Shown here: positions 1 to 47,546 of the stretch, in pieces
Numbering within the stretch: position 1 is the first letter of the stretch
Layout: the number at the start of each line of letters is the position of its first letter
DNA from: an uncultured Lachnospiraceae bacterium
GTDB taxonomy: Bacteria > Bacillota > Clostridia > Lachnospirales > Lachnospiraceae
Assembly (NCBI GenBank): GCA_947626475.1
Contig: CANQSK010000004.1
Location: forward strand, 1-47,546
Reading direction: 5' to 3'
Length of the DNA stretch: 47,546 bases
The notes under the pieces: model-generated
Seen by the model: only the letters and a program-made list of their open reading frames with translations
Databases searched by the model: none
What the model was told of the DNA's origin: nothing
Position numbers and translations under genes: made by a program

Positions 1-370
1 CCACGCCGCGCAGTTTCCCGGCTTTGATGCGGATGCCGTCTTCCGGAAGCGGGCCGCCGTCATGGCCTCCGGCCACCCGGCCGCCGTCCAGGACCACCGG
101 AACCTTCTGGCCCTCTTTCACATTGGGAGCTCCCGTGACGATCTGGATGGTCTCCGTGCCGATATCCACCTGGCAGACCACCAGTTTGTCCGCGTCGGGA
201 TGCCGCTCAATCTTCATGATCTGTCCCACTACAATCTTCTCCAGATTCCTGTCCAGGCAGACATAACCTTCTACCTTGGTTCCGGAGAGGGTCATGGCGT
301 CCGTGTATTCCTGAGCCGTCACATCCAAATCCGGAACATATGCCTTAATCCATGATAATGCTGTATTCAT
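1..370 (-). CDS. pheT: phenylalanyl-tRNA synthetase beta subunit, N-terminal part (cut by window edge)
   Basis: The minus strand is open from an ATG at 370 to the left edge without a stop, giving 123 codons. It begins MNTALSWIKAYVPDL and continues with the tRNA-binding (EMAP/OB-fold) domain typical of bacterial PheT, seen in the segments VGQIMKIERHPDADKLVVCQVD and IVTGAPNV. PheT forms an alpha2-beta2 enzyme with PheS that charges tRNA-Phe; the beta subunit carries tRNA-binding and editing domains. An AAGGAG site lies about 10 nt upstream. The gene follows pheS with a 61-nt gap and shares its T-box control. The rest lies outside the window. The call is secure from the N-terminal sequence and the pheS-pheT order. 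Confidence 0.95.
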   Translation of the reverse strand, partial: MNTALSWIKAYVPDLDVTAQEYTDAMTLSGTKVEGYVCLDRNLEKIVVGQIMKIERHPDADKLVVCQVDIGTETIQIVTGAPNVKEGQKVPVVLDGGRVAGGHDGGPLPEDGIRIKAGKLRGV

Positions 371-431
371 GATCTCAATTCTCCTTTTTTATTCTTTCGG
401 CAAATGCCGCTGCTGTCCGGCATGGACAGGC

Positions 432-1451
432 TTAAAACTGCTTCAGAAATCTAGCGTCATTCTCATACAGCAGTCTCATATCGTCAATCTCATATTTCAG
501 CAGGGTAATACGCTCCAGGCCCACGCCAAAGGCAAAGCCGGTGTAAACATCCGGCTCCACGCCGCACATCTCAAATACATGAGGATGAACCATACCGCAG
601 CCGAGGATCTCAATCCAGCCGGAGCCTTTGCAGAACCGGCAGCCCTTTCCGCCGCACTTGAAGCAGCTGACATCCATCTCGGCGCTGGGCTCGGTGAATG
701 GGAAATGGTGGGGACGGAATTTTACCTTGGTATCCTCGCCGAACATCTGTCTTGCAAATTCAGCCAGAGTTCCCTTCAGATCTGCGAAAGTGATATTCTT
801 GTCAATGACCAGTCCCTCAACCTGATGGAAAGAGGGGGAATGGGTGGCGTCCACCTCATCGGAACGGAACACGCGGCCGGGAGAAATCATCCGGATCGGC
901 AGCTTGCCCTTCTCCATGGTCCTTGCCTGTACGGGAGAGGTCTGAGTTCTCAGAACAATGTCCTTATTAATATAAAAGGTATCCTGCTCATCCTTTGCCG
1001 GATGGTTGGGAGGAATATTCAGCTTGGTGAAATTGTACTCGTCGTACTCAATCTCAGGGCCCTCCACCACTTCATAGCCCATACCGACGAAGATCCGCTC
1101 CAGCTCTTCCAGAGCGACGGTGTTGGGATGGCTGTGGCCCACATTGCTCTTCTTTGCCGGCAGAGTCACGTCAATAACCTCCGCCTTCATCTGCTCCTCT
1201 CTGGCCTTTTTCGCCAGGATGTTTTTGGTCTCTTCCAGGGAAGACTCGATAATCGCTCTCACGTCGTTGACCATCTGGCCTACTTTCGGTCTGTCCTCGG
1301 GCGCCACGTCTTTCATACTTTTCAGAACACTGGTCAGCTCGCCCTTCTTGCCCAGATAGGCCACGCGAATCTCGTTCAGCGTGTCCAGAGTCCCGGAAGC
1401 CTGAATCTGTCTTAACGCTTCCTCCTTGATTCTCTCCAACTGATTGTTCAT
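432..1451 (-). CDS. pheS: phenylalanyl-tRNA synthetase alpha subunit
   Basis: This 339-residue protein has the usual length of bacterial PheS, the class II catalytic subunit that activates phenylalanine and charges tRNA-Phe in the cytosol. The first ~90 residues are charged and helical, matching the tRNA-binding coiled coil. The catalytic core follows, with HPAKDEQDTFYI, RTQTSPVQARTM, the motif 2 region FRSDEVDATHSPSFHQVEG, and motif 3 GFAFGVGLERI near the C terminus. Cysteines in the segment SCFKCGGKGCRFCKGSGW suggest a small zinc-binding insert, seen in many Firmicute PheS proteins. The ATG at 1451 has an AAGGAG site. Expression is likely under the T-box just upstream, and pheT follows. Confidence 0.97.
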   Translation of the reverse strand: MNNQLERIKEEALRQIQASGTLDTLNEIRVAYLGKKGELTSVLKSMKDVAPEDRPKVGQMVNDVRAIIESSLEETKNILAKKAREEQMKAEVIDVTLPAKKSNVGHSHPNTVALEELERIFVGMGYEVVEGPEIEYDEYNFTKLNIPPNHPAKDEQDTFYINKDIVLRTQTSPVQARTMEKGKLPIRMISPGRVFRSDEVDATHSPSFHQVEGLVIDKNITFADLKGTLAEFARQMFGEDTKVKFRPHHFPFTEPSAEMDVSCFKCGGKGCRFCKGSGWIEILGCGMVHPHVFEMCGVEPDVYTGFAFGVGLERITLLKYEIDDMRLLYENDARFLKQF

Positions 1452-1471
1452 AACTGTCTCCTTTTCATGAA

Positions 1472-1737
1472 ATAAAAACGCCCCTCCACAAAATGAAGGG
1501 ACGAATATTCTCGCGGTACCACCCTGATTCCTGCCGGCGGCAGGCGCTCTCTCTGCGTAACGTGCAGCCCCGTCACAGCCTACTCAGCTCCGCTTCACGG
1601 GCCGTTCTGCCGTGCGGCTCCGGCGTGAAATTCAAGTGCTTAAGGGAACTGAAAGGAACTTGCAGCCAATGATTCCTTCTCTCTGACAGAATTGAAAGCC
1701 TCTACTGTGCGCCGTCATTGCCTTTTCGTGTAAATCT
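1472..1737 (-). promoter_or_regulatory. T-box leader controlling pheST
   Basis: The 5' leader of pheS carries the T-box sequence AGGGTGGTACCGCG at complement 1512-1525. The CCA end of uncharged tRNA pairs here. It is followed by a terminator hairpin at complement 1479-1503 (CGTCCCTTC pairing with GGAGGGGCG) and a run of T at 1472-1478. The T-box bases can pair with the 5' arm region to form the antiterminator. Upstream sequence from about 1737 contains the AGTA bulge-like segment of Stem I. A TTC triplet in the Stem I/specifier area near 1630 would fit phenylalanine, but I could not fold the RNA to prove which triplet is the specifier. Inference: low charged tRNA-Phe switches pheST on. Confidence 0.93.
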
Positions 1738-1743
1738 TAATTG

Positions 1744-1771
1744 ATTTTAGCATACGAAAAGAAAATGTCAA
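1744..1771 (-). promoter_or_regulatory. sigma-A promoter for the pheST T-box transcript
   Basis: The minus strand reads TTGACA (1771-1766), a 16-nt spacer, then TAAAAT (1749-1744). The predicted start lies near 1737, just upstream of the T-box Stem I. A perfect -35 box and its position support it; the spacer is one base short of optimal. Confidence 0.7.
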
Positions 1772-1783
1772 GCACTTTCTTAT

Positions 1784-2752
1784 TCAGCGCTTCTCCTTCA
1801 AAAGCTCCCGATATATTTTGCTGCAGTCATAATCCTTCCCCAACGTTCCCGCCGCCTCACAGATCGGACGAATCACGGCGATGTCCTCATCCAGTTCCTC
1901 CGCAATGGCTTCGGGAGTCTTCCCTTTATTCAGCTTGCGGCATACCATGGCGATCAAATGGCAGGCCTTGCCCTCTTTTATTCCTTCTTTTTTGCCGTCC
2001 TCAAGCCCGTCCTCATACCGTTCCTCGCCCCTCACCTCAAGGGCATCCTCCAAATTGAATTCCGTAAACAGCATATTCATTACCTCCGAGCCATGCTCCG
2101 CTATGAAATCTGTCAGAATCCCCGCCCGTCTGCAGTCTTCCATTGCGGCACGAAGCGCATGCTCCCGGCTTGTTCCTTCCAGAAGATATTCCTGGATTTT
2201 CTGGATAAACCAGGAGTATTCATACATGGAACGGCTCTGCCTTAATATCGGATGGTCAGCCGACAGATTTATGTTGATTACTTTCACTTTCAATTCTAAC
2301 ATAGGTTCACCGGCCTTTTCAAGAAAAGAATCCGATAATTTGAGGATCTGCTCCTGGGGCTGTTCTTTTACTCCGTTATAAAACGTATAAAACTCCGGCG
2401 TAGGAATAGAAAGACGCCTGGTCCTGTAAATATCCCTGGAAGGAATCAAACGTTCCAGGGTCCGCCCGAAGTAGATGGCGTCCCTTAAGGGCATGTTCAG
2501 GTTAATCGTCGACTGGTGTTCGCTTATGACCAGAACCTTCGCTCCGGCTGTAAAAGCCAGATCATTTTTTCTCGCCATAAAAAGGACCCCTTTCAGTGTT
2601 GTAAAATGGATGTCTTCCGGTCCGATATCCATGGCATGATCCAAAGCCCTGAACAGCTCCGCCGCCCTTTTCGGATTGCTGAAATAAGCGGTAAAGGCGC
2701 TGCTTTTGTATTCTCTGTTCGACAGATGGAAATTATTCTTTTTTTGCGGCAT
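1784..2752 (-). CDS. Rpn family recombination-promoting nuclease / putative transposase (PD-(D/E)XK)
   Basis: This 322-residue protein resembles the Rpn (YhgA-like) family, whose characterised members are DNA endonucleases that stimulate RecA-independent recombination. It is usually annotated as a PD-(D/E)XK transposase and occurs in many copies in Lachnospiraceae. The core shows Asp64 in KNDLAF and the E-x-Q signature ISEHQST (Glu78, Gln80), followed by the typical NMPLRDAIYFGR. The C terminus carries the charged tail GLEDGKKEGIKEGK common to the family. AAGGAGG sits 5 nt before the ATG. It is a single-gene unit between the yhf terminator and the pheST promoter. No terminal repeats flank it, so nothing suggests that it is itself a mobile element. 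Role in the cell is unknown. Confidence 0.8.
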   Translation of the reverse strand: MPQKKNNFHLSNREYKSSAFTAYFSNPKRAAELFRALDHAMDIGPEDIHFTTLKGVLFMARKNDLAFTAGAKVLVISEHQSTINLNMPLRDAIYFGRTLERLIPSRDIYRTRRLSIPTPEFYTFYNGVKEQPQEQILKLSDSFLEKAGEPMLELKVKVININLSADHPILRQSRSMYEYSWFIQKIQEYLLEGTSREHALRAAMEDCRRAGILTDFIAEHGSEVMNMLFTEFNLEDALEVRGEERYEDGLEDGKKEGIKEGKACHLIAMVCRKLNKGKTPEAIAEELDEDIAVIRPICEAAGTLGKDYDCSKIYRELLKEKR

Positions 2753-2910
2753 AAATCCTCCTTCTTATTCTTTTTGTAAAAACTAACATGGAGTCATTCA
2801 ACAGATTTGTTGATAAAATAAACTCTGACTGCAGACAGTACTTTAGGATAACTGATTTTATTATAATAGACTCCTAATATGACAAATCCATGAACGGAGG
2901 ATAAAATTTT

Positions 2911-2949
2911 TATAAAACAACGGCCCGCGGAATTATTTTCTGCAGGCCG
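2911..2949 (-). terminator. intrinsic terminator of the yhf operon
   Basis: About 32 nt after the yhfW stop, the minus strand forms a stem CGGCCTGC / GCGGGCCG around an A/T-rich loop. TTGTTTTATA follows. It closes the yhf operon and separates it from the Rpn gene. Confidence 0.75.
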
Positions 2950-2981
2950 AATCTATGTAAAGTTTAATCAAAGACGTGTTC

Positions 2982-4214
2982 TTATGTCACAGGAAAATGA
3001 TCTGGTGAGCGTTTTCCGTTCCAGAAGGGCGTTCCGTTCTGAGGAAGCGATACACCAAAACAATCGCATACCGTAGCGCCCACATCAGACAGAGTCTTTC
3101 GGATTCCCAGTTTTATGCCTGAAACGCCTGTCTGATATACCAGTATGGGAACACATTCCCGGGTATGTTTGCTGTGCCCGATATCCGGATCATTACCATG
3201 GTCCGCCATGACCAGAAGCACGTCCTCTGGAGTAAGGCGATTTATCAGCCTGCCGATGCCTTCATCGGCCTGCTGTAATATTTTCTGATAAGTATCTGAC
3301 GACTGAGAATGTCCCGCCAGATCGGTTTCCTGAATGTTGGTGCAGATAAACCCGCGGTCCATATGGTCAAACTGACGAAGCGTATGCTCCATACATTCCT
3401 CTGTGGGAACACAGGTGATGCTCAGTCCGCCGTCATTCGCCACAATATCGGCGACCTTGCCGATCAACACCACCGGAATACCGGCTGCAGTAAGGATAGT
3501 CGGTGCCTGAACGTTCTTATCTACTCCGTAACCCAGATGAAGGCACTGATAACCCTGCTCATAGGATTTGGACTTGGCGGAAGCGATACCGATAAAACGC
3601 CCCGCCTTCACTTCCTGAGCCTTCCACAGGTCATCCATGGTATTTCCCGTGCCTCCAAATACGATAACGCGCCCTACCGTCACCACCTGCCGTACCAATC
3701 TGGCAATCTCGCATTCTTTCTCAAATGAAATAAAATCCAGCGGAGCCGTCACGTTGTAGCACATTCCCAGGTCCGCTTCAAGATTATCCGCTACCGTTAC
3801 ATAGTCGTCACAGAGCACATACTGAAGGCCCTGGCAGGTAATCATTTCCACCTTGTGACCGTTTTCCTTCAGGTGACGGTACACAATCTGAGCCTTTTCC
3901 TGAAAAGGATGAACGTCCGGCTTTTTGGGCAATGTCCCCATGATCTCCTGGTGCCCCATGAAGGTATCCGCACCAAAATGCATCAGTTCCGATTTGCCGT
4001 AATTGGCCGCCGGAGAAAATTTCATCCGGCAGCTCTCACGTCCAAAGGCGTTCATCAGGCCCAGGCGCTCCAGATTGGGCAGCTTCAGATCCGGAAAATC
4101 CCGCAGTATACTTCCCAGCGTATTGGCCTTCTCATCCTGAGGCCGCACAGTATGGGCATCCGCCATGGCGCCGATTCCGAATCCGTCCAGAACAATAACA
4201 ACAAACCGTTTCAT
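2982..4214 (-). CDS. yhfW: YhfW, phosphopentomutase-like metalloenzyme
   Basis: This 410-residue protein belongs to the phosphopentomutase branch of the alkaline phosphatase superfamily. The metal-binding start VIVLDGFGIGA (Asp10) and the late cluster VMADHGNDPDIGHSKHTRE give the two-metal centre. The segment GADTFMGHQEIMG aligns with the DeoB nucleophile loop and keeps the nucleophilic Thr (Thr84) next to Asp83. The rest of that loop differs from the DTTTGHWE of true DeoB. The gene is last in an eight-gene yhf operon and its ATG overlaps the yhfX stop by 4 nt (ATGA), so translation is probably coupled. It likely moves or removes phosphate on a phosphorylated sugar-like intermediate. Annotating it as DeoB would be wrong given the context. 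The substrate is unknown. Confidence 0.88.
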   Translation of the reverse strand: MKRFVVIVLDGFGIGAMADAHTVRPQDEKANTLGSILRDFPDLKLPNLERLGLMNAFGRESCRMKFSPAANYGKSELMHFGADTFMGHQEIMGTLPKKPDVHPFQEKAQIVYRHLKENGHKVEMITCQGLQYVLCDDYVTVADNLEADLGMCYNVTAPLDFISFEKECEIARLVRQVVTVGRVIVFGGTGNTMDDLWKAQEVKAGRFIGIASAKSKSYEQGYQCLHLGYGVDKNVQAPTILTAAGIPVVLIGKVADIVANDGGLSITCVPTEECMEHTLRQFDHMDRGFICTNIQETDLAGHSQSSDTYQKILQQADEGIGRLINRLTPEDVLLVMADHGNDPDIGHSKHTRECVPILVYQTGVSGIKLGIRKTLSDVGATVCDCFGVSLPQNGTPFWNGKRSPDHFPVT

Positions 4215-5377
4215 CCCTCCGCCTTCTTTCTGCCCAGACTGTCATATATGCCGGCAATTTTCGGCCTGCCGGATTGAACCCCTTCCACCAGGACCACGTC
4301 GCTTCTTGTGACGAATATCTGATAGCGGAAGGACATGATCACAGTATCGCCTATCCGGCATTCTAACGGCATCTCAAAATGATAATCAATACAGTCTTCC
4401 TCCGGCGTTTTTACAGAACAAAGCTTTGCATTCTGGTAACTTTTTCCCACCAAAGCTTTTTCCATATGTGAACGCCGATAATATCCGCCGCCATAACAGA
4501 AAGAGTTTCCTTGAAAATTGTGAGACACTTCACTAACATATACTACAGAAGGAATCTCTTCCATCTGAGAAACAGCATGCATAGGTGTAGTCCCGCTAAG
4601 ACCATGGCCTGGTTCTCCACAATTGCATCCCAAATGAGCCATTTTACTGATAGTCTGCACACAAGTGGCTGATGGGGCATTAATCATCAAATCCTGGTAT
4701 CCCAATCGTTTTAAAGTCCCGGCTGCCTCCAGAATCGTATTCAAATTAGAAGTAGAGCAGATGTCCTCTTTCTCCTCGTCATACAGAAAACAGGGAAATG
4801 ATGTTACACCACCTATGGATACATGATGAAATTGTCTCTGAATCCGGCTTACGATTTCCTCAAGTTCATTCAAAAGGAATCCGGCCGTTTGAGCAGGATA
4901 AATATAATCGGATTTACCATGAATTCTCAGCAGCAACGGCTGTACTTTTCCAATCTTTTCCGCGGCTTCATTTATTTTCCTGATTTTATCAAGGGAATAC
5001 ACTGTAATAAATTGGGGCCCATACTGCACAATTCTGGAAATCATAGCATCTGGAATCTGTACCAGATGTCCGACATTTCCTATAGGAATCTGATGCTCCA
5101 TCATAATCAATGCTTCTTTATAATCCACCGCTACAGCGCCTTGGTATCCTATCTGTATTAATTTCTCTGCCAAATACGGATTTCGTCCTACCTGTTTCAA
5201 CATAAAATACAGACAAATCCCATGTTTATTTCCCGCCTCAAGGATTTTTTCTGCGTTGGAAAGAAAAGAATCCACGTCAATAATATAAGAGTCTGGATAA
5301 ATGAGTCCCTCTCTATGTAACTCAAAAGCTGCTTCGATTAATGCTTTATTGCGTCTTATTGTTTGCTCTAAGAACAT
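4211..5377 (-). CDS. yhfX: YhfX, fold type III PLP enzyme (alanine racemase-like)
   Basis: This 388-residue protein resembles the alanine racemase / D-amino-acid-forming PLP family, with an N-terminal TIM barrel and a C-terminal beta domain. The barrel opens with SYIIDVDSFLSNAEKIL and a likely PLP lysine at Lys61 in LYFMLKQVGRNP. The phosphate-binding region may be LGCNCGEPGHGLSGTTP around residue 260. The C-terminal GDTVIMSFRYQIFVTRSDVV fits the small domain. It overlaps yhfS by 10 nt and yhfW by 4 nt. Its base composition is AT-richer than yhfW. The family match to YhfX is good because all yhf partners are present. Its reaction (racemase, decarboxylase or epimerase) cannot be read from the sequence. 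Confidence 0.88.
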   Translation of the reverse strand: MFLEQTIRRNKALIEAAFELHREGLIYPDSYIIDVDSFLSNAEKILEAGNKHGICLYFMLKQVGRNPYLAEKLIQIGYQGAVAVDYKEALIMMEHQIPIGNVGHLVQIPDAMISRIVQYGPQFITVYSLDKIRKINEAAEKIGKVQPLLLRIHGKSDYIYPAQTAGFLLNELEEIVSRIQRQFHHVSIGGVTSFPCFLYDEEKEDICSTSNLNTILEAAGTLKRLGYQDLMINAPSATCVQTISKMAHLGCNCGEPGHGLSGTTPMHAVSQMEEIPSVVYVSEVSHNFQGNSFCYGGGYYRRSHMEKALVGKSYQNAKLCSVKTPEEDCIDYHFEMPLECRIGDTVIMSFRYQIFVTRSDVVLVEGVQSGRPKIAGIYDSLGRKKAEG

Positions 5378-6471
5378 TTGCTCACTCTCTCCACTGAATT
5401 TTTTATAAGTTCGATTACTGTATCAGCACCCGCTCTCATAGGATTTACACGAATCATTCTCCGCTCCAAAGTTGGATCCTCCTTGCGGAAGGTCCCTGAA
5501 ATACGATAAAACAACGGAACCATTTCATATCTGGACTCAGAACCGACCGGGTATGGCGCTGCTCCTATTTTCTCTGCTTCCCTAAGAACATCCGCCGCAA
5601 TATCCTCGTGAAATTCCACCAAAAGAATTCTGGACTGGGCATTAGCCAGATAAGCATCCTTTACTTGTGGTATCTCACCATTATGAATCCGCTCTAAACA
5701 TTCATCTACAACCTGAGCCTCTACTGCCAAAGCTACCGGCGCGTACACTAAACCGCTGAGAACATCAAGAGCCTCATGACCCTGGGTCTGCATTCCGCCA
5801 GAATAATGTTCTTCTCTTAATTTGTCTATATAGACTTTCCTTCCCGCAATAATGCCGATACCTTCAGGTCCAAGCAGTTTAAATGAAGAAAAACAGGATA
5901 AATCCGCGCCACACTGAATCCCTATTTGCCTTACCTTCATTACGGCATAATTATCATCCGTCAATATAGGAATATTTCCGCATCTATGAATCGTCTCTAT
6001 CACGTCTCTCATGTGATATCGATCGTCAATCTTTTGTCGTGTATGTTGGATTAATGCACCTTTGATATCTGTATTTTCCTTAATAACCCGGCATATATCT
6101 GACAAATCATTGAAATCGGCTTCTATAGGTATGAGATTCAGCATTTCAAGAGAGTATTTTGTAGTGGAGTAAATTGGTGCCTTGTGAACCAAAATCTTCT
6201 CACCGGCTTTCATTATTGAATGAAGGCCAAAGCGAATAGCACCTGAACCACTGCCTCTGACCAAAATACAGCCCTCAGCATCAAATATCCGAGCAATAAC
6301 ACGTTCCGTTTTTTCTGTAAATATTGGCCTGTTCAACTGGGGAGAAACTCCCAAATCCCCTCTCGTCAAAATCTCATGTCCTTGAAATTCTCTGGTAATG
6401 CACTCCACCGCTCTAAACTGAACTCTAATGGCTTCTTCTAATGACATACTTTCCAAAGGATATGTGTTCAT
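5368..6471 (-). CDS. yhfS: YhfS, fold type I PLP-dependent enzyme
   Basis: This 367-residue protein looks like a cysteine-desulfurase/SelA-like fold type I aminotransferase-class enzyme. RGSGSGAIRFGL near residue 75 matches the cofactor phosphate loop. TDDNYAV (Asp172/Asp173) would contact the pyridine nitrogen, and Lys198 in SSFKLLGPEGIG is the likely Schiff-base lysine. It sits directly after php (13-nt gap) and overlaps yhfX by 10 nt, with the ribosome site for yhfX inside its last codons. Two unrelated PLP enzymes side by side imply that the pathway handles an amino-bearing substrate. The DNA here is clearly AT-richer than the window average: bases 6121-6180 contain 21 G+C by hand count. 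The substrate is unknown. Confidence 0.88.
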   Translation of the reverse strand: MNTYPLESMSLEEAIRVQFRAVECITREFQGHEILTRGDLGVSPQLNRPIFTEKTERVIARIFDAEGCILVRGSGSGAIRFGLHSIMKAGEKILVHKAPIYSTTKYSLEMLNLIPIEADFNDLSDICRVIKENTDIKGALIQHTRQKIDDRYHMRDVIETIHRCGNIPILTDDNYAVMKVRQIGIQCGADLSCFSSFKLLGPEGIGIIAGRKVYIDKLREEHYSGGMQTQGHEALDVLSGLVYAPVALAVEAQVVDECLERIHNGEIPQVKDAYLANAQSRILLVEFHEDIAADVLREAEKIGAAPYPVGSESRYEMVPLFYRISGTFRKEDPTLERRMIRVNPMRAGADTVIELIKNSVERVSKCS

Positions 6472-6484
6472 AGCGTTCCTTTCT

Positions 6485-7399
6485 TCATGGAAGAATGTTG
6501 AATATTCTTGCCGGATTACTGACCAATAACTTATTCAGTGTTTTGGCCGGTATCCCTCTGCTTTTAAGCAGAGGGACAAAATCTTTCATAACAGCCATAT
6601 AACCGGAAAAGCTGCCGGCTGATGAAAAATAGGATTTCCGGGAAATGTCCTGAGACAACACAATCTGGTTTTCATATCCTCTTTCAATGAGCCACATGAG
6701 ATTATCTGCCCGATATCGGTCTTCCAGATAAGTACGCTTTCCTATCGTATCAAAACCAATATTAACGCCCATATTCAAAACCATTTCATAATACTTCCTG
6801 TCATTAGCCAAATCAAGATGTCCCAGGACTATTTTTTGGGGATTCATGCCATGGGATATTAAAAGATTTGCCTGCTCTAACGCCAGCTTGCCCAGTTGAC
6901 AATGTGTCGTAACTGCACATCCCAGTTTTTTTCCTGCTAAGGCTGCCCCAATCAAAACATTTCTCTCACTAGGAGCTATTTCTTTCTCCCCGGAAGCCAC
7001 CTCTCCAATTACACCAGCACAAATCCCTGTTCCATCAATTCCTTCCAGGACTTCCCGCATAAATATGTCGGCAAGCTGCTCCGGAGAGGCCTTGCGAACA
7101 TAATCTGGATGATAAGCCTCTAGGTAGTAACCGGTAGCCGCGACGACATAAATGCCGCATTTCTGGCTTAACTCTTTTAGTGCGCAAATATCTCTCCCCA
7201 TGTCATTACAGGTCACTTCAATTACGGACTGGACGCCGAGAGCCTTCATTTTCATAACTTCTTGTATTACAAGCACCCTGTCATCAAAAGTAGAATCACT
7301 ATCCTTTCTAACAGAAGCTAAATTCAATGCTAAATGTTCATGTGCCATAGTAATTCCAAGATTCTCAGGCAAAATATCCCCTGTTACAGTCCGTATCAT
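6485..7399 (-). CDS. php: phosphotriesterase homology protein (PHP/YhfV), amidohydrolase superfamily
   Basis: This 304-residue TIM-barrel metallohydrolase belongs to the phosphotriesterase-related family, whose members are mostly lactonases or esterases. All expected metal ligands are visible: His20 and His22 (AHEHLAL), Glu133 in GVIGEVASG (Glu in place of the carboxylated Lys of true phosphotriesterase, as in E. coli PHP), His166 in TTHCQLG, His194 in GHLDL and Asp251 in LSQDISRK. It follows the transporter gene yhfT by 12 nt with a strong GGGGGGAG site. In this operon it probably opens a lactone- or ester-like intermediate made by or fed to the PLP enzymes. Real phosphotriesterase activity is unlikely. 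Confidence 0.93.
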   Translation of the reverse strand: MIRTVTGDILPENLGITMAHEHLALNLASVRKDSDSTFDDRVLVIQEVMKMKALGVQSVIEVTCNDMGRDICALKELSQKCGIYVVAATGYYLEAYHPDYVRKASPEQLADIFMREVLEGIDGTGICAGVIGEVASGEKEIAPSERNVLIGAALAGKKLGCAVTTHCQLGKLALEQANLLISHGMNPQKIVLGHLDLANDRKYYEMVLNMGVNIGFDTIGKRTYLEDRYRADNLMWLIERGYENQIVLSQDISRKSYFSSAGSFSGYMAVMKDFVPLLKSRGIPAKTLNKLLVSNPARIFNILP

Positions 7400-7411
7400 A
7401 GATTCTCCCCC

Positions 7412-8725
7412 CTATACTAACGGAGTAATGCCAAGCAAATAAGTCAAGTTCAAAATCAGTCCCGTAGCGATAGCAGCCACAGGGCCAATTGCCATACGCA
7501 TAATCTTTCTTCCGGTCATCTCGTTAATCAGATAAATCATACCGCCAATAATAAATCCACCGGCTGCCCCCGCGGATGTAGATGCTCCCATAGTGCAGCA
7601 GGCAGATACAGAACCAATGAGCAGAGCAAACTCTACGCAGGTATTCATGGAACTACGGATATTATCAGATGCATCCCGCATAGATGGGAAATTTCCTAAA
7701 AACTTTCCGATAAATCCCAACAGCATAACTTCAACAAAGATAATGACCGCTCCCAGAATAACTGCCACGATTGGATTGGGAGATAAATAACCAGCCACAT
7801 ATACAAAAGTAAATCCAGCTACGCCGTAGACTCCAGTCGTTACTGCTGTAGTAGCAATCAACGGAATAAAGCTTAAACCTCTCATAAATTCATTAGTTGC
7901 CACAATGCGAATCAACGAATTCATCTCCGCTGAATCAGTCATTGCATATGCTCGTGATAAGTCAAACATAGACACATCAGAACCGGCGAAAATGCGCACA
8001 TTACAGGCGAGAGCAATCAACGCCCCGGCAACCATGAGGAAAGGCAGGTTTTTACGTATCCTTGCGACTCGTTCTGAAAAAATATTTAAATCTCCCTGGC
8101 CTGCATCCTTTTTATTTTGAGAATCTTTCACTATGCAAAGAACAACCAGTGTGATCACGCCGACCATCATTGTCCAAGCATCTGCGCTAATGGGCGAAAA
8201 TCTCGGGCCAAGGAACCGGAAAATGAGAACAATAACTGCGGTCAGACCGCCCTGCTTCATTCCAAACTGCATTATGATAGCAATAACCGGGAAAATAGCA
8301 AACCCAGTCACGACGTAGTTACCGACATCACCCATAGCCGTAATCAAATCAACCGGCATGCCGGTCAGCACTGCATTAACACCGCCTATACCAGTCAGAC
8401 AGAGAAGACCCCAAATAGCACCAAGAATTGGAGCAATCCATTTCTTTGGTGAGGCAATGCCGATAATATCTGTAGCTAAAAACAGAAGCCAGGGATTCAG
8501 CAGATTGGTGGCCAGAGCATTGCCAATACCTACAGATGCAATAAAACCAACGCTCAGACCAAAGGCTATAGAAGCCATTTCTGTTCTGTGCATACGGCCC
8601 TCAATGTATTCCGGAATAACAGGACGAATACCGTCATGGAATACGGCCATTCCCATATGGGACAAAAATGCTGTCGTTGCGCAAACAAGCATTACCACAA
8701 TCACATTAACAATACTAAATTCCAT
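7412..8725 (-). CDS. yhfT: YhfT, multi-pass membrane transport protein
   Basis: This 437-residue, very hydrophobic protein has about ten to twelve membrane spans, starting with FSIVNVIVVMLVCATTAFL and ending with IATGLILNLTYLLG. Small-residue-rich segments such as TMGASTSAGAAGGFIIGG lie in the last third and could line a substrate path. It matches YhfT of the enterobacterial yhf operon, annotated as a putative transport system permease. No ATPase gene accompanies it; the only small partner is the soluble protein YhfU, encoded 31 nt upstream. It is therefore likely a secondary or phosphorylation-coupled carrier bringing in the substrate of this operon. The substrate is not evident. Confidence 0.85.
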   Translation of the reverse strand: MEFSIVNVIVVMLVCATTAFLSHMGMAVFHDGIRPVIPEYIEGRMHRTEMASIAFGLSVGFIASVGIGNALATNLLNPWLLFLATDIIGIASPKKWIAPILGAIWGLLCLTGIGGVNAVLTGMPVDLITAMGDVGNYVVTGFAIFPVIAIIMQFGMKQGGLTAVIVLIFRFLGPRFSPISADAWTMMVGVITLVVLCIVKDSQNKKDAGQGDLNIFSERVARIRKNLPFLMVAGALIALACNVRIFAGSDVSMFDLSRAYAMTDSAEMNSLIRIVATNEFMRGLSFIPLIATTAVTTGVYGVAGFTFVYVAGYLSPNPIVAVILGAVIIFVEVMLLGFIGKFLGNFPSMRDASDNIRSSMNTCVEFALLIGSVSACCTMGASTSAGAAGGFIIGGMIYLINEMTGRKIMRMAIGPVAAIATGLILNLTYLLGITPLV

Positions 8726-8756
8726 ACCATTTCCTCTCTTTCGTTAATAAAAATAT

Positions 8757-9116
8757 CTAATGGTTAAACTCTCGCAATACTTCCAGTAATACAGGGACGG
8801 TGCCATCAATGTTGGAGATAGTCATTCCGAAACAGATTTTTCCATCTTTAACAAATTTCCGAATTTCCTCCTTGTTGGGTTTTCCACCGTTTTTGCAAAC
8901 AGTACAGCACTTACCGTATCCCATCAGACCGATGAGAATAGAAATAGCCGCACCTCCCCCACTTTCACAGGCTCCAAAATAATAATCCGCGCGTCCGTCC
9001 TTCAGCATAGGAACCGCACCCATATCTGTCGTAATAATGGTTTCGGCTTCCGGACACGCCTTTTTGATAGCTTCCTGCATTACTGTTTTTTGCATACCGC
9101 CAATTGCAATTTTCAT
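8757..9116 (-). CDS. yhfU: YhfU, DUF2620 small glycine-rich protein
   Basis: This 119-residue soluble alpha/beta protein matches the DUF2620/YhfU family. It starts MKIAIGGMQKTVM and contains a conserved-looking loop FGACESGGGAAISI (Cys50) and a second cysteine group KCCTVCKNGG (Cys70, 71, 74). I chose the ATG at 9116 because AAGGAGG lies 6 nt upstream; a TTG two codons earlier is also open. It sits between the PRD gene yhfY and the transporter gene yhfT. Its size, glycine-rich cysteine loop and neighbours resemble the cytosolic IIB-like small subunits of PTS-type systems, but that is inference from architecture and not a motif match. Its function is unknown. Confidence 0.85.
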   Translation of the reverse strand: MKIAIGGMQKTVMQEAIKKACPEAETIITTDMGAVPMLKDGRADYYFGACESGGGAAISILIGLMGYGKCCTVCKNGGKPNKEEIRKFVKDGKICFGMTISNIDGTVPVLLEVLREFNH

Positions 9117-9127
9117 AGGCAACCTCC

Positions 9128-9481
9128 TTACATTAACAAATTACATAAATGAACTTCCAGAAAACCTTGCTCTGTCTCAGAAATCTTTTCCGGGAACAAA
9201 CTGCCAACCTGTTCAGCCAATTTTACCGCTTCAGGATAAACAGGCTCTGATTTTACCGCATTCAATACCTCCTCTCCTATTGGATTTTCTTCTTTTTTGT
9301 CGACAATTCTCTGCATGGCCATGGCCAGGTGCGTCATAAACATCTCAAACTTCTCATTGTTCAGCGGAATTATCCGCTTCTCCAGCAAAGAGGCCACCTT
9401 CCGGCAGCTGCCGGCTACGTCGGATGAAATCAGTTTATTATCCTCCAGAATCTTAAGCCGGGTTTCCATTTCCAGTGTCAT
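9128..9481 (-). CDS. yhfY: YhfY, stand-alone PRD domain protein
   Basis: This 117-residue protein looks like a single PRD (PTS regulation) domain, which in transcription regulators is phosphorylated on histidine. MTHLAMAMQRI and EVHLCNLL carry the two expected histidines with the PRD-like H-L spacing. The ATG at 9481 is preferred because AAAGGAG lies 7 nt upstream. The frame is open 20 codons further, but that region has no ribosome site and overlaps the yhfZ stop. The gap to yhfZ is 56 nt, and yhfU follows after 11 nt. A lone PRD beside a GntR-like regulator suggests that it senses phosphorylation state for this operon, although no PTS enzyme is encoded in the window. Confidence 0.82.
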   Translation of the reverse strand: MTLEMETRLKILEDNKLISSDVAGSCRKVASLLEKRIIPLNNEKFEMFMTHLAMAMQRIVDKKEENPIGEEVLNAVKSEPVYPEAVKLAEQVGSLFPEKISETEQGFLEVHLCNLLM

Positions 9482-9537
9482 GTGAAATCTCCTTTCCAAG
9501 CAAATGTACATTATTTTGTATATTGACATACAAAAAA

Positions 9538-10479
9538 TCAATAAAATGGAGTTCTGACTTTTCTTCTGACTTCATCTAAAATCATAAGCGTATACTCCTT
9601 ACTGATATTTTTACACAGAAATTCCTTCAGATAAGTATTGCCGCCGCGCACCACCATAAGGGCGGTTGAATATTTGGGACTGTATTCCTGCTCATTCAGA
9701 AACTTCACCTGCAGATTTCCCAGATGATTGTTCTCAATAATATCGTCATAGTTCCAGACACCGGCGTCGATTGTCCCTGCAGCCAGAGCTTCCAGCGTCT
9801 GCTGGGTGCGGATCGGAACCAGGCGAACATCCCTGCCTTGAATCAGATTGCGCGTAATCTCCCTCTGGTCCAGAGAATCCTCATCGTAAGCCACTTTCAT
9901 GCCGCCGCACAGCCCGCTGTAACTGCTGTTCCGCAGCAGGAGCACATGCTTTGACAGAAAACTCCCTTCTCCGAAGTCAATGGCCTCTTCAATCTCCTGG
10001 CCCTGGGAAATGGCATACTCTGCCGCGTACCGGGAGCACACGGCAAATTGATAGGTCCCCGACTCCACCAGGCGGATACGGCCTACGGCGCCTCTGGCAT
10101 ATGTCATATTGAACTTAAAATTCTTCAGCTGCTCATAAATGGCAGTGGCAAAGCCTTCATAAGTCAGTGAGTACGGCAGGGGCATAATGCCCATCATCTC
10201 ATGAATCAGACAGTTCTCCTGAAGCCGGGCATAATCGATTTTTTCAATATAGGTTCCCAGATGCCCGTGGGACGCCAGCTGAATCGCGCCCGCCTCCTTA
10301 AGGTAGTTCAGCGCATTCTGAATGGTCCCTCTGGATACGCCATACTCCTCCTGATAATAGGAAATCGGCGGAATCCGGTCTCCCGCGCTTTTTGACAGCA
10401 GGCTGAGGGCCACGTTGCTTATGGTAACGCCGGTTTTCTGATACAGAACATGGTTGACGTCCCTGGTCACACTGCCCAC
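9538..10479 (-). CDS. yhfZ: YhfZ, GntR-like winged-helix regulator with ligand-binding domain
   Basis: This protein of about 310 residues has an N-terminal winged helix, with ISYYQEEYGVSRGTIQNALNYL as the recognition part and wing AIQLASHGHLGTYI. A C-terminal domain of about 200 residues resembles a periplasmic-binding fold, with FAVCSRYAAEYA and SKHVLLLRNS, and ends near residue 310. It is first in the operon, 27 nt after a consensus promoter, and probably represses or activates it. The GTG at 10479 is the furthest in-frame start. A second GTG at 10470 has better spacing (9 nt) from AAAGG and may be the real start, giving 310 residues. The small-molecule effector is probably the substrate imported by YhfT. 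Confidence 0.85.
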   Translation of the reverse strand: MGSVTRDVNHVLYQKTGVTISNVALSLLSKSAGDRIPPISYYQEEYGVSRGTIQNALNYLKEAGAIQLASHGHLGTYIEKIDYARLQENCLIHEMMGIMPLPYSLTYEGFATAIYEQLKNFKFNMTYARGAVGRIRLVESGTYQFAVCSRYAAEYAISQGQEIEEAIDFGEGSFLSKHVLLLRNSSYSGLCGGMKVAYDEDSLDQREITRNLIQGRDVRLVPIRTQQTLEALAAGTIDAGVWNYDDIIENNHLGNLQVKFLNEQEYSPKYSTALMVVRGGNTYLKEFLCKNISKEYTLMILDEVRRKVRTPFY

Positions 10480-10512
10480 CGCCTTTCTGAATGTTCAAAA
10501 TTTTATATATTC

Positions 10513-10541
10513 ATTATACAGCATTTCCATTAATTTGTCAA
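10513..10541 (-). promoter_or_regulatory. perfect-consensus sigma-A promoter of the yhf operon
   Basis: The minus strand shows TTGACA (10541-10536), exactly 17 nt, then TATAAT (10518-10513), about 34 nt before yhfZ. An inverted repeat TTGTC-N10-GACAA at 10535-10554 overlaps the -35 box. It could be the operator for YhfZ. A perfect promoter normally needs a repressor to be controllable, which fits that reading. Confidence 0.85.
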
Positions 10542-10559
10542 TCAATTTCGACAATTTTT

Positions 10560-10593
10560 ATGCCCGCCTTCCAGTCTTCTGAAAAGCGGGCAT
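10560..10593 (-). other. GC-rich hairpin after the ECF gene
   Basis: ATGCCCGC and GCGGGCAT form an 8-bp inverted repeat around an 18-nt loop, starting 13 nt after the ECF gene stop. No T-run follows on either strand; the minus strand continues AAAAATTGTCG. It may end or stabilise the ECF transcript, but it is not a classical intrinsic terminator. Confidence 0.45.
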
Positions 10594-10606
10594 CTCATCT
10601 TTTATG

Positions 10607-11200
10607 TCAGGAAATATGGAAGAATAATCCGGCCTTTTTCAGTACAGGCCGCAGGGCCATATAGGCTATCACCACAACAATGGTGCCTGCTACGGCGTTG
10701 ATGAAGGTCACCCCGGCCGCCCAGGTAGACATGATGGCGGCTGCCGTCGCCTCAACGCCCAGGACATAGTTCTTGTAGAAATATCCCACGATAGGATCGG
10801 CGATCACATTAAAGCCCAGGCCGGCAATGGAGGCGATCAGGGTCCACTTGAAAACATACCGGGAATCATGGTCCTCCGTGATATGGGCAATCCGATGAGC
10901 CACCAATCCTGAGATCAACCCGATGCACAGTTTCAGGAAGAAGGTTTTGGGAGCGCTGGTCACATAGGCCGGGTCGATAATATCCGCGACCGTCATTCCC
11001 AGAGCCCCGGCCAGCCCGCCGTATCCGCCTCCCAGCAGAAGCGCCGCCAGAACGCAGAAAGCGTTTCCCACGTGCAGGGCTACCATGTCCCCTCCGAACG
11101 TTGGGATGGGGATTTTCAGAAATGTAAACGCCACGTAGCAGAGAGCCGCCATCAGTCCGGTCGCTGTGATCTTATAAACTTTCTCATGTTCCTTTTTCAT
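10607..11200 (-). CDS. ECF transporter S component (vitamin-type, substrate unassigned)
   Basis: This 197-residue membrane protein has about six spans and the look of an energy-coupling-factor substrate-binding (S) subunit. The N-terminal ITATGLMAALCYVAFTFLKI is followed by HVGNAFCVLAALLLGGGYGG and a loop with DIIDPAYV. S components bind a vitamin or metal precursor and pair with a shared EcfA-EcfA'-EcfT module, which is not in this window. The ATG at 11200 has AGGAGG 8 nt upstream; a frame extension of 17 codons is poor. It has its own promoter candidate with a palindrome, so it is probably regulated apart from the ABC genes upstream. No riboswitch is visible in the short leader. I could not assign the substrate. 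Confidence 0.85.
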   Translation of the reverse strand: MKKEHEKVYKITATGLMAALCYVAFTFLKIPIPTFGGDMVALHVGNAFCVLAALLLGGGYGGLAGALGMTVADIIDPAYVTSAPKTFFLKLCIGLISGLVAHRIAHITEDHDSRYVFKWTLIASIAGLGFNVIADPIVGYFYKNYVLGVEATAAAIMSTWAAGVTFINAVAGTIVVVIAYMALRPVLKKAGLFFHIS

Positions 11201-11243
11201 TTTTATCATCCTCCTCGCATATGTGCTATGCTTTATGGCAGAG

Positions 11244-11276
11244 CATATCATATATGTGATATGATAAAAATGTCCA
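11244..11276 (-). promoter_or_regulatory. promoter with overlapping palindromic operator for the ECF gene
   Basis: TGGACA (11276-11271), an 18-nt spacer and TATGAT (11252-11247) make a plausible promoter. A palindrome with arms CATATCA and TGATATG around 6 nt (11244-11263) covers the -10 box and part of the spacer. A second repeat, TATGCT-N9-AGCATA at 11227-11247, follows. A repressor bound here would block the polymerase. The regulator is unknown. Confidence 0.55.
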
Positions 11277-11311
11277 GTTTAATATTTTTTAATAAGACCA
11301 GATTGCCGTCT

Positions 11312-13054
11312 CTAGGACACCGCGAACTGACTGTTGTACAGCTGGGCATAAAAACCGCCCTTCGCCAGGAGAGTCTCATGGTCTCCCTGTTCCACAATAT
11401 GGCCGTCCCTCATGACCAGGATCACATCCGCCTCCCGGATCGTGGACAGGCGGTGGGCCACAATAAAGCTGGTGCGGCCCTCCATCATCTTGGCAAAAGC
11501 CTTCTGGATTCGGATTTCCGTTCTGGTATCGATGGAGGAGGTCGCCTCGTCCAGGATCAGCATGGGAGGCAGGCAGAGCATGACGCGGGCAATGCAGAGA
11601 AGCTGCTTCTGCCCCTGGGAAAGATTGCCTCCGTCCTCACTGATCACCGTGTCGTAGCCCTCCGGCATGCGCCGGATGAAGGAATGGGCGTGGGCGTCTT
11701 TGGCTGCCTGAATGATCTCCTCCTCCGTGGCGTCCGGCCTTCCGTAGGCAATGTTCTCGCGAATCGTACCGGATTTCAGCCAGGTCTCCTGAAGTACCAT
11801 TCCGTAGTTGTCCCGCAGGCTTTTTCTGGTAATCCGGCGGATATCCCGGCCGTCCACGGAAACCGCCCCGGAATCCACGTCATAAAACCGCATCAGCAGG
11901 TTGATGACCGTGCTCTTCCCGCAGCCGGTAGGCCCTACAATGGCGATCCGCTGTCCCGGCTTCACATTCAGATTGAAATTTTCGATGAGAGGAGTCTTGG
12001 GGTCATAGGAAAAGTATACCTGATCCATCTCCACACGGCCTTCCGCCTGGGAAAGCGCGACGGCGTTTTCCGGTTCCGGGACCAAAGGCTTTTCATCAAT
12101 CAGGTCAAACACGCGGGATGCGGACGCCAGAGCGTTCTGCAGCTCCGTCACCACTCCGGATATCTCGTTGAAGGGCTTGGTGTACTGATTGGCGTAGCTG
12201 AGGAAAACCGACAGCTGTCCCACCGACAGAAATCCCCTCACAGCCGCGAACGCTCCCACGATCCCCACGCTGGCGTACACCAGCCCGTTGACGAACCGGG
12301 TGGCCGGATTGGTGATGGATGAGAAAAAGATAGCCTTCAGGCTGTAACCTCTCAGCCTCTCATTGATTTCCTCAAAGGTTTCCTGCGCCTCGTCCTGATG
12401 GCCGAAGGCCTGAACCACCTTCTGACTGCCAAGCATCTCGTCAATGAGCGACGTCAGCTCGCCCCTGGTCTCCGACTGCTTCTGAAACATGGTGAAGGTT
12501 TTTCGTGCAATGTAGCTGGCCACCAGCAGGGAAACCGGGGTCACGCAGACCACCACCAGAGCGATGACCGCATTGATGGCGAACATAAAGCCGAGAGTGC
12601 CCAGAATCGTAATCACACCGGTGAAAAGCTGGGTAAAGCCCATGAGCAGTCCTTCCGAGAACTGGTCGATATCGGCGATGATCCGGCTGATAATATCCCC
12701 TGAGGGATGGGAATCCACGTACTTAAGAGGCAGATTCTCCAGATGCCGGAAGGCCTTCGTCCGGATATCCTTCACGACCCGGTAAGTGATCAGATTGTTG
12801 ATATGGTTCATCAGCCACTGGCTGACAGCCGTAACACAGATCACAGCGGCCATGCGCAGCAGGATCTCCGTCAGACCCTCAAAATCCACATTGCCGGGCG
12901 CAATGATCAGATCCACCGCGTTTCCTACCAGGATCGGCGCGTAAAGGGTGGTGGCCACCGTCACAGCCGCCAGGAAGAGGGACAATACAACGCCCCAGCG
13001 GTAACGGCCGATATACGCAAAGATCCTCCTGATTGTCGACATATATTTATCCAT
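11312..13054 (-). CDS. ABC exporter half-transporter, catalytic partner
   Basis: This 580-residue protein has six membrane spans (residues ~15-320) fused to an ATPase domain. The Walker A is GPTGCGKST, the signature is the variant LSQGQ, and the Walker B is MLILDEATSSID with an intact catalytic Glu; an H-loop follows in FIVAHRLSTI. The ATG at 13054 overlaps the upstream half-transporter gene by 8 nt (ATGGATAA) and has AAAGGAGG at good spacing, so the longer frame start was rejected. Its mate has a degenerate Walker B, so the two form a heterodimeric type IV exporter of the LmrCD/BmrCD/TM287-288 kind. Cargo could be drugs, peptides or lipids. Confidence 0.92.
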   Translation of the reverse strand: MDKYMSTIRRIFAYIGRYRWGVVLSLFLAAVTVATTLYAPILVGNAVDLIIAPGNVDFEGLTEILLRMAAVICVTAVSQWLMNHINNLITYRVVKDIRTKAFRHLENLPLKYVDSHPSGDIISRIIADIDQFSEGLLMGFTQLFTGVITILGTLGFMFAINAVIALVVVCVTPVSLLVASYIARKTFTMFQKQSETRGELTSLIDEMLGSQKVVQAFGHQDEAQETFEEINERLRGYSLKAIFFSSITNPATRFVNGLVYASVGIVGAFAAVRGFLSVGQLSVFLSYANQYTKPFNEISGVVTELQNALASASRVFDLIDEKPLVPEPENAVALSQAEGRVEMDQVYFSYDPKTPLIENFNLNVKPGQRIAIVGPTGCGKSTVINLLMRFYDVDSGAVSVDGRDIRRITRKSLRDNYGMVLQETWLKSGTIRENIAYGRPDATEEEIIQAAKDAHAHSFIRRMPEGYDTVISEDGGNLSQGQKQLLCIARVMLCLPPMLILDEATSSIDTRTEIRIQKAFAKMMEGRTSFIVAHRLSTIREADVILVMRDGHIVEQGDHETLLAKGGFYAQLYNSQFAVS

Positions 13055-14807
13055 TGCGGCGCGCCTCCTTTTCTGAAAGCTGGGACAGACAGATCTCCCG
13101 ATATACTTCACAGGTATCCAGAAGGGTATCATGGGTGCCCAGGCCTGCCAGCTTTCCGTCGTCCAGCACCAGAATCTGATCCGCGTTTCTGATGGTAGAA
13201 GCCCGCTGGGACACCAGGAAAACTGTCATATCCCCGGTGGCGGCCCGGATTGCCTTTCTGAGTGCCGCGTCCGTGGCAAAGTCAAGAGCCGACGCGCTGT
13301 CATCCAGTATGAGAATCTCCGGCCGGCGCACCAAAGCTCTGGCGATAGTCAGACGCTGCCGCTGCCCTCCCGACAGGTTCCGTCCACCCTGCTCGATCAT
13401 CATATCCAGGCCCTGTTCCCGGGAATCCACAAAATCCCTGGCCTGGGCAATATCCAGGGCCTCGTATATCTCCTCGTCGGAAGCGTCCTTTTTGCCCCAG
13501 CGCATATTGTCCCGAAGGGTCCCCTTAAAAAGCAATGCCCGCTGGGGAACCACGCCGATCTTGTCACGAAGCTGCCTGAGGGGATACTCCCTCACGTCGG
13601 TTCCGTCTATGAGAACGGCCCCCTCCGTGGCATCGTAAAAGCGGGGGATCAGATTTACCAGCGTGGATTTTCCGGAGCCGGTGCCGCCGATGATTCCGAT
13701 GGTCTGTCCCTTCCCGGCCGCGAAATCGATTCCGCTTAGGGACGGTTCCTTGGAGCCTGCGTAGGCAAAGACCAGCTGTTTAAACCGCACCCTGGGAATC
13801 CGCTGTCCTTCGGACGCGCGCTCCGCCTCCGTCACAATGGTTCCGTGATTTTTTTCCGCAATGCTTCCCTGCACCTCAAACACGGCGCTGATCCGGTTGG
13901 CGCAGGCAAGGGATTTGGAGATGGTGATGATCAGGTTGGCCAGCTTCACCAGCTCCACCAGAATCTGGGACATATAGTTTACCAGCGCAACCACTTCGCC
14001 CTGGGTAATGACGCCGCTTTCCACCTGCCAGGCGCCTGTCCATACCAGAACAATGGTGGCGCCGTTGACGATCACATAGGTAACCGGATTCATAAGGGCC
14101 GAAACCTTGCCCACAAACACCTGAAACCGAACCAGAAGGCTGTTCTCCTCATCGAATTTTTTGATCTCATCCTGCTGGCGGTTGAAGGCCCTCACCACAC
14201 GGGCACCCAGAAGATTTTCCCTGGTTGTCAGAAGCACCCGGTCCAGCTGTCTCTGGACCTTCTTATAAAGAGGCATGCTGATGATCAGAATGCCGAATAC
14301 CACGATGGAGAGCAGGGGAATCGCCACCACAAAGACCATGGCCGCCCGCACATTGACGGTGAAGGCCATGACCATGGCTCCGAACACAATGAATGGGGAA
14401 CGCAAAAACAGCCTCAGCACCAGGTTCACGCCGGACTGCACCTGATTGATGTCGCTGGTCATCCTGGTGATCAGCGTAGCCGTTCCCACCGTGTCGATCT
14501 CGCTGTAGGACAGGCTGTTAATGTGCCTGAACAGATCATTCCTTAGGGCAGTGGAAAATCCCACCGCCGCCTTGGCAGAGAAATACTGGGCCGTCAGGGA
14601 ACATGTCAGTCCCACAACACCCAGCAGCACCAAAACCGCCCCCATCCGCAGGATGTGGGACGTATCGCCGTTTTTGATGCCGGTATCAATGATCTGGGCC
14701 ATAACCAGCGGAACAAACAGCTCAAAGCTGGCCTCCAGCATTTTGAAAAGCGGCCCCAGAACACTTTCCAGCTTGTAGGCGCTTAAGTATTTTAAAAGCT
14801 TTCTCAT
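13047..14807 (-). CDS. ABC exporter half-transporter, degenerate-site partner
   Basis: This 586-residue protein has six membrane spans followed by an ATPase domain with Walker A GGTGSGKST, signature LSGGQRQRL and Walker B ILILDDSASALD. The residue after the Walker B Asp is Asp instead of the catalytic Glu, and the usual H-loop His is Gln (FLVSQRAST). This subunit therefore forms the degenerate nucleotide site of a heterodimer with the next gene, which overlaps its end by 8 nt. Start MRKLLKYLSAYK follows GGGGG at 9 nt. A GC-rich stem (14826-14842) lies in the 57-nt gap after the MFS gene. The pair probably exports amphipathic compounds; the cargo is unknown. Confidence 0.92.
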   Translation of the reverse strand: MRKLLKYLSAYKLESVLGPLFKMLEASFELFVPLVMAQIIDTGIKNGDTSHILRMGAVLVLLGVVGLTCSLTAQYFSAKAAVGFSTALRNDLFRHINSLSYSEIDTVGTATLITRMTSDINQVQSGVNLVLRLFLRSPFIVFGAMVMAFTVNVRAAMVFVVAIPLLSIVVFGILIISMPLYKKVQRQLDRVLLTTRENLLGARVVRAFNRQQDEIKKFDEENSLLVRFQVFVGKVSALMNPVTYVIVNGATIVLVWTGAWQVESGVITQGEVVALVNYMSQILVELVKLANLIITISKSLACANRISAVFEVQGSIAEKNHGTIVTEAERASEGQRIPRVRFKQLVFAYAGSKEPSLSGIDFAAGKGQTIGIIGGTGSGKSTLVNLIPRFYDATEGAVLIDGTDVREYPLRQLRDKIGVVPQRALLFKGTLRDNMRWGKKDASDEEIYEALDIAQARDFVDSREQGLDMMIEQGGRNLSGGQRQRLTIARALVRRPEILILDDSASALDFATDAALRKAIRAATGDMTVFLVSQRASTIRNADQILVLDDGKLAGLGTHDTLLDTCEVYREICLSQLSEKEARRNG

Positions 14808-14864
14808 ATCAGTTAACCCCCTGCCGCCGCGAAAAACGCGGCTGAATATCGGTAACGCCCGCGC

Positions 14865-16109
14865 TTAAGCCCGCTCATTCTCTCTCGCCGCCGCGGAAAA
14901 CAGCACAAACCCGACGGCAAAGAGAATCGCCAGCATGCCTACGCCGCTGCTGGGATTCTGAGTCAGCTGAGTCATGGCTCCCACCAGGGCCGTGCCCAGG
15001 AAGGAAGCGCCCTTTCCGCAGATATCATAGATTCCGAAGAACTCGCCTGATTTCTCGGAAGGTATGATCCTGGCAAAATAGGAACGGGACAGGGCCTGAA
15101 CGCCTCCCTGAAACATGCCCACGCACACCGCAAGCAGCCAGAATTCCCACTGCCTGTCCAGCTGGATGGCAAACAGGGCGATACAGAAATAGGCAAAAAT
15201 ACAGAGCTTGATCAGGGACGTGTTCTTATATTTTTTGGCCGCCCGTCCGAAGATCAGAGCGAAGGGGAAGGCCACGATCTGAGTCACCAGGAGGGCCAGA
15301 AGCAGGCCGGAGCTGTTGAGCCCGATAGCGCTTCCGTAGGCCGTAGCCATGTCGATGATGGTGTAGACACCGTCGATATAGAAAAAGAACGCCAGCAAAA
15401 ACAGAAGGATCTTCCGGTGCCCCAGAATATCATGAAACACCCGCGCCAGTCTCCGGAAGCTTTCCCTGAAAGCGTGCTCCTGCCGGGGAACGCCGTGCTT
15501 CTGCCGGTAATTCCTCAGAAGCGGTATGGTCACAAGAACCCACCAGCCCGCATTGATAAAGAAGGCCGCCGCCATGGCCGTACCCATGGAAAATCCGAAG
15601 AAATCCTTGCCCAGCACAAACACCAGGCTGATGACAAAGGGAACGCAGCTGCCGATATAGCCCCAGGCATAGCCGCTGGCCGACACCTGATCCATCCTCT
15701 CCGGCGTAGTCACATCGGAAAGCATGGCGTCATAAAACACCAGACTGGCAGAGTAGCCCACCTTCGCGATCACAAAAATGGTCAGGAAGATGATCCACGG
15801 TACCGGCATCGCCAGTGCGGCGCAGCCGATCACTCCTATCATCATACAGATCGTAAAAATCGGTTTTTTGTAGCCGTCCGTGTCCGCGATGGTGCCGAAC
15901 ACCGGTCCGATGACAGCGACGATCAGTGTGGAAACAGACACTGCGTAGCCCCAATAAGCCATGGCATCCACCTCCGACAGTCCTCCCTGCCCTGCCAGAT
16001 AGTTAAAATAGATCGGCAGGATGGTGGACACCAGCAGGGTGAAGGCGGAATTGCCGACATCGTACAGTACCCAGTATTTCTCCAGTTTTGTCATCTTAAG
16101 TCCGTTCAT
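14865..16109 (-). CDS. MFS transporter of the UMF1/Atg22-like family
   Basis: This protein of about 414 residues has twelve predicted membrane spans. The opening KYWVLYDVGNSAFTLLVST and the later ARIIPSEKSGEFFGIYDICGKG are signatures of the UMF1/Atg22-like branch of the major facilitator superfamily. Yeast Atg22 effluxes amino acids from the vacuole; bacterial members are mostly uncharacterised. ATG at 16109 has AGGAG upstream; the 24-codon extension has no ribosome site and a weak composition. It is divergent from the BrkB-like gene, with promoters that appear to share a -35 region. It may be co-transcribed with the ABC exporter genes that follow after 57 nt. Confidence 0.88.
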   Translation of the reverse strand: MNGLKMTKLEKYWVLYDVGNSAFTLLVSTILPIYFNYLAGQGGLSEVDAMAYWGYAVSVSTLIVAVIGPVFGTIADTDGYKKPIFTICMMIGVIGCAALAMPVPWIIFLTIFVIAKVGYSASLVFYDAMLSDVTTPERMDQVSASGYAWGYIGSCVPFVISLVFVLGKDFFGFSMGTAMAAAFFINAGWWVLVTIPLLRNYRQKHGVPRQEHAFRESFRRLARVFHDILGHRKILLFLLAFFFYIDGVYTIIDMATAYGSAIGLNSSGLLLALLVTQIVAFPFALIFGRAAKKYKNTSLIKLCIFAYFCIALFAIQLDRQWEFWLLAVCVGMFQGGVQALSRSYFARIIPSEKSGEFFGIYDICGKGASFLGTALVGAMTQLTQNPSSGVGMLAILFAVGFVLFSAAARENERA

Positions 16110-16171
16110 ATGGTCTCCTGTTCTGAACTTTAGTCCCGCGGCATAAGAGCCGCTGTTTCCGTGTCCGTTAC

Positions 16172-16223
16172 AGTATAACACATCTGCTTGATATTTTCCA
16201 TCACTGATGGTAATATGTATAAT
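16172..16223. promoter_or_regulatory. divergent promoters sharing one -35 hexamer, with a small palindrome
   Basis: Minus strand: TGGAAA (16200-16195), 17 nt, then TATACT (16177-16172) with an upstream TG, reading to the MFS gene. Plus strand: TTTCCA (16195-16200), 17 nt, then TATAAT (16218-16223), reading to the BrkB-like gene. Both use the same six base pairs as -35. A palindrome CCATC-ACT-GATGG (16198-16210) overlaps it. Each -35 is only 4/6 to consensus, so this is moderate evidence. Confidence 0.5.
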
Positions 16224-16263
16224 TAAATAAGATTATATCGACTCAGACAGGAGGCGCCCGGTC

Positions 16264-17109
16264 ATGTTTTCTTTTCTGCTGCACATCAGGGAGATCATCA
16301 ACAAATACAAAACAGACGAAGTGGCCGTTTACGCCTCCCAGGCCTCCTTTTTCATTGTCATTTCCTTCTTTCCGTTTATTATGCTGCTCCTTACGCTCAT
16401 TCAGCTGGTTCCCACTGTGGGCAAATCCGACCTGATGGAGCTTATGGTCACCATTGTCCCGGATATGCTGGACGCGCTGGTCATCGGCATCATTGATGAT
16501 CTGTACACCAAATCGCCGGGCGCTGTAATATCCATGACCGGTATCGTCGCCCTCTGGTCCGCGTCCCGGGGAATGCTGGGCATCGAGCGCGGCCTGAACC
16601 GGGTCTATGAAAGCCCGATCAAGCGAAACTATATCGCCAACCGGCTGATCTGCACCGGCTACACCTTTCTGTTTATTCTGGCCTGCGTCGCCAGCCTGAT
16701 CCTGCTGGTGCTGGGCCACTCCATCGAATCCTTTGTTCTGAAATGGTTTCCCGCCCTGTCGGAGGGAATCACCGGCCATATTCTCGACCTGCGCTCCTAC
16801 ATGGCGACGGCGCTGCTGGTGCTGATCTTCACAGGCTTGTACACCGTAGTTCCGGTGCGCAGGCATTCTCTGAAAAGCCAGATACCCGGCGCGCTGTTTT
16901 CCACTATCGGCTGGATTATTTTTTCCACTTTGTTTTCCATTTATTTTTCTCATTTCAGCAACTTTTCGTACATGTACGGCAGCCTGACCGCCGTAGTCGT
17001 GCTGATGCTGTGGCTCTATATCTGCATCTGCATCCTGTTTGTGGGCGCTGAACTGAACTATTTTCTGGAAAAATACCTTCCGCCCGCAAGAAAAACGCAG
17101 AAAAATTAG
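16264..17109 (+). CDS. YihY/BrkB family inner membrane protein
   Basis: This 281-residue protein has about six membrane spans. The early VAVYASQASFFIVISFFPFIMLLLTLI and the signature WSASRGMLGIERGLNRVY are typical of the YihY/UPF0761 family, once named ribonuclease BN by mistake. The C-terminal FSYMYGSLTAVVVLMLWLYICICILFVGAELNY is also characteristic. AGGAGG lies 9 nt before the ATG. The family function is unsettled; roles in envelope integrity or as a small exporter have been suggested. It lies upstream of the phosphofructokinase gene, which has its own promoter. Confidence 0.92.
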   Translation: MFSFLLHIREIINKYKTDEVAVYASQASFFIVISFFPFIMLLLTLIQLVPTVGKSDLMELMVTIVPDMLDALVIGIIDDLYTKSPGAVISMTGIVALWSASRGMLGIERGLNRVYESPIKRNYIANRLICTGYTFLFILACVASLILLVLGHSIESFVLKWFPALSEGITGHILDLRSYMATALLVLIFTGLYTVVPVRRHSLKSQIPGALFSTIGWIIFSTLFSIYFSHFSNFSYMYGSLTAVVVLMLWLYICICILFVGAELNYFLEKYLPPARKTQKN

Positions 17110-17118
17110 TATTTTCTC

Positions 17119-17147
17119 TGGATTTTCCCCATGGCTTATGTTATAAT
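17119..17147 (+). promoter_or_regulatory. extended -10 promoter for the phosphofructokinase gene
   Basis: TATAAT at 17142-17147 is preceded by TG one base upstream (TGTTATAAT), an extended -10. The -35 at 17119-17124, TGGATT, is weak at 17-nt spacing. It lies about 56 nt before the start codon, after the BrkB-like stop. Confidence 0.6.
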
Positions 17148-17202
17148 CGGCGGTAATGCAGTGCCCGTACAATATATTTTATTTAAAATGGAGGAATTTA
17201 CT

Positions 17203-18441
17203 ATGCATGGTAATGTAATCGTTGGACAGTCCGGCGGCCCCACCGCCGTCATCAATTCCAGTCTGGCAGGCGTTTTCCGTACTGCCATTGACCGCGGCGC
17301 CAAGACCGTTTACGGCATGCGCAACGGCATCCAGGGACTTATGGATGAGAAATATGTTGACCTGTCCGACTACATCAAGAACGAACTGGACATCGAGATT
17401 CTGAAGAGAACTCCGTCCGCTTTCCTCGGCACCTGCCGCTACAAACTGCCGGCGATCCACGAGGACCAGGAAATTTATAAGAAGATCTTTGAGATTCTGA
17501 ATAAACTGGACATCGAATGCTTCATCTACATCGGAGGCAACGATTCCATGGACACCATCAAGAAACTGTCCGACTACGCGATGCTGACCGGCCAGACCCA
17601 GAAATTCGTGGGCGTTCCCAAGACCATTGACAACGACCTGGCCCTCACCGACCACACGCCCGGCTACGGCAGCGCCGCCAAGTATATCGCTACCTCCACC
17701 AAGGAGATCATCCGCGACGGCAACGGCTTCTCTTACAAGAAGGAGCAGGTTACCATTATCGAGATCATGGGCCGCAACGCAGGCTGGCTGACCGGCGCCG
17801 CCGCTCTGGCCAAGGGCGAGGACTGCGAGGGCGTAGACCTGATCTATCTTCCTGAGGTTCCCTTCGACATTGACAAGTTCCTGGAGAAGGTGAAATCCCT
17901 GCTGGAAAAGAAGTCCACTGTGTTCGTGGCTATCTCCGAGGGAATCAAGCTGAAGGACGGCACTTACGTAAGCGAGGCCGGCGGCGGCTCTGATTATGTG
18001 GACGCTTTCGGCCATAAGCAGCTGACCGGTTCCGCCACCTATCTGTCCAACCTGGTAGCCCACACTTTCGGCTGCAAGACACGTGCCGTGGAGTTCAGCA
18101 CCCTGCAGAGAAGCGCTTCCCACCTGGCTTCCCGCACCGACATCAACGAGGCGTTCATGGTCGGCGGCGCAGCTGTGAAAGCGGCTGACGAGGGCGACAC
18201 CGGCATGATGGTTGTCATCGACCGTGTCTCCAACGATCCGTATCAGTCTGCTACCGGCGTGTATGACGTACACAGGATCGCCAATGATGAGAAGCTGGTT
18301 CCCAGAAACTGGATCAATAAGGACGGTACCTATGTGACCGATGACTTCATCGATTACGTACGTCCCCTGATTCAGGGCGACTACCCCAGCGTTATGGTTA
18401 ACGGTCTTCCCAGACATCTGTATCTGAAGGAAGAGAAATAA
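17203..18441 (+). CDS. pfp: 6-phosphofructokinase, diphosphate-type (PFP-like)
   Basis: This 412-residue protein converts fructose 6-phosphate to fructose 1,6-bisphosphate. NVIVGQSGGPTAVINSSL is the N-terminal nucleotide loop. PKTIDNDL at 139-146 contains the catalytic base Asp143; Lys140 in place of the Gly of ATP-PFKs and the GGND at 111-114 (ATP enzymes have GGDG) point to a pyrophosphate donor. MGRNAGWLTGAAAL is the sugar-binding motif. The true start is ATG 17203, with GGAGG 8 nt upstream; an in-frame extension of 24 codons has no ribosome site. Codon use is strongly biased to C-ending codons, as in a highly expressed gene. The donor assignment is inference from these residues. Confidence 0.92.
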   Translation: MHGNVIVGQSGGPTAVINSSLAGVFRTAIDRGAKTVYGMRNGIQGLMDEKYVDLSDYIKNELDIEILKRTPSAFLGTCRYKLPAIHEDQEIYKKIFEILNKLDIECFIYIGGNDSMDTIKKLSDYAMLTGQTQKFVGVPKTIDNDLALTDHTPGYGSAAKYIATSTKEIIRDGNGFSYKKEQVTIIEIMGRNAGWLTGAAALAKGEDCEGVDLIYLPEVPFDIDKFLEKVKSLLEKKSTVFVAISEGIKLKDGTYVSEAGGGSDYVDAFGHKQLTGSATYLSNLVAHTFGCKTRAVEFSTLQRSASHLASRTDINEAFMVGGAAVKAADEGDTGMMVVIDRVSNDPYQSATGVYDVHRIANDEKLVPRNWINKDGTYVTDDFIDYVRPLIQGDYPSVMVNGLPRHLYLKEEK

Positions 18442-18459
18442 TTTTTCCTTGATCTTTAA

Positions 18460-18505
18460 GAGGGCGTCCTAAAAGCCAAAATGACTTGAAGGACGCCCTC
18501 TTTTT
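18460..18505 (+). terminator. terminator after the phosphofructokinase gene
   Basis: A perfect 11-bp stem GAGGGCGTCCT / AGGACGCCCTC encloses a 19-nt loop and is followed by TTTTT. It lies 18 nt after the stop and separates this gene from the convergent carboxypeptidase gene. Confidence 0.92.
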
Positions 18506-18520
18506 CCTTACCGTTTAAAA

Positions 18521-20020
18521 TCAGCCGCTGATCTCATAAATTTTTTTGTATTTTTCGATCAGATAGTCCACGTAATACTGTGGATTAAAATCCTCTCCCG
18601 TTATATCTTTCAGAATCTGACGGCTGCTTTTCAGCTTGCCGTATTTGTGAATATTCTCTCTCAGATACTCTGTGATTGCGGCGATATTTCCCTGACGAAG
18701 CAGTCCGTCAAAATCCATCTGCCCTTTCATATGATGATAAATCTGCGCTCCGAAGGCGTTGCCCAACGCATAGGACGGGAAATATCCGAAGGATCCCTGG
18801 CTCCAGTGAATGTCCTGAAGAACACCCTCTGACACATTCTCAGGGCGAACGCCCAGATACTCCTCATACTTGTCCGCCCAGACCTGTGGAAGCTCCTCAA
18901 CAGGCAGATTGTCCTCTACCAGCATTTTCTCAATCTCATACCGGATCAGAATATGAATGCTGTAGGTCAATTCATCAGCCTGAGTCCGGATCAGTCCCGG
19001 ACGGACCTTGTTGACGGCGTCCACAAACTGGTTTACGGTCACCTGCCCCAGCTCCTGAGGGAATATCTCCTGCAGTTTTCCGTAAACAGGCTCCCAGAAT
19101 GCCAGGCTCCGGCCGATGATATTTTCATAAAATCTGGACTGGGATTCGTGCATACCCATGGAGGCCCCCTGACCGGCCAGGGTCTGGGTCAGCTCATCGG
19201 GAATCCCCAATTCATAGAGGCTGTGCCCGCACTCGTGTATGACCGAAAAAAGAGAATCGTCCACATGTTCGCTGTAGGCCGTGGTGACCCGCACGTCATG
19301 ATTGTGCAGGCTGGTGGTAAATGGGTGTACGCTCTCTCCCAGGACTCCCCTGGAAAAATCAAATCCCACATACTCCGCCAGGTATCTGACGGCCTCCTCT
19401 TGCTTCCCGGGATCGTAGTTTCCCGTCAGAAAGCTGTCGTCAATTTCCCTGCCCCTTTCCGTCAGCTGTTTCAGAAAGGGGATCAGCTCCTTTTTCAGGA
19501 TTCCGAAGAACCGGTCCAGACTCTCCGTGTCGAAACCCTTTTCGTAGGTATTCAGCATCACGTCATAGAGCTTTTGCCCTTCCTTCGCCTGATAGGAAGC
19601 GAATTTCTTCTGATAATCCAGAACCTTTTTCAGCGTAGGGGCAAAGTGGTCAAAATCCTGTTCCTTCTTCGCCTCCGCCCAGATTCCGGCTGATTCCGCC
19701 GTAAGCTCCGCGAAAGCCCTGTATTCCTCAGGCGGAATGCAGATCAGGCGGTTTGTCTCCTCAGAAAGCTCTCTCAGGACAGTCTCTTCCACCTCTGACA
19801 GACGGCCCTCTTTTGCGGCCTTTTCCGCCAGTTCCTGCACTTTGCCGTCGGTCACAATCCGAAAATAATCCTCGGACAGGATTCCGACGATTTTGGCTGT
19901 GTAGGGAGCCGCCTCCCTTGGAGCCAGAGTTTCCGTATCCCATTCAAACAGCGTCAGCGCCGTCTGCAGCGCCGTCATTTTCTCCAAATAAGGCTTCAGA
20001 TCTTCCCAGGCCTTTCCCAT
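18521..20020 (-). CDS. M32 family metallocarboxypeptidase
   Basis: This 499-residue cytosolic zinc enzyme matches carboxypeptidase Taq (M32), which removes C-terminal residues from peptides. The zinc motif HECGH is at 262-266, with the third ligand Glu292 in GMHESQSRFYEN. VHPFTTSLHNHDVRVTT matches the conserved HPF and DVR(I/V)TT motifs of the family. ATG 20020 follows AAAGGAG at 7-nt spacing; the frame is open 20 codons further, but that part overlaps the hairpin region. It lies after the Nudix gene, separated by a hairpin that may stop most transcripts. Role in peptide turnover is inferred from the family. Confidence 0.94.
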   Translation of the reverse strand: MGKAWEDLKPYLEKMTALQTALTLFEWDTETLAPREAAPYTAKIVGILSEDYFRIVTDGKVQELAEKAAKEGRLSEVEETVLRELSEETNRLICIPPEEYRAFAELTAESAGIWAEAKKEQDFDHFAPTLKKVLDYQKKFASYQAKEGQKLYDVMLNTYEKGFDTESLDRFFGILKKELIPFLKQLTERGREIDDSFLTGNYDPGKQEEAVRYLAEYVGFDFSRGVLGESVHPFTTSLHNHDVRVTTAYSEHVDDSLFSVIHECGHSLYELGIPDELTQTLAGQGASMGMHESQSRFYENIIGRSLAFWEPVYGKLQEIFPQELGQVTVNQFVDAVNKVRPGLIRTQADELTYSIHILIRYEIEKMLVEDNLPVEELPQVWADKYEEYLGVRPENVSEGVLQDIHWSQGSFGYFPSYALGNAFGAQIYHHMKGQMDFDGLLRQGNIAAITEYLRENIHKYGKLKSSRQILKDITGEDFNPQYYVDYLIEKYKKIYEISG

Positions 20021-20064
20021 CTCTTCTCTCCTTTTGCTCAATTTCAGTTCCACTGCAAAGCAAA

Positions 20065-20088
20065 GGACACTTTCCTTCAAAAGTGTCC
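20065..20088 (-). terminator. hairpin between Nudix and carboxypeptidase genes
   Basis: The minus strand forms GGACACTTT / AAAGTGTCC with a 6-nt loop, then TTTGCTTTG. The 9-bp stem is perfect but the T-run is broken, so it is likely a leaky terminator after the Nudix gene. Confidence 0.65.
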
Positions 20089-20102
20089 TCCCTGCGCGCT
20101 CA

Positions 20103-20555
20103 TTAGAAGTATTTCTTGGAACCCCACAGATTATTCTTCTTCAGCTCCAGATATTCGCTGTAAGCTTTTTCCAGTATCTGCTTCTCGTTGGAAAATTTCA
20201 GCAGATGGTAGGCCTCGTAGAATTTGTAATACCCGGAGTCCATGAAATATTCTTCACGTTGTGGTTTGCTGTAGTAGCTGTCGGCCATCATCAGATACCA
20301 GTGTACGTCCTTCTCCACCATATCCTGGGGAGTGCTGAAGGAATACTGGCTCTTTCCGATATACTTGATAATGGAAGCGCTGGCCCCTGTCTCTTCCTTC
20401 ACCTCACGAAGCGCCGTCTCCTTGTAATCCTCGCCTGCTTCTACAGTTCCTTTCGGCAAAACCCAACCCTCGTATTTGTTTTTATAGTTCTTATACAAAA
20501 CAAGAATCTTACCTCGAAAAATCACCACACCGCCACAGCTCGTTGCCTCTATCAT
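20103..20555 (-). CDS. NUDIX hydrolase
   Basis: This 150-residue protein carries a full Nudix box at 36-58: Gly36, Glu42, then REVKEETGA (50-58), fitting GX5EX7REUXEEXGU. Nudix enzymes split nucleoside diphosphates linked to another moiety. The N-terminal SCGGVVIFRGKILVLY and WVLPKGTVEAGE resemble diadenosine-polyphosphate or mRNA-cap-type hydrolases, but the substrate cannot be fixed. The leader has a perfect 8-bp stem-loop just before the AGGAGGG ribosome site, an unusual arrangement. Its promoter lies immediately after the stop of the transpeptidase gene. Confidence 0.92.
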   Translation of the reverse strand: MIEATSCGGVVIFRGKILVLYKNYKNKYEGWVLPKGTVEAGEDYKETALREVKEETGASASIIKYIGKSQYSFSTPQDMVEKDVHWYLMMADSYYSKPQREEYFMDSGYYKFYEAYHLLKFSNEKQILEKAYSEYLELKKNNLWGSKKYF

Positions 20556-20572
20556 TGCAATCCCTCCTGGTT

Positions 20573-20596
20573 CGGTCTGACAGAGCCTTCAGACCG
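20573..20596 (-). other. stem-loop directly upstream of the Nudix ribosome site
   Basis: CGGTCTGA pairs with TCAGACCG around an 8-nt loop. The stem ends about 5 nt before the AGGAGGG sequence. It lacks a T-run, so it is not a terminator. It may stabilise the mRNA 5' end or affect ribosome access. Confidence 0.6.
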
Positions 20597-20618
20597 CTGG
20601 TGTGCTAGAACTGAGGTT

Positions 20619-20647
20619 AGTATACCGCATATTTTCCTCTTATGCAA
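20619..20647 (-). promoter_or_regulatory. promoter for the Nudix gene
   Basis: Minus strand: TTGCAT (20647-20642), 17 nt, TATACT (20624-20619). The -35 starts 2 nt after the transpeptidase stop codon. It gives a leader of about 57 nt containing the stem-loop. Confidence 0.7.
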
Positions 20648-20648
20648 G

Positions 20649-22109
20649 TTATCTGGCAAAATAAATATCAAAGATATTTCTGGCAATGGGGGCCGCCGCC
20701 GCGCCTCCGGAGCCGCCCTCCTCCACAAGGACCGTCACCGCCAGCTTCGGATCTTCCGCCGGGGCGAACCCGGTAAACCAGGCATGGGTTTCCCTTCCCG
20801 TCTCAAACTCCGCCGACCCGGTCTTTCCCGCAGCCGTGTAGGCGTCGGTCCGCAGCGCCGAGCCGGTGCCGGTCTCTACCACCTGTCTCATCAGCTCCGC
20901 AAGAAACGAGGCTTCTTCCGCCGACATCAGATTTCCGCCGGAAACAGGCATGAACTTTCGTATGGAATCGCCGCCCACATTCTCCACGTGGTCGATAAAA
21001 TAGGGATTCATCAGGGTTCCGCCGTTGGCGATGGCCGCCGTGATCAGAGCCGCGTGCATGGGCGTCGTCTGGGTCCGCCCCTGGCCGATGGAGGTCTGAA
21101 GAATCTCCCACAGATCCGCCCCAGGCTCCATCTCATAGGTACTCGGACTGTAAGCGATGGAAAGAGGCAGCTCCTGATCAAACAGAAGCTCCCGGGCCGT
21201 GGCCCTCAGGCGGCCCAGGTCCAGCGTCTTTCCCAGGCTGGCAAAGGCGCCGTTGCAGGAATTGGCGTAGGCCTCGGCCAGGGTCTGGCTGCCGTGGGCG
21301 TTTCCGTGGTAACAGCGAATCGAATACTCTCCATCCTCGTAGACTCCGTCGCAGTCGAAACGAAAATCCTGCCAGGTGCCCGGATTCTCGCGGACATATT
21401 CCAGAGCGGTCACAGTCTTGAAAATCGATCCAGGCGGATACAGGCCCTGGGTCGCGCGGTTCAGAAGCTGAGCCGACGTATTGTCGGGCGACGTCAGAGA
21501 ATCCCACTCCTGCGCCAGATGATTGGGGTCAAAACCAGGCTTGGAAACCATGACCAGCACCTTGCCTGTGTCCGGTTCCATGGCGATCACCGCTCCCCTC
21601 CGGTCCCCCAAAGCGTCTGAGGCCGCCTTCTGCAGTTCCAGGTCCAGTGTCGTGACAACGCTGTCGCCGGGATTCTTCTGACCGGACAGCTGGCGGAACG
21701 CCTGCTCGATCAGATTGATGTGGGAGGTCAGCAGATAGAAATGAGCCAGGTCCTCCAGGCCGGTCTTGCCCATGGTGGAGTAACCCACAACGCCGGAAAA
21801 CAGAGAGCCGTACGGGTAATTTCTCGTCTCGTTCCCTTCCTCGTCCACCAGGGTTTCCGCAAGCACCGTTCCGTCGCTGCTCAGGATCTTTCCACGGACC
21901 ACCCGCTCCGCGAAGCTGTCCAGTCTGGCGTTGTAGCTGTTGTTGATCACATCCTCGCGCCGGACGGCCAGGAACCAGCCCTCGTAAAAGATCAGGGCCG
22001 CGAAGGCGAACACCGCCAGATAAGTTAGCTGCATCATGCCGCGGTTGGACTGTTCCGGCTGCTCGGTCTTTGTTTTCTTTTTTCCGATTATTTCCCTAAA
22101 CTTTTTCAT
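20649..22109 (-). CDS. penicillin-binding transpeptidase (FtsI/PbpA-type, class B)
   Basis: This 486-residue protein has one N-terminal membrane anchor (TYLAVFAFAALIFYEGWFLAV) and an extracellular transpeptidase domain that crosslinks peptidoglycan. The active-site motifs are SIFK (Ser228 nucleophile, Lys231), SCN (284-286) and KTG (429-431). It is short compared with PBP2 or PBP3, lacking a large pedestal domain, and resembles the PbpA type. Its start follows the FtsW/RodA gene by 9 nt. The pair likely forms a glycosyltransferase-transpeptidase unit of the SEDS-bPBP kind. Whether it serves division, elongation or sporulation cannot be told from sequence. Confidence 0.93.
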   Translation of the reverse strand: MKKFREIIGKKKTKTEQPEQSNRGMMQLTYLAVFAFAALIFYEGWFLAVRREDVINNSYNARLDSFAERVVRGKILSSDGTVLAETLVDEEGNETRNYPYGSLFSGVVGYSTMGKTGLEDLAHFYLLTSHINLIEQAFRQLSGQKNPGDSVVTTLDLELQKAASDALGDRRGAVIAMEPDTGKVLVMVSKPGFDPNHLAQEWDSLTSPDNTSAQLLNRATQGLYPPGSIFKTVTALEYVRENPGTWQDFRFDCDGVYEDGEYSIRCYHGNAHGSQTLAEAYANSCNGAFASLGKTLDLGRLRATARELLFDQELPLSIAYSPSTYEMEPGADLWEILQTSIGQGRTQTTPMHAALITAAIANGGTLMNPYFIDHVENVGGDSIRKFMPVSGGNLMSAEEASFLAELMRQVVETGTGSALRTDAYTAAGKTGSAEFETGRETHAWFTGFAPAEDPKLAVTVLVEEGGSGGAAAAPIARNIFDIYFAR

Positions 22110-22118
22110 GCCGCGCCC

Positions 22119-23480
22119 TCATCTGTCCTTCCGGCTGCTTTTCTCCCCGGCCGGATGGGATTCCATTTCCGCCAGATCCGCCGCTTCCTCCTGACGGATC
22201 ACAATATACAGCCCCTGTATGACCTGAAACAGGATAAAAGTACTGAAAAGCGAACTGCCGCCGTAGCTGACCAGAGGAAGCGTAACGCCGGTAGAAGGAA
22301 TGAATTTGGTCACGCCGCCCACCGTCAGAAACACCTGAACCAGGTACATGACGCCCAGCCCGAAAGCGATCAGCTTATAGAACATCACCAGCATCTGACC
22401 GGCGATCATCACAAACTGGAGAAAGCATCCCAGGCAGATTAGAATAAGGCACAGGGCGAACAGGGCCCCCATTTCCTCCGAAACTGCCGCGAAGATAAAA
22501 TCCTTCTCCACCACCGGGATCTTTTTGGGCATTCCCTCATACAATCCCAGGAACCAGCTGCCTGTGCCGATGGCAAACAGAGACTGGGTAATCTGGTAGC
22601 CGGTATCATCAATATCCGCCCAGGGATTCCTCCAGGCGAAAACTCTCTGCCGCACATGGGCAAACAGCCGGTAAGCCAGCACAGCAGCCCCGCAGCCGCT
22701 GAGAAGCCCTACCCCGCACAGTTTCCAGTCCGAGGTAGCCACATAAAGCATGGCAAGATAGGTGACAAAGAAGATCAGCGCGCTTCCCAGATCCCTGGAA
22801 AGAACCAGGATCAGCACATGAAGGGCCGCCATGACCGTAGTCAGGGCCACCTGCCTTCTGCTGACAGACCGGTTGAACATGGTCGCCACGAAAAACACAA
22901 ACAGGATCTTGACAAACTCCGACGGCTGAAGGGATATGCCGTGAATGGTCAGAGACAGCTGGGCTCCGAAGCTGGTGTTTCCCGCCAGACATACCGCCGC
23001 CAGAAGGACTACTCCGGCGATTCCGTAGATCCACGGAATCCGCTCCAGAAGCAGCACCTTGTCAATGATCAGCGGAATGATCCAGGTAACAGCCGCAGCC
23101 ATGACAACGATCACAAACTGACGCACCGCCTTCTCAAAATCCAGCCTCGTTAGCATGATGAATCCCACGCACAGAAGCATGCACATATTGTTTAGCAGGA
23201 TTCTGGACACATACCGGTAAAACAGCCGTGACAGAAAAATATAGCACACGAAAAAGACCACCTGTGCCCCATAGAACAGGGCGACGGCCCCGTCCTGAGT
23301 GTGGACCAGCAGCACAGTATAGGCCAGAAGGTGCAGCACAAACATATACCGCACCTGCCGTCCGCAGATATCCGCCTGTTCTTCCTCGTCCACTCCAAAA
23401 TACCGGAAATTCAGATACGTGTACATGCCCATGAAAAACAGCATCAGGTATCTGGCTCCGTCCAAAAACATTTTCAGCAC
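22119..23480 (-). CDS. SEDS family peptidoglycan polymerase (FtsW/RodA/SpoVE)
   Basis: This 453-residue protein has about ten or more membrane spans and the SEDS signatures LQPSEFVKILFVFF, SRDLGSALIFF, GYQITQSLFAIGTG, KDFIFAAVSEEMG and FIPSTGVTLPLVSYGGSS. SEDS proteins polymerise glycan strands from lipid II with a partner class B PBP, here the next gene. The start is probably GTG 23480 with GTAGGTGAT upstream, 8 nt after the U32 gene; an ATG three codons later is possible. The N-terminal 80 residues include extra spans compared with minimal RodA. Assignment as FtsW, RodA or SpoVE is open. Confidence 0.92.
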   Translation of the reverse strand: MLKMFLDGARYLMLFFMGMYTYLNFRYFGVDEEEQADICGRQVRYMFVLHLLAYTVLLVHTQDGAVALFYGAQVVFFVCYIFLSRLFYRYVSRILLNNMCMLLCVGFIMLTRLDFEKAVRQFVIVVMAAAVTWIIPLIIDKVLLLERIPWIYGIAGVVLLAAVCLAGNTSFGAQLSLTIHGISLQPSEFVKILFVFFVATMFNRSVSRRQVALTTVMAALHVLILVLSRDLGSALIFFVTYLAMLYVATSDWKLCGVGLLSGCGAAVLAYRLFAHVRQRVFAWRNPWADIDDTGYQITQSLFAIGTGSWFLGLYEGMPKKIPVVEKDFIFAAVSEEMGALFALCLILICLGCFLQFVMIAGQMLVMFYKLIAFGLGVMYLVQVFLTVGGVTKFIPSTGVTLPLVSYGGSSLFSTFILFQVIQGLYIVIRQEEAADLAEMESHPAGEKSSRKDR

Positions 23481-23488
23481 ATGATCAC

Positions 23489-25759
23489 CTACTCTACTCC
23501 GCGCTTCATATGGCCTCTGGTATATTCCTTCACAGGGGACGCCGTTTTTCGGCCTCTTAAGAAGGAATCCCCGTAAGCGCGGATAACTGCCGACACCTCG
23601 TCCGGCTTCTCATACAGAAACTGGAGACGCAGGGCCGAGGGCGCCGCCCTCATCACCGCTTCCTCCATTCCGATCAAGGACAGCGGCGTTGGATTATAAA
23701 TCGTATTGTAACAGAACACACAGTGATTCTTTACCGGAAGTTCCTTTCCGGTGCGGTCCCTCAGCCGCCATAGTTCCGGATTTCCATTGCCATCTGTATT
23801 TTTTTTCTTCCCCGCGCCCGGTTTCGCGGCGCATCCGGCGGCGCAGCTTCGGATACACTGAGCTGTGACCATCACCGGAAGATACCCGTAAGCCACAAGC
23901 TCACTGCCTCCCTCCAGGTCTTCCAGTTCCCTGCCGTTCAGCTCCAGAGGATAAGTGAGCCGGCTGATTCCCCGTTCCCGGAGAAATGCCCCCGCCTCCC
24001 GGTTGAACTGGTACAGGGAATGGTCGCCGTAGAGGGGAGTTTCCGCTGTTCCGGAAAAATTCCTAAGAGCCCTGACCTCCTCCAGGCTGCGCACCAGAAT
24101 CCCGTCAAAGCCTGCGCGTTCCAGCGCTTCCTCATGCTTCCGGAAAAAATCAGCCGCTTCCCTGCGGTATATGACCGGCATGGCCAGAACGCAGGCTTTT
24201 CCCGCCTGGCGGCACTGTCCGGCCAGCTGCTCCCATTCTCCCGGCCCGAAGCCGTCCGACTCTATCTGAATCTCCGCCACGTCCCTCTCCTCAAGGGCCC
24301 GATAAAACTGAGGCCGGTTACAGACCAGAACATGAAGGGACAGGCCGGGCATCCGGGCCTCCCCGCGGAAAGAATCCATGCTCTCCGGCGAAGCCTGATA
24401 TGCCGGCTCTGCCGGATGAACCTGATATGCCGGTTCAACCGGCGGAATGGCCTTTCTCCGGAAGGGTTCAAGAATCGCCTGTTCCATCTGCTTAAGCCCC
24501 TCCCGCCGAAGCTCATTGAGCGCCTGAAGCGGCAGAAATACGCTGCCCTCCAGCCTTATGTCCAGCTCCTCAAACTCAAAGGGGGTTCCTCCGGTCCTGC
24601 GCATCTGCTTTTCCAGCTGCTCCCGGCTCACAGGCTGATTCCGGGCGGTCTCTGCCGCCGGGCCTGTAAGTGTGACCGCCGGATTCCACAGCTCCAGCTT
24701 CACAGGCTGGCCCTCAGTAACCGTCAGTCTTCCGCTTATTTTCTCCTTCTTCTCCGTCTCCACATACGTCCGGTCCAGATGATCAAACAGCTCCTGGTTA
24801 GTCTGGCGGAAAGCCGGTTTTTCCTTCATCACCAGCATATCCGGCCCGTTGTGCCGCCGGTAGTAGCCCTCCGTCTGGCCGCCCCGGTCAAAAAGGTCTA
24901 AAAGCACCTTTCGGTCCTGCTCCGACACATGATAGCCTTCCCGCCCCTGATCCAGATACAGATCCGTATATTTTCGGTAGATGCTGACCACCCCTGCCGT
25001 GTACCTGGGACTTTTCATCCGACCTTCTATTTTCAGGGAAAACACGCCGCTCTCCAGAATATCCGGAAGGATATCCAGCATACAGAGGTCTTTCATGCTC
25101 ATTACGTACTTCTGTCCGCCGGGATTCTGCCGACCTTCGCCGTTTCGGATCTCATAAGGCAGGCGGCAGGGCTGGGCGCATCTTCCCCGGTTCCCGCTGC
25201 GGCCGCCGATCAGACTGCTTAACAGACACTGTCCGGAATAACAATAGCACAAAGCCCCATGGACAAAGCTTTCTATCTCAATATCCACCTGGCGGTGGAT
25301 TTCCTGCAGTTCTTTCAGGGACAGCTCTCTGGCCGTCACCACCCGCGAAGCTCCCAACTCCTTCAGAACCGCCGCTCCGTCCGCCCCTGTGATAGTCATC
25401 TGGGTGCTGGCGTGGACATGCAGATCCGGAAACCACCTGCGGACCGCTCTCAGCACGCCGAAATCCTGTACGATCACCGCGTCCAGCCCGCGTTCATAGT
25501 AAGGCAAAAGATAATCGTACAGATCCTCAAACTCCCGCTCCTTCACCAGGGTATTCACTGTCATATAAATGGATACTCCGTGAATATGGGCATAATCAAT
25601 GGCCTCCAGCATCCGGTCCTGATCCAGATTGTCCGCGTAGGCCCTGGCGCCGAACCGGGATCCCCCGATATAGACAGCGTCCGCTCCCGCCGAGACAGCC
25701 GCCTTCATACTATCAAACGAGCCGGCAGGCGCGAGAACTTCAACTTTCCCTTTCTTCAT
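23489..25759 (-). CDS. U32 family peptidase, RlhA-like (with DUF3656-type region)
   Basis: This 756-residue protein begins VEVLAPAGSFDSMKAAVSAGADAVYIGG, the hallmark of U32 proteins. The cysteine segment GALCYCYSGQCLLSS...GRCAQPCRLPY (~165-205) matches the iron-sulfur site seen in the RlhA/TrhP/UbiUV group. These enzymes hydroxylate rRNA, tRNA or ubiquinone precursors in the species studied. The length and the long middle region fit RlhA (23S rRNA C2501 hydroxylation). The C terminus adds more cysteines (CIRSCAAGCAAKPG and CVFCYNTIYNPTP). ATG 25759 has AGAGGA at 7 nt. It heads an apparent operon with the SEDS and PBP genes. RNA hydroxylation is inferred from the family. Confidence 0.88.
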   Translation of the reverse strand: MKKGKVEVLAPAGSFDSMKAAVSAGADAVYIGGSRFGARAYADNLDQDRMLEAIDYAHIHGVSIYMTVNTLVKEREFEDLYDYLLPYYERGLDAVIVQDFGVLRAVRRWFPDLHVHASTQMTITGADGAAVLKELGASRVVTARELSLKELQEIHRQVDIEIESFVHGALCYCYSGQCLLSSLIGGRSGNRGRCAQPCRLPYEIRNGEGRQNPGGQKYVMSMKDLCMLDILPDILESGVFSLKIEGRMKSPRYTAGVVSIYRKYTDLYLDQGREGYHVSEQDRKVLLDLFDRGGQTEGYYRRHNGPDMLVMKEKPAFRQTNQELFDHLDRTYVETEKKEKISGRLTVTEGQPVKLELWNPAVTLTGPAAETARNQPVSREQLEKQMRRTGGTPFEFEELDIRLEGSVFLPLQALNELRREGLKQMEQAILEPFRRKAIPPVEPAYQVHPAEPAYQASPESMDSFRGEARMPGLSLHVLVCNRPQFYRALEERDVAEIQIESDGFGPGEWEQLAGQCRQAGKACVLAMPVIYRREAADFFRKHEEALERAGFDGILVRSLEEVRALRNFSGTAETPLYGDHSLYQFNREAGAFLRERGISRLTYPLELNGRELEDLEGGSELVAYGYLPVMVTAQCIRSCAAGCAAKPGAGKKKNTDGNGNPELWRLRDRTGKELPVKNHCVFCYNTIYNPTPLSLIGMEEAVMRAAPSALRLQFLYEKPDEVSAVIRAYGDSFLRGRKTASPVKEYTRGHMKRGVE

Positions 25760-25777
25760 ACTTAATTCCTCTTGAAA

Positions 25778-25812
25778 CAAAAAGTGTCTGAAGGTTTCTG
25801 TCCAGACACTTT
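25778..25812 (-). terminator. terminator of the ruvAB-zapA operon
   Basis: On the minus strand AAAGTGTCTG pairs with CAGACACTTT around a 13-nt loop, and TTG follows after the T-ended arm. It begins about 11 nt after the zapA stop and ends before the U32 ribosome site. Confidence 0.8.
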
Positions 25813-25822
25813 ATCAACTGGT

Positions 25823-26455
25823 TTATCCTCTGCGGTTATTGTTGTAATTCTGATTGTAGCCGCCGTTCTGACGGTACGGCGGCTGGTTTCCCGGAATCTG
25901 GGAGTACGCCGCCTGAAGCGCCTTCAGTTTCAGGATCTCTGACTGGGCTTCGTTCAGCTTCTTCTGAAGGGCTTCCTCTCTTCCGGCCGCTTCCTCACGC
26001 TCCCGCGCTGCCTGTTCCTTCGCCTGTGCCAGCTCCTGTGCCGCCTGTTCTCTCGCCTGCGCCAGTTCCTGTGCCGCCTGTTCCTTCACCTGCGCCAGTT
26101 CCCGCGCTGACTGTTCTCTCGTCTGCGCCAGCTCCTGCTCTTTCCGCTCCAGGTTCATCTGGGTCGTCACCAGCTCATGCTTCAGACTGTAGCTGTCCCG
26201 CTCCATGCTGTCCCTCTTTTGGTCGCTGACCGCGGCCCTGTCCAGAGCCTTAAAATAATCATCCGCGATATTCATCTCCACCATGACCGCCTGATATTCC
26301 TGGCTCTGCTTGGTGAATCCTTCCTGACGCTTCAGCTGAGCCGTCTTCTCGCTGATATAGCCTGCCACCTTCTGAAGGTACTGCTGGTCCTCCGTGCCGC
26401 TTAAGGAATAGATCTTTCCATCGATCAAAACTTCCGAATTCTTTATATTGTCCAT
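25823..26455 (-). CDS. zapA: cell division protein ZapA with extended coiled-coil tail
   Basis: The first ~95 residues of this 210-residue protein match ZapA: SEVLIDGKIYSLSGTEDQQYLQKVAGYISEKTAQL and a later VEMNIADDYFKALDRA. ZapA is an FtsZ-ring stabiliser acting at mid-cell. Typical ZapA is about 90-110 residues. Here a tail follows with four near-identical 11-residue repeats (108-151), a further coiled coil, and a Pro/Asn/Tyr/Gly-rich end (PPYRQNGGYNQNYNNNRRG). AAGGAG lies 10 nt upstream. It is last in the ruvA-ruvB-zapA operon. The tail could lengthen the cross-link between FtsZ filaments; that is a guess. Confidence 0.85.
   Translation of the reverse strand: MDNIKNSEVLIDGKIYSLSGTEDQQYLQKVAGYISEKTAQLKRQEGFTKQSQEYQAVMVEMNIADDYFKALDRAAVSDQKRDSMERDSYSLKHELVTTQMNLERKEQELAQTREQSARELAQVKEQAAQELAQAREQAAQELAQAKEQAAREREEAAGREEALQKKLNEAQSEILKLKALQAAYSQIPGNQPPYRQNGGYNQNYNNNRRG
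26003..26134 (-). repeat. four tandem 33-bp repeats inside zapA
   Basis: Four consecutive 33-bp units encode ELAQTREQSAR, ELAQVKEQAAQ, ELAQAREQAAQ and ELAQAKEQAAR. The 11-residue period is a hendecad coiled coil. Units differ by few bases, so copy number could change by slippage or recombination without breaking the frame. Confidence 0.9.
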
Positions 26456-26494
26456 GCTGCGTCCGCTCCTTCTATCATAAAATGTTGCCCGAAT

Positions 26495-27496
26495 TTACTG
26501 ATCCGGCATCTGAATGCCCAGATGCCTGTACGCGTTCTCTGTGGCGACGCGGCCTCTTGGCGTCCGGTTAAGGAGCCCGTTCATCAGAAGATAGGGCTCG
26601 TACACATCCTCAAGCGTTCCGGCGTCCTCTCCCAGAGCGGCCGCCAGGGTATCCAACCCGACGGGCCCGCCGGAAAATTTCTGAATAATGGTCATCAGTA
26701 TCGCCCTGTCATTGTTGTCCAGACCCAGCCTGTCCACATCCAGAATGTCCAGAGCAAAATCAGCCACCTTTTTTGTGATATTGCCGTCATATTTCACCTG
26801 GGCGAAATCACGGACCCGCTTCAGCAGCCGGTTGGCAAGTCTTGGGGTGCCCCGGGAGCGCCGGGCCAGTTCCATGGCTCCGGCATCGTCGATGGACACG
26901 CCCAGCACCTTCGCCGAGCGGAGTATCACCTGCTTCAGTTCCTGGGGCGTATAGAAATCCAGCTTCTGCACCACGCCGAACCGGTCCCTGAGAGGCGCCG
27001 TCAGAAGCCCCGCCCTGGTGGTGGCTCCCACCAGAGTAAAATGAGGCAGCTCCAGACGGATGGAGCGGGCGGAGGAATCCTTGCCCAGCATAATGTCGAT
27101 AGCAAAATCCTCCATGGCCGGATACAAAACCTCCTCCACCTGCCTGTTCAGCCGGTGGATCTCATCCACAAACAGTACGTCGCCTTCCTGGAGATTGTTC
27201 AGTATAGCCGCCATCTCGCCCGGCTTTTCAATGGCCGGTCCGGAAGTCACCTTCATATTCACGCCCATCTCATTGGCGATAATGCCGGAGAGCGTGGTCT
27301 TTCCCAGTCCCGGCGGTCCGTAGAACAGCACATGGTCCAGGCTGTCCCCGCGGGATCTGGCTGCGTCAATATATACTTTTAATACGGATTTCAGCTTCTC
27401 CTGACCGATGTAGTCCCGCAGATACTGGGGACGCAGGCTGGATTCCACCTTCTCGTCCTCCGGAGTGAGCTCCGTATTGATGATTCTTCGTTCCAT
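26495..27496 (-). CDS. ruvB: Holliday junction ATP-dependent DNA helicase RuvB
   Basis: This 333-residue AAA+ motor drives branch migration of Holliday junctions with Ruv[17 protein letters not shown], Walker A GPPGLGKT (60-67), Walker [10 protein letters not shown], and sensor 1 [10 protein letters not shown] are all in place. The C-terminal winged helix ends with [20 protein letters not shown]. The length is normal. It starts 12 nt after ruvA with an AAGGTGG site and precedes zapA by 39 nt. Confidence 0.97.
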
Positions 27497-27508
27497 GATG
27501 TTCCCACC

Positions 27509-28123
27509 TTAAAATGCCAGATATCTGAGAGACGCCTTCAATACCTCCTCAGAGGTCATAGACTCAGCCGCGTCCACCCTGCGGACAGCCTTCGCCGCCT
27601 CCATGGGCGAATACCCCAGGGCCACCAGGGCGTCCAAAGCCTCCTTGGCGGCAGGACCAAGGCCTGCCTGCTTCGCCTCACGGGCAGGCGCATCCTCCGC
27701 CAGAGACGGAAGAACATCCTCCATGCTCACCTTGTCTTTCAGATCCAGGATCAGCCGCTGCGCGGTCTTGAGTCCGATGCCGGGAGCCTTGGAGATAGCC
27801 TTCGCGTCGCCGGACAGGATCGCCAGTCGCAGGTCCGCCGGATTCAGAGCTGAGAGAATCGCCAGGGCGCCCTTTGGCCCCACGCCGTTCACTCCTAAAA
27901 GCTGCCTAAACATCTTAAGGTCCTGGCGGCTTCCGAACCCGTACAGGGTCATGGCATCCTCCTGCACCTTCAGATACGTATAAATCCTGACCTGACTGCC
28001 GAGAGGCGGAAGCTGCTCCAGGAGAGACAGGGGCACGTGGATATTGTATCCTACCGCTCCGCCCTCCACTACGATCATATCTTCCTCTATCTCTGTCAGA
28101 GGTCCGCTGATATATGAAATCAC
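27509..28123 (-). CDS. ruvA: Holliday junction DNA helicase subunit RuvA
   Basis: This 204-residue protein starts at GTG 28123 (MISYISGPLTEIEEDMIVVE), with GAAGGAAT upstream. It has an OB-fold (1-~65) and two helix-hairpin-helix motifs (LLGVNGVGPKGALAIL and ISKAPGIGLKTAQRLI), then a C-terminal RuvB-binding domain (ALVALGYSPMEAAKAVRRV). RuvA tetramers hold the four-way junction while RuvB pumps DNA. It is first in the operon, with its own promoter 57 nt upstream. Confidence 0.97.
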   Translation of the reverse strand: MISYISGPLTEIEEDMIVVEGGAVGYNIHVPLSLLEQLPPLGSQVRIYTYLKVQEDAMTLYGFGSRQDLKMFRQLLGVNGVGPKGALAILSALNPADLRLAILSGDAKAISKAPGIGLKTAQRLILDLKDKVSMEDVLPSLAEDAPAREAKQAGLGPAAKEALDALVALGYSPMEAAKAVRRVDAAESMTSEEVLKASLRYLAF

Positions 28124-28179
28124 GCTTATTCCTTCCCAATTCTGTGAATCTACACAAAATATAGTGTATTTACGTGATT

Positions 28180-28208
28180 ATCTTACCATAGGTTGCGCCT
28201 GTTTGCAA
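28180..28208 (-). promoter_or_regulatory. promoter for ruvA-ruvB-zapA
   Basis: Minus strand: TTGCAA (28208-28203), 17 nt, TAAGAT (28185-28180). It lies between ruvA and the divergent exonuclease gene. No LexA-type box is evident around it. Confidence 0.65.
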
Positions 28209-28236
28209 GAAAAAGCAGACAATTCTTCTGCCGCCT

Positions 28237-28265
28237 TTGACTTCCGCCTGTTTGTCCGCTATAAT
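28237..28265 (+). promoter_or_regulatory. promoter for the YprB-like exonuclease gene
   Basis: TTGACT at 28237-28242, 17 nt, TATAAT at 28260-28265. It lies 35 nt before the ATG and is back-to-back with the ruvA promoter. Confidence 0.85.
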
Positions 28266-28299
28266 AGACCCAGAAATACCCTGCGAAAGGCCAGATTCC

Positions 28300-29400
28300 A
28301 TGATTACTGTAGAAAAAACGATCTCGCTTCCGGATACCTACCCGTTGACCCGGCTGGGAACGCTGGAAAAGCTTTTGTTCTTTGATATTGAGACTACCGG
28401 TTTTTCCGGAGATTACAACCGGCTGTACCTGATCGGCTGTACCTTCTTCCGTTCCGGCTCCTGGCGCCTGATCCAGTGGTTCGCGGACACGGAGGCGGCG
28501 GAACCGGAGCTTCTTGCCGCCTTTTTTTCATTTCTGCAAAATTTTTCCGCTGTCATCCATTTTAACGGGGACGGCTTCGATATCCCGTTTCTTCTGAAGC
28601 GCTGCCGGGCTTACGGCCTGCCCATGGATTTTTCAGGGGTGAGCAGCATCGATATCTACAAAAGGATCCGGCCCTACCGTGCCCTTCTCGGCCTTGAAAG
28701 CATGAAGCAGAAAGCCATTGAGCGATTCCTGGGCGTTTACCGTCAGGACCCGTTCACGGGCGGCCAGCTGATCGAAGTCTATCAGCGCTACCTCTCCACT
28801 CATCAGAACCGTCTCTATGACATGCTGATGCTGCACAACCGGGAAGATCTGGAGGGCATGCCCCTGATCCTTCCGATCCTGAATTATCCCGATTTTTTTG
28901 AGCATGACTTTCGGCTGGAACGACAGGAAGTTCAGGAGGTCACCGATCTGTTCGGCGCTCCGGAAAAGTATTTGTCTCTCCGTCTGAGAAGCGCCTTCCG
29001 CCTTCCTGTGGAAATTTCCTGGGACGGCACATTCTGCGGCTGCCGCTTTCAGGCGCAGACGCAGGACGACATATTGTCTGTCCGGCTGGAGCTTTTTTCC
29101 GGCATCCTGAAATATTTTTATCCCGACTACCAGAATTACTATTATCTGATCTATGAGGATACTGCCATTCACAAAAGCGTAGGGGAATTTGTGGAGAAAT
29201 CCGCCCGCAGAAAAGCTACGGCCCAGACCTGCTACACCAAAAAAGAAGGGCTCTACCTTCCTCAGGCAGAACCCCTCTGGGAACCTTCCTTTAAACAGAA
29301 ATACAAAGACAAATACTCTTACGTTCTGTACCGACCGGAGCTGTTTGACGACGGCGGGAACCTGACGCGCTATCTGAAATCCCTGCTGTTTTCCCGCTAA
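28300..29400 (+). CDS. YprB-type ribonuclease H-like / DnaQ-fold exonuclease
   Basis: This 366-residue protein has a DEDD exonuclease core: FFDIETTGFSGD (first Asp and Glu), VIHFNGDGFDIPFLLKR (second Asp), and MLMLHNREDLEGM (last Asp region). The length and the C-terminal half agree with YprB-like proteins, the RNase_H_2 group. The ATG at 28300 lies 9 nt after GAAAGG. Earlier in-frame codons overlap the promoter and cannot be translated from it. The gene's stop overlaps the stop of the convergent NlpC/P60 gene by 4 nt with no terminator between. A DNA or RNA processing role is likely, but the substrate is unknown. Confidence 0.86.
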   Translation: MITVEKTISLPDTYPLTRLGTLEKLLFFDIETTGFSGDYNRLYLIGCTFFRSGSWRLIQWFADTEAAEPELLAAFFSFLQNFSAVIHFNGDGFDIPFLLKRCRAYGLPMDFSGVSSIDIYKRIRPYRALLGLESMKQKAIERFLGVYRQDPFTGGQLIEVYQRYLSTHQNRLYDMLMLHNREDLEGMPLILPILNYPDFFEHDFRLERQEVQEVTDLFGAPEKYLSLRLRSAFRLPVEISWDGTFCGCRFQAQTQDDILSVRLELFSGILKYFYPDYQNYYYLIYEDTAIHKSVGEFVEKSARRKATAQTCYTKKEGLYLPQAEPLWEPSFKQKYKDKYSYVLYRPELFDDGGNLTRYLKSLLFSR

Positions 29401-31025
29401 TCGATCACATTCCGGATCCGGTAAGGCGTCCGGTAATTCCAGGTGGAGATACGGATGCCGCTCTTCCGGCTTGCCGCGTGAACGATCTGGCCGTTGCCGA
29501 TATACATGGCAACGTGATTGACCACGCCCTTGCTGTTGGTGTAGAAGATCAGATCTCCCGGCCGCTTGTCCGCGGAGGAGACCGCCTTGCCCGCATTGGC
29601 CTGGTCCCTGGACACACGAGGCAGATAGACTCCGAAATTCTTAAGCACCGACTGGGTAAATCCGGAGCAGTCGCAGCCGTTGGTCAGGCTGGTGCCGCCC
29701 CACACATAGCGGTTGCCCACAAAACGGAGGGCATAGTTGACGATCTGGGCTCTTCTGGCCGCCTGCTGGTTGGCAATCTCCTGAAGGGGATGAAATTCAA
29801 TGGCCTCCTCCAGGGCGTAGCGGACCTCCACGTTATTGTCCCTTGTGGAGATGAACGCGCCCTCTCCCTCGCTGTCCTCGTCGCCTGTATCCAGCTCGAT
29901 CTGCACCCAGCCGTCCAGCTGGTCCAGCACGTAATACCGCTCGGATTTGGAGATTTGGGTCCACACGCCGGAATCGGTGGACGGTTCCTTCCGCACGTTC
30001 AGCTTGTCCGTGTTCACAACGGCCATCAGCGACGCGTTCTGCATCGCCAGGTCCGTGGCCTCCTGCCCTGTAGCCACATATTCCGGGCTGGAGGATACAT
30101 ATCCCGTAATATTTCCGGAACGTATCTTATACCACCCGTCTGCTGTCTCCAGAATATCCGCCGCGGCCTTGCCCGGCAGCTTGCCGATAATATTGTCATT
30201 TCCCTCATCCGCCGGGGTCTCGCGTATGTTCAGATAATCCGTCACCTTGGATACCAGAAGATTATGATACCTGCTGACCGCCATAGCCTTCAGATCCATC
30301 TTTCTGGCCTCATTCAGAGCCAGCCTCACCTCCACATAGTCGGAAGACATATATCCGCCGGCAATCTTTACCCAGCCGTCCAGCTGTTCCTCTACCACAT
30401 ACCGCTCTCCGTTCAGCGCCTGGCCGACCACATTGTCCGGCTCTATCGCCGGTGAGGACCGGATGTTTAGGCTGTCCTCGTCGGACACGTGCACAACTGC
30501 CCTCAGCTGCACCTGTTCAAGGGCCTGGGCCCTGGCCTCTTCCCCTGTCGTCACAAACTGAGCGGAAATGTATCCGTCCACGCCGCCGGAGCTGATGTGA
30601 TACCATTCGCCTTCCTGCCCAAGTATCTCACAGACGCTGTTGTTCTGCATCTTTCCGATGATATCCCCGTCCTCCTCAGGCGTCTTCCGGACGTTTAAGT
30701 AACCTTCCACATGGACCATGCCCAGATTCTCGTAAGAATCCACCACCGCCTGCCGCTCCGCTTCCTCGCGCTGTTCCGCTTCCTCCTGAGCCTGGCGGCT
30801 TTCCTCCTCACGAAGGGCCTCCGCGTCCATGGTTGTCTCGGCCGCAGAGTCCATAACCGGACTGTCCGGCTCTTTTTTCCCTGTCAGGACCACAATGATC
30901 ACAATGAGAGCGACAAGCGCAGCCGCTCCCGCGCCAAGGAATAGATAAGGCCTGTAATAGCGGCCCTCCCTTTTGCGCCTTGCCCTCTCCAGGGATATTT
31001 TGTAGTCTTTTTTGTTGTCATCCAT
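29397..31025 (-). CDS. membrane-anchored cell-wall hydrolase: four SH3 domains plus NlpC/P60
   Basis: This 542-residue protein has a cytosolic N terminus rich in Lys/Arg, one membrane span (YLFLGAGAAALVALIVIIVVL), a Glu/Ala-rich linker, four bacterial SH3 domains (starting near VHVEGYLNVRKTP, SDEDSLNIRSSP, VTDYLNIRETP and TDKLNVRKEP) and a C-terminal NlpC/P60 domain. The catalytic triad is Cys453 (NGCDCSGFTQ), His504 (VNHVAMY) and His516 (IVHAA). NlpC/P60 enzymes cut peptidoglycan stem peptides, and SH3b domains bind the wall. It starts 14 nt after the cytidylate-kinase-like gene and shares its transcript. It has no cleavable signal peptide, so it likely stays on the membrane. Confidence 0.93.
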   Translation of the reverse strand: MDDNKKDYKISLERARRKREGRYYRPYLFLGAGAAALVALIVIIVVLTGKKEPDSPVMDSAAETTMDAEALREEESRQAQEEAEQREEAERQAVVDSYENLGMVHVEGYLNVRKTPEEDGDIIGKMQNNSVCEILGQEGEWYHISSGGVDGYISAQFVTTGEEARAQALEQVQLRAVVHVSDEDSLNIRSSPAIEPDNVVGQALNGERYVVEEQLDGWVKIAGGYMSSDYVEVRLALNEARKMDLKAMAVSRYHNLLVSKVTDYLNIRETPADEGNDNIIGKLPGKAAADILETADGWYKIRSGNITGYVSSSPEYVATGQEATDLAMQNASLMAVVNTDKLNVRKEPSTDSGVWTQISKSERYYVLDQLDGWVQIELDTGDEDSEGEGAFISTRDNNVEVRYALEEAIEFHPLQEIANQQAARRAQIVNYALRFVGNRYVWGGTSLTNGCDCSGFTQSVLKNFGVYLPRVSRDQANAGKAVSSADKRPGDLIFYTNSKGVVNHVAMYIGNGQIVHAASRKSGIRISTWNYRTPYRIRNVID

Positions 31026-31039
31026 CCGACTATAATCTC

Positions 31040-31678
31040 CTACCGCACGTTGATTCCCCTAAGCCTGAGGTATTCCTTCACCAGCTGCACAGCCGCGTCC
31101 GGCTCAAGCATGGAAGCGTTGATAGGAAGGTCATAATTGGCCATATCCTCCCAGTCTTTTCCGGTATAATACTTATAATAATCCTTGCGCTGCCTGCTGA
31201 TCCGGTTCACCCGGCGCAGGGCCTCCTTGGTATCCACGCCGTCAACCTCCATCGTCCTGCGGATGCAGGTCTGAATATCCGCGTAGACAAACAGCCTGAT
31301 CAGGTTCTCCGTTCCCTCCGCGCTGAGAATAAAATCGGCGCAGCGGCCCATGATGATGCAGGGCTGCTCCGCGGCCACCTTGCGGATCATTCTGGCCTGG
31401 AACCGGAACAGATTCTCCGGCGAGGCCACATCGTCATCCACTGACGGCTCCTCCAGACTGGAGTTCAGCCCGCCCATGGCGCGGAAGAACAGGTTGCTTC
31501 CCGCTTTCTCGTCATTGAGCCGGAACAGATTCTCGCTGACCGCGCTCTCCTCGGATGCCATCTTCAAAATCTCTTCATCGTAAAAGGGAATCCCAAGCTC
31601 CTCAGACAGTCTGCGGCCCATGATGCGGCCGCCGCTGCCATACAGACGATCAATCGTTATCACATATTTATCTGTCAT
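31040..31678 (-). CDS. cytidylate kinase-like family protein
   Basis: This 212-residue protein matches the cytidylate-kinase-like (Cytidylate_kin2) family of P-loop kinases. VITIDRLYGSGGRIMGRRLSEELG is the nucleotide loop, followed by FYDEEIL, a mid CIIMGRCADFIL strand, and a late RRVNRISRQRKDYYKYYTG lid-like segment with arginines. It is not the housekeeping Cmk, and its substrate is unknown. AAGGAGG lies 8 nt before the ATG. It is first in a two-gene unit with the SH3/NlpC-P60 gene, a pairing that suggests a link with wall metabolism, but the sequence does not prove one. Confidence 0.85.
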   Translation of the reverse strand: MTDKYVITIDRLYGSGGRIMGRRLSEELGIPFYDEEILKMASEESAVSENLFRLNDEKAGSNLFFRAMGGLNSSLEEPSVDDDVASPENLFRFQARMIRKVAAEQPCIIMGRCADFILSAEGTENLIRLFVYADIQTCIRRTMEVDGVDTKEALRRVNRISRQRKDYYKYYTGKDWEDMANYDLPINASMLEPDAAVQLVKEYLRLRGINVR

Positions 31679-31723
31679 AATTATACCCTCCTTCTCATAT
31701 AAACAAATATTATTCCTAATACC

Positions 31724-31751
31724 ATTATCTCAGTTACATAAAAATTGTCAA
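31724..31751 (-). promoter_or_regulatory. promoter for the cytidylate-kinase-like / NlpC-P60 unit
   Basis: Minus strand: TTGACA (31751-31746), 16 nt, GATAAT (31729-31724). It lies 33 nt beyond the terminator of the surface-polymer operon and about 46 nt before the start codon. Confidence 0.75.
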
Positions 31752-31784
31752 GCATTTTTCGGCAGGCAGGGCGAAGCAAACAGA

Positions 31785-31817
31785 CAAAAAGAATGCCTCC
31801 GGAATGATTCCGGAGGT
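31785..31817 (-). terminator. terminator of the surface-polymer operon
   Basis: A perfect 9-bp inverted repeat CCTCCGGAA / TTCCGGAGG with a 3-nt loop (31796-31816) is followed on the minus strand by CATTCTTTTTG. It lies 20 nt after the last gene of the operon. Confidence 0.92.
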
Positions 31818-31836
31818 ATCCTTTATCATAGATGTT

Positions 31837-33204
31837 TTACTCGCCGATCGTTCCTATTATGGCCTCAACTCCATAATACCGGGCGACTGACTCGTTGAAA
31901 CTGTACAGACTGTCTCGCCCGGGTTCTACGTCATACAGACCATAGAGGGCATAGCGATTCGCTTTCAGCGGATATTTGAGTTTGTACACTGGTACGGAAA
32001 TGACAGTCTCTCCGTTTTGTTTCGCAGTCATGATTCTTTCTTCCCGCTGGACAAATTGCTGATGAATATCGTAGGTAGCCAGTATCGTATCTGCCGCCAT
32101 CGTTCCGAGTATAATGAGCGCTGCCGCGCAAAACACAATCCTGGCCTCGCGGGAGACCTTTTCCGGCGCAAATGCGTCCTGCATGACTATGCCTGCCGCC
32201 GCTGTCATAAGGGAAACCGTTATAAACCATGTTCTCTCAGGACTGGCGGGCGCGGCAATCATACAATATGCCGAGACCAGCGCCGCTGCAGCGAATACTA
32301 ATCCTTCGCGGATCGCACCGGGGCTGCTTTTGCGGCACTTTATAATCCCAAATACGAACACCGCTGTCAAAACTCCGGCGAACATAATCCAGTAGTAGGT
32401 TATCACAGCAAATTTGAACGGCAGTAAAAGCGACACAAACTGCGTTTCACGATCAGCGCGTTGAAAATTCCCGGGAGCGGCAACCAGCAGGATATATCCG
32501 AACACACTTCCTGCCAAACCGGACCATGCCCATTTTGGCACTTTCGCCCCTTTTAGTTTCCAAAGGCAGATGTAGGCCAGTATGACAACCGGAACAGTGA
32601 TCGAGGAATTTTCCAGCTGCCAGCCGGATATCACGCCAAGCAGGGCTACCAACACGCATTTCAATGCTCCGTCACTTGCGGAAGAAGAGACGTAACTGCG
32701 CCGGTATATCAGCATCATTCCAAGGACAGGCAGCATTGGCAGAAGATAGTTTACCACTCCGGACGTCCAGAATATATCCTGTCCCAGCTCCGGTACAAAT
32801 ATCCACAATGACAAGTTTATCCCTACAAACAGGCATATGCTGTTTTTCCTTTTGCCACGTATGATAAGATACAGCAGCCACACTGTCAGCATATATGCCG
32901 ATGATTTCACCAACGCAATCGAAGTCTTATTAAGCAGGCTAAAGAAAGCAACGTAAGAAAGAGCAGTAAGCGCTCTGCCGGTATACATCCTGTACGCATA
33001 TGCAATATAGCGGCACGTACCAGAAACAATATCATCCCCGAAAGCTAACCAATAACCGTAATCATAATCATCCCCAATGGGAGGAGTAAGAAGGTTCACA
33101 GTCAGCAGCGTCCCGAACATCAAAGCGGTGACGGCTATTGTCAACGCGATGCGCATCCTACCGTTTTTGAGGAGATTTATGGTCGATTTTGATAATTTTC
33201 TCAT
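31837..33204 (-). CDS. DUF6056-type polytopic membrane protein
   Basis: This 455-residue protein has about eleven membrane spans. The first outside loop carries PPIGDDYDYGYWLAFGDD, and SYVAFFSLLNKTSI follows. An acidic motif after the first span is typical of GT-C-fold glycosyltransferases and of the DUF6056 group. These enzymes use polyprenyl-phosphate sugars at the outer face of the membrane. The C-terminal ~60 residues are soluble. It follows the giant surface protein gene by 24 nt and is last in the operon. A role in adding sugars to the polymer or the surface protein is plausible but unproven. Confidence 0.7.
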   Translation of the reverse strand: MRKLSKSTINLLKNGRMRIALTIAVTALMFGTLLTVNLLTPPIGDDYDYGYWLAFGDDIVSGTCRYIAYAYRMYTGRALTALSYVAFFSLLNKTSIALVKSSAYMLTVWLLYLIIRGKRKNSICLFVGINLSLWIFVPELGQDIFWTSGVVNYLLPMLPVLGMMLIYRRSYVSSSASDGALKCVLVALLGVISGWQLENSSITVPVVILAYICLWKLKGAKVPKWAWSGLAGSVFGYILLVAAPGNFQRADRETQFVSLLLPFKFAVITYYWIMFAGVLTAVFVFGIIKCRKSSPGAIREGLVFAAAALVSAYCMIAAPASPERTWFITVSLMTAAAGIVMQDAFAPEKVSREARIVFCAAALIILGTMAADTILATYDIHQQFVQREERIMTAKQNGETVISVPVYKLKYPLKANRYALYGLYDVEPGRDSLYSFNESVARYYGVEAIIGTIGE

Positions 33205-33228
33205 GTCATATTCCTTTTCTGTATCTTT

Positions 33229-36200
33229 TCAGGATTTGGATGCTTTTTCCCTGCGCCGTTTCACCAGGAACAGGATAAAGATGACAATGTTGGCAATTAC
33301 GCCCGCAGCCAGAATGATCCAGAGCACAAGGTTTATCCCTCCGGACGTTTGCTGGTTGGTATAGGCGGTCTTTCTGTTTGTGTAGGTGACAACCTCGGGT
33401 GTCAGATCATCCGTATCAATCTTTCCTTTGACGGTTACGTTCTGGTTCTTATCGCTTGTTCCGTCCGGAACTGCCCTTATCAGGTAACCGGAAACAGGCT
33501 TCTGAGTTACCGTATAGGAAACGTGTCCGGACAGACCGCCTACGGTTATCTGCTGTCCGCATTTAAGCGTAAAACGCCATACTCCTGTATGGGACGCTTT
33601 GATGTCATCCTCCGTCTCCTGTTTTTCGCCCCGGGAAAGCAGGGTTCCGCTTCTGATTGTCACCGTCTTCCCGTCTTTAACGCCGGTGATGGAGTAAGGC
33701 AGATCAGAATTTATATTCAGTCCGGCTATGCCTTCCAGAGTAAGAGTAAACTCAAACTCCTGCTCCACATTCTCCCGGGTCAGGCTGACATTTTCACCGG
33801 CAGGCTCCAGCCAGTTGGAGATTACCAGAGACGCGGGCGCATATTCATTTATGTAACGGATAAATTCTTCTCCGCTGCCGGCAGTGCCGTAGCAGTTATA
33901 GATGCGTCTGCCGTTCCCGGCTTTTAAGAAACGCGCCTTAGGCAGCTGTGCCATCTGCTCCATGGAGCTGTTGTCCATCTGCAGGTTGTCACTGACGACC
34001 CAGTGCCGGATTGCCTCCTGTCCTTCATATTCATCGGGACCATTCGGGAACTCTCCGCAGTCCCGGTGAAGGCTCTCTTCGCCGTCATAAATGCGGCGCC
34101 ACGCGCTGATAACCGCGCTGCCGCTGGGCGTACTCATGTCGTTGATGGCATAATGTATCTCCTCCGCGCTTCCGTCCTGGTTAATCTCCTTCAGCAGAAA
34201 TCCTTCGCTGCTCAGTCCTTCCTCAGTTACCCGATATCCGGAACCGGAACGGATGCTCAGAAGCAGGCCTTCACCGCCGCTCAGGGTAAACTCCGCCGTA
34301 TGACTGGCTACCTCATCCCATGTGACCCAGGTGATTTCTTCCCCGGACTCCTCCAGACGGGCATATTCCGCCGTCTGCATGACCGCTCGCTGCTGTCCGG
34401 GAATCGCGGCGCAGGTAGTATCCGTCAGCCAGAAAGGCGTGGTATCCATGAGGGCATCCGAGATCATGGCAGACCCCTGGGCTCCGGCCTCACCGCTCTG
34501 CTTTCCAAAGCTCAGCGTCTCCGTCAGATAAGTGACATCCACGAGATAATCCGATACAACGTTCATCGAAGTATCCGTATCGTCCGGCTCCAGGCGGGCA
34601 ATGACAAACGGCTCAGCGTCCTCCTTATAGGTTCCGTCTTCAAAGCCGATGTGGATATAATCTTCTGTGCTGTCCGGTTCAAAGGCCGCCTTTCCTGCCC
34701 TGCCGGCGGGAACCAGCCACACATCCCTGGCGTAAAATTCCATCGTACCGGCAGGATTATCCTGTCCGGCCGGGTGATAGGTGGTCCAGAAGTCCTCCTG
34801 CGCTACGCTGTTTTCCGGCAGGCTGCCTGCGGCATACACGCGGCGGCCCATATCGGACAAAGGCCTTCCCGGATCATAGTCCTTTGATTCCTCGCTTATG
34901 AAAAGATACTTCCGACCCTCGGAAATACCGTCCGGTGCGGCATACACATAATACCGCTGATCTCCGGACGATGCCGTCAAACCGGCAGGCTGCCCGTTCT
35001 TATCTACAACAGCAGGCTCTCCGTTTTCGTCCAACAGGAAACCGGAACCGTCCGTCTCAACGCTGACCGCTCCGATCTGCCGCCGCCATCCGCCTTTTCC
35101 TCCGTTGTCGCTGGGGTCATATCGAAGTACGACGGCCTCCTGTTCGCCGGTAAGTCCTTCCGCGTATATCTGATAACGGAACTCCGTCCCGGCCAGCTCC
35201 TGAGGAGCGGATACGCTGTTGACAATGCACAGAAGAGAATTGCTGACCGTAAGCTTGCCGTTGTTTCCCAGATAGTCAATAATGACAAACCCGTTTTCCG
35301 CATCCATCTCCGTGCCCGTTGCGGGTGTGAAAGAATCCCTTGCCGTCAGCGTAGGATTGGCACCCTTTTCTTTTCCGGTCTTGTAGAATTCTCCGGCACG
35401 CGTACTTTCAGGCCTGGCCGCGAGAACCCACTTAATACCGGAAGATGCATACTCGTCCGCGCTGATTCTGCCGTCCAGGTCAATGTCCAGGGCGTACAAA
35501 ACCTGATTCTGTATATTCAGCCAGTACAGAACCTGACGCTCCAGTTCGTCTTCGGTGATGCCGATGGCCGTCAGATATTCCCGCAGACTGGCCTCATCGT
35601 AAGTCAGTTTTTCCACAGTCGGAAAACCGTGAGTGACATCGTTTTCCGCCATGTACGCGGAGACGGTGTCGGTGCTGCCGCTTAAGTCCGCCCAGCAGAT
35701 CACTTTGCCGGCTCCCACATCCTCCAGGGCGTTGTCCACGGCAAATTCCGAGCCTGTACTGCAGGCGGCCCGCCAGCCGACGCTGCCTTCCTGATCAGTT
35801 CCCGTGCCGGGCAGATAATATTCCTCGAAGAAGAAATAGTAATCACCGGATTGGATGCCTGTCTTTTCGTTCTGCTCCGTAATCGATTCACTTGTAAGCA
35901 GATCGCGTTCAAAAAAGATTATGCCGCCCTCCGCAAAGTGATACTGGTTTCCCAGGCTGTCCGTAATCATGCCGCCTGCGGCCGCCTCACGGGCCGCTGT
36001 GTACGCGGCTTCGTCTGTATACGTACCCATGTATTCGCCGCCGGTCCAGGTGACGCCGCCTGTACTTCCGTCCTCCCAGGTGGTGGCGCTGTTGGACTGA
36101 TTCTGATTAACTGCCGTCCACCCCCTGGTATTGTCAATGCAGGAAACCCCTGTGCCGGACGTGGGCTTCGTCTCCGTCACCCGATAAGCGTGTTTATACA

Positions 36201-39200
36201 AGGGTCTGGCTTCCTGATGCAGATAATAGCTATTCTCCTCGCTTGGAGAGAAGGTCACGTTCGCGTCTGTGCCGGAATATCCTTTGCCTGCGGAACCGAT
36301 GGAGGAAGATGAAACCTGGCGCAGAAAAGAGTTCTCCATCAGAATTGGCGAAAACAGAAGTCCCGCGCTGCCCAGCAGACGGTCTCCAGAACCGCCGTAG
36401 GAAAGGAGCGTACCGGCGGATTCTTCATTTTCTGCCGCTTCATTCTCAGTCTCCTCATCCTCCGATGTCCCATCTCCTGCCGTCTCAGCCTCAGTCGCTT
36501 CGTTCTCTGCTGCCTTGTCCCCTGCCACTCCCTCTGCCGACGTCTCATTCTCCGCCAGTACACTGTCTGAAACCGCTTCGGAACCAGCCTCCGCGCTTAC
36601 CGTCTGCCGGACGCCCTCATAGCCTTTCCTGGCGTCATTGCTGTAGGAACCGGAGTGGAAAAATACGCTTCCGACTCCGTCGCCCTGGTGGTCCTTACGG
36701 TAATTCTGAGGAAGGGAATCAATATCAACTCCCGTCTGACGGCTGTACAGGTCCTGATTGAGCAGGTCCTCGTCAAGCCCTACCGCATAGAACAGCCGGA
36801 AAGGCGTCGATTCGGATTTCTTGTTCCGATTGCCCTCAAAAGAGGTCTTCCCGTCAGCGCTGAGTGTTATCAAAGCGGTCTGAGTCGGCAGAGCAGCCGC
36901 CGGAATATTCACATAAAGCGCGCTCTGACCGGAAGCCGAGCTGGACGAGACCTCTGTCCAGATACGGATATCATTGAGCCGGTAAACGCCGTGCTCCCCA
37001 CTGTACAGGTCGTTGTCCGCAGGCTTTTCCTCCAGGTCCTCCCACATATTCTCCAGATTGGTGGGCACAGCCGTGCCATAAGCGGGATTCATGCGCAGGA
37101 TGTCCCGCTCCTCAGCATTGTCAGAGAAACGGTACAGCGTATAGGTCTTGCGGCTCTGTTCTTCCAGCAGGCCGGTCCCCAGGGTAGGCAGGTAATCATA
37201 CAAAGTATCCGAACGGATACGGTAAACCCAGCCGTTGTTCCACGGATCCTCCGGAGCGTTTTCGGGGGAAAGGTATTCTGCCGTCGCCCCGTTGTCTCCC
37301 CTGTACCAGCCTTCCGGAAACTCCGCGGCTGTTTCCCTGGTAAAGCCGGACTTAGCGCCGGAAGTAAACTTTCTCATATACGCGCTGTAGAAATCAGGAT
37401 CATACACTGCCGCCCGCTCAAGTCCGTGCATCTGCCCAAACAGAAGGGCCGCCATATCATAGCTTTCCTCCGATGTTTTTCCGGAGGCCTTTGTCCGGAC
37501 GGAACCGTTCTTGACCTGCATGTACTGACCGATCGGATCGTGATAGGTAACGCTGTTGCCGGCGGCCGCATTGTTCCTGCCGGCGATCGGGACAAAGATC
37601 TTGCCTCTGAGCATGTCGACGATTTCGCGGAACACACTGCTCAGCTCCTCAGACTCTACATCGTAAAACCGGTCGGGATAATTAATATTGTCTATCACTT
37701 CCTGGTTGGTAACACCGATGGTCTCCACCGCGTTGCCGGTGCCGTCCCTTCTTACATACGTATAGCCTTCCGTCTGAGAACCGATCCGCAGCGTGGCGCA
37801 GCCGATTACCGTATGCTCCGGGTTAATGTCCAGCTGTTCGCTCAACGGACCCTTGCTGTTGCTGTTTCCGACCCAGTCCGCAAGCACAGAGACTGTCCCG
37901 CCAATGGTCGAAGCATTCTTCCACTCCTCCCACTTTCCGTAGGTGTAAGGCAAAAGGTCTTCCATCTGATTGTCGTCTCTGTCCTTCCAGGCAAGAGGGG
38001 CTCTGAAATCATCTCCGATGCAGGCATAGTGGGGGTCATCCCACAGAGTCGCGTGAAAATAGACCTCCGGATCCATGGTCGGATAGATCCGGTACCTGCC
38101 CCAGGCAGGCAGATGCACCGCGTCCACACTGACCGTATAGATGCTTAAGGGAATCCGGCTGTCCAATTCCGCGCGGCCCTTCTCCCAGCCCTGCTCATAG
38201 TGTTTTTCCACCACATTCTTCATGTAGGAGGCCGTCATCAGCACCTCCAGGATAGTGGATGGGGTTCCTCCCACATCCGCGTCGCTGTCATAGAAAATTC
38301 CGCCGTCGTCGTAAGCTGGAATGGAGGTCAGCATACTCCGGGCGACTCCATCGTTGTACAGAGTTGTGATATTGTCCTGCGGCAGATAGATATCATACCA
38401 TTCATTTCCCGCATTCACCGGCAGCTCGTGCTGCGCATCCTCATTGGGATTATTGAACGCGAAATTGGCGCCGCCGTCTGTCAGCACCATAAGTACTGGA
38501 ACCCGGGCGACCCGGTTCGTCTCGCCGTTCTCAAAGGTCTCGGTATAGACCATCTCCTCCGTGTCCGCCAGCTGCTTCATGCCCAGATATATGCCTCCCT
38601 GGGTATTGGTCATATAGCCTACGTACTGGTCTGCCTGAAGCTGGCGGCCGTCCCCGTCCACATCAGGATCCGGGTGGAGCACATCATTTTTCACATTGTT
38701 GCTGATGGTCCGGTTCCAGACCGCCTCATAAGTCTCCGGAGCGACCTCGCTCTGGTCGTACAGAGCATTGGCAACCACTGTATAGCAGGCGTCACGGTTG
38801 ATGGTCCAGATTCCCTCATCCGGCTGCAGAGTCGTCTGCCCCATCTCCTGCGGAGTTGAATAATCGTCCCGGTCGTAAAGTGTCTCCATACCCCCGATTG
38901 TCAGATAGGGCTGACCATCAACCCTCTGATAGTGGGCGAGAGGCATCAGCACGGCGGCGTTCGCGCCGTAGACGCAGACCGCCACCCGGTTCTGGCTGTT
39001 TTCCTCCATGACAGAGTCGATGGTCTCATTGACCGCGTCAAGAGTTTTCTGAACCCGGGACTGTTTGATCCGCTCCTTCATGGTCTCCTGATAGCCGTAC
39101 TCTCTGCCCGCATTGATGGGATACTGAGTGCTTTGCGCCATGGAACCGGACATATCCAGCACCAGGACCAGGTCGAACGGGGAGGTCGTATGATCATTGA

Positions 39201-39615
39201 CTACCTGGGAAGAGCCCAGCGCGGAAAAGACATTGAGAAAATCTGCCTCAAAGCCCACATTCCCCTTATAGCCGTCCGTCTCATTATCCAGCTTGAGGAT
39301 GTTGTCCGGCAGACCGCCGTCCTTCTCCGCGGCATTGTAGGCAAACACCGTCTTGTCTGCCCAGACGCGCCCTGCATTGCGGCTGCCTTCTTCGTCATTG
39401 AGCAGCGCGTCGGTGTAGGTATCCATCGTGCTGGGATCGGCAGTGCGGATAAATGCCTCTCCGAGTTTGTTCACTCCTGTCTCAGAAACGGCTGAAGCGG
39501 AAGCCTGAGCCGTCTTTGAAACAGCAGACGAAGAGGCCTGAACTGTCGCCGGAGACAGGGTCAGACACAGGCTGAACGCCAATGATTTGCACACCAGAGT
39601 AATCGCTTTGTTCAT
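33229..39615 (-). CDS. giant vWA-domain surface protein (2128 residues)
   Basis: The protein starts at ATG 39615 with GGAGG 7 nt upstream and has a signal peptide (NKAITLVCKSLAFSLCLTLS, likely cut after VQA), then a Ser/Ala linker. A von Willebrand A domain begins near residue 150 with the metal site LVLDMSGSM (Asp154, Ser156, Ser158), has TNTQGGIYLGM and VLTDGGANF, and carries long inserts. An acidic Glu/Asn/Ala/Thr segment lies near 1010-1065. A canonical EF-hand loop, DIDLDGRISADE, lies near 1375. Beta-rich pilin-like modules follow (EFEFTLTLEG... and VSYTVTQKPVSGY), then one membrane span and KRRREKASKS. No LPxTG is present; the pre-span sequence is TNQQTSGG. It lies inside a polysaccharide operon. 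It is likely displayed on the cell surface; its ligand is unknown. Confidence 0.85.
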   Translation of the reverse strand: MNKAITLVCKSLAFSLCLTLSPATVQASSSAVSKTAQASASAVSETGVNKLGEAFIRTADPSTMDTYTDALLNDEEGSRNAGRVWADKTVFAYNAAEKDGGLPDNILKLDNETDGYKGNVGFEADFLNVFSALGSSQVVNDHTTSPFDLVLVLDMSGSMAQSTQYPINAGREYGYQETMKERIKQSRVQKTLDAVNETIDSVMEENSQNRVAVCVYGANAAVLMPLAHYQRVDGQPYLTIGGMETLYDRDDYSTPQEMGQTTLQPDEGIWTINRDACYTVVANALYDQSEVAPETYEAVWNRTISNNVKNDVLHPDPDVDGDGRQLQADQYVGYMTNTQGGIYLGMKQLADTEEMVYTETFENGETNRVARVPVLMVLTDGGANFAFNNPNEDAQHELPVNAGNEWYDIYLPQDNITTLYNDGVARSMLTSIPAYDDGGIFYDSDADVGGTPSTILEVLMTASYMKNVVEKHYEQGWEKGRAELDSRIPLSIYTVSVDAVHLPAWGRYRIYPTMDPEVYFHATLWDDPHYACIGDDFRAPLAWKDRDDNQMEDLLPYTYGKWEEWKNASTIGGTVSVLADWVGNSNSKGPLSEQLDINPEHTVIGCATLRIGSQTEGYTYVRRDGTGNAVETIGVTNQEVIDNINYPDRFYDVESEELSSVFREIVDMLRGKIFVPIAGRNNAAAGNSVTYHDPIGQYMQVKNGSVRTKASGKTSEESYDMAALLFGQMHGLERAAVYDPDFYSAYMRKFTSGAKSGFTRETAAEFPEGWYRGDNGATAEYLSPENAPEDPWNNGWVYRIRSDTLYDYLPTLGTGLLEEQSRKTYTLYRFSDNAEERDILRMNPAYGTAVPTNLENMWEDLEEKPADNDLYSGEHGVYRLNDIRIWTEVSSSSASGQSALYVNIPAAALPTQTALITLSADGKTSFEGNRNKKSESTPFRLFYAVGLDEDLLNQDLYSRQTGVDIDSLPQNYRKDHQGDGVGSVFFHSGSYSNDARKGYEGVRQTVSAEAGSEAVSDSVLAENETSAEGVAGDKAAENEATEAETAGDGTSEDEETENEAAENEESAGTLLSYGGSGDRLLGSAGLLFSPILMENSFLRQVSSSSIGSAGKGYSGTDANVTFSPSEENSYYLHQEARPLYKHAYRVTETKPTSGTGVSCIDNTRGWTAVNQNQSNSATTWEDGSTGGVTWTGGEYMGTYTDEAAYTAAREAAAGGMITDSLGNQYHFAEGGIIFFERDLLTSESITEQNEKTGIQSGDYYFFFEEYYLPGTGTDQEGSVGWRAACSTGSEFAVDNALEDVGAGKVICWADLSGSTDTVSAYMAENDVTHGFPTVEKLTYDEASLREYLTAIGITEDELERQVLYWLNIQNQVLYALDIDLDGRISADEYASSGIKWVLAARPESTRAGEFYKTGKEKGANPTLTARDSFTPATGTEMDAENGFVIIDYLGNNGKLTVSNSLLCIVNSVSAPQELAGTEFRYQIYAEGLTGEQEAVVLRYDPSDNGGKGGWRRQIGAVSVETDGSGFLLDENGEPAVVDKNGQPAGLTASSGDQRYYVYAAPDGISEGRKYLFISEESKDYDPGRPLSDMGRRVYAAGSLPENSVAQEDFWTTYHPAGQDNPAGTMEFYARDVWLVPAGRAGKAAFEPDSTEDYIHIGFEDGTYKEDAEPFVIARLEPDDTDTSMNVVSDYLVDVTYLTETLSFGKQSGEAGAQGSAMISDALMDTTPFWLTDTTCAAIPGQQRAVMQTAEYARLEESGEEITWVTWDEVASHTAEFTLSGGEGLLLSIRSGSGYRVTEEGLSSEGFLLKEINQDGSAEEIHYAINDMSTPSGSAVISAWRRIYDGEESLHRDCGEFPNGPDEYEGQEAIRHWVVSDNLQMDNSSMEQMAQLPKARFLKAGNGRRIYNCYGTAGSGEEFIRYINEYAPASLVISNWLEPAGENVSLTRENVEQEFEFTLTLEGIAGLNINSDLPYSITGVKDGKTVTIRSGTLLSRGEKQETEDDIKASHTGVWRFTLKCGQQITVGGLSGHVSYTVTQKPVSGYLIRAVPDGTSDKNQNVTVKGKIDTDDLTPEVVTYTNRKTAYTNQQTSGGINLVLWIILAAGVIANIVIFILFLVKRRREKASKS

Positions 39616-39616
39616 G

Positions 39617-41047
39617 TTATAACCTCCCATATTCCTCCGCCAGCTGATTCCTCTTTATCTTTCCTGTCGAGGTTCTGGGGAGAGGATTATCACGGTTCCA
39701 GACTCTCACCAGCTTCCGGTCCAGGGGCCTGCCTCTGTTGTATCGCTCCAGCGCCTCCTGGAAGCGGCCTTCGTCAAAACCGTCTCCGGGCGTAACGGCC
39801 AGGACCGGATATCCGCCATACCCGAACACAGCGGCCTCCGCAATTCCCGGAAGAGACGAAAGCTCCGTGTCTGTATCCGCCGCGTTCAGTTTTTCTCCGT
39901 TTCTCAGGACGATCAACTCTCCCAGGCGGCCAGTAATCCGAAGAAAGCCCGTCTCGTCAAGCGTTCCCATATCTCCTGTCATCACTGTATCGCCGCAAAG
40001 TACCCGGCGAGTTTCTTCTTCTTTCCCGTAATACTCCTTAAAGTGATATGGCAGAGTAAGAAGAACCTCACCCTCATTGCTGATGCTCACCTGAATGCCA
40101 TCAACAGGCCGGTAGCGGAGAAGTTCGCCGCCGGCTTCGCTGATGGCGGCCAGGCCAATCACCTCGGACATGCCGTACATAGCATACAGGGTAATTCCCT
40201 TTTCTCTGAGTATTTCCTGATATTCCTTCGGGCAGGCGCTTCCTCCTGTGATCACGACACGGGTCTGAGGCGGAAATCCGGAGGTTTCCAGGACGAACTT
40301 GATCATGCTGGGAACGAGAGTCACATTGTCGGCTTCATACGCCCACAGATCGGTTTTCAGTTCTCTTCCCCCGCTGCTGATGCAGAAGATGCCGCCCCGG
40401 TTGAGAACTTCGATGACCATCAGGAACCCGAAGATGTGGAAAAAGGGAATTGGAGAAAAATAAGTTTCCTTCGGATTTCCCGGAAGTGCGCTGCGAAACA
40501 TGCGGAGATGCCCGGCAAGCGTGCCTGCCGGTATCACCACGCCCTTGGATCCGGCGGAGGTTCCGGACGTAAAAATAATGATATCCTGCTCGGGACCTCC
40601 GGGCGGCAGGCATCCTTCCTCCTCCCCGCACCTTCCGGCAATCTCTCCGGCCTTCCCAAACTCTTCAAAAACATAAACCGGCATGTCCGGGAAGAGCGTT
40701 TCGGCCTCGCCTGCAAGCTCTCCGCCTGCAGCGACAGCCTGCACACCAGCGTAAGCGGCCAGACGCCTGAAATCCTCGTCGCCGATGGAGCTGTCAAAAA
40801 GGATCACGTGTTTTCCGGCAAGCAGACAGGCATAAGCCGCGACAAGCCAGGAATAGGAGCTGTTTCCCCATATCCCGATGCGGCTTTCAGGCAAAGCGGC
40901 GGCCCGCCGCGCTCCTGCTTTCAGGTCCCTCCACAGCTCTTTGTAGCTTACGCTGAAAACAGTCCCGGCTGTTCGGTACCGCAGCGCGGGCAGCTGTTCA
41001 TATTCTCTGACCAGTTCCCGGATCAGATCCCACAAAGAATGATCCAT
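39617..41047 (-). CDS. acyl-adenylating enzyme (ANL superfamily, acyl-ACP/CoA synthetase-like)
   Basis: This 476-residue enzyme has the adenylate-forming signature IIFTSGTSAGSKG (157-169), FFHIFGFLM as in fatty-acyl ligases, MYGMSEVIG, TGDMGTLDETG, and the C-terminal catalytic Lys463 in PRTSTGKIKR. It should activate a carboxylate as acyl-AMP. It is shorter than most acyl-CoA ligases (500-550). The FHIFG motif points to an acyl or aryl acid more than an amino acid. A carrier protein gene lies 2 kb upstream in the same operon and is a likely acceptor. The gene's 3' end holds the ribosome site of the giant surface gene, which starts 1 nt after its stop. The substrate is unknown. Confidence 0.87.
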   Translation of the reverse strand: MDHSLWDLIRELVREYEQLPALRYRTAGTVFSVSYKELWRDLKAGARRAAALPESRIGIWGNSSYSWLVAAYACLLAGKHVILFDSSIGDEDFRRLAAYAGVQAVAAGGELAGEAETLFPDMPVYVFEEFGKAGEIAGRCGEEEGCLPPGGPEQDIIIFTSGTSAGSKGVVIPAGTLAGHLRMFRSALPGNPKETYFSPIPFFHIFGFLMVIEVLNRGGIFCISSGGRELKTDLWAYEADNVTLVPSMIKFVLETSGFPPQTRVVITGGSACPKEYQEILREKGITLYAMYGMSEVIGLAAISEAGGELLRYRPVDGIQVSISNEGEVLLTLPYHFKEYYGKEEETRRVLCGDTVMTGDMGTLDETGFLRITGRLGELIVLRNGEKLNAADTDTELSSLPGIAEAAVFGYGGYPVLAVTPGDGFDEGRFQEALERYNRGRPLDRKLVRVWNRDNPLPRTSTGKIKRNQLAEEYGRL

Positions 41048-41070
41048 CCCTTTATCCTCCTCTTTGACAC

Positions 41071-42192
41071 TTATTTTCTCACATTCCCGGACCTTCTGTC
41101 GAGAAGTGCCTGATAATAACGCTCCATCTCTTCAGCCTGAAAGGCCATATCATAAGAGGAAAAATCCCCTCTGTACTCCCTGACTCCCGGGTTGAGCCGC
41201 AGGGCTTCCATGGCCCACCTTTCGGCAGGGTCGGAAAGTTCCAGAAACACCACACCGTCCCGCATCCTTATCTCCGGCGAGATTCTCGTGGAGATGACAA
41301 CCTTCAGCCCGGCAGCCTGCGCTTCCACCGGCACCAGCGGCAGACCTTCATATCTGGATGGAAACACCAGAACGTCCATGGCCTGATAAAGCCTTCCCAC
41401 GTCATCCCGATTGCCCAGCATGATCACCCGGTCCCTTATGCCCAGCTTCTCCGCCTTTTTTTCAAGCTGGTCCCTGGTCTCCCCGTCTCCCACCAGCAGA
41501 AGGATCGAGTCAGAATTACACTCATGAACGATCTTAAAAATATCCAGCACAAATTCCTGATTTTTCTGAAAACAGAACCTTCCCACATGACCGACCACAA
41601 ATTTTCCGTCCAGCTCCAGCTGACGCCTCACCTGAGCGCGGACATCCGGATCATAGACGCACGCTTTCACATCGATCACGTTATGAAGGACTGTCACCTG
41701 TCCTCTCTCTGTTGCCTTTTTTCCGAACAGCCACGTTCCTGCCGAGACAGAACAGGCGGCGTAATCTGTGGCATAAGTCCTGGAAAAGGTGCGGAGAATG
41801 TTTTTGGCGATATTCTTCTTCCCTTCGCCTCTGGCCGCGGATGAATGGCTTTGGGAAACACGTATGGGAACACCCGCTTTCTTCGCCGCGTAAAGCGGAA
41901 AAACACTCAGCGTATTTACGTGAGAGTGAACGATCTGGTATCTGTTTTCCCTGAAAATTCGGGTGAGTGTACTTATGTACTTTCCAAGCCTGCGGTAGGA
42001 AGGAATCCTGTACACGCGCCCGCCAAGCTTCTCAATCTCTTCGTAAGGAACCTTTGTCGAGTCCTCATTGACAAAAAAATCAAACTGCACCTTACTCCGG
42101 TCAATAAACCGATAATGATTCATGACGAAGGCTTCTACGCCGTAACCCGTCATAACGCCAAGAACCTGCGCGACCCGCAGCTGTTTGTCCAT
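41071..42192 (-). CDS. glycosyltransferase family 4 (EpsF-like)
   Basis: This 373-residue GT-B enzyme has an N-terminal acceptor domain (VAQVLGVMTGYGVEAFVMNHY, IVHSHVNTLSVFPLY) and a C-terminal nucleotide-sugar domain with VGHVGRFCFQKNQEFVLDIF and the EX7E motif in PSRYEGLPLVPVEAQ. Family 4 enzymes are retaining and cytosolic, adding sugars to a lipid-linked glycan. It lies 25 nt after the alpha/beta hydrolase gene and 23 nt before the adenylating enzyme gene. It is closely related to the second glycosyltransferase at the right edge, with the same FGKK and PSRYEG blocks. Confidence 0.93.
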   Translation of the reverse strand: MDKQLRVAQVLGVMTGYGVEAFVMNHYRFIDRSKVQFDFFVNEDSTKVPYEEIEKLGGRVYRIPSYRRLGKYISTLTRIFRENRYQIVHSHVNTLSVFPLYAAKKAGVPIRVSQSHSSAARGEGKKNIAKNILRTFSRTYATDYAACSVSAGTWLFGKKATERGQVTVLHNVIDVKACVYDPDVRAQVRRQLELDGKFVVGHVGRFCFQKNQEFVLDIFKIVHECNSDSILLLVGDGETRDQLEKKAEKLGIRDRVIMLGNRDDVGRLYQAMDVLVFPSRYEGLPLVPVEAQAAGLKVVISTRISPEIRMRDGVVFLELSDPAERWAMEALRLNPGVREYRGDFSSYDMAFQAEEMERYYQALLDRRSGNVRK

Positions 42193-42217
42193 GTCTGTTA
42201 CCTTACCCTTCTGCCGC

Positions 42218-43114
42218 TCACTGCGCCGGAAGATATTTGTGTAAAAATTCCATCGCTTCCGCCAGTTCGCCTTCTTCCCCTGCCAGCGCGTGGACGTGTC
42301 CCGGTTTGATCGCGACGGTCAGATTATTGGAATATTCCGCAGCCTCCTTCTGGAACGAATAGATCCCGTCTATGGACATCAGCGGATCCACATCGCTGTT
42401 CACCAGCAAAACGGGAACGCTCAGCAACCTGCCCATGTTCTGATCCGGTGAATGTTGGAGCAGTTCAGTGCGAAGCTTGCTGGCATCCGCCGGCTTCGTC
42501 ATATTCGTCGTCGCGCCGTTGCATCGGATTCCATACATGTTCTGCACGTTTACCAGGGTACTCCAGACAGGTGTTCCGTAGAAACTGATCACGCACTGGG
42601 GCCTTACGTCGCTGTATGCGGTAAAGTACAATGCCGTGAGAGCTCCTAAGGAGTTTCCGGCCACACAGAAATGCTCCGCGTCCACGTAATCCACCGCTTT
42701 ATACCTGGCCACCAGTGTTTCGACATTTCCGGAGGATCTCACAATAATATCGTAGGGGTTGAGCGCATCCGGCGAAATATCCTCTCCTTCTCCAGCCAGA
42801 TCAGGCGCCACCACCGTATATCCCGCGTCCGCAAACTCTTTCGCATAGCCAACCATGGATATCTTATCATTGCTGGCGGAATGAAGAAGGATCAGGAGAG
42901 GGCTTATCTGCGGAGCGCCCTTTTTCCTCAGCTCATAATAGTGAAGGCCTGTTTCATCCACCTCCCTCATATCATAGCCATCCTTCAGATATTCAATGAT
43001 GGCACTCTCTGTCAAAGCACCTGACGCAGATGAGGCGTAGGCCACATGAAAGCTGCCCAGCAGAGCCGCCAGGGTACAGAATACAACCAAAATACTTTTT
43101 CTTATTTTTCGCAT
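42218..43114 (-). CDS. secreted alpha/beta hydrolase
   Basis: This 298-residue protein has a signal peptide (RKSILVVFCTLAALLGSFHVAYA) and a full alpha/beta hydrolase fold. The nucleophile elbow is AGNSLGAL (Ser155), the acid is Asp243 (NSDVDPLM) and the base is His275 (PGHVHAL). Its ATG overlaps the carrier protein gene by 13 nt, with AGGAGG inside that gene, so both are made in step. It should act outside the cell as an esterase, deacylase or acyltransferase. Its tight coupling to a carrier protein and a membrane acyltransferase suggests that it works on an acylated polymer. No lipobox cysteine is seen. Confidence 0.9.
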   Translation of the reverse strand: MRKIRKSILVVFCTLAALLGSFHVAYASSASGALTESAIIEYLKDGYDMREVDETGLHYYELRKKGAPQISPLLILLHSASNDKISMVGYAKEFADAGYTVVAPDLAGEGEDISPDALNPYDIIVRSSGNVETLVARYKAVDYVDAEHFCVAGNSLGALTALYFTAYSDVRPQCVISFYGTPVWSTLVNVQNMYGIRCNGATTNMTKPADASKLRTELLQHSPDQNMGRLLSVPVLLVNSDVDPLMSIDGIYSFQKEAAEYSNNLTVAIKPGHVHALAGEEGELAEAMEFLHKYLPAQ

Positions 43115-43341
43115 AATTTTCCTCCTGTTATATTCGCCAGGTCTCCCAATGTCACAATATCCCTCAGTTGACGGTCCGTGAAATGCACGGAAAACCGGCT
43201 CTCGATACGAAAGATAAAATCAAAGATCTCCAGGGAAGATAACTCCATATCCGTCAGGATCGAGGTGTCTTCTCCCCACTCAATCTCTTCACTGCAGTAT
43301 TCCTTCGCTATCTCAATGATCTCTTTCAGCAGCGATTCCAT
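43102..43341 (-). CDS. acyl carrier protein
   Basis: This 79-residue acidic four-helix protein has the phosphopantetheine site at Ser36 in MELSSLEIFDF, where the usual DSL is SSL. RIESRFSVHFTDRQL gives helix III. It is distinct from the fatty-acid ACP in its site and lies far from fab genes. It starts 2 nt after the acyltransferase-3 gene and overlaps the secreted hydrolase gene, so the three are translated as a block. It likely receives an acyl group from the adenylating enzyme encoded in the same operon. Confidence 0.9.
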   Translation of the reverse strand: MESLLKEIIEIAKEYCSEEIEWGEDTSILTDMELSSLEIFDFIFRIESRFSVHFTDRQLRDIVTLGDLANITGGKLCEK

Positions 43342-43343
43342 CC

Positions 43344-44360
43344 CTATCCCCCCTTTCCTTTTCCGGCAACCGGCTCCTTGGCGGACACTCTCTGCTTACA
43401 CCAGACCATAACGCGGCACAGTGCCGCGATCAGCGCCAACCTGAGCAGAAAATACAGCATAAGGTTCGGAAAACTCGTCCTTGGGATAAACCGTACCAGA
43501 AGCTTCCATGGAAAAACTCCGTCCTCAACGTTGTGTATGCAGAGAACCCACAGAGAGTACCTTCCGGCCAGTCGGACCGGCTCCAGCACCCTCCAGTCCA
43601 GATCATTTAAATAGAGAAACAGCCGGATCAGCAGGAACGCACCGCACAGCGCAGCAGGTATGATAATCAGACTGTTACGAATCTTGTACAGCGCCAGATC
43701 CATGCTGCCTAGACAGCCTCCCGCCAGCCAGACCGCGATCAGAAGGACATAGACGCGGGGCGCGATTCTCTTTTCAAGAAGCTTTTTCCTCTTGATCAGG
43801 TAGCCAGCGTAAACATAGAAAAAGGCAATAAGTCCCTGGCTGATCTGAAACGGCAGCTGGAACTGCAGCGACAGACCGCCTGCCAGACCGCATACACACG
43901 CTGCGATGATCTGCCCTCTCTCACGCAAGATATTTATCACCAGATAATAGACGCACCAGGCGATGAACAGGGCAAACACAAACCACACGCTGACAAGCCT
44001 GCCCCTTTCGCCGGATATGACCAGCAGGGTAGAGATCAGAAACACATCCGTCCAGTCCTTCATATTGTGAATCAGCGCCCTGTGCACCCCTCCCACACTT
44101 ATGATGATAAGGGCCACGATCACGTAGGGCACAAGAAGGAACTTGGCGCTGTTTGCAATCCCGTCCTTCACCTTTCTCTTCTTAAGCCAGTATCCGCTGA
44201 CCACAAAAAGTGCCGGTATCAGTGTGGCCTCCAGGATTCTCACAGGCAGCGTATCCTTTAAGTTCAAAAAAATCAGGGTATGGCGCAGGATCGCGATGAT
44301 GACAATGCTCCCTTTCAACAGATCGAACATGGTCAGACCCATCCTTGGCTGCAGCTTCAT
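43344..44360 (-). CDS. acyltransferase family 3 membrane protein (OafA/WecH-like)
   Basis: This 338-residue protein has about ten membrane spans and the family-3 opening MFDLLKGSIVIIAILRHTLIF, with the conserved His27 near the end of the first span. These proteins move acyl groups, commonly acetyl from acetyl-CoA, onto extracytoplasmic sugars. Unusually, its gene is fused in translation context with a carrier protein gene (2-nt gap). It may therefore take acyl groups from ACP; this is inference. It starts 13 nt after the flippase gene, with GAAGGAG upstream. Confidence 0.85.
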   Translation of the reverse strand: MKLQPRMGLTMFDLLKGSIVIIAILRHTLIFLNLKDTLPVRILEATLIPALFVVSGYWLKKRKVKDGIANSAKFLLVPYVIVALIIISVGGVHRALIHNMKDWTDVFLISTLLVISGERGRLVSVWFVFALFIAWCVYYLVINILRERGQIIAACVCGLAGGLSLQFQLPFQISQGLIAFFYVYAGYLIKRKKLLEKRIAPRVYVLLIAVWLAGGCLGSMDLALYKIRNSLIIIPAALCGAFLLIRLFLYLNDLDWRVLEPVRLAGRYSLWVLCIHNVEDGVFPWKLLVRFIPRTSFPNLMLYFLLRLALIAALCRVMVWCKQRVSAKEPVAGKGKGG

Positions 44361-44373
44361 GGTTTTTCTCCTT

Positions 44374-45795
44374 CTACTTTTTTATGATCTCCCTAAGCTC
44401 CGCGACAGAACGCAGGAGTTTTTTTCTGCCGATGCCCAAAAACAGCAGGTACGCCGCAAAATAAACCGCGAAAGCCGCACACCCCGGAAGCGACCAGCTG
44501 CTGAAAATGAAGGCGGCTGTCAGCCCTCCTTCCAGCAGATGATCCCGCAGGACGGGAAGCGGCATCTGCCGGGCCAGCAAAGACTCCGTAAGAACGGCTT
44601 TTACAGCGTACAGCAGGATGATGGACAGCACCGCCAGATCCAGGTTTCCCCAAATATGTACTGTGCAGAACGTCAGCGCAGCGCTGATCAGCACGGTGCA
44701 GATGTTCACCTTCATGATATCCTTCTCCCTGCGGAGTGTCTTTAGGTAAGTCAGGGTCAGCACGCTGGTCCTCGTCTCGTAGATGCACAGGGGGAATAAG
44801 ATCGCAAGGTATCTCAGACTCTCTCTGTACTGGGGAAGCCAGAGCTCAAGGAGCCTCCTGGCCGGAACATAGCACAGAAGGAATCCGTACATCGCCGCCG
44901 TCAGGCAGCTGCGAACAGGAAGGTAAAGTTCGGACAGCACTTCCCTCCTGGTTCTGCGCAGCATGGGATAAAGCACGACTCCCACGGCGGAAATGCAGGT
45001 GATCAGCATGTTCGCCATACTTAAGGAGAGCGAGATCCTGCCAAAGGTATCGATACCCCAGTGCTCTTCCATGGCAAAGCGAACAATTCCCACGATCAGC
45101 TGGGCGGCCAGGCCGGCCAGACAAAGCTTACTGCCTGTTCGTATGAGTTCACGGGCAAGGGACAGGGACCGTCGCAGAGGGGCGGGCCTTTGAAACGTCA
45201 CTTCCCGGCACAGCCAGACAGCGTACAGGAGCATAACCGCGGCGCTTAATATCTCCATACAGGCAAAATACCGGAAATCCCGTCTGCCCAGAGCAAGACA
45301 CAGAATCACGAGGAAAAAATACAGCATCCGCTCTCCGGTATAGTTTCTGGCGTACTCCCTGATCCGGTGGGTCGCCTGAAGGATCATCTGCAGCTGGTAC
45401 TTCAGGATCTGAATCCCGGTGAATGCCATGGCCAGTTTCAAAGCCAACAGCTTTTTCGGATCGGAGATCAGCCGGTCTCCCGCCAAAAGCACTATGGCGG
45501 CAAACAGCGTCTCGTATACGGCAAGACTGAAAAACTGCCCGCTCAGTTCCCGGCCGTCAAGCCTGCGGTAATCCTCCCCACCGTATTTGAGGAGTATTCC
45601 ATCGCCCCATCCCAAGGAGGAGAAATTCAGGTAGGAACTGTAAAACGCATACAGCTGCCAGTAGCCGTAATCCTCCATGCTCAGAAGCTTCGGCAGGAAC
45701 ATTGTCAAAATGAAGGTCGTTATAATCCTGCTCAGATTCGCTCCAACTACATAAAAAACATTTTTTATAAACAATCGAATCTGCACATTGTTCAT
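44374..45795 (-). CDS. Wzx-type oligosaccharide flippase (MOP superfamily)
   Basis: This 473-residue protein has twelve to fourteen predicted spans and opens IKNVFYVVGANLSRIITTFILTMFLPKLL, typical of polysaccharide flippases of the MOP exporter group. It would flip lipid-linked repeat units across the membrane. It lies between the EpsG-type polymerase gene (34 nt upstream) and the acyltransferase gene (13 nt downstream). Together with those genes it forms a Wzx/Wzy-type polymer route. Confidence 0.9.
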   Translation of the reverse strand: MNNVQIRLFIKNVFYVVGANLSRIITTFILTMFLPKLLSMEDYGYWQLYAFYSSYLNFSSLGWGDGILLKYGGEDYRRLDGRELSGQFFSLAVYETLFAAIVLLAGDRLISDPKKLLALKLAMAFTGIQILKYQLQMILQATHRIREYARNYTGERMLYFFLVILCLALGRRDFRYFACMEILSAAVMLLYAVWLCREVTFQRPAPLRRSLSLARELIRTGSKLCLAGLAAQLIVGIVRFAMEEHWGIDTFGRISLSLSMANMLITCISAVGVVLYPMLRRTRREVLSELYLPVRSCLTAAMYGFLLCYVPARRLLELWLPQYRESLRYLAILFPLCIYETRTSVLTLTYLKTLRREKDIMKVNICTVLISAALTFCTVHIWGNLDLAVLSIILLYAVKAVLTESLLARQMPLPVLRDHLLEGGLTAAFIFSSWSLPGCAAFAVYFAAYLLFLGIGRKKLLRSVAELREIIKK

Positions 45796-45829
45796 TCCTG
45801 CATTTCACCTTTTAGCAGTAATTCTTTTA

Positions 45830-46888
45830 TTATCTGAAAAATACCAGTTTATACGGGATAGCATCGTAAGACCCGCTGACGTACACTTCAAATAAAAATC
45901 TCACCAAAAGGACACTGATTATGGCTGCCGCCGCCAGCACGCGCATACGGTCGTTGTCCTCCTTTCTCAAGATTATGGAAAAACTCAGCACATCCACCAC
46001 TTCAAAAGCAGTAGCGATTCTGTTCGCCCCAGGCAGCTCAGCCGAAAGCAGCAGCATAACGAAGGCTGCTGTCATCATCCAGGTCATCCATTCATAATCC
46101 CGGTCGCGATCCGGAAAACGCGCCAGATAAAATATGTGTATCAGCACTAGCACCGACATTATAAGAAAGCCGCTATGAATGAACTCGTGTTGGTCATAAT
46201 AACCTCCCAGATAGTGCGCAAACCTTGTTACCCGATACACTCCCCGCAGCAGAATCTTCAGTATCGGATAGCCGACCGTCAAAGCCGCCAGGACACCCAG
46301 GCATCTTCGCGGAGTCGCCCGGAAGCCGTAAAGGAAATAAACCGGCAGGTATATGAAGGAGGACGTATGGAATGTCATACCGATCAGGTTCAGCAAAAAG
46401 TATCTCTTCCAGTCTCTTCGGGTCAGGTATTTCACCGAGTAGAGGAAGATGGACATGGCCAGGGTCTGCCGGATTGCGGTAAGGGACAGAAAATACGTGC
46501 TTCCGATAAAAAAAACCAGGATGCTGAACGGAATCAGGCGGGATTGCTGGCAAATGGCCGTAAAAAAGAAAATCATTGTAATCAATCCTGTAAAGGCCAG
46601 CGGCCACCACACATCGTCTGTAAACAGCCGAAAAAACCGGTAAATCAGAGTAAAGCCCTTATCAGGAGACGGCTGCATACCTAATTTCATCAGATCAAAG
46701 CCGCCCTTGTAGATAACCACCCAGTCCGTGCCTACCTCGTACCGGAAAACCGTAACAAAGATAAAGGGCAGCGCTGCGAGGACGCAGAATGTGATGTAAC
46801 TGCTCCGGAGCTGTTCATAGGGTTTCGCCCGCCAGGCGTAGCCCGCAAAAAACAGCGATATGGCCAGCATCGTGATATAAATTCCCAT
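45830..46888 (-). CDS. EpsG family membrane protein (Wzy-like polymerase)
   Basis: This 352-residue protein has about ten spans. FRYEVGTDWVVIYKGGFD and SLTAIRQTLAMSIFLYSVKYL are hallmarks of the EpsG family (GTDW-Y and the RQ-A motifs), which are thought to polymerise exopolysaccharide repeats. ATG 46888 has GGGGGTG upstream, and the glycosyltransferase stop (TGA) lies in that ribosome site. The 20-codon longer frame overlaps the preceding gene and was rejected. Confidence 0.92.
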   Translation of the reverse strand: MGIYITMLAISLFFAGYAWRAKPYEQLRSSYITFCVLAALPFIFVTVFRYEVGTDWVVIYKGGFDLMKLGMQPSPDKGFTLIYRFFRLFTDDVWWPLAFTGLITMIFFFTAICQQSRLIPFSILVFFIGSTYFLSLTAIRQTLAMSIFLYSVKYLTRRDWKRYFLLNLIGMTFHTSSFIYLPVYFLYGFRATPRRCLGVLAALTVGYPILKILLRGVYRVTRFAHYLGGYYDQHEFIHSGFLIMSVLVLIHIFYLARFPDRDRDYEWMTWMMTAAFVMLLLSAELPGANRIATAFEVVDVLSFSIILRKEDNDRMRVLAAAAIISVLLVRFLFEVYVSGSYDAIPYKLVFFR

Positions 46889-46892
46889 GCCG

Positions 46893-47546
46893 TCACCCCC
46901 AAGTCCCCTGCCGGTAAAAGTGATCCAGCTTTTTTGCTTCCTGTTCAATGAGAAGATTTCTCTCCGCCAGCTTCCTGTACACGTCCTTTCCGCGGCCTTG
47001 CGCGGCTGCCTCCCGAATCTGACGGCACCAGACGGAGACGCCCTCCGTCAGCGGCAGTATCCTCACTTTTTCAGACAATATCTGCCCCGGCACAACTGCC
47101 GGGGATGCCACAACGGGAAGGCCGGCGATCTGTGCTTCAATCGGTACAAGAGGCCAGCCCTCATATCGGGACGGAAATACCAGCACATCCATGGCCATGT
47201 ACCAACAGTTTACTTCCCCCGTAGGCGGCACGAACATTACTCTTTCGGAAATTCCCAACGCTTTGGCCTGCTCCTTTACCTGTTCCAGCAGTGGACCGTC
47301 TCCGATCAGCACAAGACGGCTGTTTTCCTCCTGCCTGCGGTATCCGGCGAACACCTCCAGCAAAAAACTGTGATTTTTCTGTTTATGGAAACGCCCTACG
47401 TGCCCCAGCACGGTGCAGCCCTTGAGTCCGTATTTCCTGCGCATTTTCTCCCGGATACCGGCGTCAAACCGGAACGTCTCATAATCCAGAGCGTTATTCA
47501 TGATGACGGCGCTCTTCGCTCCTTTTTTTCCAAAGAGATAGCGGGC
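46893..47546 (-). CDS. glycosyltransferase family 4, C-terminal part (cut by window edge)
   Basis: The frame is open from the stop at 46893 to the right edge, giving 217 codons without a start; the ATG at 47501 is internal. ARYLFGKKGAKSAVIMNNALD, beyond that ATG, matches the same block in the glycosyltransferase at 41071-42192 (LFGKKATERG). VGRFHKQKNHSFLLEVF, VLIGDGPLLEQVKEQAKALG and the EX7E motif PSRYEGWPLVPIEAQ show the donor domain of family 4. It should add a sugar to the same lipid-linked glycan. The N-terminal acceptor domain and the operon promoter lie outside the window. Confidence 0.93.
   Translation of the reverse strand, partial: ARYLFGKKGAKSAVIMNNALDYETFRFDAGIREKMRRKYGLKGCTVLGHVGRFHKQKNHSFLLEVFAGYRRQEENSRLVLIGDGPLLEQVKEQAKALGISERVMFVPPTGEVNCWYMAMDVLVFPSRYEGWPLVPIEAQIAGLPVVASPAVVPGQILSEKVRILPLTEGVSVWCRQIREAAAQGRGKDVYRKLAERNLLIEQEAKKLDHFYRQGTWG

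Follow-up and report, generated by a model that had tools for sequence, protein, structure and literature searches.

The window, the whole stretch of 47,546 nt that was analysed, is an entire contig ending at base 47546, and the 5′ end of the operon described here is therefore missing. Within this exopolysaccharide (EPS) operon, a set of four genes encodes an acyltransferase-3 (AT3) membrane protein, a carrier protein (ACP), a secreted alpha/beta hydrolase and an adenylate-forming acyl ligase, all on the minus strand at the positions assigned to them in the preliminary description. The features are listed below in the order of transcription.

46893..47501, minus strand: GT4-like glycosyltransferase, named by eye, 5′ part cut by the contig end (context)
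45830..46948, minus strand: EpsG-family polymerase (context; PF14897, 169 bits)
44374..45795, minus strand: flippase-like membrane protein, named by look and place (context)
43344..44360, minus strand: AT3 membrane protein, 338 aa, K16-x10-H27 (PF01757, 54.5 bits, cut-off 31; clade of ACP/ligase-linked AT3s, 100/100)
43102..43341, minus strand: ACP, 79 aa, Ser36 in DMELSSLE (PF00550, 25.0 bits, cut-off 20.8; conserved Ser)
42218..43114, minus strand: secreted alpha/beta hydrolase, with a Ser155-Asp243-His275 triad and a signal recognised by eye (PF01738/PF00561, 31.1/30.4 bits, cut-offs 21/25.8; triad invariant, n = 6)
41071..42192, minus strand: GT4 glycosyltransferase, lying between the hydrolase and ligase genes (context; PF00534, 95.2 bits)
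39617..41047, minus strand: adenylate-forming acyl ligase, Lys463 (PF00501, 109.8 bits, cut-off 29.9; best PDB matches FadD13 and MenE; not DltA)
33229..39630, minus strand: VWA/DUF7601 surface protein of 2133 aa, next gene downstream of the ligase (context; PF24547, 56.5 bits)
31837..33204, minus strand: DUF6056 membrane protein, with which the gene run ends (context; PF19528, 283 bits)
31796..31816, minus strand: terminator-like stem after the DUF6056 gene, 9 pairs with a T-rich tail (consensus match only)

The AT3 and ACP genes are separated by 2 nt and the ACP and hydrolase genes overlap by 13 nt, both as previously reported, but this block, which had been taken for the last three genes of the module, comes first in transcription order and is followed by the GT4 gene and then the ligase. 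The earlier picture of a tightly shared EPS operon thus stands for the AT3-ACP-hydrolase packing and for the EpsG polymerase, with the correction that the GT4 gene separates hydrolase and ligase. The polymerase has a TTG start and a 56-nt overlap with its upstream gene, its true start being unsure, and the flippase-like protein had no match in Pfam or NCBIfam.

Pfam searches and alignments confirmed the four gene identities and the key residues named beforehand (FTSGTSAGSKG, Lys463 and Ser36). The ligase carries the ANL adenylating-enzyme motif set (P-loop TSG...K, YGx(S/T)E, TGD and C-terminal Lys), with T160, S161, G162 and K168 in the P-loop FTSGTSAGSKG, Y291, G292 and E295 in the second motif, T357, G358 and D359 in the third, and Lys463 invariant in 9 aligned sequences; His204 was conserved in 9/9 and is also present in FadD13 and MenE, its best PDB matches, which are fatty-acid and succinylbenzoate ligases. 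The ACP attachment residue Ser36 was invariant in 8 aligned sequences, a Ser was present in all 16 sequences read, and the ACP profile matched ordinary ACPs in the PDB. The AT3 showed the AT3 match only (Pfam), with no fused SGNH domain, and its R/K-x10-H of helix 1 is present as K16-x10-H27. A structure prediction for it from a 3-row alignment gave no usable model (pLDDT 42), and its profile had no match among PDB sequences at E 0.1.

The label "Dlt-like", applied in the preliminary description, holds as an analogy and fails as membership. In Dlt (DltA-DltC-DltB-DltX-DltD), as would be the case here, a ligase loads a carrier, a membrane acyltransferase exports the acyl group and a serine hydrolase acts outside, and this common logic is what speaks for a true Dlt system performing D-alanylation. 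We consider that reading highly improbable, and Dlt membership was rejected, as the ligase scored 21.6 bits against the DltA equivalog TIGR01734 (cut-off 559.85), and neither an MBOAT (PF03062) nor an SGNH/DltD protein was found among the nine operon proteins scanned, the cut-off 5′ end of the operon lying outside view and the outside hydrolase matching DLH/Abhydrolase_1. The module differs from Dlt in having an AT3 in place of the MBOAT, a ligase that is not DltA, an alpha/beta hydrolase that is not always present in place of the SGNH protein, and a location in an EPS operon. Another ligase in the same genome reached 290 bits with the DltA model, itself below the cut-off.

When 397 genomes from the family of the window were searched with a profile of the AT3 subfamily, 21 AT3s were detected. 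An ACP or ligase lay within 1.5 kb of, or was fused to, 15 of these (10 of the 16 outside the profile-building rows), compared with none of 30 control AT3 loci, which were the best Pfam matches rather than a random draw and were read with a minimum ORF length of 55 aa instead of the 45 aa used for subfamily loci (no subfamily partner was below 55 aa); five of the 21 had no partner within 1.5 kb. A Pfam scan of 5 genomes, whose fetched set did not include the AT3 fragments G092:C271, G092:C374, G299:C19 and G299:C28, returned 28 AT3 matches, only five of which were within about 3 kb of PF00550, all in module operons. The co-occurrence of the four families in relatives, which the preliminary description had set as its test, was found at 5 loci with EPS-like genes, in five genomes (in two of these, identity was about 20-40%), and the AT3-ACP-ligase core at 13 loci. 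In one genome, AT3 and ligase were fused in a single 1191-aa ORF. In G371, all parts were present in one EPS-like operon (other genes named by eye), and G217 showed the order flippase-AT3-ACP-hydrolase-ligase with interposed glycosyltransferases at about 20-29% identity. Since the grouping recurs in relatives, it is not a matter of chance. The cassettes of G116 and G153 lay outside EPS operons (by eye), and thus the acceptor need not be EPS; G114, the only other genome sampled from the genus of the window, contained neither ligase nor AT3. No subfamily AT3 was detected outside the family f1 in samples of 391 genomes from the class (3 matches), 398 from the phylum (1 match) and 196 from the order (3 matches), which overlap and include f1 genomes, and members outside f1 can be missed because only top candidates were scored. 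One new f1 match, G1300, came from these samples.

The 17 linked AT3s, together with the split case G053, formed one clade (100/100) in a tree that included 23 control AT3s (5 of the 30 loci were without a usable AT3 ORF, and 2 ORFs longer than 430 aa were dropped) and 23 of 25 unlinked rows (L095, a fragment, and L103, in a wrong frame, were dropped). Across 14 genomes, AT3 and ligase identities were correlated (r = 0.28, P = 0.021; G092, G039 and G053 each entered with a single selected ligase copy, and the correlations exclude G300), and rpoB identities correlated with neither AT3 nor ligase (r = 0.04 and -0.11). The module ligases did not form one clade in a ligase tree that left out ORFs longer than 620 aa and loci L026, L027 and L034 (G053, G237 and G217, represented by other rows). 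A single module-ligase clade was therefore rejected, which makes one common acid unlikely.

The RXXR on the cytosolic face of AT3 helix 3, supposed to be a CoA-phosphate site, is absent from the window's AT3, where the segment reads ANSAKFLLV. It was missing in 12 of 17 linked AT3s, the window included, compared with 17 of the 46 AT3s made up of the 23 control and 23 unlinked rows (P = 0.024 by Fisher's test, kinship ignored); as an RXXR-like pair was present in only 29/46 of the other AT3s, the motif is not universal in the sample, and its loss was discarded as proof of an ACP donor, the difference being too weak. These counts bear on the reading in which the ligase acts as an acyl-CoA synthetase, the AT3 uses acyl-CoA like known AT3s and the ACP serves some other purpose. 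According to a 2022 review, the physiological donor of AT3s is more probably acyl-CoA than ACP, and acyl-CoA served as donor for the AT3s assayed in vitro that it cites, such as CmmA, TmaT and OatA (PMC9558356); in the PDB, the ligase is matched best by CoA ligases, and 5 of the 17 linked AT3s keep the RXXR-like pair. We nevertheless regard this reading as unlikely, given that the ACP gene adjoined the AT3 or ligase gene in 14 of 16 loci (contig ends truncate the remaining two) and that RXXR was missing in the window and in 11 of the 16 other linked AT3s. Among titles and abstract openings in the open-licence literature, no description of an ACP-fed AT3 was found.

Ligase-ACP pairs also occurred in 4 fetched loci without a BLAST match to the window's AT3 (L044, L045, L048 and L050), and the pair alone is therefore not specific. 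In Vibrio cholerae O1, the tetronate genes include a ligase, an ACP and an acyltransferase that is soluble, and are not known to include an AT3; the ligase-ACP pair would feed sugar acylation, which has been proposed to take place inside the cell, on a sugar precursor or lipid. The module shares the ligase-ACP pair and differs in having an AT3 in place of the soluble acyltransferase. By the same token, ligase and ACP could work on such an intracellular precursor or lipid, with AT3 and hydrolase acting separately, as pairs in loci without a detected AT3 might suggest, but the AT3-ligase fusion and the AT3-ligase-ACP cassettes outside EPS operons (L073 and L074; by eye) make this improbable. The ligase search of the family returned mostly ligases without an AT3 partner.

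Taken together, we propose an acylation module that is fed by a carrier and serves an EpsG-type exopolysaccharide, and we give the route ligase-ACP-AT3 a probability of roughly 0.7. The ligase would convert a carboxylic acid, in all likelihood other than an alpha-amino acid, to acyl-AMP and load the acyl group onto the phosphopantetheine of the dedicated ACP; on the cytosolic side, the AT3 would accept this group from acyl-ACP and transfer it to the exported glycan outside. The chain from acyl-AMP through ACP to AT3, as first suggested, is supported by the recurrence, the dedicated AT3 clade and the fusion; the acyl-ACP donor, the polymer acceptor, the nature of the acid and the role of the hydrolase are inferences.

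The hydrolase was not a fixed part of the module. None was detected by profile or BLAST in 11 of 16 linked-AT3 loci (three of these cut by contig ends); the known module hydrolases belong to different alpha/beta subfamilies (DLH/Abhydrolase_1; Hydrolase_4/AXE1; BD-FAE in G053). The Ser155/Asp243/His275 triad was invariant in 6 aligned sequences, the N-terminus resembles a Sec signal, placing the protein outside the cytoplasm (by eye), and in the window, L010, L011 and L072 the gene directly follows the ACP gene with an overlap of 1 to 13 nt (in L011 depending on a manually chosen start). Its model (pLDDT 65; Foldseek TM about 0.5, rmsd about 10 Å) ranked YjfP and feruloyl/cinnamoyl esterases highest and, being mediocre, says alpha/beta esterase fold and little more. 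The secreted or lipoprotein serine hydrolase added in the five EPS-like operons would most likely be an esterase, trimming or resetting the acyl decoration. Alternatively, with the same loading route and a difference in the hydrolase only, the acyl group might pass from AT3 to the hydrolase serine and then to the polymer, making the hydrolase the final acyltransferase in parallel with DltD, PatB and the OatA SGNH domain. The gene position, the triad and the N-terminus would suit this role, which SGNH partners play in AT3-SGNH and MBOAT-SGNH systems according to PMC12148441, which also says that, Dlt apart, MBOAT/SGNH pathways have no carrier protein; we hold it as a tentative second choice in view of the loci without a hydrolase and the mixed subfamilies. 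The module is best read as Dlt-like logic built from non-homologous parts, with the hydrolase as an optional outside esterase or transferase.

Two further groups of systems resemble this carrier-fed module in part. The AT3 and AT3-SGNH O-acyltransferases (OafA/B, OatA, ExoH/ExoZ and IcaC) share PF01757, the K/R-x10-H motif and the polysaccharide context, whereas the module adds ligase and ACP genes, lacks RXXR in most linked AT3s (12/17) and has a separate alpha/beta hydrolase where AT3-SGNH proteins have a fused SGNH domain. PatA-PatB-Ape1 peptidoglycan O-acetylation likewise combines a membrane transferase with an outside transferase and esterase, but consists of MBOAT and SGNH proteins without a carrier protein. 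We lean, by a small margin over even odds, towards a third architecture for surface-polymer acylation, a convergent rebuild of Dlt logic in which an AT3 clade is fed by a dedicated carrier instead of acyl-CoA, the acid may be changed by swapping ligase lineages, and alpha/beta esterases have been added on the outside independently; so far it is seen in a single family, probably Lachnospiraceae, and in one likely recipient beyond that family. An AT3 clade tied to a ligase and an ACP makes the AT3 donor question directly testable. If the proposal is true, these bacteria could have a route for placing acids beyond the common CoA-borne ones on their coats, which may influence how they interact with hosts and phages; given the differing ligase lineages, a change of one gene might be enough to vary coat chemistry.

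Downstream of the ligase, the VWA/DUF7601 protein scored 24.9 bits with PF13519, below the cut-off of 27, and the interior of its gene holds two minus-strand terminator-like matches of 10 and 11 pairs, the terminator scan being weak evidence (17 matches versus 14.9 in shuffles). A similar protein also follows the ligase in L011 (by eye).

The module lies in a tightly packed minus-strand run whose start is missing, because the window is the whole contig (G000:C4, 47,546 bases). In transcription order it comprises a cut GT4-like glycosyltransferase, an EpsG polymerase, a flippase-like protein, an acyltransferase-3 protein (AT3), a carrier protein (ACP), a secreted alpha/beta hydrolase, a GT4, an adenylate-forming ligase, a VWA/DUF7601 surface protein of 2133 aa and finally DUF6056. 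AT3 and ACP are 2 nt apart, ACP and hydrolase overlap by 13 nt, and gaps of 25 nt (hydrolase-GT4), 23 nt (GT4-ligase) and 1 nt (ligase-VWA, or a 14-nt overlap, by choice of start) follow. The operon anatomy of the preliminary description was right overall, except that the ligase sits one gene apart from the other three. A terminator-like stem lies 3' of the last gene (DUF6056), and the VWA gene holds two minus-strand terminator-like matches of 10 and 11 pairs, although the scan proves little, with 17 matches overall against 14.9 in shuffles.

Window 33229-39630, minus strand: surface protein of 2133 aa that has DUF7601 and, under cut-off, a VWA-like stretch, directly 3' of the ligase gene

This protein weakly matches a pilus ancillary protein, and a similar one is present at locus L011 of a relative. 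Elsewhere in the window's genome there are separate natural-product-like clusters: one 1797-aa ORF combines adenylation and carrier domains (G000:C8:28924-33652), and in another region two ligases lie with three ACPs (G000:C14:16294-27698).

The adenylating-enzyme motifs of the ligase (P-loop, YGx(S/T)E, TGD and the C-terminal Lys) were kept in 9/9 aligned sequences. Its best PDB matches were FadD13 and MenE, with His204 common to both and Gly207 to MenE. The substrate aspartate of DltA lies near His204/Gly207 (not aligned), so an alpha-amino acid is an unlikely substrate. The ACP serine was present in 16/16 sequences, preceded by Asp in one and by Ser in 11, the usual motif being DSL. The AT3 belongs to PF01757 by family score and keeps the K/R-x10-H motif. 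RXXR is absent from the window AT3 and from 12 of 17 linked AT3s (those with an ACP and/or ligase nearby or fused), compared to 17 of 46 others (P = 0.024, kinship not corrected for). In simulation, the second Arg of RXXR holds the 3'-phosphate of CoA (PMC9833829); its absence fits a carrier-bound donor, which lacks that phosphate, although as evidence this is weak.

Most likely, a putative acid would be converted to acyl-AMP and then to acyl-ACP, the putative donor from which the AT3 would acylate a putative acceptor glycan outside the cell, and the hydrolase would trim this acylation. Such a module would work like Dlt, yet it is not Dlt: tested for the DltA model, MBOAT and SGNH, it showed none. 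The ligase scored 21.6 bits on the DltA model (cut-off 559.85), and another ligase of the same genome, at 290 bits, likewise fell below. PMC12148441 divides polymer acylation mainly between two systems, MBOAT with SGNH and AT3-SGNH, and states that MBOAT/SGNH pathways other than Dlt have no carrier; section 14 of an AT3 review finds strong support for acyl-CoA, not ACP, as donor (PMC9558356). Titles and abstract openings in the open-licence literature yielded no description of an ACP-fed AT3.

Neighbouring genes in relatives were named by eye or BLAST, save where Pfam was used. A contig scan of genomes found ligases of 70-72% identity in two relatives, both MAGs with isolate names starting with Lapin, and a ligase search found matches in 24/299 family genomes, the window's own included, the others at 26-32% identity. 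AT3, ACP, hydrolase and ligase are consecutive at L010, and L011 reads GT4, EpsG, flippase, AT3, ACP, hydrolase, a second distant AT3, two GT4s, ligase and VWA protein. Genome G217, one of the 24 with a ligase match, has the window's gene order (flippase, AT3, ACP, GT2, lipoprotein hydrolase, further glycosyltransferases, ligase), its module parts being about 20-29% identical to the window's. Genome G092 has ACP-AT3-ligase (L038), a short contig with a separate ACP-ligase pair, and a fusion that is the most direct sign of joint working of AT3 and ligase.

L039 (G092:C426) 120-3695: AT3-ligase fusion, one 1191-aa ORF with AT3 N-terminal and a full ligase C-terminal

A further stretch of this ORF is weakly ligase-like (18%, E 6e-05). 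Directly 3' of the L038 cassette lies a CotH kinase-family gene (G092:C20, 3856-4977). At L046 (G039:C8, 7777-12265) one AT3 is followed by two ligase-ACP pairs, perhaps for two acids. A second, MBOAT-type acylation set (L011, 17153-20311, and L105, 1310-2839) stands beside the AT3-type one in the L011 operon: past the VWA protein come a secreted protein that by eye resembles DltD/AlgX (no Pfam match above cut-off), then FkbH (PF21211), another ACP and an MBOAT (PF03062). Cassettes in G116 and G153 lie outside EPS operons (by eye), so the cassette looks portable and the acceptor may differ. The second genome sampled from the window's genus, G114, had neither ligase nor AT3 of the module kind.

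Ser155, Asp243 and His275 of the hydrolase are common to six aligned proteins, all of which, by eye, begin with a signal, lipoprotein or membrane-anchor sequence. Fold comparison with a structural model of the window hydrolase (pLDDT 65) ranks YjfP high, along with feruloyl, cinnamoyl and chlorogenic esterases (TM about 0.5). The best alpha/beta family differs: DLH/Abhydrolase_1 in the window, Abhydrolase_1 in G371, Hydrolase_4 with AXE1 in G217 and BD-FAE in G053. Sought by BLAST or a profile of four hydrolases, which others could escape, it occurs at 5/16 linked loci (window, L010, L011, L047, L072) and also at L079; among the 11 loci where none was seen, contig ends truncate three (L038, L039, L080). 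With differing ester-cleaving families beside the module and no hydrolase seen at 11/16 loci, an optional editing esterase is a better fit than an obligatory transferase. That the hydrolase acts as an outside transferase is a live alternative, since its gene overlaps the ACP gene and SGNH partners offer a precedent.

A subfamily profile built from seven AT3s (threshold E 1e-35) found 21 AT3s in 19 of 397 family genomes, and none beyond the family in class, order and phylum samples. An ACP and/or ligase lay within 1.5 kb or was fused in 15/21 (10/16 excluding five AT3s used to build profiles), one had only a hydrolase and five had no partner. By the same test, none of 30 control AT3 loci (best Pfam matches from 60 genomes) had an ACP or ligase, and none matched the profile. 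A Pfam scan of five genomes gave 28 AT3 matches, of which five lay, by eye, no more than about 3 kb from a PF00550 match: one each in the window, the L010 genome and G092:C20, and two in the operon of L011. Longer stretches held 17 linked AT3s in 16 loci, with linked AT3s in 13 genomes of the 397-genome sample; all three of AT3, ACP and ligase were present at 13 loci, only AT3 and ligase at L080 and at the fusion L039, where contig ends are near, and only AT3 and ACP at L076. At L079 (G053) the AT3 adjoins a hydrolase, and two ligases of matching lineage lie on another contig. Ligase-ACP pairs with no AT3 by BLAST occur at L044 (amid oxidoreductases), L045, L048 and L050.

Together with the G053 AT3, the 17 linked AT3s form one clade (support 100/100), L047 being a long branch. 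Within 1.5 kb of the nearest sister AT3s (L082-L086) there is neither an ACP nor a ligase. At one of these sisters, L083 (G148:C6, 9242-18017; 692-aa ORF), a ligase about 5 kb away is followed by an MBOAT-like gene (by eye), perhaps a Dlt-type set. The module ligases fall into several lineages rather than a single clade, and the main lineages match AT3 subclades. Across 14 genomes, AT3 and ligase identities correlated (Spearman r = 0.28; Mantel P = 0.021, uncorrected, from one of three tests). Comparisons with the species marker rpoB gave 0.04 for AT3 (P = 0.39) and -0.11 for ligase (P = 0.73); AT3 and ligase seem to travel as a pair, and not with rpoB. The partial rpoB of the L011 genome shares 57-59% identity with those of other module genomes, against 70% between its module ligase and that of the window, a contrast that suggests either transfer between families or misbinning of the contig; the G+C of the L011 contig (0.62-0.63) is in line with that genome's other contigs (0.52-0.67).
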